A stretch of DNA of 54,336 nucleotides from Candidatus Poseidoniaceae archaeon (GTDB lineage: Archaea; Thermoplasmatota; Poseidoniia; Poseidoniales; Poseidoniaceae), in the NCBI GenBank assembly GCA_949373095.1, contig CASIBY010000008.1, positions 1 to 54,336 of the forward strand, given 5' to 3'. The position numbers and the translations under genes were made by a program. A model generated the notes under the pieces. The model made no database searches. It was not told the origin of the DNA and saw nothing but the letters and a program-made list of their open reading frames with translations. Of this stretch, positions 1-54,336 are shown piece after piece. Within the stretch, counting starts at the first letter, position 1; each line of letters starts with the position of its first letter.

Positions 1-222
1 CCAAGATCACGAGAGCATCTTGAGGCATGGGGCGGGGATGAAACCGAGGCCAGTGCACTGATTACGATGGTGCCATCATCTGAAACTGGCGAGGGTTCTG
101 TCTTGAGCATAGGGACTGAGATGGATGTTCTTGCGAGGCGAAGGTCCACCTTTGAGATTCTCATTGTTCCTCTAATAGTCTTCGTGTTTGGGATATTTAT
201 GTTCTTGGATTACACTCCCTGA
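1..222 (+). CDS. C-terminal fragment of an unidentified membrane protein (5' end outside window)
   Basis: The frame is open from base 1 to a TGA at 220-222 and encodes 73 residues without a start. The first ~50 residues are polar and acidic (Glu/Thr/Ser rich). They are followed by a basic ARRR cluster and one hydrophobic segment (ILIVPLIVFVFGIFMFL), ending in DYTP. This topology suggests a soluble part followed by a C-terminal membrane helix. The next frame downstream is a damaged LivF-like ATPase, so this could be a component of the same transport locus, but nothing in the 73 residues proves it. Function unknown. Confidence 0.6.
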   Translation, partial: PRSREHLEAWGGDETEASALITMVPSSETGEGSVLSIGTEMDVLARRRSTFEILIVPLIVFVFGIFMFLDYTP

Positions 223-239
223 ATGCATGTTCTGAAAGG

Positions 240-843
240 TTGAGATGGTCATTAGGAAAGCGTAGCGCATGGAGATTCATCAAAGCCTTGTTCGTAATAG
301 CGACCTATTACGACGGCGAAGTATCCTATGACGGTGAATCCATCGAAAAGTTGCGTACGGACCAATTGGTCAACAAAGGAATCGCCTATGTACCCCAAGT
401 GAATAATGTGCTTCCAACATTATCTGTCGAAGAGAACTTGCAAATGGGAGGGAATTCACATTCGAATAAGGTCTTGAAAGAGCGTATTGAACGAGCCCTC
501 AACATGTTCCCTGACCTGCGTTCAAGAGAGCATGACCTGGCGGCTTCTCTTTCTGGAGGTGAACGTCAAAAGCTAGCCATTTCACGAGCCTTGATTTCAG
601 ACCCACCGTTCCTTCTCTTGGATGAACCTACAGCTGCACTATCACCTCTCTATCAACAACAGATCATCGAACGAATCGATAACTTGCGAAAAGAAGGCAT
701 TACGGTCCTCATTGTTGAATAAAATGCTCGGTTGTGTCTGGCTCGTTCGGACAGGGCTATATTTTCGCAAATGGAAGGTCGTTCACGCAGGAGATGCAGG
801 CTTCACCCTTAACAATCCAGAGAGTGGAGAATACTTCCTCGGC
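240..843 (+). pseudogene. Broken LivF-like ABC transporter ATPase (branched-chain amino-acid type)
   Basis: The translated remnant carries LivF hallmarks: a GIAYVPQ-type Q-loop region, SVEENLQMG, an ABC signature (SLSGGERQKLAISRAL) and Walker B (LLLDEPTAALSP). In the family, LivF is a cytoplasmic ATPase of branched-chain amino-acid/urea importers. Several defects are visible. The first ~30 codons are missing, and the Walker A region is garbled: only GK then FIKALF is recognisable, with no GxGKST. A TAA at 720-722 sits where IVEQNAR expects Gln, a single C-to-T change. The family-like sequence then continues in a second frame (YIFANGRSFT, ~757-795) and a third (GDAGFTLNNPESGEYFLG, ~800-843). 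Either this is a decaying gene or an error-rich contig end; the sequence cannot tell which. Confidence 0.75.
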
Positions 844-925
844 TCTCACGATGACTGGTGTAATTCCGTCCAAAAACGCCTTTCTTTCCATCGTCCTCAA
901 GTACTTGAAGATTTGACCGGCGTAT

Positions 926-1117
926 ATGGCGCAAGGAACTGTCAAGTGGTTTAACCAAGTAAAAGGATTCGGATTTATTGAAGTTGAAGGTGGAGACGAC
1001 CTTTTCGTCCACATCTCTGAAGTCACCGGAGAGATCACTGACGGGGATACCGTTCAGTTTGAAGTCGGTGAAGGCCCCAAAGGCCCAAACGCCGTCGGCG
1101 TCAGTAAAGTCGAGTGA
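926..1117 (+). CDS. CspA-family cold-shock domain protein
   Basis: A 63-residue protein that is a single cold-shock (OB-fold) domain of usual family length. Both nucleic-acid-binding motifs are clear: RNP1 (KGFGFI, ~residues 15-20) and RNP2 (DLFVHIS, ~25-31), after the canonical GTVKWFN start. Family members bind single-stranded RNA/DNA in the cytoplasm and act as RNA chaperones or antiterminators. The gene is intact, in contrast to the wrecked ATPase just upstream. It ends right before a short hairpin. Cold-shock proteins of this type are known in marine euryarchaea and are usually thought to be acquired from bacteria. Confidence 0.95.
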
Positions 1118-1125
1118 GACATTGT

Positions 1126-1141
1126 CTCTGCTCTTGCAGAG
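1126..1141 (+). terminator. Small hairpin just downstream of the cold-shock gene
   Basis: CTCTGC (1126-1131) and GCAGAG (1136-1141) form a perfect 6-bp stem with a TCTT loop, starting 8 bases after the cold-shock stop codon. No long T run follows, so it may stabilise the mRNA 3' end rather than terminate transcription. Base pairing is seen; function is inferred. Confidence 0.35.
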
Positions 1142-1282
1142 CACACCTCTAATCAGTAACCAGCGTGAGCTCGGCCAAAACTTATTTGACGTTCACTTCG
1201 CTAAACTTACTAATTCTCTCCGGTTGAGCCTTCTTCATCCAAATTGATTTTTGGCTTGGGACAAAAGGACAAACATACATAT

Positions 1283-1300
1283 GCCGGTGGTCAGACCGGC
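1283..1300. promoter_or_regulatory. Inverted repeat upstream of the TetR gene, candidate operator
   Basis: GCCGGT (1283-1288) and ACCGGC (1295-1300) are perfect inverted arms around GGTCAG. The centre also contains GGTC-A-GACC. The site ends 17 bases before the TetR-family start codon, where an autoregulatory operator or 5'-UTR hairpin would sit. It differs in sequence from the AT-rich palindrome in front of the ABC operon, so the two are unlikely to bind the same protein identically. Confidence 0.4.
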
Positions 1301-1317
1301 GGTTTGAAGGCACTGTC

Positions 1318-2022
1318 ATGGCACTCCAACGCTTCCTTAATCTTCCTGAAGAAGAGAAGGACAAGGTGCTCGGCATCGCCAAGAAGCAATTCGCGCAGTG
1401 TGGTTATGACCAAATGTCGCTCAACTTCTTTTTGAAGGAACTTGGCTTTTCCAAGGGTCAGTTCTATTATTGGTTTGAAGATAAGGCCGACCTCTTCTTT
1501 ACTGTACTCAAACAGGGAATCGATGCCCTTCAACGCCGATTAAACGATCACGGAATGCCGAAGTCAAAATCGGAGTATTGGGAGCACATGCGTAACTCTC
1601 GACTCATTTCAGAGAAGTTATGGGAGGAAAAAGAATTTGTCGAAATCGGTCAAATGGTATACCAGCAAATCCCTTCAACTCATCCTCTTTATGATCGGTT
1701 AATCGAATTTTGCTCACCCTTACGAGAGCATTTTTGTGAAGGCATTCAACTCGGTCAAACGTGGGAATTTGTCCGTACAGACCTTTCTGCCTCTGCCCTT
1801 TATGATTTGACTGACGGCATAAGTGAAGTCTTTTACAATAAAATTTTGAATTCCTACGCCAAAGGTAAACCACCCACTGAAGAAGCGCTAATACTTCATA
1901 ATATACTCAGGCGAACCCATCGTTTGATTCTACAACCATCATTTGTTGCTGTATCAGTGATTGCTGCATCCTTGGTTGCGGCGGAAATGTTTGTAAAACA
2001 TGCATTGATATATCAATTTTAG
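1318..2022 (+). CDS. TetR/AcrR-family transcriptional regulator
   Basis: 234 residues. The N-terminal ~60 residues are a typical TetR helix-turn-helix: a start helix with KVLGIAKKQFAQCGY, then the recognition part around ELGFSKGQFYYWFEDKADLF. The remaining ~150 residues form the variable helical ligand-binding half. TetR proteins are usually dimeric repressors released by a small ligand, often guarding export pumps, and this gene directly precedes an ABC export operon in the same direction with 29 bases between them. The C-terminal ~30 residues include a strongly hydrophobic stretch (FVAVSVIAASLVAAEMFV), unusual for a soluble regulator. Likely targets are the palindrome at 2004-2017 and perhaps the inverted repeat at 1283-1300. 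Confidence 0.85.
   Translation: MALQRFLNLPEEEKDKVLGIAKKQFAQCGYDQMSLNFFLKELGFSKGQFYYWFEDKADLFFTVLKQGIDALQRRLNDHGMPKSKSEYWEHMRNSRLISEKLWEEKEFVEIGQMVYQQIPSTHPLYDRLIEFCSPLREHFCEGIQLGQTWEFVRTDLSASALYDLTDGISEVFYNKILNSYAKGKPPTEEALILHNILRRTHRLILQPSFVAVSVIAASLVAAEMFVKHALIYQF
2004..2017. promoter_or_regulatory. Perfect AT-rich palindrome, candidate TATA box/operator of the ABC operon
   Basis: ATTGATATATCAAT is a perfect 14-base palindrome at the very end of the TetR gene. Its centre is about 41 bases before the ABC ATPase start at 2052. An archaeal TATA element there would place transcription start near 2036-2040, just before the GAGGAG ribosome-binding site (2041-2046, 5-base spacer). A palindrome overlapping the core promoter is a classic repressor site. 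The palindrome and spacing are seen; the role is inferred. Confidence 0.5.
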
Positions 2023-2051
2023 AAAAAAAATACATATTCCGAGGAGATACT

Positions 2052-2846
2052 ATGTTACAGGTCAATAATTTAACCAAAGCCTTCGGGTCAGGATCGAACA
2101 AACTACAGGTCCTCAAGGGCGTGGACATGAACATCAAACAGGGCGAGATGGTGGCTCTCATGGGCCCATCCGGCTCTGGAAAGTCGACCCTTCTCAACAT
2201 CATCGGCGGACTTCTAGCGGGCGATGGAGGCTCCATCACGCTCGGAGATCGAACCTACGGGCTGAAAGGGCCGTCGGGAGTCGTAGATGTCCGACGAGAA
2301 CTTGTTGGATGGATTTTCCAAGATTTTCATCTTCTTGACAATCTAACGGCAGCTGACAATGTTGCAATGGCTCTTGAACTCTCTGGAATGTCTGCATCAG
2401 AGGCAGAAAAGGCCGCCGTCATCGCATTGGAAAAAGTGGGGCTGGGCGACCGTATGCATCACATCCCTGACCAGTTGTCCGGCGGCCAACAGCAACGTGT
2501 TGCCATTGCTCGCGCCATCGCAGGGAATCGACCAGTTCTCCTTGCTGACGAGCCTACAGGGAATCTAGACATCGCAAGCGGGAAAGAAGTTCTTGCTTTG
2601 TTCAAGGAACTCTGCCACGACAAAGACAACCCCATCTCTATTCTTATGGTCACTCACGACCCTGACCTTGCATCAAATGCTGACCGAATGTTGCTTCTCA
2701 ACGACGGAAAAACCGAAGCCTCCGATATTCGTTCGGCATGGGGCTTGGATGATGATACCGACCAACCTGTAGCTGAAGAAATAGAAAAAGACTCCACGCT
2801 AGTTTTGGACGAGAGCACCGATACAGAGAGTGGTGAAGAAGTATGA
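2052..2846 (+). CDS. ABC transporter ATP-binding protein, LolD/MacB type
   Basis: 264 residues. Walker A ([11 protein letters not shown], ~residues 38-48), signature ([14 protein letters not shown], ~140) and Walker B (LADEPTGNLD) are all intact and match the MacB/LolD/FtsE group, whose members power FtsX-type permeases. The last ~40 residues form an acidic Asp/Glu/Thr-rich tail that most LolD proteins (about 230 residues) lack. A clear GAGGAG ribosome-binding site precedes the ATG. The stop overlaps the permease start by 4 bases (ATGA), so the two are translationally coupled. It is one of two ATPases flanking a single permease. Substrate unknown. Confidence 0.93.
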   Translation: MLQVNNLTKAFGSGSNKLQVLKGVDMNIKQGEMVALMGPSGSGKSTLLNIIGGLLAGDGGSITLGDRTYGLKGPSGVVDVRRELVGWIFQDFHLLDNLTAADNVAMALELSGMSASEAEKAAVIALEKVGLGDRMHHIPDQLSGGQQQRVAIARAIAGNRPVLLADEPTGNLDIASGKEVLALFKELCHDKDNPISILMVTHDPDLASNADRMLLLNDGKTEASDIRSAWGLDDDTDQPVAEEIEKDSTLVLDESTDTESGEEV

Positions 2847-5800
2847 ATGACGAAGAACTCGAACTCAAAGAGTCAGATTTTGGAAAAAACCGTTCGGCTA
2901 TGAAACGCGTTTCCCATCGTATCAAGGAGACTCCAAGCCGCCTTCGTCTCGCAGCTCAGGGCGCATGGCGTGGAAAGGAACGAGGTCTTGCAGTCATCGC
3001 AGGTGTGTTCCTTGCCTCTCTTGTTATCACAACAGTTCTTGCCTATGGCGTCGGTCTATCACAACTTTTCTTTGAGGAGTCTTTAGATTCTGAACCCTTT
3101 GATGCAAAGATCGAATATGCCCGGACTCCCCTCCCAGGTGTCGAAAACAGTACCGGATGGTCAAACAACACCACAACCATGACCGGAGTATGTGATGAAT
3201 TGCTTTCCGACTTTTCGGAATTCAATGATTGTACGCTAGTACTTGGCCGTCAGGGTATTCACAGCGGCGGCTTCTTCAACATAGAATTCGTTGTAGCGCA
3301 ACCTCTTGAAATGCGAGCCATTACCGATGATGCAAATCCGTATTGGGGCAATGTTACCTTTGACTATGCTGAAGCGCTTGACGCAGGGCCTCCGATTTCC
3401 GACAAGCGGGCCATACGTTTCCTCGGCCCTGGGGCTTTTGACGGTGAATTGGCTGACCGGCTTGGAGGCAACATCATCGCAGGGTTAGGCGAATGGCCTA
3501 CTCCTGAAAACATGAGCGAGCAACGCGGAATTATCCTGCCGTCCACCATAGCAAGCGAAGCCCAAGCCAATGTGGGGGACCAGCTTGACAGTCTTACATT
3601 TGCTTATGTCGTGGATGAATCCACTCTGTTTGAAGGAACAGTGAATGAAGATAATTGCGATGGTGAAGTCACTCCTGAGAACAATGAAATGATTTATTGT
3701 AGAATGTGGATGACCGTTGAAAATTTGACCGTCATGGGTATTTACGAACCATGGGATTTCGGTAACCCTACATTAGCATTCAATCCCATATTTACCACCT
3801 GGGAAGTACTGGAGGATTCTGAACGTACCACCTTGATGGATTACGACCACATGTATCTAGGAGTCACCATCGACCGCGGCCAACTACCGACATCGTCAAC
3901 AGCAGACGCAGCGGATTGGCTTGAAGACCTAGGGACTCGGGTACAAGCCGGAAGTTACACTGACGAAGGTGTTGAGCTGTTCTATACCGACATTGTAAGC
4001 GGGACCATTACGTTCCTGAACATCTTCCTTGGGTTAATTCAAATCTTTGATTACATCATCATGATTCCAATCGTCATTCTCTCCCTTGCCGTTTTGATAT
4101 ACGGTTTGGTTCTGTCTCTTGAACAGCGGAGAAGAGAAGTCAGTATTCATCGTGTCATCGGAGCAGATGGTCAGCGTTTACAGGGCATGGTTTTGCTTGA
4201 ACTATTTGTCATGTCATCCGTTGCATGGCTTGCAGGATATCTCCTCGCCCTGCTTACCGTTCCCATCGTATTGTCTGCCGTCGGGTTCATGGAATTCCGA
4301 ACAGGAGATTTCGACGTTACTCCAACTCTTAGCGTAGGTGCGACTATCTTCACAGCCGTCACGACGCTTGGACTTGCCCTCGTTTTCGGAAGAAGCCGAG
4401 CAAGAGATTTCATTGAACTTGAAATTGAAGAAGGAGTTCGCAAGTCAAGTGCGAAAAACCAACCAAAGCGTTGGCTACACTGGACTGCATTCCTCTTTGG
4501 AATGCTCGCTGTTGCAGATACATGGCTAGAGATGAACGTCAACGAAGACGGTCTTGTTTCGAACTTCTTTATTGAAGGCCTCATTGGTATCTTCGGGCCC
4601 TTTGCCTTATGGATTGGCGGGGCACTCTTGCTTGGAAGAATCGGAGCAAAAGGCCCTAAAATTATGCAGGTTATACTCGGGCGAACTCCGTTGCTTAACG
4701 ACGTTAAGCGAGGATTGAAGGGTTCCGGTTCAGCAGAATCTGTAAATCGTCTTGCAGTGATCATGCTTCTCACCCTCTCCATTGTCACTCTCGCCGCCGT
4801 TCAAGGCTACACTGGAACGCTCGTTGATGAGAAGACCGTTGACGCAACCGTTGGCTCTGACCTGCAAATCACAATGGAACAGCAGACGAACAGATCTGAC
4901 CTCACCTCTCTCATTGAAGAATTCGCTGATGCAAAGGTGACACCTATCATTACCAGTGTTCCAGAACTCACGCTTGCAGACAATCTTGGCGGAGATAAAT
5001 TGCAAACCTATGTGTTGTTGGATAACAATAAAGATGTCCTAAAATGGAGTGAACAAGCCCTCCCCGGGACAGAAATATCACCAACATTGTCTGCATATGC
5101 TCAGGGTGGTTTCTCTGCAGGTCCTGATGCTGCATACTCGCTGGGTATTGCAGGTTCAGACCGTGGCGGGGATGAGAATGAACTCGACGACGTCCTCCTC
5201 AAGAAGGACGACTCAAGCGGAAAATCTGCGAACATTAATTTTGTTTGGGAAAAGGCTGAATTCAATTTCTCAGACGGCGGCTTGGCTGATACTAATCTGT
5301 CGATTGAAGATGTGTTGGAAGGTTATGTTTTGCTCATGCAACGAGATTGGTCTGGGCTTAATCTCGCAGACCAAGACCTCAACAATCGGAACCTAAGTCG
5401 GGCCGACTTCACCAACTCGAATCTTTCAGAGTCAAATCTTGAAGACGTGAATCTCAGTGAATCGGTCCTCTACAACGTGGATTTGAGCGGAGCCGACCTA
5501 ACAGGTGCGGACCTAAGAGACACAATTCTTGTGAGGTTGTTCGGTCCAGGATCAGTTGACGGCGCAGACTTCACAGAAGCAAATTTGGAAGGAGCATGGT
5601 CATTGGGAACACTCGACCTATCAACTGCGATTCTCAGCAATACAACATGTCCAGATGGAAGCAATTCTGATGAAACAGGTTGTGCAACTGGGTTCTCAGA
5701 AACTCCTCCACTACTGGTAAACCAATTTTTCTTGGCCAACAGTGTGGTTAGCATTGATATCACTCCGTTCAACTATGAGTTGTATTACATGGGCACTCAC

Positions 5801-6493
5801 GAATATATTCCAGGTGTGAGTGCCGCCACAATTGGGTCTTCACTCATCATCGGTGAAAGCTCGTGGCGTTCACTTGTAGGTGATGACGCTGTTGAAAACT
5901 ATACCTCAACCGATTGGATCGTTCGCGTAAGTGGTGTTACAGGGGATGACCTTGAATCACTTGGCTCAAAACTGAAGGCAGATGCACGTGTTTCAAACGT
6001 GGTTGATTGGTCAAGTACTCACAAAAGTGTTGAACGAAACGGTGGATTGATTTTCGGAACTCCGGGACTTCTTTCGTTGCAATTTGTCGTCGCAAGTGTT
6101 GCTGCTGTAGCCTCAAGTTTCGTGTTCCTGTCACTCGTTCTCAGCCAGCGCCAGAAGGAATTGGCCGTTTTGCAAGCGATTGGTGCATCACCAAACCAAA
6201 TCATCCGACTGGTCCTCTTTGAGATTCTCTCCATTGTCATGGTTTCAATGATTCTTGGAATTATACTTGGTGTGGGGGTTGCTCTTTCATTCAACGGATT
6301 CTTTGACATCTTCGGGTTCATCTTCCAAATCTTTGGAGGTTCATCAACCACGATAAATCGAACGTTGGTCTATCCGTGGACCCAGATTATTCTGGTGTCA
6401 TTGGCTGTGTTTGCAGCCGTCGTTGTAGCGCTTCTTGTAACCACACGTCGTGCACTAAAGGCGGACTTGGCTAGTGTGCTGAAGGGGGAATGA
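2843..6493 (+). CDS. Large FtsX/MacB-type ABC permease with a pentapeptide-repeat insert
   Basis: 1,216 residues, about two to three times the size of a simple FtsX-like permease. A membrane helix near residues 50-72 is followed by a ~310-residue extracytoplasmic domain. Then come membrane helices at ~386-422, ~448-477 and beyond, a second large external domain (~650-1070), and a last FtsX block with the family-typical SQRQKELAVLQAIGAS loop and three helices. This is the two-FtsX-domain layout of LolCE/YtrF-like exporters. Within the second external domain, residues ~838-932 (DNA ~5358-5640) are a run of pentapeptide repeats such as NLADQ, DLNNR, NLSRA, DFTNS, NLSES, predicted to fold as a right-handed beta-helix. 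Start and stop overlap both flanking ATPase genes by 4 bases. Likely exports or extracts a lipid, peptide or lipoprotein; substrate not deducible. Confidence 0.88.
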   Translation: MNDEELELKESDFGKNRSAMKRVSHRIKETPSRLRLAAQGAWRGKERGLAVIAGVFLASLVITTVLAYGVGLSQLFFEESLDSEPFDAKIEYARTPLPGVENSTGWSNNTTTMTGVCDELLSDFSEFNDCTLVLGRQGIHSGGFFNIEFVVAQPLEMRAITDDANPYWGNVTFDYAEALDAGPPISDKRAIRFLGPGAFDGELADRLGGNIIAGLGEWPTPENMSEQRGIILPSTIASEAQANVGDQLDSLTFAYVVDESTLFEGTVNEDNCDGEVTPENNEMIYCRMWMTVENLTVMGIYEPWDFGNPTLAFNPIFTTWEVLEDSERTTLMDYDHMYLGVTIDRGQLPTSSTADAADWLEDLGTRVQAGSYTDEGVELFYTDIVSGTITFLNIFLGLIQIFDYIIMIPIVILSLAVLIYGLVLSLEQRRREVSIHRVIGADGQRLQGMVLLELFVMSSVAWLAGYLLALLTVPIVLSAVGFMEFRTGDFDVTPTLSVGATIFTAVTTLGLALVFGRSRARDFIELEIEEGVRKSSAKNQPKRWLHWTAFLFGMLAVADTWLEMNVNEDGLVSNFFIEGLIGIFGPFALWIGGALLLGRIGAKGPKIMQVILGRTPLLNDVKRGLKGSGSAESVNRLAVIMLLTLSIVTLAAVQGYTGTLVDEKTVDATVGSDLQITMEQQTNRSDLTSLIEEFADAKVTPIITSVPELTLADNLGGDKLQTYVLLDNNKDVLKWSEQALPGTEISPTLSAYAQGGFSAGPDAAYSLGIAGSDRGGDENELDDVLLKKDDSSGKSANINFVWEKAEFNFSDGGLADTNLSIEDVLEGYVLLMQRDWSGLNLADQDLNNRNLSRADFTNSNLSESNLEDVNLSESVLYNVDLSGADLTGADLRDTILVRLFGPGSVDGADFTEANLEGAWSLGTLDLSTAILSNTTCPDGSNSDETGCATGFSETPPLLVNQFFLANSVVSIDITPFNYELYYMGTHEYIPGVSAATIGSSLIIGESSWRSLVGDDAVENYTSTDWIVRVSGVTGDDLESLGSKLKADARVSNVVDWSSTHKSVERNGGLIFGTPGLLSLQFVVASVAAVASSFVFLSLVLSQRQKELAVLQAIGASPNQIIRLVLFEILSIVMVSMILGIILGVGVALSFNGFFDIFGFIFQIFGGSSTTINRTLVYPWTQIILVSLAVFAAVVVALLVTTRRALKADLASVLKGE

Positions 6494-7476
6494 AGATGGT
6501 TGATACGATTTTACAAGCAGATGGCCTATATCACGTGTATGAATCCAAAGCGGAAGACGGTAACGTCGTCGCCCTTCGAGGACTTCACATCAACATGAAA
6601 TCCGGTGAAGCAATTGCTGTAGTTGGCCCTTCAGGGTCAGGAAAGTCAACTCTGATGAAATGTCTTGGTGGACTGATGAAACCAAGTGCAGGGTCCGTAA
6701 GTTTGGCTGGTAAGAACATGACTCGTCTTTCCGGGCAAGAGTTGGTTGAGCTGCGTCAGAAAACAGTCTCCTTCATTTTCCAAGAAGGCAACCTTCTGCC
6801 GAACCTCAATGCTAGGGACAACGTTGCTCAACCACTGCGTCACCAAGGTGTTGCTTCAAAGAAAGCACTCCAACTTGCAGATGCCATACTCACTCGATTG
6901 GGTATGGGGCACAGAATCAATGCGCTTCCTGCAATGCTGAGCGGTGGTGAGCAACAACGTGTTGCCATCGCCCGGGCATTGATTACGCAACCTCGTCTGA
7001 TTCTCGCTGACGAACCTACTGGGGCTCTTGACCCGGTAACCAGTCGGGAAGTTCTGGCGCTGTTCAAAGACCTGCATCTAAATGACGGGGTCTCGTTCCT
7101 TATCGTGACTCACTCGAAGGAAGTTGCAGCGTTCGCCAACCGCTCACTTGAACTGCGTGACGGACGCTTTGTCGCTGAACACGGTGAGGCTGTGGACGTT
7201 GAGGACCTCAGCAAGGACCGTGAACTCATTATTGATGAAACTGGAACCGTAACACTGCCACCTGATTTGTTGATTCGCTTGGGCGGTGCGGGACGCTATA
7301 CTGTTGGCAATGTTGCCAGCGGTTATCTTTCATTGCAAGGAGACGCTGTTGAAACCATGGGCAAGATGGAACTCGCCTCCATATGTCCTGCTTGCAAGCA
7401 TGATTACGCCGATGCCGATGACCAACTGTGCCCTTCGTGTGGTTCAAGTAGGCCGATGGTTGAGGTCAAAGCATGA
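6490..7476 (+). CDS. ABC transporter ATP-binding protein with C-terminal zinc ribbon
   Basis: 328 residues. Walker A ([11 protein letters not shown]), signature ([15 protein letters not shown]) and Walker B ([11 protein letters not shown]) place it in the LolD/MacB group. After the ATPase core (~230 residues) come ~60 residues of unknown fold, then a CPAC...CPSC zinc ribbon at ~residues 297-317 in an otherwise ordinary exporter ATPase. It shares the operon with another ATPase and one giant permease, so the pump may use a heterodimeric ATPase pair matching the permease's two FtsX halves. An alternative ATG lies 6 bases downstream (6496). Overlaps the permease and the DUF3817 gene by 4 bases each. 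Confidence 0.9.
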
Positions 7477-7766
7477 AGAACTGGGTCGCATTTGTAGGTT
7501 ACCTCGAAGGATTTTCCTTCCTTTCCTTGATGTTCTATGCCATGCCGATGAAGTATTTTGCAGGAGAACCAGAGATGGTTTCTCTATTCGGAGCAATCCA
7601 CGGCGGCTTATTCGTGATGTACATTGGATTGCTGTTAATCGGGGTTGGTAGACACTGGTCGTTGACCGCCTTATTTCATGGATTCATTGCTGCGGTCGTT
7701 CCCGCTGGGCCATTCCTCTTTGAGGGGTTGATGGCTTCGGGAGAATACGATTTACCAAAGCAGTAA
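7473..7766 (+). CDS. Small integral membrane protein, DUF3817 family
   Basis: 97 residues with three to four predicted membrane helices. Hallmarks that I associate with DUF3817 are an N-terminal GYLEGFSFLSLMF, a central GAIHGGLFVMYIGLL and a C-terminal TALFHGFIAAVVPAGPFLFE. Family function is unknown to me. It is translationally coupled (ATGA) to the zinc-ribbon ATPase and is the last gene of the export operon. It may be an accessory subunit or simply co-transcribed. Converges with the cupin gene 15 bases downstream. Confidence 0.8.
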   Translation: MKNWVAFVGYLEGFSFLSLMFYAMPMKYFAGEPEMVSLFGAIHGGLFVMYIGLLLIGVGRHWSLTALFHGFIAAVVPAGPFLFEGLMASGEYDLPKQ

Positions 7767-7781
7767 GCGTTCAGCCTCGCT

Positions 7782-8144
7782 TCACGCAGATTTGACGCCT
7801 TCAGGCCAAAGAACGAGAATCAAGGTCTTGCCTCGCGTCTTGGGAGTATGCGTAGTTTCGCGGTTCATCCAAACCAGTGAGCCAGTAGGATACGTGCCGT
7901 CTTCATCCCAGACCTCGCCTTCGAGGACAAGATAGCATTCACCACCAGGGTGGCTATGAGGCATGAATGCATCAACGGTAACCTCGGAGTCTGCTTCGTA
8001 GAGAACAAGTGAGGTTTGATCTTCACGCAAGAGGCGTCCCAAGCGAACGCCGGTACCAAAGTCCTTCCAACGAATGTTTTCTTCAAGCCATTCTTTGTCA
8101 ATTGAAAACCCGAGCCAATCCGCCATGTTGTGTGTGAAGACCAT
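7782..8144 (-). CDS. Cupin-domain protein, ChrR-like
   Basis: 120 residues forming one beta-barrel cupin. Motif 1 appears as HSHPGGECYLVLEGE (~residues 73-87), giving two His and one Glu as metal ligands. Motif 2 is around GSLVWMNRETTHTPKT, with a further His. The arrangement resembles the cupin half of ChrR-type anti-sigma factors and related cysteine/acetylacetone dioxygenase-like proteins, but archaea lack the sigma partner, so an enzymatic or metal-binding role is more likely. The frame stays open ~50 bases upstream of the chosen ATG without a better start, and a second ATG (MADWLGF) lies six codons in. It stands alone on the minus strand. Confidence 0.8.
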   Translation of the reverse strand: MVFTHNMADWLGFSIDKEWLEENIRWKDFGTGVRLGRLLREDQTSLVLYEADSEVTVDAFMPHSHPGGECYLVLEGEVWDEDGTYPTGSLVWMNRETTHTPKTRGKTLILVLWPEGVKSA

Positions 8145-8244
8145 GTCCAGCCGAGATGCCGGTGGAACATGAGCGCTTCGGTGGAGTATCCAATCTCATG
8201 AAGTTCTGCCCAATCTTTGCGTTTGATTCAAGGCCTAAGCCTTG

Positions 8245-9084
8245 ATGTCCCAACGAAGCAGGATGTCAGCAGGTCCGATACAAATTCCAGAAATCCCTCC
8301 GGCGGGTCCTTGGGATGCATATGTGCTGTTTATTCTCTGGCTGCCATTTGTGTTCCGTCTCGTTATACTCGCAAAGCCGATGCGGCAAGTCATCAACAAA
8401 CTTTCACCACACGCAGGTTGGGCTCTAAAACAGTTAGGCACCCTTCCAGTCAAGGGAATGGGGCTTCTCGTGTTCAATGAGATTTTTGCGTTTATGATTC
8501 CGCCCATGCTAGTCTTAGGATTACGTTTGTTCATCGATCCTATTGGATGGCAATCTTGGTCTGAAGTAACAAATCTCGGTGGAACACTCTTACTCATGGC
8601 TCTCTTCTTTTGGATCGTCATGGATTTTTATCGTGTTGCGCGTGTTCGTCGCATGTTAACTGCAGTGCTTCGTCAAGATGTCTCAAAATTACGTAAGGTT
8701 GCGGATACAGGGCTCAAAGCAAGAGCTTGGCTTCGAAAGATTTCTGGTCGTCAGAAAAACAAACCAGTAACTAAGAAAGAAGTGAATGATACAAGCATGG
8801 ATGTGGCGAAGAGTTCACTAAAGGTTTGGGCGGGAAGAGCCTTTCTGACCCGCAAATTAACTCCTGCAGGATTGCTTAGCAGTGTTGCGATGGGCGCAGC
8901 GATTGAAGTTGGGAAAATTAGTGCTGGTAAGTTCTCAGACGTGGTAGACAAGCGGTTACAAAAAGAATTCGAGGAACGCACCAATACACAGTCAAAGACT
9001 CTTCTTGTTCTTTTCGCGAGAGACCTCGTCATGGGAGTATTCCCACTTGTTGCTCTTGCACTCGTTCCTTGGCTGGTTGGTTAA
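8245..9084 (+). CDS. Uncharacterised multi-helix membrane protein
   Basis: 279 residues. Hydrophobic segments are at ~27-45 (AYVLFILWLPFVFRLVIL), ~73-96, ~112-130 (LLLMALFFWIVMDFY) and the very C-terminus (LVMGVFPLVALALVPWLV). Between them lies a basic, helical, probably cytoplasmic stretch (~130-250). I do not recognise the family. An ATG at 8263 is an alternative start, and a TTG precedes the chosen one by one codon. It lies between a minus-strand cupin and the phosphoglycerate mutase, 48 bases from the latter, and could be co-transcribed with it. Confidence 0.7.
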   Translation: MSQRSRMSAGPIQIPEIPPAGPWDAYVLFILWLPFVFRLVILAKPMRQVINKLSPHAGWALKQLGTLPVKGMGLLVFNEIFAFMIPPMLVLGLRLFIDPIGWQSWSEVTNLGGTLLLMALFFWIVMDFYRVARVRRMLTAVLRQDVSKLRKVADTGLKARAWLRKISGRQKNKPVTKKEVNDTSMDVAKSSLKVWAGRAFLTRKLTPAGLLSSVAMGAAIEVGKISAGKFSDVVDKRLQKEFEERTNTQSKTLLVLFARDLVMGVFPLVALALVPWLVG

Positions 9085-9132
9085 TCGCCACCTTCATGCC
9101 CTGCCTACTCGTGGACGGACTGAGGCACCTCC

Positions 9133-9834
9133 ATGTCATTGCTCATCCTGATGCGTCACGGCCAATCCATGTGGAACGCTGCTGGTTTTTTCACCGGCTG
9201 GGTTGATGTTCCACTTTCAATCAAAGGAATTGATGAAGCCCGCGAAGGGGGAAAGGCCATCGCTCACCTACCAATAGACGAAGTTCACGTTTCCACGCTC
9301 ATTCGAGCTCAAATGACCGCCATGATCGCTATGTCTGAACACAACAGCGGACGAACTCCCGTGTTCCAATACAGCCAAGAGATGGAAGAAGGCCTTTCAG
9401 AGAACGAGGCTCGTATGCGTCAATGGTCACAAATCCGAGGTGATGCAGCCAAAGATAGCATCCTTCCTGTTCACGCCGCATGGCAGTTGAACGAGCGCAT
9501 GTACGGAGACCTCCAAGGTCTGGACAAAGATGAGACACGAAAGCAATATGGTGCAGAACAAGTGCATGTTTGGCGTCGTTCATTCGACGTGCCTCCACCT
9601 AACGGTGAATCTCTTGAACTCACAGCTGAGCGCACCATCCCATACCTTGAGAATATCTTGATACCGGCTATTGAGACTGGGAAAAACCTCTTCATTGCAG
9701 CCCATGGAAATTCACTTCGCAGTATTATCATGCATCTTGATGGCCTTTCTAAGGAAGAAGTTCTGGGTCTTGAAGTCCCGACAGGTGTCCCTATTGTCTA
9801 CCGTTATTCTGCTGGTTCATGGAAGCGGGAATGA
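9133..9834 (+). CDS. gpmA: 2,3-bisphosphoglycerate-dependent phosphoglycerate mutase
   Basis: 233 residues of the histidine phosphatase superfamily, interconverting 3- and 2-phosphoglycerate in glycolysis and gluconeogenesis. The catalytic RHG with its following Asn is in LMRHGQSMWN (residues ~6-15). The substrate loop GFFTGWVDVPLS, the LNERMYGDLQG segment with the acid/base Glu, and the second catalytic His in AAHGNSLRS are all present, so the enzyme should be active. The length is slightly below that of bacterial GpmA (~247). Many archaea use the unrelated cofactor-independent enzyme, so this gene may be of bacterial origin. No clear ribosome-binding site precedes the ATG. Confidence 0.95.
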   Translation: MSLLILMRHGQSMWNAAGFFTGWVDVPLSIKGIDEAREGGKAIAHLPIDEVHVSTLIRAQMTAMIAMSEHNSGRTPVFQYSQEMEEGLSENEARMRQWSQIRGDAAKDSILPVHAAWQLNERMYGDLQGLDKDETRKQYGAEQVHVWRRSFDVPPPNGESLELTAERTIPYLENILIPAIETGKNLFIAAHGNSLRSIIMHLDGLSKEEVLGLEVPTGVPIVYRYSAGSWKRE

Positions 9835-9842
9835 ATAGAAAC

Positions 9843-9870
9843 GCTTCTTTTCATTCTTCATTTTCACTTT
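9843..9870 (+). terminator. Pyrimidine-rich, T-rich stretch after gpmA
   Basis: Directly after the gpmA stop lies a run of four T-clusters (TTCTTTTC, TTCTTC, TTTTC, TTTC). Archaeal RNA polymerase terminates at oligo-T tracts without a required hairpin, so this is a plausible terminator separating gpmA from the RecA-like gene at 9922. Confidence 0.4.
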
Positions 9871-9921
9871 CAATCAAAGCGTCTGCTCAAACATAGTAGT
9901 GCTCCTCGCGGGAACAGTATC

Positions 9922-10680
9922 ATGAGTGGTAAACGAGCACTGAGAAGACTTGACGCTGAAATCGATGAAACTCGTATTGCCCCTCGCAGTGGGGGCGTCT
10001 ATCAGTTGAGTGGCGCAGGAGGGTCAGGTAAATCCATGCGTGTTTACGCAGAGGCATGGGCTGCTCTCGCTCTCATGGCGGGGGAGTTCGTTCACTGGAT
10101 TGACGGAGCAACTCGTTTCAATCCAGCCCGTGTGCTGCGGTGCATTCCTGGGAGCGTGCCCGAATCCAATAATTTGCTACGGAACCTGTTCGTTGGTCGC
10201 GGATTTACCGTTCATCAATTTGCATCGTTGATTGAACGGCTTGATGGTGAATTGAAAATCACCGGAGCTCGCTTTGTTGTTGTTGACGGGCCCATCACCA
10301 TGCATCTTGACCCACAGGTCAAGGAACGAGAAGCTCGTACTTTACTCCGAAGATGTATGGATCATCTCAATCATGTCGCGGTTAAGCACAACATCTCAGT
10401 CGTTGTGATAACAGAGTCAAAGCCGCATTCAAAACGCCATTCAACCTTGCTTCAATCAGTAGAGCGACGATGCAATCAACGTCTTCTCGGTCGCGTTGAA
10501 CGCGTTCGCGGAACAAAGAAAATGTGGCTTTTGCATCTCCCCAGCGGGAGTTCAGGTTTTCGTAAGGAAGTGGTTGAGCAGGAGACACTTGAGGAATCGT
10601 TCAGTCGGATATTACATCATGAACTCGTACATAATCGGGGTGTAGAAGAGGAAAAAGACCGGTTCACGTTGCTGAATTGA
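9922..10680 (+). CDS. RecA/RadA-superfamily ATPase (RadB-like size)
   Basis: 252 residues. A P-loop (SGAGGSGKS, ~residues 29-37) and a hydrophobic Walker B strand ending in Asp (RFVVVDGP, ~115) are visible. A third strand (ISVVVITES) resembles the RecA-fold strand that carries the polar sensor. Overall this is a stand-alone RecA-like core without the RadA N-terminal helix-hairpin-helix domain, similar in size to euryarchaeal RadB, but the match is loose and I do not assign a gene name. It converges on the polymerase gene with a 17-base overlap of 3' ends. The neighbourhood (polymerase, alkyltransferase) supports a role in DNA recombination or repair. Confidence 0.7.
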   Translation: MSGKRALRRLDAEIDETRIAPRSGGVYQLSGAGGSGKSMRVYAEAWAALALMAGEFVHWIDGATRFNPARVLRCIPGSVPESNNLLRNLFVGRGFTVHQFASLIERLDGELKITGARFVVVDGPITMHLDPQVKEREARTLLRRCMDHLNHVAVKHNISVVVITESKPHSKRHSTLLQSVERRCNQRLLGRVERVRGTKKMWLLHLPSGSSGFRKEVVEQETLEESFSRILHHELVHNRGVEEEKDRFTLLN

Positions 10681-13129
10681 ACGGTTCGTTAGTGGATGTA
10701 AAGTCAAACAGAGTAGCGGCTTTGAGCCCAACACGAATCTCCTCATCGGACCATCCAAAAGGAGCGAGAATCGCCCAGATTGCTCTTCGTGCAAGTTCTC
10801 TGTAGTGATTTTGGTCAACATTCACATCTGCCCTTGCAGTTCGGGACAGTTCTTCTAACAAAATCACCCGCTCGGCGGGGTCTTCACCTCGGGTCTTTAG
10901 AACCACAAATTTCACCTTCCCTCCCGGATGTATCTCATGCCCAAGTTGAGCGGCGCGTAGCAGTGCTGCATGCGTTAATGTTGATACTGTGAATTGGTCG
11001 ATGGTCTTACTCACTCTGCGTTTGACCACCAACTCTTCCATGTCAATGTCGCTTCGTCCAAGCCTCCCTAATTCGTTGTGTAACATGCTTGATATGGTAT
11101 TTTGAACGCCCCGACTGTGGATGTCAATACCGTCGCGGATGCAGTCAATAAGAATCTCAAAGGCCATGTTTTGGAGTGATTTCACCCATTGACAGGTTGA
11201 ATGTTGACGCGATTCAATACCTCGCATTTTCAATCCTTTGTCACCGTAGGCCCAGTATTTCGTGAGAGACCCTGCACCATGCATCCGACTGGGAAGGAAG
11301 CCAATGAAGTGATACATGTCTTCGTATTCCAGAGGGATACCGATCTCTTGGGTCACCCGCCGTGCAAAATCCAATGCTAAGCGACGTTTTTCTTCGCGGT
11401 CTGTGATGGTTTTATTTTCAATCCAAACACAATCCACAATGGCGTGGAGTACTGTCCAGCCTTCGTCTTCGGCCATGGCGATTGTTTGTAGAAGAATCTC
11501 TCTCGACCATGCGCATATTGCTTCATGTGCTTCAATTCTACCGAATCGTGCATTCTTGTAGCCCGTGTAGCCAAAACAGGTTACAAGTAACCACTTCAGC
11601 GCATTTTGTTGCTTGTCAACGGCATCACCTTTGGTGACAACGTGTTTCTTCAATTGGCCCCGTCGCTCAATGATTGGAGCTACAACCCTACCGAGAAACC
11701 CGTGAACTCGGCCGCAGGTGTGAGAGCTTAGGCCTGGGACAGGAAGAGCCCATGAATGTGTCACGGGAAAGAGGCCAGTTCCGATGTTTTCGTCAAGTTG
11801 ACGACGTCTGAACTCTTTACGCGCCAACTCAACGTTGAGCGGGAGCAAATGGTTGGCTTTGAGGTCGACCTTTGAAGGTTGACAACAAGCGCAGTTGAGG
11901 GTTTCTGGGGAGATGTTTCTGGTGGCGATGATGTTTGGAAAGAGGCTTGCAAAATCAAGTTCTACAACATCGGTATAGAATCCAGCCTTACTGTCAAGAT
12001 ACAATCCGCCTCGGTCAGCCATCATCAATTCCCATGCAGTCTTGGTATCTTCAGGACGGTTCTTCTTCCATGGAACCAAGACGCCATCTTCCATCGCCGT
12101 TCGAATTTGTATTGCGCTGATGACTGAACCTGGTGAAAGCCGCGAAATATCTTGAGGAGATTGCCGCGAATGGCGGGCCAGTTCAAACAATCCGAGAAGA
12201 CCACCTTCACGAACGATGAAACTGGAACGAAGGTCAATGTGCATGCGACCATGCATCGGAAAGTAACTGTCCTTTCGCTTCACTTGGCCGTAGGAGTGGA
12301 TGGTTCGAGAAGCAGTACGCGCCTCTAATCGCGAAGGCTTTCTGCTCAACGACAAGGGTATTTTTTCAGCATCACTGAGTCGCTGAAGGACAGAGAGATG
12401 GAGTGAGTCACCTCCTTGTGTTAGGACAAGGTCAGGGTTGATGTTTTCGATTGCATGTTGTAACGCTTGAACAAAAGCACCGTCAGACATGTTGTTTTTG
12501 ATGTGAATGCTGTGAATTTGTTCGGATGTACCTCCAACGATTGCAGTCTTCAATACGACTTCTTCAAGCCGTGAATCTAGAGTGTCAAATCCGTTTGAAT
12601 CCTCGTAGTAGAATTCCATTTCCATCTGTTTCAATTCCGGCCATGCCCCATTCTCCTCAAGCGGGCTAAAACAAACGCTGTCCCATCTCACATACTGAAA
12701 CGGTGCGACATGATGTTCCACAAAGAAACGCTGAGCAAGGTGTGCATCAACTGAGTAAAGCGTGTAACGATGGTAATCTCCTCTTGATTCAATATGTTCC
12801 GCAAGACTGCGAATCAACCTGTTGTCCGTCATCTCAATTTCCAATACGTCATGCATCTCATACTGGTCAAGAGAAAGTCGCCTCCGAATGTATTGCATTG
12901 AACCCACTGCGAACCGTTGTGTGATCTCAGCACATTCAAGCCAGTTCATGAGATGTTCAAGCCGCTGTTTTGTCGCGTGGACATGAATTGCAGCCGCCCA
13001 CGGTACGATGATTCGCTGAATTCCGGCTCGTTCCACAAACATCCAGACGTCCATGGTGATGCCATCATCACCAAGTTGTGCATCGATAATCCAACCGTCC
13101 ACAGCATCACACTTCTGAGGTTTTTTCAA
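10664..13129 (-). CDS. Divergent family B DNA polymerase (PolB2-like)
   Basis: 821 residues. Palm motif A is intact (LDFASLFPNII, Asp392). Motif B has its Lys (Lys512 in KWLLVTCFGYTGY) but Val-Thr where active enzymes have Asn-Ser. Motif C reads HAIVDCVWI, with Ile-Val-Asp566 in place of Asp-Thr-Asp. From B-family structures the second motif-C Asp and the motif-A Asp bind the catalytic metals, and both are kept. The N-terminal exonuclease-like half is worn: ExoI shows MEMEFYYED without a clear DxE, and ExoII keeps one Asp (QGGDSL). This resembles archaeal PolB2 proteins, often described as degenerate and linked to damage tolerance. The start is a TTG overlapping the upstream gene by 23 bases. 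Activity is uncertain. Confidence 0.88.
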   Translation of the reverse strand: MKKPQKCDAVDGWIIDAQLGDDGITMDVWMFVERAGIQRIIVPWAAAIHVHATKQRLEHLMNWLECAEITQRFAVGSMQYIRRRLSLDQYEMHDVLEIEMTDNRLIRSLAEHIESRGDYHRYTLYSVDAHLAQRFFVEHHVAPFQYVRWDSVCFSPLEENGAWPELKQMEMEFYYEDSNGFDTLDSRLEEVVLKTAIVGGTSEQIHSIHIKNNMSDGAFVQALQHAIENINPDLVLTQGGDSLHLSVLQRLSDAEKIPLSLSRKPSRLEARTASRTIHSYGQVKRKDSYFPMHGRMHIDLRSSFIVREGGLLGLFELARHSRQSPQDISRLSPGSVISAIQIRTAMEDGVLVPWKKNRPEDTKTAWELMMADRGGLYLDSKAGFYTDVVELDFASLFPNIIATRNISPETLNCACCQPSKVDLKANHLLPLNVELARKEFRRRQLDENIGTGLFPVTHSWALPVPGLSSHTCGRVHGFLGRVVAPIIERRGQLKKHVVTKGDAVDKQQNALKWLLVTCFGYTGYKNARFGRIEAHEAICAWSREILLQTIAMAEDEGWTVLHAIVDCVWIENKTITDREEKRRLALDFARRVTQEIGIPLEYEDMYHFIGFLPSRMHGAGSLTKYWAYGDKGLKMRGIESRQHSTCQWVKSLQNMAFEILIDCIRDGIDIHSRGVQNTISSMLHNELGRLGRSDIDMEELVVKRRVSKTIDQFTVSTLTHAALLRAAQLGHEIHPGGKVKFVVLKTRGEDPAERVILLEELSRTARADVNVDQNHYRELARRAIWAILAPFGWSDEEIRVGLKAATLFDFTSTNEPFNSAT

Positions 13130-13364
13130 GCCGCTGTTCTAATTCTGCGATGCGAGCATGACATTCAATGAGCATGGACAATAACATTGGCTTCCAAGCA
13201 TCATGTGCAGGCAACATTCCACCGGCCGTGCGTCGTTTACGAACGCCGTTTAGCAGTTCATCAAAGAGAATCTTGTCACCTGAATTTAACGCCCTACGAA
13301 AGGGCTCAAGCGATGTCATTTCTGATTCAATTCTGTTACGCCAGGTTGGAACGGTTCGACCCAT
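13107..13364 (-). CDS. Small conserved-looking protein coupled to the B-family polymerase
   Basis: 85 residues, starting MGRTVPTWRNRIE and ending in a charged helix (ARIAELEQRLEKTSEV), probably all alpha-helical. The 3' end overlaps the polymerase start by 23 bases, so the pair is translationally coupled and this product is made first. From memory, small archaeal proteins starting with a similar MGRTxPTxR motif occur next to DNA-metabolism genes, but I cannot name the family with confidence. A role as polymerase accessory or regulatory subunit is inferred from the overlap alone. The 149 bases upstream hold the divergent promoter region shared with the alkyltransferase gene. Confidence 0.75.
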   Translation of the reverse strand: MGRTVPTWRNRIESEMTSLEPFRRALNSGDKILFDELLNGVRKRRTAGGMLPAHDAWKPMLLSMLIECHARIAELEQRLEKTSEV

Positions 13365-13513
13365 TTCTCTGAATTAGCCGATAAGGACGAGTATGTTTTC
13401 TTAGACCCTACTCCGAAGGGTGATGAAAGTGAAAGTGAATTCGCTATGATGCTCCTACAAAGCGTTCATCACATACAGGAAACCGCTAAGGCCCGCCCCT
13501 TCCGTTAGCAATC

Positions 13514-13810
13514 ATGAGCCCTCACCCGGAATTAATTGGAACGAAGTTTCAACTTCTAGTGTGGGAGGCACTGAAGACGATTCCAAGAGGTGAAGTTCGT
13601 ACCTACAAAGAACTTGCAGCTATGATTGGCCGACCGGGTTCAGTACGTGCAGTGGCCAATGCATGTGGCAAAAATCCCTATCCAGTGATCACTCCATGCC
13701 ACCGTGTGATACGAACAGATGGAGGGCTGGGTGGATACAGTGGGACAGGCGGTATTGAAACCAAACGCAAGTTGTTGCTTGAAGAAGGCATTGACATGGA
13801 TTTAGGCTAA
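13514..13810 (+). CDS. ogt: Methylated-DNA--protein-cysteine methyltransferase (O6-alkylguanine)
   Basis: 98 residues comprising only the C-terminal catalytic/DNA-binding domain. It has the helix-turn-helix (TYKELAAMIGRPGSVRAVANA, with the arginine finger) and the active-site PCHRV motif with acceptor Cys at ~residue 63, followed by GGLGGYSGG-like turns (GGLGGYSGTGG). The protein removes O6-alkyl groups from guanine by irreversible self-alkylation. The active Cys shows it is not an alkyltransferase-like (ATL) protein. The usual N-terminal domain (~70 residues) is absent, as in some compact archaeal versions. It is divergently transcribed from the polymerase pair, giving a compact DNA-repair cluster. 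Confidence 0.93.
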   Translation: MSPHPELIGTKFQLLVWEALKTIPRGEVRTYKELAAMIGRPGSVRAVANACGKNPYPVITPCHRVIRTDGGLGGYSGTGGIETKRKLLLEEGIDMDLG

Positions 13811-13848
13811 GTCCCCTTTCCCACACGTATCGTATACGGGTTAACAGA

Positions 13849-14736
13849 TTAGAGATTTTGATACCACGCAAGCGTGTAGGTTTCGGCGTACCGGTCGTTG
13901 GTGATTGAAGTATGCCCTAAGGGACGAACAACGACGAGCATGTCCATCTGCCCTCCGGGTGATGCAGAACCTACACAAACGACTTCACCTACCTTGAGTC
14001 CTTCTTTAGATGTTGAAATAAGAGATTTGACGGTGAACAAACGAACCTCAAGAGTAACGTCGTCACCCCCTCCTACATATCGGTGGGTGTTTGGGGCAGC
14101 AACAGGCTCTAGTTCTACTTCGCTCGGGTCTAGCCGAACAAAGGGTATTTGTTCATCCAGCAACGCAATGGACTGTTGCATCCGAGATGATTCAACACCC
14201 AGTGAAAAAGCGATGTTGAAGGTCGATGCTTCTCCGCCGAAACTTCCTGTTTGATGTGGCATGCGAACGGTTAGGGATTGAACGATTTCAAGTGAAGGCA
14301 TGAGCCAAGTGTACTGTTCACTTGCCGGATACAACGGTGCCTCAGGGTTTTCCAGGAACGTTGGCTGGCCCCATTCTTCAGGAGCAGAAGGAGTTGAAAC
14401 TGGAAGCATCCCTCCGCCTGCGAACATCAAAACGCAGAGAAATAGAGCTACAAGCCGAGGCTTACGATACTCACTCCATTCCGCTCTTCCCGCAGGACTC
14501 AATGCAGAAAGTATCAACATCACCGGCAGTAGCAAAAGAATTCCATATGGGACAATCCAAATTAAAATTGTAAACATGGCAGCCATAATAACGCCGTTAC
14601 GGCCAATGGGATGAGTCCAATGCACGGGGGGTTCTTGAGGAACTCTACGATTGAGGATGTAGAGTGCACCTCCGCCTCCTAAAAGCGGAAGCAACGAATG
14701 AACAAAACCTTGCCAGACCATACACTTCGCTCTCAT
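13849..14736 (-). CDS. Uncharacterised membrane protein with large C-terminal domain
   Basis: 295 residues. Three hydrophobic segments are near the N-terminus: ~8-28, ~49-80 (IMAAMFTILIWIVPYGILLLLPVMLIL region) and ~93-112 (LVALFLCVLMFAGGGMLP). They are followed by ~185 residues predicted as soluble and beta-rich. No family is recognised. The gene is divergent from an ABC transporter pair whose ATPase start lies ~70 bases away (or overlaps if an upstream start is used), so the two units probably share a promoter region. Confidence 0.65.
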   Translation of the reverse strand: MRAKCMVWQGFVHSLLPLLGGGGALYILNRRVPQEPPVHWTHPIGRNGVIMAAMFTILIWIVPYGILLLLPVMLILSALSPAGRAEWSEYRKPRLVALFLCVLMFAGGGMLPVSTPSAPEEWGQPTFLENPEAPLYPASEQYTWLMPSLEIVQSLTVRMPHQTGSFGGEASTFNIAFSLGVESSRMQQSIALLDEQIPFVRLDPSEVELEPVAAPNTHRYVGGGDDVTLEVRLFTVKSLISTSKEGLKVGEVVCVGSASPGGQMDMLVVVRPLGHTSITNDRYAETYTLAWYQNL

Positions 14737-14806
14737 GATTCAACAGAGTACCATGAGGGTTTGGGTCGTCCCAAGGTTGATGCAAGGGTTTCCCTTAAGC
14801 CGAACC

Positions 14807-15832
14807 ATGGCGGAACCTCTTCTCACGTTCGCCAACGCTGAGCATCGCCACATGATTTCGGTTCCTACCCTACCTCGTCCTTGGAAGAAGGTGAAAGGGC
14901 CAGGGATTGTTGGTCTCAATTTGGACATCTATTCCGGATGTGTTTTAGGACTTGTTGGACCAAATGGGGCGGGAAAAACAACCTTGCTGCGAATGATGGC
15001 AGGTATTCTTCCTTTGCAAGCAGGAACGGTTACAGCACGATTCTCGTCAACTGAAGCGGAACATGTCGATGACTTACGGCAATGGGTTGGCCACATGCCT
15101 GAACAGGTGCGATGGCAGGGTCCTCAAACCGTCCGTGAGGCACTGGAAGCCATTGGTGACATGCGGAATACTCCCGCGAAACGAATTGATGGATTGCTTG
15201 ATTTGGTCGGTCTCAGTCTTCGCAAGGATGAGCGCCTGGACAATCTAAGCCAGGGTATGCGTCAGCGGTTATCCATCGCTGCAGCCCTTCTTGGTTCTCC
15301 AAAAGTTCTTCTTTTGGATGAACCCTTTAACGGTCTTGATCCTGTGGCTGCTGAAGCCTTTACTCAACTTGTCAAACGTCTTGCAAGCAAAGGAGTGGCG
15401 GTGGTCATTTCATCGCACATGGTTGCTCAGTTGGACCAACTCATTGACCGAATCGCTCTCTTGCATCGTGGTCAATTACTGGACGAAGGGAACTTGGAAG
15501 AAGTTGAGCGCCGCCTCAATCTCTCCAACCGATACCGAATCCAAGGCAAAGGCGCGGTAGACCTCGCCTCCTCACTTTCCGATGTTGACCATGAAAACCT
15601 TGGTTTTGAAAGCGATGAGAATGAATGGGCCTTCGTTTTCCGCGGCCAAGCAGAAGCTGTACTGCATGCACTCATGACTTCTGCAATGGTCACATCGTGG
15701 TCGCCGGTCGCTCCGAATTTAGTTGAATTACTCTGTGCTGCAACCGGCATGGAGGTTGAAGATATTTCTTTGGAAGTCGGTTCTTCAGCAATGCTCCCAA
15801 TGCGTATTTCGGAGGCCGAGGAAGATGAGTGA
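14807..15832 (+). CDS. ABC transporter ATP-binding protein, ABC-2/Nod type
   Basis: 341 residues from the ATG at 14807 (MAEPLL); the frame is open further upstream to an ATG at 14735, which would overlap the divergent gene. Walker A (GPNGAGKTTLLRMMAG), signature (LSQGMRQRLSIAAALLG) and Walker B (LLLDEPFNGLDP) are intact and typical of ATPases paired with ABC-2 permeases (Nod factor, drug or gliding-type exporters). A C-terminal ~100-residue extension, acidic at its end, may be regulatory. It overlaps the permease start by 8 bases. Likely exports an unknown compound. Confidence 0.9.
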   Translation: MAEPLLTFANAEHRHMISVPTLPRPWKKVKGPGIVGLNLDIYSGCVLGLVGPNGAGKTTLLRMMAGILPLQAGTVTARFSSTEAEHVDDLRQWVGHMPEQVRWQGPQTVREALEAIGDMRNTPAKRIDGLLDLVGLSLRKDERLDNLSQGMRQRLSIAAALLGSPKVLLLDEPFNGLDPVAAEAFTQLVKRLASKGVAVVISSHMVAQLDQLIDRIALLHRGQLLDEGNLEEVERRLNLSNRYRIQGKGAVDLASSLSDVDHENLGFESDENEWAFVFRGQAEAVLHALMTSAMVTSWSPVAPNLVELLCAATGMEVEDISLEVGSSAMLPMRISEAEEDE

Positions 15833-16655
15833 CCGGGGCCGTATATGGCGCATGAGTCAACGCATACGCGACCGACAACTGTTTGGAATCCGTTTGAAAA
15901 TCATGCTTCCGATTCTCATTCTCTTTCTTCCTGGAATGGCGTGGGGCTTCTCTGATCCTGAAATCATTCTCCCTGGAGGCCACCAACCCTCCACTCCGAT
16001 GGAGGTTCTTTTCTATGCGTCCCTAGGGGTGGTATTTGGAGCAACTATGTGCGCTGTATTGCTATCTTTTGATGGTATCAGCCGTGACCGTTCTAGCGGA
16101 ATGCTTGAGATACGCCTTGCTCAACCGATGCCGCGTAAGCACCAAGCAACGGCCTTGGTTTTAGGTCACTGGCAAGCTATCGCCTTGCCTGTTTACGCCT
16201 TGATGTTGGTTTGCCTTGTTATCGTCAGATACAGAATGTCGGAGTGGCCAAGTGTGATTGAAACACTGGTGTATCTACTCTCTACAGGTCTTATTCTTCT
16301 TTGGTACACGCTTTTTGCACTTCTTGCATCTACATCGGCCAAGGAACAAGGAACAGCCGTTGCCTTTGGGGTCGGCGTATGGTTTTTCTTCACGTTCCTT
16401 TGGGCGTTGGTCACCACTATGGTTGCCTACGCCTCCGGAGTAGCCATTGGTGAAGCAAACGACCCGACATGGGTGGCGCTTGAAGGTGCACTCGACCTCC
16501 TTTCGCCCAACGGGGTTTATCATCACCTGCTTGAGACGCAACTCCCAACAGTCGACAGAGGAATTTCAGCATGGCAGGCTTGGATTGGCGCTGCGATATG
16601 GACAATTTTGCCGTGGTGGATGCTTCATCGACGCATGGAAGCCCTTGTTCCGTGA
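15825..16655 (+). CDS. ABC-2 type transporter permease
   Basis: 276 residues with about six membrane helices: ~25-42, ~60-85, ~105-130, ~142-165, ~170-200 and a last one near ~245-265. The segment SFDGISRDRSSGMLEIRLAQPM between helices 2 and 3 is the hallmark cytoplasmic loop of ABC-2 permeases (similar to NosY and GldF), where the paired ATPase docks. The ATG at 15825 (MSDRGRIWRM) is chosen because it overlaps the ATPase stop in coupled fashion. The frame also runs upstream into the ATPase gene but without support. Partner of the ATPase at 14807-15832. Confidence 0.85.
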   Translation: MSDRGRIWRMSQRIRDRQLFGIRLKIMLPILILFLPGMAWGFSDPEIILPGGHQPSTPMEVLFYASLGVVFGATMCAVLLSFDGISRDRSSGMLEIRLAQPMPRKHQATALVLGHWQAIALPVYALMLVCLVIVRYRMSEWPSVIETLVYLLSTGLILLWYTLFALLASTSAKEQGTAVAFGVGVWFFFTFLWALVTTMVAYASGVAIGEANDPTWVALEGALDLLSPNGVYHHLLETQLPTVDRGISAWQAWIGAAIWTILPWWMLHRRMEALVP

Positions 16656-16701
16656 TGGATGAAAGGCAATTGTCTATGAAGTCCAAAGTACACGGCATGG
16701 C

Positions 16702-18651
16702 ATGACACGCCTATTCTCAGTGCTTCATCTGACTTCCCTAACGCTTGTTTTCTTGATGGTTTCCAGCGTGATGGGGCCCGCAATGAGCGCCAATCTTAGC
16801 GATGATTCCGACCCAATGAATGCTGAAGGACGGCAAGATACCTTGGATGTTGATTGCAGCGGATACACCTTTGAAGACCTCTTTGAATATGATTTTGCGC
16901 TGTTTGAACTTGAAGTGTTTGATGACTGGGCAACTGGCGATATGTTCGCTAATGCCTGGGTGAACGGTTCCAACTCCCCTATCGTCCGAGACAATCTTGA
17001 CGGTTTGTTCGAAGGTCTGCCAGGCGGCGGAAACGACTGGATCAGCACAGATGAGCGAGATGCAGTACGAAGCATTGGCCCAAAGTGCATCGCTGATATG
17101 GAAACCCGACTTGGAATGCGTGAAGGAACTCCTCACTCCGGTGGAGTGGACTGGAATGACTTTGAATTCGTAGAAGACGGAATTGGCTTGAATGAAGTAA
17201 ATCTCGTTCCTGAAGAACATCAAGAGGCTCGCACTTGCACGAACTTCGGTGCTGCTCAGGACTGTAAAGAAGTTCCAGTTTCAGTAACTGATGACATGGA
17301 AATCAGTCTTGGTTTGGCGGACGGGCAGAGTAACAACGTTCGTTGGGACCAACTCAACAATCAAGGAGTTTCGAATTTCACCATCGGTCTCAACATCACC
17401 AACATGAGCAATGCAGCATTGGTGGTCACCTTCCCGGTGCTGTCAGGATTGCGAATGTATGGTTTCCGAACGACAGACAACGCTCCAAACAGCGGCGACA
17501 CCTGCGATAACATCGGAACGCCTTCCTCCACATACTTACCCGATGGCGCACTTCAACTGACACAATTAGTTTCCTTTGACCGAACTCAATGGGACCTGAT
17601 TTGTAATGTTTTCATGGACTTCACAACCGAAGTCCCTGAGGTGAACGATGTCCCAGTGTGGACCAGTACTGTCCCCGAAAACGGAACACGGATTGGAACC
17701 AACGGTGGAACAACCATGTTCGCTGCCGCAGAGGTTGGAAACCAATGGGCAAATGATGATGACGGATGGTCCCTCGATTGCACCTTCGCTGAAGAGGGAT
17801 GGAGTATTTCTACCAATGTTTTAGGAGATTTCTTTGTGACACAACCAACGGGTTCAACGAGTTCAACAGCAACGTGCCACCCGGTTGATCCACTTGGGGC
17901 AACTGACGAAAACAACACTCGGATGTGGACGTTTGGAACCCTCTTCACATCAACCGCAGTTGTTAGCGAGGATGGTAAAACTGCAGTGATGACCGTAACA
18001 CCTACAGATTTCATTGACCAGTTCATCGTATATCCTTATGCAATGCAGGGGTCATTCGAGGTGGCAGACGATGCTTCAGGCACCGTAGCAGGTGCCCCAT
18101 CTGACATCACGCTTTCACTGGAAGGTATTCGCCCTGGAAGCTTCTCTATCGGCGGAGTGGTACAGGCTTCGAACATGCTACCGTATTCATTCATCGTTGA
18201 CCTTGGCGTATTCAAACCGAACTCAGCGCCTGTACTTTCAGTAGCCGTCAACTTTGATGGAAACAATGCAACATGGGATGCAAGCGGTATTCAATTTGAA
18301 TTGATTGGTCTAGCAAATGACCCCGACTCTGAAGCGGTTACGTTGTCCCTCACTATCTGCGGGGCAGAAACCTCTGGATTTACACAGGACAACATCAACT
18401 GGCGAGTTGATGTCTCTATCGCTATCTGTATGGCGAATGAACTGGAAACATACGACGTCATCATCACTGCAACTGATGAGTCTGGAGCCAGCACAAGTCT
18501 GGCCGTTGGAGTAAACCCTCCGGACCTTCAAGAGGACTCCACAATTGTCATTGATACGGCCGAGGATAGTGCCTTACCATCCCTATCAATGCTGGCTATT
18601 TTGTCAATGATTGGTATCGCCGCTCTTCTGGGCCGCCGTATCGATGAATGA
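16702..18651 (+). CDS. Secreted, C-terminally anchored surface protein
   Basis: 649 residues. A signal peptide (hydrophobic LTSLTLVFLMVSSVMG, cleavage likely after PAMSA, ~residue 30) and a C-terminal membrane helix (LSMLAILSMIGIAALLG) followed by RRIDE give the layout of an exported cell-surface protein. The mature part is acidic (Asp/Asn/Thr rich) and contains Cys at intervals, suggesting disulfides. It shows no catalytic motif; the last ~120 residues look like a cadherin/Ig-type beta domain (PNSAPVLSVAVNFDG, LANDPDSEAVTLSL). It follows the ABC-2 pair by 46 bases and may be a cargo or neighbour on the envelope. Confidence 0.75.
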   Translation: MTRLFSVLHLTSLTLVFLMVSSVMGPAMSANLSDDSDPMNAEGRQDTLDVDCSGYTFEDLFEYDFALFELEVFDDWATGDMFANAWVNGSNSPIVRDNLDGLFEGLPGGGNDWISTDERDAVRSIGPKCIADMETRLGMREGTPHSGGVDWNDFEFVEDGIGLNEVNLVPEEHQEARTCTNFGAAQDCKEVPVSVTDDMEISLGLADGQSNNVRWDQLNNQGVSNFTIGLNITNMSNAALVVTFPVLSGLRMYGFRTTDNAPNSGDTCDNIGTPSSTYLPDGALQLTQLVSFDRTQWDLICNVFMDFTTEVPEVNDVPVWTSTVPENGTRIGTNGGTTMFAAAEVGNQWANDDDGWSLDCTFAEEGWSISTNVLGDFFVTQPTGSTSSTATCHPVDPLGATDENNTRMWTFGTLFTSTAVVSEDGKTAVMTVTPTDFIDQFIVYPYAMQGSFEVADDASGTVAGAPSDITLSLEGIRPGSFSIGGVVQASNMLPYSFIVDLGVFKPNSAPVLSVAVNFDGNNATWDASGIQFELIGLANDPDSEAVTLSLTICGAETSGFTQDNINWRVDVSIAICMANELETYDVIITATDESGASTSLAVGVNPPDLQEDSTIVIDTAEDSALPSLSMLAILSMIGIAALLGRRIDE

Positions 18652-18699
18652 ACCGGCACAACCAAAAGGGGATGGCTGTGGGTTTTGAACGGGGAGACC

Positions 18700-20073
18700 A
18701 TGTTCACCGGCACGATTGAATCACAAAGTCACGAAGGTGGCCTGCTTGTTCGCTTTGAGGGTTCATCCCCATCACTAGATGCTATTCTCGTACTTGCGGA
18801 GAACGGAACATACGTCGGAAAAGTGGACGGGGTTCTGGGTTCAACCAGTCAACCAATGGCTCACATAGGACACATTGACCGTGAGCTCAAACTTGACGAC
18901 CTCTTGGGATCTCATGTCACTATTCGGGCCAAAAAACCACGTCAGGACCGAGAAAAATTCCGCCGTGACTCACGTGATTCCAGAGACCGCTCAGGTGGCA
19001 GTGACCGTAGAAATGATTCCCGTCATGATAATCGCAGTGATCGAGGTGAGCGAAGGGACCAAAGCTCCTCATTCAACGACAATGATTGGACATGCCCAGA
19101 ATGCAAAAATTCTAACTTTGCCTTCAGACAAGCATGTAATCGATGTGAAGCCCCACGACCTGGTGGCGGTGGAGGTTCTCGAGACAACGGAGGGCGTTCA
19201 GACCGAAGGCCACAACGAGATGGTGGACGTTACGAGCAACGTGGCGGAAACAACCGACAAGAAATTTACAATGATAATGATTGGACATGCAGAGAATGTA
19301 ATAACTCAAATTTTGCATTCCGACAAGTCTGCAACCGATGTGAAGCACCTCGCCCTGGTGGCGGTGGAGGCCGATCCGGTGGAGGCCGATCCGGTGGTGG
19401 AGACCGTGGTGGAGACCGACGCAGTGGCGGCGGTGGATACGGTGGAGGAAACCGAGGCGGAGACCGTGGTGGAGACCGACGCAGTGGCGGCGGTGGATAC
19501 GGCGGAGGCCGATCCGGTGGTGGAGACCGTGGTGGAGATCGACGCAGTGGCGGCGGTGGATACGGTGGAGGAAACCGAGGTGGAGACCGTGGTGGAGACC
19601 GACGCAGTGGCGGCGGTGGATACGGCGGAGGAAACCGAGGCGGAGACCGTGGTGGAGACCGACGCAGTGGCGGCGGTGGATACGGCGGAGACCGTGGTGG
19701 AGACCGACGCAGTAGCGGCGGAGAACGTGGTGGAGACCGACGCAGTGGTGGCGGTGGATACGGCGGAGACCGTGGTGGAGACCGACGCAGTAGCGGCGGA
19801 GAACGTGGTGGAGACCGACGCAGTGGCGGCGGTGGATACGGCGGAGAACGTGGTGGAGACCGACGCAGTAGCGGCGGAGACCGAGGCGGAGACCGTGGTG
19901 GAGACCGACGCAGTAGCGGCGGAGAACGTGGTGGAGACCGTCGTGATAACAATCGCCGTCCACAAAGCAACGACTCAAATTATCGTCATGCAAAGGGAAA
20001 ACGCCCAGGGCACGCTCACAATCGAGGACCAAACGACCTCCAACCGAAGAAGCACGACCGATACGACGATTGA
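18700..20073 (+). CDS. Gar1-like H/ACA RNP protein fused to two RanBP2 zinc fingers and an RGG tail
   Basis: 457 residues from the ATG at 18700 (an in-frame TTG lies five codons earlier). Residues 1-~80 align by eye with archaeal Gar1: GLLVRFEG, then [18 protein letters not shown] matching the Gar1 core VGKVxDVFGPVxxP, then a basic stretch. Residues ~130-149 and ~195-214 are RanBP2-type zinc fingers ([21 protein letters not shown]-x-C-x2-C-x3-N-x6-C-x2-C), the single-stranded-RNA-binding type found in FUS and ZRANB2. Residues ~220-425 are nearly pure [16 protein letters not shown] repeats, followed by a basic tail. Gar1 is a core subunit of the H/ACA pseudouridylation RNP. A glycine-arginine (GAR) region is known from eukaryotic Gar1, whereas characterised archaeal Gar1 proteins are short. 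Probable functions are RNA modification or RNP assembly, with the tail promoting RNA binding or condensation. Confidence 0.85.
19356..19950 (+). repeat. Coding minisatellite encoding RGG/GYGG repeats
   Basis: About 600 bases of near-identical units built from GGTGGAGACCGACGCAGT, GGCGGCGGTGGATACGGC and GGAGGAAACCGAGGC blocks, repeated in several orders with units of ~39-66 bases. The low-complexity DNA keeps all frames open on both strands, which creates long false frames there. Copy number is expected to vary between strains and to be hard to assemble. Confidence 0.9.
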
Positions 20074-20088
20074 TTGGGGGTTGACAAC

Positions 20089-21126
20089 TTGAGCGCAGAA
20101 ACGCATTATCTCAATGCTCTGGAAGCTCTGGATGCGGGAGATAGGCCAAAAGCTCTTGAAGAAGCTAAAAATGCCACCTCCCTTGATCCTGAACATACTG
20201 AAGCATGGTCAATTTATGTTGAAGCTACCGTTCCTGCCCGTGGAGAACAAATGACCATGCTCGATGCGGCCCAAGCACTGGCTGCCGTGAAAAAAATCGT
20301 GGCCCTGGATCCATCAAGATTAGACATGTGGCTTCGCGGTGGGCGACTTATGGCCGATGACCTTGGCTTGTTACACGATGCGCTACATTGGTGGCAGAAA
20401 TGTCGTAACTACACGCCTGATGAGGCTACACCACTTGTTGAAATGGCTTCTATTCTTGCTGATATGGGTGAATATGAAGAGGCTCAGCGCAGGCTGGAAG
20501 CAATTCTTGAAGAAAATATGGACGTCCCGACATCTCAATTCACTCGGATTAACGGGCTATTGAACCTAGTTAGGGCTGCTGCCAGTCAAGATTCTAAGGA
20601 AATTTTCCGACCTTATGAGAAGCACCACAATGGTTGGGAGGCCATCCGACAAAAAATGAAGAAGCCCCCTATGTCTGAGAATTTTATTTTCCTCATGGTG
20701 TCGGTTCCACTTCTTTTGGTGGTGATTTATTTCTCGCAACAATTCGCAGGACAAGGATGGGGTTCATTTTGTCTGACAACCATGGTCATTCTGTTCATCG
20801 TCTTGTTTTCGATGAGGACTGCAAAACGTTGGTTCCAACTTATCAATCGTCCCGCATTCAATCTATTGAGGGCTATGAATTTTGAAGCGTCTACCGGTCA
20901 TACGGTCCTCCAAGAAGACATTCGCACCTCTATTCTCTACATGTATATCATGCAACGAAAACCCAGGCCATGGCAGGAACGCATGCTCAAAATCATTGAT
21001 AGAGGCGCATCTCTTCCGAAGAATTGGAAGCCTCGACTCCCTGATTTTGAGGCCCACCACTCATACTTAGAAGACTTCGTTGAGGAAGACGATTATGAGG
21101 GCTTGCGCCCTTACGAAGAAGAATGA
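20089..21126 (+). CDS. TPR-repeat protein with a pair of membrane helices
   Basis: 345 residues from a TTG start preceded by GGGGGTTG (another TTG lies 15 bases upstream, right after the Gar1 stop). Residues ~1-165 are tetratricopeptide-type helical repeats (ALEALDAGDRPKALEEAKNA, then ~38-residue periodicity with MASILADMGEYEEAQRRLEA). A central membrane hairpin follows at ~200-245 (FIFLMVSVPLLLVVIYF, LTTMVILFIVLFSM). The C-terminal ~90 residues are soluble, with an acidic end. TPR domains mediate protein-protein contacts, so this is probably a membrane scaffold facing the cytoplasm. It runs in the same direction as the Gar1 fusion, 15 bases away, and is likely co-transcribed. Confidence 0.75.
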   Translation: MSAETHYLNALEALDAGDRPKALEEAKNATSLDPEHTEAWSIYVEATVPARGEQMTMLDAAQALAAVKKIVALDPSRLDMWLRGGRLMADDLGLLHDALHWWQKCRNYTPDEATPLVEMASILADMGEYEEAQRRLEAILEENMDVPTSQFTRINGLLNLVRAAASQDSKEIFRPYEKHHNGWEAIRQKMKKPPMSENFIFLMVSVPLLLVVIYFSQQFAGQGWGSFCLTTMVILFIVLFSMRTAKRWFQLINRPAFNLLRAMNFEASTGHTVLQEDIRTSILYMYIMQRKPRPWQERMLKIIDRGASLPKNWKPRLPDFEAHHSYLEDFVEEDDYEGLRPYEEE

Positions 21127-21127
21127 A

Positions 21128-22393
21128 TCACGTTCCAGCAGTGTAATCGTCAAGGTAGGCGGTTTGTTGCGGAGATAGCGAATCTATGCTAAAGCCCAAT
21201 GTAGCTAATTTTGTTGTAGCAAGGTCTGAATCTTGTTCCTTAGAGATGTCATACACGACCGGGTCCATTGTGGCGGCTTCTTCAGCAAGGCGAACCAGAG
21301 CAAGATATTGATTTGCAAATGACATGTCCATCACCTCGGAGGGGTGCCCTTCAGCAGCGGCGAGGTTGACTAGACGGCCGTCAGCGAGCAAGAAGATGCA
21401 TCTTCCATCAGCCATGGTGTACTCGTCATTATTATCGCGAATTGTTCGCACTCCCTTTGAAACCGATTTCAAGTCTTCAATGTTGATTTCGCAATCATAG
21501 TGTCCGGTGTTGGCGACGATCGCCCCGTCCTTCATGGATTCGAAATGACGCTTGACAATGACGTCCATCATGCCTGTTGCAGTGCAGAATATGTCACCAA
21601 GGGCTGCGGCTTCATCCATCTTCATGACTCTGAAACCATCCATGACAGCTCGCAATGCCGGTAGTGGGTCGATTTCAGTGATGATTACATTCGCTCCCAT
21701 CCCTTTCGCACGCATGGCCAAACCCCGACCACAATGTCCGTAACCTGAAACGACAAACGTTTTTCCAGCAATGAGAACAGAGGTTGCTCTCAGAATTCCG
21801 TCTATAGTTGACTGACCTGTCCCGTACACGTTGTCAAAGTCCCACTTTGTGATGGCGTCATTTACGGCGATCACTGGATATCGTAAGTCTCCAGCCTTGC
21901 CCATGGCCCGCAAGCGGTGGACTCCAGTTGTGGTCTCCTCAGTCCCCCCAAGAACGCCTTCTGCGTACTCAGAGCGTTTTCCATGGACACGGACGATGAG
22001 GTCGGCTCCGTCGTCAAGTGTGAGAGTTGGTTTGAACTCAAGCGTCTTGTCAATACACCAGTAGAAGTCATTGACATCTTGGCCGTGCCAAGCGTGAACG
22101 GAGTATCCCTCACGAGCGAGCCAAGCCGCAACGTCGTCTTGTGTGGATAACGGGTTGCATCCTGACCATGAGATTTCTGCACCTGCTGCAGCAATGGTTT
22201 CGATCAATACAGCAGTCTCTTTGGTTACGTGTAGGCAACCAGCAACTCGCATGCCCTTCAGCGGCTTGATTTTCTCGGCCTCATCTCGAAGTGCTTTGAG
22301 CACAGGCATTCGCGCTCGGGCCCAATCTACGCGCAGTGCGCCTTCATCTGCAAGCCCAAGGTCGGCAACCGTATACGTCTCGCCTTTGTCCAT
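21128..22393 (-). CDS. ahcY: S-adenosyl-L-homocysteine hydrolase
   Basis: 421 residues, the shorter archaeal/thermophile size class. It hydrolyses S-adenosylhomocysteine to adenosine and homocysteine in the methylation cycle, using tightly bound NAD. Visible motifs are the substrate region HVTKETAVLIETIAAAGAEI, the catalytic-pocket NDAITKWDFDNVYGTGQS, and the Rossmann GYGHCGRGLAMRAKGMGANV (GxGxxG). The C-terminal end DDYTAGT lacks the KPxxYRY extension of bacterial and eukaryotic enzymes. It converges on the TPR gene with one base between stops and is separated from the giant surface-protein gene upstream by 73 bases. Confidence 0.97.
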   Translation of the reverse strand: MDKGETYTVADLGLADEGALRVDWARARMPVLKALRDEAEKIKPLKGMRVAGCLHVTKETAVLIETIAAAGAEISWSGCNPLSTQDDVAAWLAREGYSVHAWHGQDVNDFYWCIDKTLEFKPTLTLDDGADLIVRVHGKRSEYAEGVLGGTEETTTGVHRLRAMGKAGDLRYPVIAVNDAITKWDFDNVYGTGQSTIDGILRATSVLIAGKTFVVSGYGHCGRGLAMRAKGMGANVIITEIDPLPALRAVMDGFRVMKMDEAAALGDIFCTATGMMDVIVKRHFESMKDGAIVANTGHYDCEINIEDLKSVSKGVRTIRDNNDEYTMADGRCIFLLADGRLVNLAAAEGHPSEVMDMSFANQYLALVRLAEEAATMDPVVYDISKEQDSDLATTKLATLGFSIDSLSPQQTAYLDDYTAGT

Positions 22394-22466
22394 GATTCTG
22401 CGGAATCAGCGGAAGCATAAGAACCAGAGCATGCGCCCTGCTTCATTCCTTAACGACTTATGCGTA

Positions 22467-25400
22467 TCACTGCTGTGATTGAGCGTACTGGACTGCATAT
22501 TGCTGAGCATAGGCAGCTGCTGTCGCAGCATCATAACCTTGTCCAACAAATTGCTGATAGTACTGTTCGTAAATCGCCTGGTCGAATCCACCAGCGGCCG
22601 GTTGAGCGACGGCTGGCTGAGCAACAGCAGCTTGTGCTGCTGGTTGAGCGGCTGCACCTGCAGCATCTCCACCAACGTATTGTGCAGCGAATGCACGAGC
22701 AGTCTCTTCAGGGTAGCCCTGAGCGATGAGTTGCTGGACATATTGCTCTGTTGGGTCAAGTGCATCGGTGCCAAAGGCGCCACTCATGTCTCCAAAGGCA
22801 TCTTCCTTTTCTCCACCACGGCGCATGAACATCAAGGTCCCTACGATGATAAGGAGAAGGAGTCCTCCTGCAGCGATCAACATTGTTGAGTCCAGTCCAT
22901 CCGAACCACCTTCAGTACCGTCTCCGGAAGGAGTTGCATCAGCCCAAAGTCCTGTGGCTGGGTCATAACTCCAAGCTCCAGACCATTCACACTCGTCATT
23001 GTCGTTCATGATCCAGCGTCCACCAGCCGCTTCTGCGGCAGGGTCGATTTCAGTGCCTTGACAGATTGGAAGGTTGATGGTAATCTCTCGGTAGATACGG
23101 TCTACGTCCTTGTCTGCATCAGCGCCTTCGTACACCAAGAGGTAGATGGTCACTGCCTGAGAGGTTTCGTTATTGTAAAGGCTCTTCAAGTTAAGAGTAA
23201 GTTCCCAGTTGTCTCCATTAGAAAGCTTGTCGGTCTTTTCCCAAAGTTGGTTTCCTTCGCCTAGGCGGTCCTCGCTCAAGTTGTATTTCTGAAGACTATC
23301 TAGGGCAAAATCACCGCTGTTGAAAGCGACTTCAATGTACACGTCGTTATCTTCAGAACCGCTCAAGATTTGACCACTCAAGGTGATGTTATTGTCGGTG
23401 TATTGAGTTCCATTACTGGATTCCTGCGTCCATGTGAAGTCCACAGGCTCGTCGCCCATACCTTCAGCAAGAATCACGAAATACATTCGGTATTCATCCG
23501 AAACACGTCCAGCACTGTCTGTGACAGTTAGTTCAATCTTGATTTGATTCTCAATTGAACCGGTATCGTCAACTGTGACGTTTTGGAACTTGTAGGACCA
23601 CAAACCACCGCTTGCAGCAGTTTGAGTGTAAGTGTCACCGAGCAGTCGGTAGTCATCGTCGCCATATTTGGCGTCGTAGAGTACCTTCCATTCGTAACTC
23701 TCAATTCCGTTTCCACTGAGGGCGTCGGCGTCAGATGAGTTGCTTGCGTCAAAGTGGACAACCAGTTCTCCACTATCCTCTTGGAGGACGATTCGGTATT
23801 CATCGTAATCCACACCTTGGAAGGTTTGAGGCTCTCCCATGGTGATGAAATCCTCATATGTATCTCGTATATCGACTTCCCCGTTAGCTACTGGAATGAA
23901 TTCGTCAGCCTCAGCATCGTTGGTTTGTACGGTGACTTGCAATTGACGAGAGTGTCCTGCATCATCATGGAGATAAAGCGTAATGTGCCATTCTTCTCCC
24001 TGAGCACAGCGAGTTAGGGATGACAGGTCTGTCTTACAGAAATTCTTTACTGGCATCTGTTCAGTGGTGTGGCCCGTGTTTCCGTTTGCTAGAGAGCTTC
24101 CTGCCCAATCGTTTGGTCCATCAATGACCCAATCCGCATTCAGAGATGCTTCAGTGTCGCTGAGGAAATCAAAGGTGAGTGTAGCGTTGCTCTTCATGTA
24201 ACGCACCCTGTATCCGTTGGTATTTGGATCGTTATCTGGGACTTCTCCGTTGATGGTGATGTCTTCATTATCAAATCCAGAAGGATAGGGTGTGACTTGG
24301 TACTTCAATAGGTTTCCAAGGAGCGGGAATGTTGAGTCGTTTGCACGATTTGAATTTCCTGCAACGTCAATGGTCGTGACGAGGAGCCCTCCTTGTTGAT
24401 AACTGCAAACTCCTAGTAGCGTATCCTGGATGTTGTCATTCGAGCGAATAATACGCTGGAATTCTCCGCCATTCTCCATGTATCCTCCACCACAAGCGGT
24501 CGGTAATTCGTTCGGACTTACGTCTGAAGTGCTGATGACGCCGTTAGCGATTACAGTATCACCGAGAGCAGTGAATCCTTGGAAAGAATTGGGTGCCACG
24601 TTATCCATAATTGGGTGGTACGGGTCGGCTAAATCCATCTTTGCGTAAGTGATTTGCTTATCCGCATCGGTCTTTTCCTTGATATCTAGGTTGAACGGAA
24701 GTCGGGAGGTTGAATCCTTTCCATAGACCTGTTCACCATGCGGTGCAAAGTGAGCCTGAATTGTTCCACCAGCCGACATGAAGTTGGTTAGGACGGTCTT
24801 TCGCTGAGCAGGGTCTGCGAGTGCCTGATAGTATCCATCTCCACCTTGGTCGGTATCCTTGGCAGCATTCAAGTCCTGCATAGGTAGGATGATTTTGTCG
24901 TAATGTGTGAACCATCCAGCGTCGAAGTATTTGTCCCAGTCTCCAATCTCGTATTGAGTGTATGTCAATCCTAGGATGGCGAGATCTTCCTTGATAATTC
25001 TGGTTTCCGTTGATTTGTCTGAAAGGATAGCAATGTCAATGTTGTCAGCGAAAGTTGCATAGAAGAACTTTGGAGTTCCTTTTTGTGTTCCGTCGGTAAG
25101 TTCTCCGTAGAAACTAATGTTGTAGGTATGTCCGTCAATCCATCCATTCCATGGTGTAAACGTGACATCTGTCCTTTCTTGACTTAGCAGACTTATCGAA
25201 GGCCCTGAGTCAACCAGATGTGCTGTAGTTCCGTCGGCCATGTCCACGACTTCCATGTAGAACACGTACTCGCCTGCAAGAACTCCGTTGGTGGCTTGGA
25301 ACTCCCACGAGTGTGTCAATGCACTATCGATTGGTAGGACACAAGGGAGTGTTTGGTCGGTTTGACATGCCAGTTTCTTCGGCCTACCGATGGTAATGTC

Positions 25401-28400
25401 AACAGATTCAACATTGAAAATAACTCGCTCGATATTGTTTGCAGTGGATAGTTCGTTGTTGTTGTACCAGTTGGTTCCAACCGTGCCGTTGTCAAAGATG
25501 GTCTTGACGTCGAGCCGATAGACACCAGAAACGAAATCGTGGGTTGCAATCACACTCGTATCAACATCCTCAGCATCAACACCGGTTCGTGTTGTGGTGT
25601 AGGTTGCATCTTGAACGAAGGTGTATTCCTGCAATGAGATGTTGTTGATACCAACGCCTTTGAATCCGTCGTTTATGCCGTTTCTTCCATCTTCATCAGA
25701 TTGGAATTCAAAGTTGATGTCTACAATCGAACCTTGTAGGGAAATACATTCCGAGAACCATTGAGAAGAGTCCGTAGATGAACGGTTCTGTATGTACAGG
25801 TGAGTCAAGTCAATACTGGCTGTTTTGACAAGTTCCTCTGTGTTGAAAAATACGTTATAGTTGCCTGAGCCTTCTTCATTTGATGGATCGCCAATGTAGT
25901 CGAGTTCAGTAAAGTCAATAGATTCGGAGGCATTGACAATTCCGTTTCCATCGTCGTCATTCTGGCATGTCCCATCCTCATTGTAGTCGTTCCACTGAGC
26001 AAAGACAAGACCAGAATAGTTCTCTGAGCGTGTTGAAGTTAAATCCCATATTGCCTCCTTTTCATAATCCACCATCATCAGTGCGTAATCACTTGGATCA
26101 ATGTTTCCACTTTGGTCGGTGGTGTAGAACGTGTCAGCATAATACTCAAAGTTCAACGAAACGAAATCCCCTGCCATGCTGGTCAGGTTAATGTTTGGAA
26201 TGGTCAATGTCTCGTTTGCCCATGCATCATCGTAACCGTTGGTGGAGGTGTCACATGGGTGGCCGAACCAGTAGGCGTTGCTGTTGAAAATCTTGGTTGA
26301 ACATGAGTTTTCACCATAGATGACACCCTTGGGGTTTTGGTTTTCTTCGTGCAAGTATCCGTTGCTATCTGCAGTAAAGTCTTCTTCACAAACAGTGTTG
26401 CTGGCACCACAGACTACATCCGATGGCGTTGCTGAATAGATCGTTGCTTCAATATCAAAGTCAACTGGCGTATTTCCCCAGTTGTTCGTTGTTACTCCGA
26501 TGTCAAACAATCCCTCAGCGTACAAGCCTCCGGGGAGGAATCCTTCAATTCCTTCAACAGCAGGGTCATACAGGTTGAATGGTGTAGCAAAAAGAAGCGC
26601 ATCATCATTGACAGACTGTTCGTCCCACGCATTGTTGGAGATAGTGGCAGAAATTCTGTACGTTGTGTCATTAAGCAGGTTTGCCTGAATCGAAGTGGTG
26701 TATTCTTGACCAGGTTCTAGGTTGCTAAGTGGGCCGATGGTGGTTGTCTGAGTCTGCGGGTTAGGTAGGAATGCTGTGTTCTGCTTCCAGATGGTTAGAT
26801 TATCAACTGCAAATCCATCTCGCCCGGACCAACGGCTCTCGTTATCGTCTGCGGTTGAACCCTCGAAACCAGTTCGGAATCGGAACCGAACATCTACTGT
26901 CTCTCCAGCCCATTCGGACATGTCGAAAGAGCCGAGTCCTTCCTCAGTGAAATTGTTCCAGCCGTAATAGGTTCCTGATGCGTAGAGGCCGTAGTATACG
27001 ATCTGGTTTTCATCTGCTCCCCAGAAGTTTTGCTTGTACATGCGATCCGTGTCAAAGCCGCCCCACATGGACAAACCTGATGCGCATGCTCCCGCCAAAG
27101 CTGCTTGTCGTGGACATCCGATGAGACTCCATCCAGTTTCTTCACTTCCCACTTCGATAATGGCCAGGTCGTCCCAGACATCCCCGACGATGAATCCGTT
27201 TTGGTCGGCACTTCCAAGGGCGCCAAGTCCCAAGTGTTGGAACAGTTCAACGCTCATGAAGGCACGGTCTGCGCCAGTGAGGTCGACATCCTTGAGGACC
27301 ATTGAATCGTCCCAGTTCCTTCCATATCCGGACCATTGGTCGCCGGATTGGTTGGTTTTCATGTTACCTGCCCACATAAAGTCGGTTGGGTTGAGGTAGT
27401 TGGCAGAAATATTCGGGTCATTGTTGCCTGTGGATGCTCCAACTGAGTGATTTGTCTCAAGGTGCCAGTTGGTGGCGTCATCAAGATACTCTTCAAAGGC
27501 CCAGTTACAGCCTGAGCCACAGCCTGTTTTTACCTCAGGCGTGTCCCAATCGTTAGAGTATACGGTGGAATTTGATGAGTTCAATTCATCAACGATCTTC
27601 AATGTAACATCTAAGTCTGCACTCTGGCCGTTAAGGGTGTCCATTCCAGTGTTGGTTACAGTGACGTTGATGTTACGAGCGCCTTCTCCGACTGCGCCAA
27701 AGAAGCGGTCTACGGGTGAAATGTCCAAATCGGTTACAGCTAAGTCTTTGTTGTCCATCTCAACGATGGTGAGGGTGTCGTATTGCCCTTCCCAGCCGAA
27801 GTTGTCTCGCCATCCGCCGAAATTATACTGAGTATGGCCAATCACCAAATCATCAGCTGAGGTTGGTCCTCCGGACAGTTGTCCGATGTCAACAGCAGAA
27901 GGTCGGCGACCCGTGACGTACGAGAGCGGGCTAACGTGTCCTCCGTTTCCGTCTGAGAGCGTTACTTGGACGGTTGTAGGGAATGAGAGGAAGAAATTGG
28001 AAGTACTTCCGCCGGCAGAGTCGGTGGTGTTTAGCTGGTAGGCAATGGTTGGGTTGACGAAATCAGGCTCACCGTCTCCGTTGAGGTCGTCAATTGCGAT
28101 AGACCAAGAAATGTATGGTCCAAAGTAAGCCTTTTGAGGCGAAACAAATGTCCCTTGGGCAGATGTTTGGGAATAGGAGACGTTCTCGAGATTTCCGTCC
28201 ATGACGGCGATGGTATCAATGTAGCCGTTACCACCAACATCCGCAATTGCGAAATCATCGGTAGTGGTTGTTTGCATGTTGACTACATGCGTGTTGGCTT
28301 GATTGGAACCATAGGTGTATGAAATTGGGTAGCCGGGGGCTACTCCAGATGCAGTACAATCGTATTCGATAATAGTGACGTTGTCATCATTACCGGGGTT

Positions 28401-29213
28401 TGTGGCGGTGCCTGAGGCGTAGTCCAGCCCTTCGCTTCGTAGGAGGAAGATGTCGTCGTCAGTACACGATCCGGAGAAGCTGCTCTGACTTTCACCCCAG
28501 TCTCCAACTTCGATATTGCGGTAGGTGTTCTGTGTTGAAGCCCCTAGCGTGGTAATTAATCCTTGAGAGTTTGAGGTGATTGGTCCGGAGTAGGTGACGA
28601 CCCGTTGGTTTCCTGGGGTGACGTCTGTGATGTCGAGGACGTAGATATCATCTCCACCCGTTTGGTCAGCATTTCCGACAGCCATGTCCCATACCCAAAA
28701 GTGAGTGAAACGCTCTCCAATGCTCCAATCTTTTTCTCCACATCCACCGTTTTCAATGATGGTAATGTTACCTGGCTCACCCGCAGGTTGACCTTGTTCG
28801 TCAGTCTTGAAAGGATTGTTTTTCTGGTAAATGACAATGTCGGGGGCGCTATCTCCGGTGAATTCACCGACCTCGACTTGCTCCACATTCGCAAAAGAGT
28901 CCCATTCTGCATTGCGGCTTTGATTGCCTGTGACCCATACATCTTGGCGCTCGCTGAAGTCTCCGTTACCATCGTTCCAAAGAATACTCAAGGTGTGAGT
29001 TCCTTCAGTTGCGATAGCGAGGTCGTTGTGTCCGTCACAGTCAAAATCACCAATGGCGACATCCGCAGGGTCGCGGTTGGTCGTGTAGGTTCGGGAAACT
29101 GAGGCGCTGGCTGTAGTTGCGAGTGCAGCGGTCGTACTCAATATCATCAACAATGAAAGGAATAGGCTGCGGGCTCGGGCTCTAGAGAGGTCATTTTTTG
29201 ATAGCATAGACAT
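22467..29213 (-). CDS. Giant anchored surface protein with FG-GAP repeats, amidotransferase-like and PKD domains
   Basis: 2,248 residues from the ATG at 29213 (GTG at 29216 also possible). In order: a signal peptide (~12-38); FG-GAP/VCBS-type calcium-binding repeats (DFDCDGHNDLAIA, DLNGDGEPDF; ~40-500); several beta-sandwich blocks, some MAM-like (RDGFAVDNLTIW); a region at ~1394-1628 resembling a class I amidotransferase/ThuA fold (YDKIILPMQDL, FMSAGGTIQAHFAP, GGLLVTTIDVAG); a PKD-like domain (~1814-1918); a membrane helix near 2110-2130 followed by RRGG. The ~115-residue cytoplasmic tail carries two copies of an EQYxxQxxxQGYxxxTAxAxAxQY motif separated by an Ala/Pro/Gln linker. Probably adhesion or polymer binding outside the cell, with the tail contacting a cytoplasmic partner. 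It is the largest gene in the window. Confidence 0.85.
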   Translation of the reverse strand: MSMLSKNDLSRARARSLFLSLLMILSTTAALATTASASVSRTYTTNRDPADVAIGDFDCDGHNDLAIATEGTHTLSILWNDGNGDFSERQDVWVTGNQSRNAEWDSFANVEQVEVGEFTGDSAPDIVIYQKNNPFKTDEQGQPAGEPGNITIIENGGCGEKDWSIGERFTHFWVWDMAVGNADQTGGDDIYVLDITDVTPGNQRVVTYSGPITSNSQGLITTLGASTQNTYRNIEVGDWGESQSSFSGSCTDDDIFLLRSEGLDYASGTATNPGNDDNVTIIEYDCTASGVAPGYPISYTYGSNQANTHVVNMQTTTTDDFAIADVGGNGYIDTIAVMDGNLENVSYSQTSAQGTFVSPQKAYFGPYISWSIAIDDLNGDGEPDFVNPTIAYQLNTTDSAGGSTSNFFLSFPTTVQVTLSDGNGGHVSPLSYVTGRRPSAVDIGQLSGGPTSADDLVIGHTQYNFGGWRDNFGWEGQYDTLTIVEMDNKDLAVTDLDISPVDRFFGAVGEGARNINVTVTNTGMDTLNGQSADLDVTLKIVDELNSSNSTVYSNDWDTPEVKTGCGSGCNWAFEEYLDDATNWHLETNHSVGASTGNNDPNISANYLNPTDFMWAGNMKTNQSGDQWSGYGRNWDDSMVLKDVDLTGADRAFMSVELFQHLGLGALGSADQNGFIVGDVWDDLAIIEVGSEETGWSLIGCPRQAALAGACASGLSMWGGFDTDRMYKQNFWGADENQIVYYGLYASGTYYGWNNFTEEGLGSFDMSEWAGETVDVRFRFRTGFEGSTADDNESRWSGRDGFAVDNLTIWKQNTAFLPNPQTQTTTIGPLSNLEPGQEYTTSIQANLLNDTTYRISATISNNAWDEQSVNDDALLFATPFNLYDPAVEGIEGFLPGGLYAEGLFDIGVTTNNWGNTPVDFDIEATIYSATPSDVVCGASNTVCEEDFTADSNGYLHEENQNPKGVIYGENSCSTKIFNSNAYWFGHPCDTSTNGYDDAWANETLTIPNINLTSMAGDFVSLNFEYYADTFYTTDQSGNIDPSDYALMMVDYEKEAIWDLTSTRSENYSGLVFAQWNDYNEDGTCQNDDDGNGIVNASESIDFTELDYIGDPSNEEGSGNYNVFFNTEELVKTASIDLTHLYIQNRSSTDSSQWFSECISLQGSIVDINFEFQSDEDGRNGINDGFKGVGINNISLQEYTFVQDATYTTTRTGVDAEDVDTSVIATHDFVSGVYRLDVKTIFDNGTVGTNWYNNNELSTANNIERVIFNVESVDITIGRPKKLACQTDQTLPCVLPIDSALTHSWEFQATNGVLAGEYVFYMEVVDMADGTTAHLVDSGPSISLLSQERTDVTFTPWNGWIDGHTYNISFYGELTDGTQKGTPKFFYATFADNIDIAILSDKSTETRIIKEDLAILGLTYTQYEIGDWDKYFDAGWFTHYDKIILPMQDLNAAKDTDQGGDGYYQALADPAQRKTVLTNFMSAGGTIQAHFAPHGEQVYGKDSTSRLPFNLDIKEKTDADKQITYAKMDLADPYHPIMDNVAPNSFQGFTALGDTVIANGVISTSDVSPNELPTACGGGYMENGGEFQRIIRSNDNIQDTLLGVCSYQQGGLLVTTIDVAGNSNRANDSTFPLLGNLLKYQVTPYPSGFDNEDITINGEVPDNDPNTNGYRVRYMKSNATLTFDFLSDTEASLNADWVIDGPNDWAGSSLANGNTGHTTEQMPVKNFCKTDLSSLTRCAQGEEWHITLYLHDDAGHSRQLQVTVQTNDAEADEFIPVANGEVDIRDTYEDFITMGEPQTFQGVDYDEYRIVLQEDSGELVVHFDASNSSDADALSGNGIESYEWKVLYDAKYGDDDYRLLGDTYTQTAASGGLWSYKFQNVTVDDTGSIENQIKIELTVTDSAGRVSDEYRMYFVILAEGMGDEPVDFTWTQESSNGTQYTDNNITLSGQILSGSEDNDVYIEVAFNSGDFALDSLQKYNLSEDRLGEGNQLWEKTDKLSNGDNWELTLNLKSLYNNETSQAVTIYLLVYEGADADKDVDRIYREITINLPICQGTEIDPAAEAAGGRWIMNDNDECEWSGAWSYDPATGLWADATPSGDGTEGGSDGLDSTMLIAAGGLLLLIIVGTLMFMRRGGEKEDAFGDMSGAFGTDALDPTEQYVQQLIAQGYPEETARAFAAQYVGGDAAGAAAQPAAQAAVAQPAVAQPAAGGFDQAIYEQYYQQFVGQGYDAATAAAYAQQYAVQYAQSQQ

Positions 29214-29336
29214 CACTTATCCGACCCAATGCCTGTTTCAATATAATGCCTTTGTAATCTAGTTCCATATGAACCATAGCGCAGGGTGTCATTTTTGTTT
29301 AAAATCCACCGAAAAAGCGGCATGAGGTTTCGGACT

Positions 29337-30014
29337 TCAAAATCGCCCGGCCAGCCATTTAGGAGAGGGCCCCCATCCAATGGCATCTCCACCATGGATT
29401 TTGACCAATTTCCCAGCAGCGAATAAAGATTCCAGCCATATTTCAAGGGCAGTCCCTTCGCGATTTCCGAGTCGTTTACTGGCGATTTCCTCAATGTCTT
29501 CGGTTTTGAGAGCCGTTCTTCCGTGTTCACGAACCACCAGCTGTAACAATTCTCTGAGCCAAGCCTCCGCGATTGGGTCAACGCTTGTCACTCCTTGCAC
29601 GGGTTGAGGGGGGTCCATATCGTCGAGAATTTCCATGAGTTCTATCGTGTCAGGCTGCGCAGGTGGTTTAAGCCCAACCTCGGCGATTTTTGCCTCAAGA
29701 TCGAGTTGGCCGATCGGTCGACGAACGACTGGAATTCGAGACGGGTCTGGTGTAGGGCCCATGTCAGCAGGCTTTTCATCAACGGGAGCCTCTTCCATTT
29801 CGATGTTCATGCCCGACTTTTGCCGCTCTTTGCTGACCTTTGAAAGACCAGTTGGTTTGACTTGAGTGCCGATAGGCATGGTCCACCCAACGCCGGCGAG
29901 TCCGAGTTTGTCTACGTGGTTGCTGACCCAGTCTACATCTCCTTCAATCACGATATTGACATCGTGGTCGTCCGAGCGGAATCGGTAGCGAACGTTTCCT
30001 CGCAGTTGGCTCAT
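29337..30014 (-). CDS. Uncharacterised protein with C-terminal winged-helix-like region
   Basis: 225 residues in three parts. An N-terminal ~50-residue beta-rich segment (RGNVRYRFRSDDHDVNIVIEG) is followed by a Pro/acidic linker (~55-130). The ~90-residue C-terminal region (WLRELLQLVVREHGRTALK, then IEEIASKRLGN and IWLESLFAAGKLVKI) has the helix-helix-strand spacing of a winged helix. No family is named with confidence. It lies 42 bases downstream of the aconitase gene on the same strand and 123 bases upstream of the giant surface protein, so it could be co-transcribed with aconitase. DNA binding is an inference from shape only. Confidence 0.65.
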   Translation of the reverse strand: MSQLRGNVRYRFRSDDHDVNIVIEGDVDWVSNHVDKLGLAGVGWTMPIGTQVKPTGLSKVSKERQKSGMNIEMEEAPVDEKPADMGPTPDPSRIPVVRRPIGQLDLEAKIAEVGLKPPAQPDTIELMEILDDMDPPQPVQGVTSVDPIAEAWLRELLQLVVREHGRTALKTEDIEEIASKRLGNREGTALEIWLESLFAAGKLVKIHGGDAIGWGPSPKWLAGRF

Positions 30015-30055
30015 TGTTTCAACCTCAGTGCTTCTTTGCCTTGAAGATAGTGGCT

Positions 30056-32725
30056 CTATTGGCCTTCTCCGGCCATCTGCCTCAAGACGGTGTGCAAAAT
30101 ACCACCATTGCGGTAGTATTCAACTTCAACCGGCGTGTCGAGGCGAACCTGAACGACGAACGACTTGACCTCGCCTTCTGCGGATGTGGCTTCAACAGCC
30201 ATCATTTGGAGGGGTTGGACGTCATCGGTTACTGCTATGGAAAAGTGCTCATGCCCGGTAAGTCCGAGTGTTTCGTGACTTTCGCCTTCTCTGAACGTGA
30301 GAGGAAGCACTCCCATTCCTACGAGGTTCGAGCGGTGAATCCGCTCAAAGGAGGTTGCAATCACAGCCTTCACGCCAAGGAGGTATGTTCCTTTTGCAGC
30401 CCAATCACGTGAAGATCCTGTGCCGTACTGACTGCCAGCAAGGACGATCTTTGGAGCACTAATTTGCGCAGCATCGTAAACGGATTCCACTCGCCCACTT
30501 TCATGATTCAATGCGAAGCCACCTTCTGTCCCAGGAGCCATTTCATTACGAATCCGAACGTTTGCAAAGGTCCCTCGCATCATAATTTCGTGATTGCCTC
30601 GGCGGCTGCCGAACGAATTAAAGTCGCTTTTTGCGACATTGCGCTCATTCAACCAAACTCCAGCAGGGCCATCTTCTGGGAATGAGCCGGCGGGGGATAT
30701 GTGGTCTGTAGTAATTGAATCTCCAAGTTTGAGCAGGACACGAGCTCCGTCAATAGATTCAATCGGATCGGCCTTTGCTGACAAGCCGCTAAAGAAGGTG
30801 GGCAGTCGGATGTAGGTAGAAGCATCTTCCCACGGATAGAGAGGGCTTGGTGCAGCAGGGATGCTGTTCCAACGGGGTTCATTCATGGCATCGGCGTATC
30901 GTTGACGAAACATATCCGGAGTAATTACACTCATTGCTTTAGCAAGTTCTTCGTCTGAAGGCCAAACGTCTTGAAGCATCACCGGATTGCCGTCATTGTC
31001 GTGTCCGAGTGGCTCAGTTGACAAATCAATTTCCAATGTTCCTGCAATAGCATAGGCGACAACCAGTGGCGGGCTTGCGAGATAAGATGCCTTGACCTTC
31101 CCGTGAACGCGACCTTCGAAATTCCGATTCCCAGAAATGACAGATCCCACGATAAGGCCAGCATCATCAATCGCAGCTTCAATCGGTTCAGCTAGGGGTC
31201 CCGAATTTCCGATACATGTTGTGCAACCGTATCCAACTACGTGGAATCCCATAGCGTTCAAGTCTTCTTGGAGGCCGGTCGCTTCGTAGTACTCAGTGAC
31301 AACACGGCTACCCGGTGCAAGAGATGTCTTCACCCAGGGTTTGACCGTAAGTCCAAGGCTGCGCGCATTTCGAGCGAGGAGTCCAGCGGCGAGCATAACT
31401 CCTGGGTTGGATGTGTTTGTACATGAAGTGATGGCTGCGATTACGACATCGCCATGGTTCAAATCGTAGCGTTCACCGTCCATTTCAACAAGAGAACTTT
31501 TGGACAATTCTTTTGCTTCTAAACCGTGCCCGTGATGACCAACTTCGTGGGTGAGGCTTTCAACAAAATGTTCCTTCATACCGTGAAGGTCAACGCGATC
31601 TTGAGGTCGCTTTGGCCCAGCAAGAGCGGGGACGACAACATCAAGATTGAGTTCCAAAACAGCGGTGTAGGACTTTTCTTCTGCATCCTCACCATACCAC
31701 ATGCCTTGTGCCTTCGCATACGCTTCAACACCGGCAACTGCGCTGTCTTCACGTCCTGTGAGGCGCAAGTAGTCGAGAGTGCGCTCATCAACAGGGAAGA
31801 ATCCGCATGTTGCTCCGTACTCTGGAGCCATGTTCGCGATGGTTGCGCGGTCTGCAAGAGTAAGTGCCTTCATCCCTGGGCCAAAGAATTCCACGAACTT
31901 TCCAACAACACCGTGCTCTCGCAACATTTCAACGATGCGCAAAGTCATGTCGGTTGCAGTGACGCCGGGCTGAAGGTTTCCAGTAAGGCGGACGCCCACA
32001 ACATCGGGTGCAAGCATGTAGATTGGTTGGCCGAGCATGACTGCCTCAGCTTCAATTCCACCAACGCCCCACCCAAGGACCCCAAGTCCGTTGACCATGG
32101 TCGTGTGGGAGTCGGTCCCAACCAGCGTGTCTGCAAGCCACACGCCGTCTTCTTGCCGAGCAACGCTTGCAAGGAATTCAAGATTAACTTGGTGAACAAT
32201 TCCTCTTGAAGGAGGTACTGCTTGAAAATTTGTAAGGGATTGCTGTCCCCATTTGAGGAATGTATATCGCTCCATGTTGCGGTGGTATTCAATGTCGAGG
32301 TTTATGCTGAGAGCGTCACTGTGAGCTCCCGAGACATCGACTTGGACCGAATGGTCAATGACCAAATCCACCGGCACTTGCGGGTTGACCTTCTCTGGAT
32401 CTCCACCCATTTCCACCATGGCGTCACGCAGTGCGGCGAGGTCAACAACAGCAGGGACTCCTGTGAAGTCTTGAAGAATCACTCGGGATGGGCGGAATGG
32501 AATTTCATTACGCTCTCCGTTGGGCGACCACGATGCAATTGAGCGTACATCGGCTTCGGTGATTAGAAATCCATCATGAGCACGAAGCGCACCCTCGAGG
32601 AGAACTCGGATGGAATAAGGTAGGTGATGGGTTGGAAGGCCGTTTGCGTCAAGGGCATCCAAAGCAAAATATTCTCCGCCTACATCAAGTGGGCGTCGAG
32701 CGTTGAAGGGGTCCAAGGTGGCCAT
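30056..32725 (-). CDS. acnA: Aconitate hydratase (AcnA type)
   Basis: 889 residues from the internal ATG (MATLDPFNARRPL); the frame opens 96 bases earlier, but the extra N-terminus looks like non-family sequence and would crowd the upstream gene. AcnA interconverts citrate and isocitrate in the TCA cycle using a [4Fe-4S] cluster. Cluster ligands are in SCTNTSNPGVMLAAGLL and GYGCTTCIGNSGPL. Substrate and swivel-domain motifs are also present: DSHTTMVNGLGVLGWGVGG and GSSRDWAAKGTYLLGVKAV. Length matches bacterial AcnA/IRP1 (~890). Together with KorAB nearby, it gives this cell two steps of an oxidative TCA route. Confidence 0.97.
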   Translation of the reverse strand: MATLDPFNARRPLDVGGEYFALDALDANGLPTHHLPYSIRVLLEGALRAHDGFLITEADVRSIASWSPNGERNEIPFRPSRVILQDFTGVPAVVDLAALRDAMVEMGGDPEKVNPQVPVDLVIDHSVQVDVSGAHSDALSINLDIEYHRNMERYTFLKWGQQSLTNFQAVPPSRGIVHQVNLEFLASVARQEDGVWLADTLVGTDSHTTMVNGLGVLGWGVGGIEAEAVMLGQPIYMLAPDVVGVRLTGNLQPGVTATDMTLRIVEMLREHGVVGKFVEFFGPGMKALTLADRATIANMAPEYGATCGFFPVDERTLDYLRLTGREDSAVAGVEAYAKAQGMWYGEDAEEKSYTAVLELNLDVVVPALAGPKRPQDRVDLHGMKEHFVESLTHEVGHHGHGLEAKELSKSSLVEMDGERYDLNHGDVVIAAITSCTNTSNPGVMLAAGLLARNARSLGLTVKPWVKTSLAPGSRVVTEYYEATGLQEDLNAMGFHVVGYGCTTCIGNSGPLAEPIEAAIDDAGLIVGSVISGNRNFEGRVHGKVKASYLASPPLVVAYAIAGTLEIDLSTEPLGHDNDGNPVMLQDVWPSDEELAKAMSVITPDMFRQRYADAMNEPRWNSIPAAPSPLYPWEDASTYIRLPTFFSGLSAKADPIESIDGARVLLKLGDSITTDHISPAGSFPEDGPAGVWLNERNVAKSDFNSFGSRRGNHEIMMRGTFANVRIRNEMAPGTEGGFALNHESGRVESVYDAAQISAPKIVLAGSQYGTGSSRDWAAKGTYLLGVKAVIATSFERIHRSNLVGMGVLPLTFREGESHETLGLTGHEHFSIAVTDDVQPLQMMAVEATSAEGEVKSFVVQVRLDTPVEVEYYRNGGILHTVLRQMAGEGQ

Positions 32726-32802
32726 GATTCCTTCCAAAACGCACGCGTCTATGAAGAAATCCCTCTTCTCATCTGCTGGCCATGTTTGGGTTGAAGTGAG
32801 TT

Positions 32803-33846
32803 TCACCAGAATTTGTACCAAGGTGAGTATTCGCCGGCTACTTCAACAGTAACCAGGGTAATGTCATTGCTTGGTTTATCGTTAACACAGCCTCCGTCGC
32901 AGACACTCGACATCGTATCGATGTGCTCAAATCCACTGGTGACTTGCCCAAATACAGTGTGTACACGATCAAGGTGAGGGGTTCCCGGTGTTCCGTCTGG
33001 GCCTTCTGCATTGGGGTCAACGATGAAGAATTGAGATCCACCTGTGTGAGGGGCGTTTGTTTTTGCCATTGAGAGGTGGTACGGGCTGTGGACTCGTCCG
33101 TTATCAGCCTCATCTTCAATCGTGTATGATTCCTTACCGCATTCGCTTGACGAGGCTGCTTCTTGGCCGTTACAATACCCAAAGAATTTTCCTGCATGGC
33201 CTCCTGTTCCGTCTCCGTTAGTGAAGTCTCCACCTTGCATCATGAAATCCGATATGACGCGATGGAAGATTACACCGTTATACTCCTCATCATTCGCCAA
33301 GAGTGCAAAATTTTCAACGTGTATTGGGGCATCCGCTGCAAACAGTTCAACCACAACATCCCCGCTTCCTGAACTTCCATCAACATTGGTCCATGTAAAG
33401 GAAAGTGTGGCTTCGGTTGGTAGTCCTTCTTGATTTGAAGTTGATGCGACGTTAATGCCGGCGAGAAGCAACAGTCCAGCGATAAAAATCGCTGCGATAC
33501 CCGCAGGAGTTGGCGTGCCATCATTAAGCAAGCGAGGAAACGTAGTCTCACGAAATCCCTTATCTTGCATCTCATTGAGTAAATCGTTGTAAGTGCTGTC
33601 TGCTTTCTTATCGCGAGGAGCCTTTTTTACGGCGTCGCGTAGCAATACAGCAGCCTTGCGATACTCGGAGCGGCTATTTCGTGACTTGGCGTTCAACCAT
33701 GTCGCATGGCCTGCAAGGCGAAGCGTGGTTGGTTCGCTTCCATCGGCGTCAACTTCTCTCAAAATCTTGAGCGCAGACTCGCCCTTTCCTTTGATGATTG
33801 CCTTCTCGGCTTTTTGCCATGCAGTCGTGAGTGCTTCGTCCGCCAT
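32803..33846 (-). CDS. Membrane-tethered cyclophilin (peptidyl-prolyl isomerase) with helical N-terminal domain
   Basis: 347 residues from the ATG at 33846 (MADEALTT); the frame is open 19 codons upstream. Residues ~1-105 are charged helical repeats resembling TPRs (AWQKAEKAIIKGKGESALKI). A single membrane helix follows at ~112-132 (GIAAIFIAGLLLLAGINVA). Residues ~150-345 are a cyclophilin domain with FHRVISDFMMQGGDFTNGDG and the GGSQFFI and FGQVTSGFEHID segments, so the active site is conserved. Topology puts the helices in the cytoplasm and the isomerase outside, a plausible folding factor for the many secreted proteins here. It is 77 bases upstream of aconitase on the same strand. Confidence 0.9.
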   Translation of the reverse strand: MADEALTTAWQKAEKAIIKGKGESALKILREVDADGSEPTTLRLAGHATWLNAKSRNSRSEYRKAAVLLRDAVKKAPRDKKADSTYNDLLNEMQDKGFRETTFPRLLNDGTPTPAGIAAIFIAGLLLLAGINVASTSNQEGLPTEATLSFTWTNVDGSSGSGDVVVELFAADAPIHVENFALLANDEEYNGVIFHRVISDFMMQGGDFTNGDGTGGHAGKFFGYCNGQEAASSSECGKESYTIEDEADNGRVHSPYHLSMAKTNAPHTGGSQFFIVDPNAEGPDGTPGTPHLDRVHTVFGQVTSGFEHIDTMSSVCDGGCVNDKPSNDITLVTVEVAGEYSPWYKFW

Positions 33847-34020
33847 GGCCCCTGCGACGGGCCTCTCTGTTTTGAGTATCACCCTTAAGGGATAAAATTT
33901 CATCCTCCAACAGTAGAATTAGCGGAATGAGAAGGCAACATGTTGAAAGGGTGCGTGCCAACCCCAAGGAATCAAGAGGAACGGGTCTCCGACTCCATAC
34001 CTCGCAGGAGAACAACAACC

Positions 34021-35811
34021 ATGGACAAAATCATCAACGATTTCACCATCAACATCGCCACAGCCAACGGGACAGGTTCACAGTCTGCAAATCTCATTTT
34101 ACTACAGTCTCTCTTTGAGATGGGAGTCCCTGTAAGCGGAAAAAACCTCTTCCCATCAAACATTTCGGGCCTACCTACATGGTACATTGTCCGACTATCG
34201 GACTTGGGATACCAGGCGCCCGGTGACCGTACGCACATCCAAATTCTTGTCAACCCTGCGACTTGGGACGAAGATTTGGCAGCAGCCGAACCGGGAACCG
34301 TCATCATTTGGAACAGTGATACCAAAAAGAAGACCGTGGAACGTGAAGACATTATTTCTTATCCAGTCCCAATGAGTTCACTCGCTCGAAAGATCAATCC
34401 AAAAATTGCGAAGCTGGTGACCAACATCGTCTATGTCGGTGTCTTGGCTGAACTCCTGAACATCGATCAAACCTGCTTGGAATCTGCAGTCGCACGCCAA
34501 TTCAAGGGCAAAGAAAGCGCCATTGAACTCAACATCACTGCGTTAGGACTCGGACGTGATTACTTTAAAGAGAACCTGACGAAAACAGACCCCTACACTA
34601 CGGAATCCCGTGAAGTAGACCATCCTCAATTTTTCATTGAAGGGAACGAAGCAGCGGCACTTGGAGCGCATTATGGAGGAGTTCAACTTCTCGCCTGGTA
34701 CCCGATTACTCCTTCGTCCTCAATGGCTGAAAGCATCATTGCCTACATCCCTCGTCTCCGGTCAAACGATGAAGGTGAAGCAACCTGCGCAGTTATCCAA
34801 GCGGAAGACGAACTGGCTGCTGCCGGTATGGTTCTTGGTGCTGGCTGGGCTGGTGGTCGTGGGATGACTGCAACGTCCGGTCCTGGTCTTTCGCTCATGC
34901 AGGAATTCATTGGTTTGGCTTACTTTGCTGAAGTCCCATCCGTATTCTGGGACGTCACTCGTGTTGGTCCTTCAACAGGACTCCCCACTCGTACTCAACA
35001 GTCCGACATTGCCATGCTTTACGAAGGAAGTCACGGAGATACACAACACATTGTCCTCATTCCAGGAACAGTTGAGGAGTGCTTTGAATATGGCTGGCGC
35101 GCTTTTGACTACTCGGAACGATTCCAAACTCCAGTCTTTGGCATGAGCGACCTTGATTTGGGTATGAACCGCTGGGCTTGTGAAGGATTCACCTACCCTG
35201 ATACCCCAATGGACCGAGGAAAGGTAGTGCGTGAGCGAGAAGCCTTCGAAGCCTTCGAAACCTTTGGGCGATATCTTGATGTTGACGGAGACGGTATCCC
35301 ATACCGAACTCTCCCAGGCTCAGGAATGGCCCCAATTCTCTATCGTGGAACAGGGCACAACCCGATGGGTGTCTATTCTGAAAAGCCAGAAGATTACTTC
35401 AATCTCATGGCGCGACTCAAGATGAAAATTGACGGAGCTCGGGATGTATTGCCCGCTCCACTGCTCCGTGAAGAAGAAGAATGTGAGGTCGGTATCATAT
35501 TCCTAGGAAGCATGGAAAACTCAATTCAAGAAATCGACGACATCCTCGAGCAGACCGGAATGAAAGTCAGCCAATGCCGCATTCGAGCCCTACCTCTTCA
35601 CTCAGAAGTTGAGAACTTTATTCGCCGACATGAAACTGTTATTGTCTTGGAAATCAACCGAGACGGCCAACTGTATGGTATTCTGCGGCGCGAGCTCCCG
35701 AATGATTTGGTCACGAAGGTCTATTCGGTCGCTTACAGCGACGGAATGCCCCCAAGAGCTAGAATCTATGCGGAGCTCATCCACGAGAAACTCAAGGAGG
35801 TTTCACAATGA
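34021..35811 (+). CDS. korA: 2-oxoacid:ferredoxin oxidoreductase, fused gamma-alpha subunit
   Basis: 596 residues from the ATG at 34021, which has AGGAG upstream (34009-34013); the frame is open to 33940. Residues ~1-185 are the gamma domain (IATANGTGSQSANLILLQSL, with the Gly-rich CoA-type motif). From ~200 the alpha domain begins (FIEGNEAAALGAHYGGVQ, then YPITPSSSMAE). This gamma-alpha fusion is typical of the two-subunit enzymes of haloarchaea and some aerobic bacteria, most often 2-oxoglutarate-specific. The enzyme oxidatively decarboxylates the 2-oxoacid to acyl-CoA while reducing ferredoxin. Stop overlaps the beta-subunit start (ATGA). Substrate choice is inferred, not proven; pyruvate is possible. 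Confidence 0.9.
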   Translation: MDKIINDFTINIATANGTGSQSANLILLQSLFEMGVPVSGKNLFPSNISGLPTWYIVRLSDLGYQAPGDRTHIQILVNPATWDEDLAAAEPGTVIIWNSDTKKKTVEREDIISYPVPMSSLARKINPKIAKLVTNIVYVGVLAELLNIDQTCLESAVARQFKGKESAIELNITALGLGRDYFKENLTKTDPYTTESREVDHPQFFIEGNEAAALGAHYGGVQLLAWYPITPSSSMAESIIAYIPRLRSNDEGEATCAVIQAEDELAAAGMVLGAGWAGGRGMTATSGPGLSLMQEFIGLAYFAEVPSVFWDVTRVGPSTGLPTRTQQSDIAMLYEGSHGDTQHIVLIPGTVEECFEYGWRAFDYSERFQTPVFGMSDLDLGMNRWACEGFTYPDTPMDRGKVVREREAFEAFETFGRYLDVDGDGIPYRTLPGSGMAPILYRGTGHNPMGVYSEKPEDYFNLMARLKMKIDGARDVLPAPLLREEEECEVGIIFLGSMENSIQEIDDILEQTGMKVSQCRIRALPLHSEVENFIRRHETVIVLEINRDGQLYGILRRELPNDLVTKVYSVAYSDGMPPRARIYAELIHEKLKEVSQ

Positions 35812-36854
35812 GCGATAAACCAGCCCGAGCGGTCAAATTGAACGTTCTTAACGAACCAAAAGACAGTTACACAGGCGGACCATCCTCACTTTGTCCTGGA
35901 TGCGGGCACGACCAAATTTCCAGCGTCATCATTAATGCAGCCTGGGAAAATGGAATTCAACCACATCGTATTGCTAAGATGTCTGGTATCGGATGTTCGT
36001 CCAAAACACCAGCATACTATCTTGGACAATCTCACGGGTTTAACACCGTTCACGGAAGAATGCCATCGGTAACAACTGGAGCCTACGCCATCAACAAGGA
36101 TCTCCTTTATCTCGGAGTTTCAGGAGACGGAGATTCAGCATCCATTGGAATCGGTCAACTGATTCACGCCATCCGCCGGAACATCGACATGGTTTACATC
36201 GTTGAGAATAACGGTGTTTACGGGCTTACCAAAGGTCAGTATTCTGCAACAGCAGATGTTGGTTCCAAAAAGAAGAAGGGAACTGTGAACGAAACGCAAC
36301 CCATTGACTTGTGTGCCCTTGCTATCAATTTGGGATGTACCTTTGTAGCACGTTCCTTCTCAGGTTCGAAGAAACAACTCGGCTCTCTGATTAAAGCAGC
36401 AATGTCCCACAAAGGATTCGCTCTTATTGACGTCATTTCACCTTGTGTGACCTTCAACAATAACGATGAATCCATGCGTTCTTACGGCTACGTTAAGGAA
36501 AACGAAATCACCTTGCACATGGCGGATTATATTCCTCACTTCAATCCTGTAGAAGAGGTAGATGTCCCCGAAGGACACTTCCGGGATATTACATTGCACG
36601 ATGGCTCAACAATTCGTCTGGAAACCATTTCTGAACAGCATGATCCATCGAGTCCAATGGCTGCTCTATCGGCCCTGCATGATGCAGAGGTCAATGCCAA
36701 GCACGTTACAGGCCTTCTCTACTTTGATGCGAGCAAACCATCGCTTGCTGAAGACCTTGGATTGGTCGACACGCCGCTGTTAGATGTCCCTGATGAGTTA
36801 CTGCGCCCATCTCAAGCTTCTTTAGACGCACTAAATGCTGAATTTTTGGCGTGA
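35808..36854 (+). CDS. korB: 2-oxoacid:ferredoxin oxidoreductase, beta subunit
   Basis: 348 residues. The N-terminal CPGCGHDQI supplies cluster cysteines. GVSGDGDSASIGIGQLIHA followed by VENNGVYGLTKGQYSAT is the thiamine-diphosphate-binding GDG...N motif, and a further Cys lies in ISPCVTFNN. Together these give a TPP- and [4Fe-4S]-binding subunit that pairs with the gamma-alpha chain upstream, with which it is translationally coupled. The length is normal for KorB-type subunits with a C-terminal extension (~290-350). The complex is cytoplasmic and feeds electrons to ferredoxin in the TCA cycle. Confidence 0.93.
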   Translation: MSDKPARAVKLNVLNEPKDSYTGGPSSLCPGCGHDQISSVIINAAWENGIQPHRIAKMSGIGCSSKTPAYYLGQSHGFNTVHGRMPSVTTGAYAINKDLLYLGVSGDGDSASIGIGQLIHAIRRNIDMVYIVENNGVYGLTKGQYSATADVGSKKKKGTVNETQPIDLCALAINLGCTFVARSFSGSKKQLGSLIKAAMSHKGFALIDVISPCVTFNNNDESMRSYGYVKENEITLHMADYIPHFNPVEEVDVPEGHFRDITLHDGSTIRLETISEQHDPSSPMAALSALHDAEVNAKHVTGLLYFDASKPSLAEDLGLVDTPLLDVPDELLRPSQASLDALNAEFLA

Positions 36855-36900
36855 GTATCCCACCGCATCTCCCATATAGGAGTAGGAGGGTGTTCTCTCA

Positions 36901-37794
36901 ATGGTTGAACCAATTACAGTAGGGGCTGGATTCGTTCTCGGCTCTGGAGGAATGCTCTATGGTTTTCGTGCGTGGAAACGGCGAAATGAGCGTCTTCGAG
37001 CCTTGGCGTTAGCTGAAAAGTACAGTACTTCCACTCGTTTGCGCAATGTTACGGGTGGTGGCATGCGATTGGTGATCAACTTACCACAACTCCGGCAAAT
37101 GCCTCAACACGAACAAGAATCTTGGAGAATCCGCGATAACTTCCGAGACCAAAATCACATGGAACTCGGCTTAATTCAACCTGAAGTACCCGAACCAGAC
37201 CCTGAGGGCGATGAGGAACAGGAACGCGTCAATGAAGTCGAACAACGAAGGCATTGGATTGATGCGCATGCTTTACCTTTGGTACAGCATGCTGCTTTAG
37301 TTTCAGAGGAGCATATTGGCAGTGGTATCGTTGCAGTTGAAGAGGACGAAGAACAGGAAGTCAACATCGACGAACGACTTCAACGTGAAGGCGGTGAATC
37401 CGGTGTGGTTCAAATCTCTCTTGCTTGGGACGATTACAACGACCTCGACCTTCACGTGTTCACTCCTTCAGGGGAACGAATTTACTTTAACAATAAAATG
37501 AGTGATTGTGAAGGAATTCTTGACGTTGATATGAACGTCCGTCCAGTTTCAAACACTCCTGTTGAAAATGTAGTTTGGAAAGAACTTGCGCCGCTTGGAA
37601 CCTACAAAATTGGTGTCCACTTTTACAAACATCACCGTAAGCGCAGGACCAAGAAAAAGTGTAAATTCCGATTGCGTGTTATCACTCACGGGAAAACCAA
37701 AGAGTATGCTGGTCAAATGAAATACGGTCAAGCCATGCAGATGGTTACTTCCTTCACACTCTCTGAGTTAACCAAAGAAGGATCAGAATTCTGA
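36901..37794 (+). CDS. N-terminally anchored DUF2135/YfaP-like domain protein
   Basis: 297 residues. It begins with a short hydrophobic segment (ITVGAGFVLGSGGMLYGF) followed by a basic RAWKRRNERLR, suggesting a membrane anchor with the rest in the cytoplasm or a weak signal. Residues ~95-165 are very acidic. The C-terminal ~130 residues (VQISLAWDDYNDLDLHVFTP, SGERIYFNNK, LGTYKIGVHFYKHH) match the pattern of DUF2135/YfaP beta-sandwich domains, which are often linked to von Willebrand-type proteins. Function is unknown. A good ribosome-binding site (GGAGG, ~36885-36890) lies upstream. Its 3' end overlaps the convergent kinase gene by 12 bases. Confidence 0.7.
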   Translation: MVEPITVGAGFVLGSGGMLYGFRAWKRRNERLRALALAEKYSTSTRLRNVTGGGMRLVINLPQLRQMPQHEQESWRIRDNFRDQNHMELGLIQPEVPEPDPEGDEEQERVNEVEQRRHWIDAHALPLVQHAALVSEEHIGSGIVAVEEDEEQEVNIDERLQREGGESGVVQISLAWDDYNDLDLHVFTPSGERIYFNNKMSDCEGILDVDMNVRPVSNTPVENVVWKELAPLGTYKIGVHFYKHHRKRRTKKKCKFRLRVITHGKTKEYAGQMKYGQAMQMVTSFTLSELTKEGSEF

Positions 37795-38541
37795 TGAAAG
37801 TGTTGAACAAAATGCAGCACCTAAGGCTCCTGCAGTATTAGCATGAGTCGCTGGAAGAAGGCTGCATGGTGCACGGATTAAATGTCTTAGTTCACCCCAA
37901 TGTTCCATGATTCCTCCATAAAGAATGATACGGTCGGGGTTCAATTGTTCGTACAAGTGGTCAAGCCCTTCTTGAAATCGTTGAGACCATTGAATTAATG
38001 TGAGGTCAAACACCATTCTAGCGCGTCCTGAGATATGTTCTTCCAGTGTTCCTTTCCGAGTTGGGTGAGGGTTCAACCCATACTCCAAGTTCGGGATGAG
38101 AATCCCTTTTTCATGAACGGTCGTTCCCAAACCCGTGCCTATGGTCAGGGTGAGTAACCTGCCGTGTTCACCACGGCCCGACCCAAACTGAACTTCTGCA
38201 ATTGCGACTGCATCTGCGTCATTTATGAGAGCGACAGGACCACCACAGCATTCCTCAAGGGTTTGGATAACCGCCGCATCAAGCCACTCGTTGCCAATGT
38301 TTGGGGCAGTCAGGAGGGTGCGCACTCCTACTGCACCGGGGAAGGCAAGTCCAATCGGGCCGTTCCAGCCCAATGCCTCCAAAACTAAACAAATCTTAGG
38401 CAGAACCACATCAGGATGGTGTGATCCATCATGACCAACTTGGATGAAATCTTCTATCATCAACCCGGTTTCAGAATCAAATACCCCGATTCGAAACCCG
38501 CTTCCACCGAGGTCAATCCCCAGCATCTTACGGTTATTCAT
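37783..38541 (-). CDS. ROK-family sugar kinase, polyphosphate-glucokinase-like
   Basis: 252 residues. The N-terminal phosphate loop LGIDLGGSGFRIGVFD, the catalytic-base segment ALINDADAVAIAE and the second phosphate motif LTIGTGLGTTVHEKG are present. The usual ROK zinc-binding CxCGxxGC motif is absent, as in polyphosphate/ATP glucokinases of the actinobacterial type, which this resembles in length. The predicted reaction is phosphorylation of glucose or a related sugar at C6. It is adjacent to a HAD phosphatase on the same strand (4 bases between), a likely co-transcribed pair. Donor (ATP versus polyphosphate) is undetermined. Confidence 0.85.
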   Translation of the reverse strand: MNNRKMLGIDLGGSGFRIGVFDSETGLMIEDFIQVGHDGSHHPDVVLPKICLVLEALGWNGPIGLAFPGAVGVRTLLTAPNIGNEWLDAAVIQTLEECCGGPVALINDADAVAIAEVQFGSGRGEHGRLLTLTIGTGLGTTVHEKGILIPNLEYGLNPHPTRKGTLEEHISGRARMVFDLTLIQWSQRFQEGLDHLYEQLNPDRIILYGGIMEHWGELRHLIRAPCSLLPATHANTAGALGAAFCSTLSSEF

Positions 38542-38545
38542 AATC

Positions 38546-39277
38546 TCAACTCAAGGCTATTTTTGCTTCGATGATAGCATCGACAAGTGGACCGAAGGTG
38601 TCGCCATGGAGAAGTGGTGAAACCACATCAGCGGCGTCCTTGACTACATCAAAAGCACCTCCGACCGCTACCGACCAATGACAAAATTCGAACATTGAAA
38701 GGTCGTTTGGGGCGTCACCAACGCACAATATTTGTTCCCTGTCCCAATTGACTCTTTGGCACATTTCATCCAAGCCTTGGCCTTTGCTTACTACGGGATC
38801 CATCAAGTGAATAGCGAAGCCGGTGCGAACGACTGAGAGGTGAGACCATTCACTTTTCTCAATGGCTTCCTCAATCTTCTCAAGGTCTTCATAGGGGAAT
38901 AAACACCATTCACTCTCCCTCCATTTGTTGGATTCAATGCCTTCTGCATCAAGACCTTCAATCTGCGAGGCCAGCCATATTGCTGCTTGATGAGCTTCAC
39001 TACCTGATGCACGAATTAACGGCTGATTCCACTTTGAATGCCATATCACTCCTCCGTTTTCACAACAAATAGGGCCGCTGAGTCCTAAAAATCTCCAGAG
39101 GCCGTAAGCCACGGGACGTACATTCCCTGTTGACAAGACAACGGGAATGCCATTCTCTTCCAATCGGCGTAAAGAATTGATGGCAATTGTTGAAAGTTGC
39201 TTGTTTTCATCGGTAAGCGTGCCGTCAATATCAACAGCCACAATACGGGGGTACCAGCCATCGGGTAACCATTGCAT
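38546..39277 (-). CDS. HAD-superfamily phosphatase, archaeal phosphoglycolate phosphatase type
   Basis: 243 residues. HAD motif I is VDIDGTLTDE (residues ~15-24, nucleophile and general-acid Asp), motif II is LSTGN, and motifs III/IV are the Lys in VSKGQGL with GDAPNDLSMFE. The C2-type cap lies between II and III. This pattern and length fit the Thermoplasma-type phosphoglycolate phosphatase, which removes phosphate from 2-phosphoglycolate; other sugar phosphates are possible. It is co-oriented with the sugar kinase downstream and shares its divergent promoter region with the metal ATPase. Confidence 0.88.
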   Translation of the reverse strand: MQWLPDGWYPRIVAVDIDGTLTDENKQLSTIAINSLRRLEENGIPVVLSTGNVRPVAYGLWRFLGLSGPICCENGGVIWHSKWNQPLIRASGSEAHQAAIWLASQIEGLDAEGIESNKWRESEWCLFPYEDLEKIEEAIEKSEWSHLSVVRTGFAIHLMDPVVSKGQGLDEMCQRVNWDREQILCVGDAPNDLSMFEFCHWSVAVGGAFDVVKDAADVVSPLLHGDTFGPLVDAIIEAKIALS

Positions 39278-39381
39278 GAGTTAGGCGAAGGAATTCAGTG
39301 GAAAGAAGATTCGCCCTTAACTGGATGGTTTGTGTGCTATCAATGGGAGCATTGATGAGTGCAAGGCGATTAGTTTTTTTT

Positions 39382-42084
39382 ATGGCGGGAGACTCCAAAG
39401 ACGAAGTCTTCATGTCCCTTGAGGACGATGAGCCGGTTGCAAAGGTCATAATCCCTTCAAAAAAGAAAGATGTAGAGCCTGTAAACGCTCAGCAGGATGA
39501 ACCCGTCTTGATGGGCGAAATCGTTGATTCAACTATTGTGGAGAGCCTTTCAGGGAGTTTCTCTGTCAGTTGGCCGCTGCTTGGAATGGATTGCCCAGAT
39601 TGTGCCTCAAAAGCCATGGGTGCACTTTCTCACATGAAACAGGTAAGTTCACCGCATGTTTCCGCCACCTCCGGAGAGGTTCGTTTTGACGTGCAGTTGG
39701 AGCATGGCCCTCTTGCCGATGTTTCATCGGTACTACGCTCACTCGGACATGCTCCGGATGTTGAGCATCACGAGCTGGTTGGTGTACGAGGGAAGTCTGT
39801 CGCTCACCGTAACGCCGTTCCTGTCCAAAAACTGGTACGTCTGTTCAGACAACAACCCGGTGTTCTCGACGTGGAAGTAAGTGACGACGACAGAATTCTC
39901 ATCCAACTTGTCGCTAATGCATCTAAAGAATTGGTTGAGTCTCGAGACCGAGCCCTCAATCATGTCACTGGGGTTGAGCCACGTTTTGCAGCAGCCCGTT
40001 CAAACCGTCTCCGGCCAGACCAGTGGAGACTTATTGGAGGAGGAATCGCTCTTCCAATCCTTGGATTGGTAGTCTTAGCTGAATTCATGGGCTTGAATCA
40101 CTTCATCATCGGTGCTATTGCGTTTCCAGGAGTTTTTGTAGGCGGGCTTCAGATGTTCAAGGAGGCGCTTGCCTCTCTTAAAAACCGGCAAATGGGCTTC
40201 CAAGTTCTCACGAGTTTGGCAGTCATCGGTGCGGGCGTTCTCGGTATGTGGGAAGAGGCTTTGATCGTGGCAATCCTTGTTGCCTTTACGGCACATCTCG
40301 AGGGAGATGCATTACTCAAAGCACGGGAAGCAATGCAAGGTGGTTTAGACCGACTGCCACGCACCGCACGAAAACTTACGGCCGACAAGGTGTGTATTGA
40401 CCCCGCCGCCATCGCAACTGCTACTGGATTTTCTCTTCCAATGGCGAGTTCAGGATTTTCTCTTGCTATGGCCGCTGCCCCTAATCAGGCCACCCAGGAT
40501 GCTGAAATCGTCCCCATCGATTTGGTTCACCCCGGTGACCGGATTGAAATTCGAAGTGGAGAATTGATTCCAGCTGACGGTCGAATCATTGAAGGAAAAG
40601 GCGCTTTGGATAAGGCACCCCTTACTGGTGAATCAGTTCCAGTTGACGTTGGCGTGGGTGATGTAATCGAAGCAGGGTTGGTATTGGCTAGTGGTCCCGT
40701 AATTTGTGAAGTCATTGCAGTAGGCACTGAAACACGTCTTTCTGGTTTGATTGATGCGGTCCACTCCTTCCGTGAAGTCCCACCGCGCCTGCAGAGCGGA
40801 ATTGAGAAATTCACAGCAATTTGGGTCCCCTTCGTGTTGTTTGGCGCTTTCGCGGTATGGTATTTCATCTATCCAGACGATTGGAAGATCATCCTCTTGC
40901 TTTGGGTTGTTTCATGCCCTTGCGCTCTTCTTCTTGCAACTCCGGTGCCTCATGCGGCGGCTCTTTCAAACGCAGCCCACAACGGCGTTATTATCCGCGG
41001 TGGAGATGCTCTAGAACGAATGGCCCGAGTGAATTCAGTTCTGCTTGACAAAACAGGCACACTCACCTCAGGTCGCCCGACCGTTGGCTCCGTTGTAATG
41101 GGTAAAAATCGGCGTAAGAATTCAGCATTGCAACTGATGATGGGCCTCGAGGCACGCTCTTCCCATCCTTATGCGCTTGCTATGGTTTCTCACTGTGAGG
41201 CAGAAGGTATCAAGGCGGCAAGCCTTAGTCAATTGAACGATATTGATGCTGGCGTTGAGGGCGTACACAAGAATGCAAAGGTTGCCTTCATACGGCCTGA
41301 TAAGGCAACGAGCATGGGAATTGAAGTTGAGGACACATTGGCTAAAGCTTTCAAAACAGCACAATCAGAGGGTTACGGGGCTAGCCTTCTCACCAAAGAC
41401 GGTGTCGCCATCGCTCTTGCTACATTCATTCATGATGACACTCGCCAAGGTTCCGATCAATTAATCGCATCGTTGAAAAGTAGAAATATTCGGGTAGAAA
41501 TTTTGTCTGGGGACCACCAAGAAGCCGTATCACAATTTGCTCGCTCTGTCGGCCTACCCGAGTCTGCCGCTCACGGAGGGCTCAGCCCTGAAGAAAAGGT
41601 CAACTGGGTTCGTAATCGCTCTAAATCGAATGTAACGATGATGGTCGGAGATGGATTCAATGATGCAGCGGCTCTTGCTGTTGCAGATGTTGGAGTTGCA
41701 GTAGGTACTGGGGAGTCCGTGAACCTAGAAGCTGCGGACATTCTTATTCCTGGAGATGACCCCAGCATGCTCACAGATATGATTGACCTTGCAAGAAAGG
41801 CACAACGGACATTGATGCAGAATCTCTTTTTCTCTGTAGCCATCACATTGACATTGGTCTTTGCAGTTGTCCAACAGTGGTACGACCAACTTTGGGTTGG
41901 AGTTCTCATTCACGAAGCCTCAGTCATTCTTGTTATTCTAAATGGGGCTCGGCTTGCTCAGAACGGAGAAGCACTGGTGCTCCTAAGGGAAACACTTCGC
42001 ACGATGATTGCCGATACAAAGGAAGCCTTTTCTTGCTTCAAACAACGGTATTTGAGCCCTAAGCCAAATGTACCTTCGGTTTGA
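39382..42084 (+). CDS. Heavy-metal P1B-type ATPase, Zn/Cd (ZntA) group
   Basis: 900 residues from the ATG at 39382 (MAGDSKDEV); the frame is open to 39298. An N-terminal metal-binding domain with GMDCPDCAS (~residue 67) is of the ZntA style. The transmembrane metal site is CPC (residues 512-514). Phosphorylation loop DKTGTLT (Asp556), TGES, SSHPYAL (the HP locus) and GDGFNDAAAL are intact. C-terminal HEASVILVILNGARL resembles the ZntA end. The ATPase exports Zn, Cd or Pb. Odd: the actuator domain contains an extra ~25-residue stretch with a duplicated GFSLPMA/GFSLAMA. It is 52 bases before an ArsR-like regulator, fitting metal-responsive control. Confidence 0.92.
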   Translation: MAGDSKDEVFMSLEDDEPVAKVIIPSKKKDVEPVNAQQDEPVLMGEIVDSTIVESLSGSFSVSWPLLGMDCPDCASKAMGALSHMKQVSSPHVSATSGEVRFDVQLEHGPLADVSSVLRSLGHAPDVEHHELVGVRGKSVAHRNAVPVQKLVRLFRQQPGVLDVEVSDDDRILIQLVANASKELVESRDRALNHVTGVEPRFAAARSNRLRPDQWRLIGGGIALPILGLVVLAEFMGLNHFIIGAIAFPGVFVGGLQMFKEALASLKNRQMGFQVLTSLAVIGAGVLGMWEEALIVAILVAFTAHLEGDALLKAREAMQGGLDRLPRTARKLTADKVCIDPAAIATATGFSLPMASSGFSLAMAAAPNQATQDAEIVPIDLVHPGDRIEIRSGELIPADGRIIEGKGALDKAPLTGESVPVDVGVGDVIEAGLVLASGPVICEVIAVGTETRLSGLIDAVHSFREVPPRLQSGIEKFTAIWVPFVLFGAFAVWYFIYPDDWKIILLLWVVSCPCALLLATPVPHAAALSNAAHNGVIIRGGDALERMARVNSVLLDKTGTLTSGRPTVGSVVMGKNRRKNSALQLMMGLEARSSHPYALAMVSHCEAEGIKAASLSQLNDIDAGVEGVHKNAKVAFIRPDKATSMGIEVEDTLAKAFKTAQSEGYGASLLTKDGVAIALATFIHDDTRQGSDQLIASLKSRNIRVEILSGDHQEAVSQFARSVGLPESAAHGGLSPEEKVNWVRNRSKSNVTMMVGDGFNDAAALAVADVGVAVGTGESVNLEAADILIPGDDPSMLTDMIDLARKAQRTLMQNLFFSVAITLTLVFAVVQQWYDQLWVGVLIHEASVILVILNGARLAQNGEALVLLRETLRTMIADTKEAFSCFKQRYLSPKPNVPSV

Positions 42085-42136
42085 CTGGCGCGACATATTC
42101 AAACCCTAAGAGCCAATCTGCGATTTAGGTGGGACG

Positions 42137-42646
42137 ATGGGACGAGTACGAGGGGACCCAATTACGACCGCTCTGGCCCACCCTACACGCCGAGCAGTCT
42201 ACATCGAATTGGCCTCTGCCGAAGAACGCAGCACTGTTCAATTGCAAAAGGCAGTTGGTGTTGATCGCTACAATCTCTATCACCATCTGAAAAAGTTGGC
42301 CTCCCTCGAATTAGTAGAGAATCACCGCGACCAAGGAAGAGCCCGATGGTGGCGAATTAACCAACGAGTTGACCTTCCCGAATTACTCAATGTAACGGAA
42401 GGAACCCAATCAGTACCTGCACCAACTCCAGCAGCCCCGACCACAGCATCGCCCGCTGCCACCATGGCTTCGTTGGCTATTGATGAAGAAGGTAGAGAAG
42501 TCATAGTCCTTGATCTTGAAGGTTCACGAGACCAAGTGAGTGCAAAACAATTGATCGCTCGTCTCTCAGAGGAATTCGGTTTGACATTGGACATTCCGTG
42601 GAATTTCATTCCTGAACGCTTGGTATTGTACTCCAAGAAACGCTGA
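42137..42646 (+). CDS. ArsR-type winged-helix regulator
   Basis: 169 residues. Residues ~10-75 are a winged helix of the ArsR class (ALAHPTRRAVYIELASAEER, VDRYNLYHHLKKLASLELVE, then a basic wing RDQGRARWW). An Ala/Pro/Thr linker (~90-115) leads to a ~55-residue C-terminal domain of unknown fold. No CxC metal site is visible in the recognition helix, so classical ArsR/SmtB metal sensing is not evident. Position right after a metal ATPase makes that gene a natural target. It precedes a zinc-ribbon protein by 16 bases, probably one transcript. Confidence 0.83.
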   Translation: MGRVRGDPITTALAHPTRRAVYIELASAEERSTVQLQKAVGVDRYNLYHHLKKLASLELVENHRDQGRARWWRINQRVDLPELLNVTEGTQSVPAPTPAAPTTASPAATMASLAIDEEGREVIVLDLEGSRDQVSAKQLIARLSEEFGLTLDIPWNFIPERLVLYSKKR

Positions 42647-42662
42647 CCTTCAAGGTGTTCAC

Positions 42663-43055
42663 ATGTCCGAAGAGTTCGTAATTGAATCTAAAGTTTCGCC
42701 TCCTCCCCTATCATGCCCCAAATGCAAAGGCATGCTCCCTATGAAATTGGGAGAACTCGATTGTACTCTCTGTGATGCAAAGGTGCGTATTGAACACCCT
42801 GTCACTCGCCGAAAATGGATGGAAGAAAAGGTCAGTTGTCCTCAATGCTCCAAAGTACTCATTGCGGGGGTTGACACACGACCTGCAGAAATGAAGTGTG
42901 GTATGTGTGATACTTATTTCACGCTTGCAGAACAGACGCCAAGGGTTGAGATTTCGTGCCCAGGATGCAATCGCCAACTTCGTATGAAGCGTAGGCCCGG
43001 TAAACGAGAGATTGAATGCCCCGCATGTGACACAGAATTCACCGTTCGCTTCTGA
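42663..43055 (+). CDS. Triple zinc-ribbon protein
   Basis: 130 residues with six CxxC knuckles forming three successive ribbons: CPKC/CTLC, CPQC/CGMC and CPGC/CPAC, each pair ~15-20 residues apart. Between knuckles it is basic (RRKW, RMKRRPGKR), which fits nucleic-acid or protein contacts. No catalytic domain is present. It follows the ArsR-like gene closely and may bind the exported metal or act in transcription. Function unknown. Alternative reading: a generic zinc-ribbon adaptor of the kind common in archaea. Confidence 0.8.
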   Translation: MSEEFVIESKVSPPPLSCPKCKGMLPMKLGELDCTLCDAKVRIEHPVTRRKWMEEKVSCPQCSKVLIAGVDTRPAEMKCGMCDTYFTLAEQTPRVEISCPGCNRQLRMKRRPGKREIECPACDTEFTVRF

Positions 43056-43166
43056 TTTAGGCCTCGGCGCGGTAAAATTAGGTGTTGAAAGCGCTTGTTC
43101 ATGCACCGGTTCCGTCGCGCTCCTTATCTATGAAGAGAAGTCCATGAAGAAGTGGATGGGATTCCA

Positions 43167-45716
43167 ATGACAGTGAGCGAAAGCCACGACAACGAGGCCG
43201 TAAAGGCTGCGCAGATGCGGCGAGAGAATACGGAACGCGTCACGCTTGCATCGCTTCGTTCCCAATTCACATCAAGTTCAACCTCTAGCCTTGACGAGGC
43301 ATTAGGAACTCAAGCACGGTTCCGCCAAGAAGAGCGACTGCGCGCTGATTTGCGTCGTGAACGTCGTCTTCGTCAACAAGCGATTACCGAGCGAGTCAAC
43401 GCCATGCAAGAGGCAGTGAGCCAAGACCTAGCAACTCAACATGAAATGACGCTCGATGCTCTCGAACATGAATTGCGCAGCAACATGGAGCAGGAACTCG
43501 AGCAGCTGGAACGAGATGCATTGGCTCAAGAAGAGTCAAGAATGCGCCAGGAGTTGGACCTACGTCTACACCGACAGGTAGGTTCACTAAGAGATCAACA
43601 TGAAGTTGAACAGGACAAACTCCTCGAAGAAAGGAAACATGAAATCAAGTCAACGATTGAAACTCAACTCCATGAAGAGCATGAACGCCGTCTATCAATC
43701 CAGAAAGAACGGATTTCTCTTGAATACAATCAAGAATTACAACATCGGCTCCGTGATATTGAAGCAACGCTAACACAAGAAATGGAAGAACGCTTTGTGG
43801 AAATGGAAGAGCGCGAGATATCTCGCCTAGAAGAAGGACATGCTGCTCTTCTCACCGAACGAGAGGACCAATTACGCCGAGGCATTCGTACCCGACTTGA
43901 ACAACAACTCCGACAACGACTCAAGCAGCGTGAGGCACGTTTGAAGGTTGAATTTGAGCGACGCAGTTTGCGCCTTGAAGAGGATATTGCTCAACAACTT
44001 CAGTCGGATATTGAACACCAACTCCGCAAGGAAACTGATAATCTAGAAGAGCGCATGCGCGAGGATGTAGAGTTGGCGATTGCAAAACGAAGAGGCGATC
44101 TTCGTGTTGAAATTGAACAAGAGCTTGACGGCCAACAATCGGCCAAACTAGCAGAAAGAAAATCCCGATTGAAGGCCAAGTATGACCTGACCTTCAGCAA
44201 AGCAGTGGATGATATTTCCCGTTCTCTACAAGATGAGATTGAAGCGGAACTTGAACACCGCATGGAGCATGAATTCCAATCCTATCGTAACGCACGTGAG
44301 GCTGAGATTCAGAACCGCCTTTCCCGGTACCGTTACGAACGGGAAGCTGAGCTCAGAGACCAATTAGAGGCCCAATACGGAGCCAATAAGAACGATTGGA
44401 CAGAACGTCTTGACCTAGAATATCAATCCCGAGAAGCTGCTGCTCGTAAGGCAATCATGTCCGAAGTAGATGCACAACTACGCAACGAACGCCTCACCTA
44501 TGAGACGGATTTGGACCTCCTAAAGGAAGAAACCACTCTTGAGTTGGAAGTTGAAATGGAAGAGCGGCTTCGTGACTTCAAGACCCGTAAGGAAGAAGAA
44601 GTTGCAACTCAGCTTGAACGCCAACTCGACAAGCGTGAGGAAATCATGCGAAACAAAGCCCTCATCGATGTTCGCAAGCGAGAATCGCAAATTCGTGCGG
44701 AAATTGAAGGTCAACTCGGTTTGAAGCGTGCTGAAATCCGTGATCGTTTGAAAGGACTCTCAGAGAAGATGGATTCCTTCAAGGAAATGGCTGAAGAAAA
44801 GATGCGTGATGCAGTCAGTCAACAAATCCAGTCCGAGATTGACGTGGATGAAACCGAACTTCAAACCCGAGAAAGCGAATTCAATGCCTTGCAATCCACG
44901 GACACTCGGGCAGAAAAGCGTCAAAAGTGGATGCAATCGATCTCTGGCCAAGCACCAGCAGCATTTGGTGCAGGAGCTATGGACCCCTCAGCCCTTGGGG
45001 CCCGTCCAGATGGTCTTGGAGCAGCAGCAGGACGACCTATGCGTGGAATCATGGGTCAGCAAAATCAACCTGAATCCAGCTTGGGTCTTGGTGGAATGAG
45101 AGCGCCGTCAACCAGTGCGAAACCCTTGGTAAGCGCTCAACCAGTTGTTCAACCGATTCGTAATGTCCGCCAGCCAATGGCTCAACCCGTCCGTAATGTT
45201 CGCCAACCTATCGGCCAACCTCCTGCAGCGATAACTCCGCAAGAAGATATTGCAATGGAGGAAGCAGAGGTAGAGCATGATCTCGTCCAACCATTGGTTG
45301 AACCTGGCGCAGTTGAGGAACCAGCTCTTGTAGAAGAACCAATTTCAGACGCTGAGCCTGTAGTGGAACCTGAAACCGAACTCCCTGCCGAGGATATCGC
45401 TCCCGAAGTAGAACCCGACATCGAGCATTCCTCTGATGTTCCTGACGATGTATCGGACCTCGTTGAAGAAGTTCTTGAAGAAACAACTCTTCGTCCTATT
45501 GGTGGGGTTCTTACTCCGGTTCAAGATGACTCGGAAGCAGCGGTCATTACTCCAGTTGGCCACATGCTGATGCCGTCTAAGAAACGAGGGGCGCCTCCTT
45601 CAGGATCTGTGGGCCGACCTACTGCGTCTTTGCGACCTGTGAAAGGGACGCTGACTCCAGTCACCAAAAAACCGGTGAAGAAAATGGTTCCAGAAGACGA
45701 TGAAGACCAGGATTGA
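43167..45716 (+). CDS. Long coiled-coil protein with Pro-rich, repeat-bearing C-terminus
   Basis: 849 residues from the ATG at 43167 (an in-frame GTG lies 15 bases upstream). Residues ~10-600 are an almost unbroken Glu/Arg/Gln/Leu-rich coiled coil of ~85 nm if extended. It is not an SMC/Rad50: there is no Walker A or hinge. Residues ~600-700 are Gln/Pro rich with a duplicated VRNVRQPMAQP / VRNVRQPIGQP. The last ~100 residues alternate acidic stretches with three short related motifs (RPIGGVLTPV, TPVGHMLMPS, RPVKGTLTPV). No signal peptide or membrane helix, so it is cytoplasmic. Probably structural or scaffolding; the short motifs look like docking peptides. No homologue recognised. Confidence 0.78.
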   Translation: MTVSESHDNEAVKAAQMRRENTERVTLASLRSQFTSSSTSSLDEALGTQARFRQEERLRADLRRERRLRQQAITERVNAMQEAVSQDLATQHEMTLDALEHELRSNMEQELEQLERDALAQEESRMRQELDLRLHRQVGSLRDQHEVEQDKLLEERKHEIKSTIETQLHEEHERRLSIQKERISLEYNQELQHRLRDIEATLTQEMEERFVEMEEREISRLEEGHAALLTEREDQLRRGIRTRLEQQLRQRLKQREARLKVEFERRSLRLEEDIAQQLQSDIEHQLRKETDNLEERMREDVELAIAKRRGDLRVEIEQELDGQQSAKLAERKSRLKAKYDLTFSKAVDDISRSLQDEIEAELEHRMEHEFQSYRNAREAEIQNRLSRYRYEREAELRDQLEAQYGANKNDWTERLDLEYQSREAAARKAIMSEVDAQLRNERLTYETDLDLLKEETTLELEVEMEERLRDFKTRKEEEVATQLERQLDKREEIMRNKALIDVRKRESQIRAEIEGQLGLKRAEIRDRLKGLSEKMDSFKEMAEEKMRDAVSQQIQSEIDVDETELQTRESEFNALQSTDTRAEKRQKWMQSISGQAPAAFGAGAMDPSALGARPDGLGAAAGRPMRGIMGQQNQPESSLGLGGMRAPSTSAKPLVSAQPVVQPIRNVRQPMAQPVRNVRQPIGQPPAAITPQEDIAMEEAEVEHDLVQPLVEPGAVEEPALVEEPISDAEPVVEPETELPAEDIAPEVEPDIEHSSDVPDDVSDLVEEVLEETTLRPIGGVLTPVQDDSEAAVITPVGHMLMPSKKRGAPPSGSVGRPTASLRPVKGTLTPVTKKPVKKMVPEDDEDQD

Positions 45717-45778
45717 CTCTAATCCTAACGTTCACAACCATACGCGCTTTTCATATCATACGGTGACATCCGTACATC

Positions 45779-48211
45779 ATGAAGCGCGCATATGCCGTTG
45801 TTGCAGTCTTAATTTTGTGCCTTCAAAGTGCAACAATGGGTCTCGCAAGCGCTGAACTACCTAACATTACTGATGCAGGTCAAACCGATGAACTTGACCG
45901 GTCTTTGGTCTTGTGGTCAGTCCTTGATGATGGTAATATTTTGACCGTTGATGCATATGGCAACATCAGTGTCAATACGCTTACCAAGGGAGTTCTTTCT
46001 GCACAGTGGACGCTTTTCCTCAATGTTGATGCACAAAAAGCCCGGCTTGATGACGCCAAAGAGTTGGTTGCTATTGCTCACCAAGGTGGGGCTTATGTTG
46101 TTCAGTTGAGCACAGAATCAATTACAGAAAACATCACCCTTCCTGACCCTGTTAATGACGTGGAATGGGACCATCAAGGAGACTTATGGCTTGCTCAGTA
46201 CGCTGGCAAACGCCGGGCAGAGGAATACTCAGCGTCCACTCCAACAGGAGTCGGTTCAACCACCATTTCTTCTGGAATTAGTGCGTTTGAAATCTTGACG
46301 GATGGGCGACTCGCTATCGCATCCTATGATAAGAAAATCTACATTCACGATAATGGAGGCACACTCATCAATACCATCACGGACTCAACTGGAATTATCT
46401 CCTCACTTGTTGAAACATCAAACGGAACGCTTCTAGCAGGGACAACTGGAGGAATCGCCTACAAATTTGATACGGATTCATGGAATGTAGACACGCTTAA
46501 CCTTCCACATACGAAGCAAATCACCTTCATGTCACTGAATGGAGACATGTTTGCAATTGGGGCAAAACAGGGCCAATTTTCACTGGTGAATTCAACCGAT
46601 TTCACTGAATTGGAAACCTATATTGGAACAGGTGATATTATTGGTTTCAAAGGCACTTTTTCAGGTCAACTTTTCATTGCAGGTACTACGCCCACCTCAT
46701 CGGCAATCCGATTTTACGACTTGGATTCTGACATGGACGGAGTCAACGACCTCAATGATGACTTTCCAAACGATTCAACCCAATCTAGTGATTCCGACGG
46801 AGACGGTTACGGGGACGATGCCAATGGTTTCAATCCCGATTCATTCCCAGCCGATGGGACTCAGTGGGAGGACGTTGATGGTGATGGGTACGGAGATAAC
46901 CCTACGGGAACATTCCCAGACTTATTCCCAAATAACGCCGACCAGTGGAGCGATTTAGATGGAGATGGCTACGGTGACAATTCAAACGGTCAAGATGGAG
47001 ATGTTTTCCCCGAAGAAGCGACTCAATGGAGTGATTCCGATCTTGATAATTATGGAGACAACCCCGAAGGATTCAGGCCAGACAGTTGTCCCACAATTAA
47101 CGGATTTTCTACCATAGACCGCTTCGGTTGTCCTGACGGTGACTTTGACGGTTATTCCAACCCTGATTCAGATTGGACAGCACTCGAAGGAGCAGACGCT
47201 TTGCCCTCACAAGGAACTCAATGGGAAGACCAAGACGGTGATGGTTACGGGGATAATGGGGATGGGGAAATCCCTGATACATGTCCTTGGGAATATGGGA
47301 CCTCAACGAAAGCTTGGGAAATTGATGCTGAAACTACCATCGGATACGTCCAAAACCCATCCTATGGATGCCTGGATGTCGATGGTGACGGGTGGGTTGA
47401 CCGCACAGAATCTCCACTGATGGATAAGGATCCCAACGAACACTATGACGGAGACGGTGATGGGGTCGGTTCAAATGCTGATTACGATGATACAAGTCCA
47501 AACATTGCAACAGAACAAGATTATTGCTTGAACAATAAAAACGACACCTCTGAAGGTTGTACTGGCTGGAATAACCCTGCATATCAAGCCTATAGGAATG
47601 GATTAGTCAATGAAACTGGGCTAGGATATTATGCATGGAATGCCTCTCTGCAGGATGATGCAAGTGGGAATTCTGCGCTCAATGTAGATGAGGACACTCT
47701 AAATCAAGTCATTAAAATCGGGCTTGCTGTTTTCGGTGGTTTGACTGCTGTCATCCTTCTCGTAGCGTATCTTGTTAACAAACGAAAGCAAACCAGTTCA
47801 CAGAAGGTATACGGTGGAGTCACCGTTTCTCAATCCACAAATGCTTCTAAGGAGGCTTTGGAAGGAAAAGGCGGAATGTCTGCTGAGGGGGGAATCATCT
47901 CAGATGATATATGGGATGACGACGTTAAGCAACTTGACTTCCAACCTGAAAAGAATGGCTTTGATGATATGGAACTCAAGTCTGGCGAAACAGTTTCTGA
48001 AGCCAAGAGCATGACCTACGATGAAGAAAGCATCGAATCCATTGCGGGTATGCCTGTTAAAGCCGCTCCATCAGAGCCAGAAGCAGAACCCGAAGCATCC
48101 ATTCCAGATGAAGCACCTCCTCTCCCAGAGGGTGGATTACCTGACGGTTGGACTGCTGACCAATGGCGTTGGTATGGCCACGAATGGTTAGCAAAGTATG
48201 GCGATAATTAA
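45779..48211 (+). CDS. Anchored surface protein with beta-propeller-like and thrombospondin-3 repeats
   Basis: 810 residues. A signal peptide (residues 1-~26, ending LASA) precedes a ~300-residue region with WD/PQQ-like strand repeats (a probable beta-propeller). Residues ~315-580 are Asp-rich thrombospondin type 3 calcium-binding repeats (DSDGDGYGDD, DVDGDGYGDN, DLDGDGYGDN). A membrane helix at ~644-666 is followed by KRKQ and a ~140-residue acidic cytoplasmic tail ending in the aromatic motif LPDGWTADQWRWYGHEWLAK. That tail motif looks deliberate and conserved rather than linker-like. The stop overlaps the convergent small gene by 4 bases. Probably a calcium-dependent adhesion or recognition protein. 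Confidence 0.83.
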   Translation: MKRAYAVVAVLILCLQSATMGLASAELPNITDAGQTDELDRSLVLWSVLDDGNILTVDAYGNISVNTLTKGVLSAQWTLFLNVDAQKARLDDAKELVAIAHQGGAYVVQLSTESITENITLPDPVNDVEWDHQGDLWLAQYAGKRRAEEYSASTPTGVGSTTISSGISAFEILTDGRLAIASYDKKIYIHDNGGTLINTITDSTGIISSLVETSNGTLLAGTTGGIAYKFDTDSWNVDTLNLPHTKQITFMSLNGDMFAIGAKQGQFSLVNSTDFTELETYIGTGDIIGFKGTFSGQLFIAGTTPTSSAIRFYDLDSDMDGVNDLNDDFPNDSTQSSDSDGDGYGDDANGFNPDSFPADGTQWEDVDGDGYGDNPTGTFPDLFPNNADQWSDLDGDGYGDNSNGQDGDVFPEEATQWSDSDLDNYGDNPEGFRPDSCPTINGFSTIDRFGCPDGDFDGYSNPDSDWTALEGADALPSQGTQWEDQDGDGYGDNGDGEIPDTCPWEYGTSTKAWEIDAETTIGYVQNPSYGCLDVDGDGWVDRTESPLMDKDPNEHYDGDGDGVGSNADYDDTSPNIATEQDYCLNNKNDTSEGCTGWNNPAYQAYRNGLVNETGLGYYAWNASLQDDASGNSALNVDEDTLNQVIKIGLAVFGGLTAVILLVAYLVNKRKQTSSQKVYGGVTVSQSTNASKEALEGKGGMSAEGGIISDDIWDDDVKQLDFQPEKNGFDDMELKSGETVSEAKSMTYDEESIESIAGMPVKAAPSEPEAEPEASIPDEAPPLPEGGLPDGWTADQWRWYGHEWLAKYGDN
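46726..47490 (+). repeat. Thrombospondin type 3-like coding repeats
   Basis: Units of ~33-38 codons centred on D-x-D-G-D-G-Y/V-G-D, seen at least seven times (for example GACGGAGACGGTTACGGGGA and GATGGTGATGGGTACGGAGA). Each Asp cluster is expected to bind calcium. The last units near 47,380-47,480 are more diverged. Confidence 0.85.
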
Positions 48212-48471
48212 ACCCAAACAATGGGAAGGCTTTCTTTCAAAGAACCAAGTTCAGAACCCGAATAAATGGGTTTACCGTCTACCTTGAACGTACTCATTAC
48301 GAGCCAGAGAAATCCATTCCAAGCAGTGGAGTCGGCGAACAATTCGACCTTTCCGTAAATGGCTGCCATCAATAATTTGGATTCATCGGTATCTTCGCCA
48401 CAAAGAGCCTTTACCAATTCTTTCGCAGTAAAGCGATAACCAGGTGGGCGCCATAGCATCATGGTAATCAC
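48208..48471 (-). CDS. Small uncharacterised protein coupled to an RHH regulator
   Basis: 87 residues from a GTG that overlaps the stop of the upstream ribbon-helix-helix gene (GTGTGA); an ATG is available three codons in. Features are YRFTAKELVKALCGEDTDESKLLMAAIYGK in the N-terminal half (residues split by helices) and a C-terminal half rich in aromatic residues. There are no PIN, RelE or MazF signatures. The overlap with a DNA-binding-type gene makes this a candidate toxin-like or partner protein, but no family supports that. It converges with the thrombospondin-repeat gene. Confidence 0.6.
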   Translation of the reverse strand: MITMMLWRPPGYRFTAKELVKALCGEDTDESKLLMAAIYGKVELFADSTAWNGFLWLVMSTFKVDGKPIYSGSELGSLKESLPIVWV

Positions 48472-48710
48472 ACCTTGAAGGGGGCGAGGTTCAAGCGTTC
48501 AGCAAGATGGTCAACATCAACATCGACCGCCATCTTCATTCGCTCCCGAAGTGTGTCAATTTCACCCTTCATCTTCAGCATTTTATGCGTTCGGATCATT
48601 TCGTGGAGAAGATCGTTAACACTTCGGTGTCCTCCCGTTGTTCGTATGGTGTTTAATTGTCTACGAATCTCATAGTTCACACTAACTGAAGTCATCCCTT
48701 CGCCTGTCAT
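48468..48710 (-). CDS. Ribbon-helix-helix (CopG/VapB-like) DNA-binding protein
   Basis: 80 residues from the ATG at 48710 (TTG at 48722 and ATG at 48695 are alternatives). A beta-strand SVSVNYEIRRQL followed by a helix (SVNDLLHEMIRTHKML) gives the ribbon-helix-helix layout of CopG/Arc/antitoxin-type repressors. The rest is a charged helix (IDTLRERMKMAV). These proteins dimerise and usually repress their own operon. Directly followed, with overlap, by the 87-residue gene. The upstream 108 bases to the ParA stop contain no obvious gene. Confidence 0.7.
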   Translation of the reverse strand: MTGEGMTSVSVNYEIRRQLNTIRTTGGHRSVNDLLHEMIRTHKMLKMKGEIDTLRERMKMAVDVDVDHLAERLNLAPFKV

Positions 48711-48818
48711 GCTGATACCCAATAAACCCTTGAATTGGCTGCCTACTTAACCTGTGCGAAGCCCTGATGGGGTACAAGCATGATTTCAGCAACATTTTCA
48801 CAGCGTCGGAGGCCGCGA

Positions 48819-49779
48819 TTAACGAATGCTGCGTTCTTTACGAAGACGGGATTCTTCAACCACTCCGAATTCACGACGCATGGACTGGACTCGCTGATGA
48901 ACTTCCTTTGCCAGGGTCCAATATTCCAAACTTCCAGCCCCAGCACCCGAGTTTGTTGGTTTGTTGAGGATAACGGTTGGGGCTCCACTCCAGGGCGCTT
49001 CTGCAACTTTTGCTAGGCGGCGAACCGTAGTGTTGAACAGTTTGTTTGGCATCTTCTTATTCACTTGGTCACACACATAAGTGCTCAATTTTGAGCGCGC
49101 ATCAACCATCGTCATGACGATTCCAAAAATTTTCAGATTCCGATTGATACGACGTTGAATCATCTTGATTGAATTCATCAGCATGCTGAAGCCTTCCAAG
49201 GCGTAATACTCAGCTTGTACGGGGACCACGACCCAGTTGGCTGCGCACATGGCGTTGATTGAGAGCAGACCAAGAGAGGGTGGGGTGTCGATGATGATGT
49301 AATCGAATTCGTCAACGATGGGGAGAAGCGCTTCTTGCAAACGCGTTTCCCTTCCAATCTTGTGGCTCAATTCAATTTCTGCACCTGAAAGATGGATATC
49401 ACTCGGAAGGAGCCAAAGGTCACCTGCGTTTATCGAATCAGGGAATTTTTTTGCCACCGTTCCGGTTGGACCAAGCCTCTCGCATTGAACGGGTGATCTC
49501 TTCAGGTGGAATGAGGTATTCTTCCATCAATGGAAGTTCTTCCCCCGAATCGTTGGCGAGTAAATCATAGACAGTTTTCTTAATTTTCTTCTTCTCAAGG
49601 CCAAATGATGTGGCGCAGTTACCCTGTGGGTCGAGGTCAATGAGCAGTACTTTTGCAGGAGGTAGTCCTTGGCGCCGAGAACCTTTAGCGAGGGCAGCGG
49701 CGATGTTTACAGCGGTAGTAGTCTTTGCACAACCACCCTTTTGGTTGGCTACTGCCATCACCATCTTGTAAGGGTTCAT
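48819..49779 (-). CDS. ParA/Soj-type partition ATPase, frameshifted in this sequence
   Basis: The N-terminal part (49438-49779) has the deviant Walker A ([19 protein letters not shown]) and [13 protein letters not shown]. It starts at ATG 49779 with GGAGGTGA seven bases upstream. The C-terminal part (48819-49457) continues in another frame with [17 protein letters not shown] and [13 protein letters not shown]. Joined, they give a normal Soj-like ATPase of ~310-320 residues. The break lies in a run of seven A (coding strand; 49446-49452): removing one A restores a single frame through [14 protein letters not shown]. ParA proteins are dimerising ATPases that segregate DNA or position cell components. 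No ParB partner is visible. An indel error is likelier than a programmed shift. Confidence 0.85.
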
Positions 49780-49850
49780 CACATAGTCACCTCCCATACG
49801 GAAGTCTAGGAAAGCCCTCCCCTTTCAATGCAAGCCTTGAGAGGCGAGTA

Positions 49851-50852
49851 TCAAGCAGGTTGGATGACAGGAACAGGAACTTCCGAGAGAATCTTACGAA
49901 CGATGTGCATTCCTGTAATTCCTCGGATCTTTGCTTCAGGTTTCATGTTAATGCGGTGGGAAATAATTTGCAAAGCGATTCCCTTGATGTCATCAGGAAT
50001 GACATAATTACGTCCAGCAACCGCTGCTGCAGCACGGCCGGTCTTGAACAGTGCCTGGCTTGCACGAGGTGATGCTCCGTTTGTGACACGATGGTCCTCA
50101 CGTGTTCGCTGAACGATTTCAATGATGTAGGAAAGAATTGCTGGGTCAACGTGAACCGTCTCCAGGGCTTTTTGCATAGCAACGACCTTCTTTGGAGAAG
50201 TAATTTGTTCAACTTCATGCTCGTCCTTTCCTCGGAGTTTACGACGGGCGAGAATAGCCTTTTCTTCAGCTCGGTCAGGATATCCCATACTCATCTTCAT
50301 CAAGAAGCGGTCCATTTGTGCTTCTGGAAGTGGATATGTTCCTTCCTGCTCAATTGGGTTTTGAGTTGCAATAACAACGAACGGTGCTGGAAGTTTGTGA
50401 GTAATTCCTTCGATGGTGACTTGCTTCTCTTCCATTGCTTCAAGCAATGCGGCTTGAGTCTTGGGAGGGGCGCGGTTAATCTCGTCAGCAAGAAGAATGT
50501 TTGAGAATAATGGCCCAGCACGAAGTTTGAATTCTCCGGATTTTTGGTCGTACATGTATGTTCCCATGATGTCAGAGGGCAACAAGTCAGGTGTGAATTG
50601 GACACGCTTGAATTTGCATCCGAGCGCCCGTGCAAAGGTGTTTGCAAGAAGGGTCTTTGCGAGTCCTGGAAAATCTTCCAAGAGCATGTTTCCGTTGGAA
50701 AGAATACCAACAGTCACTCTTCTGAGATTTTCGTTTTTACCGATGATGACTTTGCTCACTTCATTCATCAAACTGTGTGAGATTGATGATACTGTAGCGA
50801 TCAAATCTTGAGTTCGTGCTCCTTGAGCTCCTGCTTGAATTCCTGCTTCCAT
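49851..50852 (-). CDS. MoxR-family AAA+ ATPase
   Basis: 333 residues from the ATG at 50852, which has GGAGG seven bases upstream; the frame is open 12 codons further. Walker A is of MoxR style (EDFPGLAKTLL), Walker B is ILLADEINRAPP, and sensor regions (IATQNPIEQEGTYPLPEAQMDRF) are intact, followed by the helical lid. MoxR ATPases act as chaperones in assembly or activation of metalloenzymes and surface complexes, usually with neighbouring DUF58 and von Willebrand genes. Those partners are not seen, since the sequence changes character ~200 bases upstream of this gene. ParA follows 71 bases downstream on the same strand. Confidence 0.93.
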   Translation of the reverse strand: MEAGIQAGAQGARTQDLIATVSSISHSLMNEVSKVIIGKNENLRRVTVGILSNGNMLLEDFPGLAKTLLANTFARALGCKFKRVQFTPDLLPSDIMGTYMYDQKSGEFKLRAGPLFSNILLADEINRAPPKTQAALLEAMEEKQVTIEGITHKLPAPFVVIATQNPIEQEGTYPLPEAQMDRFLMKMSMGYPDRAEEKAILARRKLRGKDEHEVEQITSPKKVVAMQKALETVHVDPAILSYIIEIVQRTREDHRVTNGASPRASQALFKTGRAAAAVAGRNYVIPDDIKGIALQIISHRINMKPEAKIRGITGMHIVRKILSEVPVPVIQPA

Positions 50853-50955
50853 TAGAATACCTCCAGTGATATTTCTAGACTTTTTCATTTCTTATATGAA
50901 TGTGTGCGCTCTCTTCTCCAAAAATGCTCACTGATGATTCACAGAAAATGCTGGC

Positions 50956-53900
50956 TCAACGGCCCCAAAAATGGTTATCTTTGCGATGCAAACTCACGAT
51001 TTCATCGAGAATCTCTTCTTCTATGGGTGTCAAGTCGGCTTTCTTTAGTCGTTTGACATGACGCTCTGGGACATACTCGTGCTTCGCGCGGAGGCGGGTG
51101 TTGTCCCAGGCGGACTCGATGGCCTCGCGGATGCTGGTGCTGTTCTTGGCGGCGGTGATGATATCCTTCTTCACCTCGGCCTTGCACGGGTCGTCCGCCT
51201 TCTTCTTCTTCGCGGCGTCGACGCTCGCCTTAGCCATGTTCATTTTCGCAATGCTCGTGAGCACGCGCATCGCGCGGTCCGACGCCTTCTTCTTGGCGGT
51301 GTGGAGCACCTTAGCGACGGCGCCTGCGCGCTTGATGTCCTTGGTGGTCTGCAGGCGCTTGAGAGTCTTCATCTCGATGCTGTGCAGGGCGCGGTTCTTC
51401 GCGAGCGCACCTTCCGCCCCGACGAGTTCCTCCTCGAGAGTGTGAACGTCGATATCAGCCTGGCGCAGTGCCATTTTCGCTTTCAACATCGGCTCCGCCT
51501 TGGTGCCGTTCGAGGCCTTGGCGCTGTCAGCCGCAGCCGCGTCACGCACCCGCCGCGCCTCGGCAAGGCGAGCGTCGATCGTCTCCTTCGCAAGGCGCGC
51601 ATGGGTCACGAACACACCGGACTTCTTGACCGCGTTTTCGGCCGCCTTCAACGCGTGGCGCAGTTCGTTGATCGACGCCTCGATCGCCTTGCCGTTCTTG
51701 AGCGCATTGAGGATGCTGAGATCCCGGAGCGCCTCGCGGGCCATCGACCCGGTCGCGCCGGTAGCACCGCCGGTGGCACCGCCAGTGGCACCGCCGGCGG
51801 CGGACGGTCCCGCGAGCGTCTTGGCCGCGCGGTCGAAGGCGGAGATCGTGTCGAGGTACCGTTTGAACATCTCGCGGGCGTGTGCGAGCGCCTTCTCCGC
51901 CGCCTTCAACTCGCCACGCGCCACCCCTTCCGCCGCCATGACACCGAGCTCCTCCTCCTCGACGATGTCCGACTTCTTCTGGAGACGCTGCAGCAGCTTA
52001 GCGGTTTCGTCGATGGTCTCCACGCCGGACTCCGAGTCGCTGTTCTCCTGGCTGTTCCGCACCGCGGCGGCAAGCATAGCACTCCCGCGGCCCTTGGCCG
52101 CCTGGGCCGCCTGGAACCGCGTCTGCACCTCCGTCTTCTTCTCGACAAGCACGGCAAGGTGCATGGTGGCATTGCGCAGGCGCAGCTTGGCATCGGCGAT
52201 GCCGCGCGTGAACGCCTCACGCTTCTCGCTGCGAATGAACTCGCGCATTGCCTTGGCGTGCGCCTTGGCGACCGCCTCCTTGGCTTCCGCGTCGTGCATC
52301 TCGGCGCTGATCTTGCGGATCGTCGAGATCGCGCTGCGCGCCGCCTTCGTGGCGTTCGTGATCTGATCGACGTTGGCGTCGCGGTCGCCGTCCGCCAGGG
52401 CACGCTCGGCGGTAACCCGAGCCAGCTTGGCCGCGATGAACAACGGCGCCAGGTTCAGCCGGCGGCGGTGCTCGCGCTGGGCGATCTCCTCGGCCTGGAT
52501 GAGCTTTACCTGGTGCACGTCCGTAATGCGGAGGAGCGACGTGCTGGCGTCGCCCGCGGCAGAGGGCCCGTCGGTCGCCAGCACCGCGGCGGAGGCTTTG
52601 AGCAGCTCGTTCGCCACCTGGCGGACGTTCTTCGCGAGCTTGTCCGACCGTCGAGCGATGCGCTCGATGCTTGTCACGCCCTCGGTCCCCGTGGCGCCGG
52701 TGGCACCCGTGGCGCCGGTCATGCCTGTCGCGCCGCCGGTCATGCCCGTTGCGCCACCGGTCATGCCCGTCGCGCTCGCGTCGATGATGATCGCCTTGGA
52801 CATCATCGAGTCAGCTGCCGAGGCGAGCTCGGCGGACGTCGGCACGTTGAGCCCCGGGTGCTCCGTCCCCTTGGCCTTGACGAAGCCGAGCATCCGGCGG
52901 GCCTTGCGCGCCATCTTTTCGAATTCGATGAGCAGCTTGGTGAGGCGGGCCTTCTCGGTGGTGAGACGCACCGTCGAGAGCTTGTTCTTCGTCTCCGTGA
53001 CCATTTCGGTGGCCTCGCGCAGCTCTTCCTGGGCGATGACCACGCTCGTCGAGAAAGTCTTGCGGAGACCGGGCTGCGACATGGCGTCGCGGCAAGTCGC
53101 GCAAGTCCTGGGCGGCCTGCTCCGACTCGATGCGGTCCAGCACGGAGCCACCCTCGGGGCCCGTCTTCTTGGAAAGCGCCTCGTCAAGGTCCGCTTGGCG
53201 GTCGAGCATCGACACCGCGTTGCCGATGCCGTCGAGGTTCGAGAGGGCGTCCTTCGCGGTGGTCAGAACGCCGAGGTCGGCGGTAGACCGCGTGCGGGAC
53301 GCGGAGCTCGTGGCGGTAGCTAGCGAACGCGAGGACGCGGCGATGGCCTTTTCGACAATCGCCATGGCCGCCTCCGCCTCCTGCGACAGCTTCTTCTTCT
53401 CGCGTGCCGGCATGCCGATCGGGATGCCGTGCGCGTCCTTCTTCGCGGCCGTGGTGCTCGCGATCGTCGAGGCCACATCGCTGTCGCGCGTGGCGAGGTT
53501 GGCGGCGTCAGCGATGGCCTGCTCCGGTGACTTCGTCGTCCCTTTCGGTCCGGTGGCGCCCGGCGCAGGCCCGGTCGCGCCCGTGGCGCCCGTGGCGCCC
53601 GTGGGGGCGGCCTGGACGTCGAGCAGGTCTTCCATTGCCTTTGATGTGTCGAGGAGGAGCTCCCGCTTGCCCTTAGCGGCGTCGGCGCCCGCGACATTGC
53701 CCAACTCGCGGTCCACTTTCTCCTCTTCGGTGGCTGCCAAGAGCGAGCGCTTGAGCTGCTCCTTCTGGTTCAGCGACTCGAGGTCGTTCAGCTTGGTCTG
53801 GATCTCGACCTTCATCTCCTCGGTGACGTCGGGGCGCTCCAGCGAGGCCACAAGCGCGTCCCGCTTTGCCTTCATGACGGCGTCCTCGGAGACCTGCTCC

Positions 53901-54336
53901 TCCGTGGCCGCCTCCGCGAGCTCGCCGTCGCGCTTCATGAGCAGTGCCGTGCCCTCGGCCATCGCACGGCGCGAGAGTTCGGCGTCCTTGCCCGCCTGGG
54001 TGACCTTCTGCTTGTACCTGTCGAGGCTGGTCACAGCGTTGGTGATCGCACCGGCAAGGCGCGCGCGCCGGGCGTCGCTGATGTCGGGCTCCATGCGCAT
54101 CTTCTTCAGATGGGCGATGATTTTGGTCGCCGAGATCGCGCCGGCCATGGCCAGCTGCACCTCCTGCTCCGACATCCGCTTCGCCGCCTTGGCCGACTCG
54201 AGCGCCTTCTCCGCGGTCGCCTCGTTCTGCTGCGCCTGCGACACGAGGTTCTGCGCCTGGGCGGCGGGCGAGCGCTGGTGCACGGACGGCGCCGAGAGCA
54301 TGTCGACGCTGGTGATTGAGGGGAGGAACTTCTTGA
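50956..54336 (-). CDS. Ala-rich coiled-coil protein with collagen-like Gly-Ala-Thr islands (partial, frameshifted)
   Basis: The frame is open to the right edge (5' end missing) and ends at 50956. It is split by one extra base near 53,090; deleting one C there gives DLRDLRDAMSQPG and joins the two halves. About 1,125 residues: long Ala/Lys/Glu/Arg helical coiled-coil segments interrupted by three collagen-like islands with Gly every third residue (GATGATGATG, GATGMTGGATG, GATGGATGGATG) at ~53,540-53,620, ~52,680-52,780 and ~51,745-51,810. No signal peptide or enzyme motif is visible. Collagen-like modules of this kind are common in giant algal viruses and some phages. The last ~33 residues (from ~51,060 leftward) have ordinary GC and may belong to a different, archaeal gene joined by assembly. 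Confidence 0.6.
51061..54336. other. High-GC block of foreign or chimeric origin
   Basis: Direct counts of G+C per 60 bases are 27 (50,941), 25 (51,001), then 39 (51,061) and 37 (51,121), and the rest stays high to the right edge. Codon choice also switches to GCC/GCG/CTC-rich. The boundary falls inside a reading frame. Protein style (collagen-like islands) differs from all archaeal genes to the left. Confidence 0.7.

Follow-up and report, generated by a model that had tools for sequence, protein, structure and literature searches.

The gene at 18700..20073 (plus strand) of a Poseidoniales contig raises the question whether an archaeal Gar1 can carry RNA-binding appendages, and what these would do in an H/ACA ribonucleoprotein (RNP). 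The window, i.e. the whole stretch of DNA that was analysed, comprises 54,336 nucleotides. The gene runs from an ATG at 18700 to a stop codon ending at 20073 and encodes 457 amino acids. The frame itself opens with a TTG at 18685; the aligned homologues, most of which begin at the same site, fit the ATG start. AlphaFold2, run with an alignment of ten sequences, predicted three folded islands (residues 1-78, ~128-155 and ~193-220), and pLDDT was below 50 for residues 79-127, 156-192 and 221-457. The first island is a small beta barrel, the Gar1 core (residues 1-78, 18700..18933; located by Pfam, hhalign and AlphaFold2 plus Foldseek). It is followed on the same strand by a linker rich in R, D and S (residues 79-127, 18934..19080, predicted disordered), a first RanBP2-type zinc finger (residues 128-155, 19081..19164), an inter-finger linker that is also predicted to be disordered (residues 156-192, 19165..19275), a second finger (residues 193-220, 19276..19359), an RGG/GGYGG tail of tandem DNA repeats (19360..19945; TRF, pLDDT ~30) and a conserved basic C-terminal motif of 17 residues (19981..20031), in which GHAHN occupies 20008-20022. 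No RGG lies N-terminal to the core; the protein begins at the barrel and the RGG repeats are C-terminal only. The initial annotation had proposed a Gar1 fused to two zinc fingers and an RGG domain of ~200 residues, which was borne out, and the layout recurs across the order. An assembly artefact was ruled out, as the same layout is found in separate assemblies. Long open reading frames in other frames overlap the repeats. These were read as by-products of the repeat composition, because it is the frame of 18700 that contains the core, the fingers and the C-terminal motif.

The identity of the barrel was addressed by profile and structure comparison. PF04410 matched residues 13-61 of the isolated 87-residue N-terminus (E = 7.5e-5, 22.9 bits) and scored 18.4 bits on the full protein (E = 0.0019), both short of the curated Pfam cut-off of 29.3 bits. 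When a profile of 38 Poseidoniales cores was compared by hhalign with one of 24 Gar1 cores from other Thermoplasmatota, the two aligned over 69 columns with a probability of 97.7% and an E-value of 1.7e-12. The Thermoplasmatota partner profile in turn matched Pyrococcus Gar1 at 7.4e-16 and, more weakly, yeast, insect and human Gar1 and Naf1. A PDB search with the Poseidoniales profile likewise ranked Pyrococcus Gar1 first, at a weak E-value of 0.0043. The predicted core (mean pLDDT 85.6) has six strands, and Foldseek placed Pyrococcus Gar1 chains (2ey4, 2hvy) at ranks 1-3, with an rmsd of 1.3-1.9 and a TM to target of 0.83-0.85; no Foldseek match of the predicted core had an E-value below 0.001. 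Rank 4 was an ATP-synthase chain, and ATP-synthase or V-ATPase chains fill many ranks from 20. Taken with the weak Pfam score, these would fit another small barrel, e.g. of an ATP-synthase beta subunit, that resembles Gar1 by convergence. However, the listed ATPase chains reach a TM to target of ~0.10-0.13 at best, while ranks 5-19 are Naf1, Gar1 or other H/ACA RNP chains like those at the top, and with a profile match along the core and Gar1 first in the PDB profile search such convergence is extremely improbable. The family of the barrel is settled as Gar1 by comparison of the sequence profiles and by the predicted fold. It is filed as Gar1 despite the Pfam shortfall, because the cut-off is a sensitivity threshold and the homology and fold tests agree. 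The initial assignment of residues 1 to ~80 to Gar1 stands on these grounds; in the HMM searches it had proposed, the fingers score over their cut-off and the N-terminus matches PF04410 below the curated one. The FGP turn of other Gar1 proteins is replaced by LGS, IGS or similar residues in Poseidoniales, and several members of a second family of the order (the window's own being the first) keep the GP. In a Gar1 tree the Poseidoniales cores are long-branched, do not stand beside the Gar1 of f3, another family of the class, and are set apart from all other sequences by a branch with support 100/99; the alignment has few columns, the bootstrap had not settled, and sister-group relations are left without clear support.

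The genome of the window (82% complete, 26 contigs) encodes the H/ACA partners Nop10 and Cbf5 (DKCLD) and two L7Ae-family genes. The tailed gene was the sole PF04410 match in this genome at E ≤ 10 (21.8 bits), and no second Gar1 was detected there. Among 174 genomes of the class, Gar1 matches over the cut-off occurred in seven, all of them from f3, which we take to be Marine Group III; thus the Poseidoniales sampled showed no canonical second Gar1. A second plain Gar1, whose absence the initial annotation had wanted checked, was rejected on both counts. A further genome assembled as a single contig (G083, 96% complete) carries the tailed protein in the same position as elsewhere and gave no PF04410 match at 0.01. 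The core was present in 56 of 59 Poseidoniales genomes (the window's own and 58 of the same order); in the other three (G006, G034, G050) a search with the Poseidoniales profile, run without a positive control, also found none. Two or three core copies in G010, G016 and G023 are read as strain mixture in the assemblies, and G031 has a further weak core match (E = 0.006) in a 1112-residue frame.

For the zinc fingers, PF00641 matched the finger region in two stretches at 1.3e-18 and the full protein at 60.6 bits against a cut-off of 27, with 39.7 bits at 19084-19164 and 37.6 bits at 19279-19359. The pattern W-x-C-x2-C-x3-N-x6-C-x2-C, with four cysteines each, occurs exactly at residues 130 and 195, in agreement with the two RanBP2-type fingers first proposed. 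Among solved structures, FUS is closest to the window's fingers (9.3e-6), followed by ZRANB2 and RBM10. In the finger numbering of PMC6384913, onto which we mapped the residues here, D4, N14, R20 and N24 are invariant in 78 of 78 distinct strict-pattern fingers, and none of the four is fixed by the search pattern: D4 is the Asp before the Trp, N14 the first Asn of N-x-N, and R20 and N24 follow the third Cys. At the stacking site (17) Phe occurs in 71 and Tyr in 7 of these fingers, and the R19 site holds Phe (53), Arg (20), Trp (4) or Lys (1). According to the accessible part of PMC6384913, FUS and EWS fingers bind GGU despite a Trp at position 19, and a finger with Lys at 19 and Ser at 20 did not bind. 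Variant fingers in genera g11 and g15 have a longer last Cys spacing and Lys at the R20 site. The RanBP2/NZF family also includes fingers of Nup153, RNF31 and MDM2, and the window's fingers could in principle bind a ubiquitin- or Ran-like protein rather than RNA. But these three match more weakly than FUS, ZRANB2 and RBM10, and all four RNA-contact side chains are kept, and we consider protein binding very improbable. By their residue pattern the fingers belong to the RNA-binding (FUS/ZRANB2) type, and they retain the side chains with which FUS and ZRANB2 read GGU RNA.

At 1e-4 PF00641 matches were found in 38 of 48 Poseidoniales, 0 of 4 f3 and 24 of 246 other genomes of the phylum, a count over 298 genomes in which 216 unlisted genomes with no match were taken as other classes, nearest kin being listed first. 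Matches over the cut-off occurred in 43 genomes of the phylum, 37 of them Poseidoniales. The checked Poseidoniales matches over the cut-off fall in the Gar1 gene, sharing a frame or contig with the core; this location leaves out G089, G145, G147 and one G133 piece. Five matches at contig ends in four genomes are pieces of the Gar1 gene, recognized by the core, the C-terminal motif or the TPR neighbour. Outside the order, five of the six genomes with a match over the cut-off were read, and none has Gar1 in frame with it; one of these frames is 36 residues long.

The tail contains 17 RGG and 7 GGYG motifs over the ~212 residues from finger 2 to GHAHN, close to the ~200-residue RGG/GGYGG tail of the first description. 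Its DNA repeat units are 33, 45, 60 and 78 bp among others (TRF), and because of these tandem repeats positions 19001-20000 have a GC content of 0.60 and a GC skew of 0.28. A single DNA pattern for RGGxRGG gave four matches in the window's genome, and a reversed control pattern three; all four matches lie in the tailed Gar1, and a second RGGxRGG protein in this genome was rejected. The arginine methyltransferase profile PF22528 matched 0 of 13 genomes, and the control genomes were likewise without a match. Finger 2 and the C-terminal motif are 54, 138, 160 and 212 residues apart in four closed sequences from close genomes, with cores that are identical or one residue different. Tail sequences also vary between genera, and such tandem repeats could be a neutral minisatellite by-product, with only the core and perhaps the fingers being of consequence. 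The composition of the tail is nevertheless retained: R and G together account for no less than 37% of tail residues in all 21 first-family proteins and no less than 28% in all 17 of the second family, counted on closed proteins without undetermined residues, eight closed ones with such residues being left out. The medians are 43% and 41%, respectively. Of the 27 closed proteins from the window's family, 25 also keep the frame open to GH[AST]HN[RQ], and we regard a purely neutral tail as unlikely. This short linear motif is found in 0 of 19 closed proteins of the second family. In one of the two first-family exceptions (L009) unrelated residues end the protein after the repeats, perhaps by a frameshift; in the other (L039) the frame enters undetermined bases. 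Repeat number thus shifts fast, and tail composition and frame persist.

Selection on the folded parts was estimated in five close genomes. The core showed 0-1 non-synonymous against 7-26 synonymous differences in 86 codons, and the fingers 0-3 against 3-18 in 54 codons. For core and fingers together dN was 0.003-0.013 and dS 0.11-0.67, and both are under strong purifying selection. The tailed-Gar1 architecture is confirmed as real and beyond chance, because the layout recurs across the order and dN of core and fingers lies far below dS.

To describe the architecture across relatives, 72 open reading frames were read from loci L002-L073; they represent 67 distinct sequences, and L002-L013 partly repeat genomes already sampled under G handles. 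In the window's family 27 closed distinct proteins have one (4), two (17) or three (6) strict fingers, and seven more loci of this family have two to four. The closed proteins read from this family thus carry R/G-rich tails plus one to four fingers. The 19 closed distinct proteins of the second family have no (9), one (6), two (2) or three (2) strict fingers. Variant fingers were detected by the finger HMM in one second-family protein without a strict finger (L058), a degenerate finger (E = 0.31) or none in the two proteins of genus g7, and no finger in the three proteins each of g9 and g13, which have a tail only. Some proteins of the second family consist of the core and an R/G-rich tail of ~70-90 residues alone. 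In f3, the one other family of the class that was sampled, all nine loci read encode a 74-residue Gar1 with no tail. Outside the class, 28 of 30 loci read give a Gar1 of 60-124 residues and two give 146 and 152 residues, counted from the nearest Met or the domain start. These 30 (the 24 best-scoring plus six picked for long frames or as checks) were drawn from 178 matching genomes among 395 searched, and a strict finger was found in 0 of the 30. The survey of related genomes suggested at the outset recovered the same fusion across the order, with a layout that varies in the second family. The 146-residue Gar1 (L165, genome G195) comes from another Thermoplasmatota family, f10, and has a 71-residue basic tail with some R/G and no finger, possibly a further independent tail.

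The gene order around the window's Gar1 (14735-22393) is an ABC ATPase, a permease, a 649-residue protein without Pfam hit (16702..18651, plus strand), Gar1, a TPR protein (20074..21126, plus strand), whose frame starts one base past the Gar1 stop, and an SAH hydrolase on the opposite strand. This arrangement is conserved across Poseidoniales. Among 79 locus rows with a core, in which genomes repeat, 78 have a homologue of the 649-residue protein and 52 the TPR gene. The 27 rows without the TPR gene mostly end, as contig or stretch, near Gar1; the g13 loci L059, L061 and L069 do not. This common position indicates that finger-less and fingered Gar1 forms are orthologous. At seven f3 loci, which cover only ~1 kb per side, the conserved neighbours were unmatched. 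An RNA operon was rejected from the identity of the flanking genes. An RNA-related context, by which the initial annotation wanted the gene judged, is thus absent from the neighbours and present elsewhere in the genome in the form of Cbf5, Nop10 and L7Ae.

Such transport, TPR and SAH-hydrolase neighbours, the long branch and the altered FGP turn would also suit a Gar1 barrel recruited into a general RNA-binding protein, e.g. of an mRNA or cold-shock RNP outside H/ACA, with Cbf5 working Gar1-free. We consider this quite unlikely, more so than a neutral tail, as Cbf5, Nop10 and L7Ae persist with no other Gar1 found, the core hardly changes in amino acids among the five close genomes, and core-plus-tail proteins without fingers exist in the second family.

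Comparison with known proteins places the combination between several systems. Pyrococcus furiosus Gar1 (2ey4/2hvy) shares the barrel fold, and its partner genes are present here. Archaeal Gar1 is described without GAR regions in the accessible part of a review (PMC7991803), and the nine f3 proteins and 28 of the 30 others are short, as first stated for characterised archaeal Gar1; unlike these, the Poseidoniales protein adds fingers, an RGG tail and, in the window's family, the C-terminal motif. With eukaryotic Gar1 it has in common a Gar1 core and RGG repeats. Eukaryotic Gar1 carries RGG at both N- and C-terminus, as stated in the available text of PMC8096250, whereas the Poseidoniales protein has RGG at the C-terminus alone, separated from the core by zinc fingers; the eukaryote-type arrangement, with RGG on both sides of the core, is not seen. 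The FUS/TAF15 layout invoked in the initial annotation fits in fingers and RGG: like FUS, EWS and TAF15 the protein has a RanBP2-type finger, a Phe stacking site, an aromatic residue replacing R19 and RGG nearby. FET proteins have an RRM and an N-terminal QGSY-rich domain. The analogy fails at the RRM, which was absent from the tailed Gar1 in a Pfam scan and is replaced by the Gar1 barrel; there is no QGSY-rich domain either, and the fingers number one to four. ZRANB2 has tandem RanBP2 fingers with the same GGU-reading residues and an SR-like tail; the tailed Gar1 differs in its RGG tail and in the Phe replacing the stacking Trp.

Among the Thermoplasmatota sequences compared, the tail is absent from f3 and from nearly all other Gar1 proteins that were read, which speaks for a tail that arose independently of eukaryotes, either inside Poseidoniales or at their base. 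Since the fusion is spread through the order and the nine f3 proteins are short and tail-less, the independent archaeal origin put forward initially is the economical reading, and its suggested clue to nucleolar tails holds as convergence only. Given the review's statement, Poseidoniales offer a clade-wide and apparently independent counter-example to archaeal Gar1 lacking GAR regions. In the accessible text of a reconstitution study (PMC8096250), Gar1 RGG domains are treated as eukaryote-specific. Each part is known by itself; their combination, and its presence throughout an archaeal order, did not come up in the literature, in a search largely confined to papers free of subscription. The same search yielded no literature on Gar1 in Asgard or Marine Group II archaea and nothing related on RNA-binding zinc fingers of Poseidoniales, and the word Gar1 is absent from the available main text of a survey of low-complexity domains across life (PMC11132505).

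We consider it probable that this Gar1 is an H/ACA subunit with appended modules that bind single-stranded RNA and hold the substrate. In Poseidoniales (Marine Group II archaea) the tailed protein would be the Gar1 of the H/ACA pseudouridylation RNP. Judging from the family, the barrel most likely sits on Cbf5, like that of Pyrococcus Gar1, and influences the thumb loop and product release. A flexible arginine-rich linker would then carry the FUS/ZRANB2-type fingers, which, to judge by their residues, most likely recognise G-G-U-like single-stranded segments in rRNA or guide RNA, and the RGG tail would add weak multivalent RNA contacts. As a speculation, fingers and tail may keep substrate RNA near the RNP and aid guide-target annealing or slow substrate loss, and several RNPs might be gathered on one rRNA. 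Gar1 touches Cbf5 and not the guide RNA, and helps catalysis and product release, as given in the accessible parts of PMC7991803 and PMC4551948; GGU-type fingers and RGG repeats would let this subunit touch RNA by itself. In yeast RNPs, deletion of the Gar1 RGG domains slightly lowered activity at one hairpin and raised it at the other under multiple turnover, so that RGG removal alters yield and turnover (PMC8096250, available text). From these effects we reason that the appendages probably retain or position substrate RNA. The essential functions of yeast Gar1 are performed by the central domain alone (PMC7991803, accessible part), and the tails may accordingly be dispensable.

Condensation by the tailed Gar1 would be a reasonable, if conjectural, extension. 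That a eukaryote-like H/ACA RNP able to form condensates evolved independently in Poseidoniales, with Gar1 as the scaffold of rRNA-modifying particles through multivalent RGG tails and GGU fingers, is a tentative and rather doubtful proposal. If true, it would mean a nucleolus-like body in archaea, and targets would be chosen at a second level, encoded in protein, in addition to the guide RNA. The tailed Gar1 would represent a second, apparently independent case of H/ACA RNPs gaining RGG tails, which makes the effect of such tails on pseudouridylation testable in a compact system with natural variants: Gar1 with no tail, with an R/G-rich tail only, and with a tail plus one to four fingers.

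Elsewhere in the window, a 2249-residue open reading frame on the minus strand (22467-29216) resembles by eye a giant surface protein that has a membrane segment at its C-terminus. At 51000-54336 the GC content jumps from ~0.48 to 0.64-0.69, with an AT skew of ~-0.28, and this end of the contig may be chimeric or of foreign origin. The frames at 50956-53187 and 52811-54301, both on the minus strand, are rich in Ala, contain collagen-like GATGATG repeats and gave no Pfam hit.
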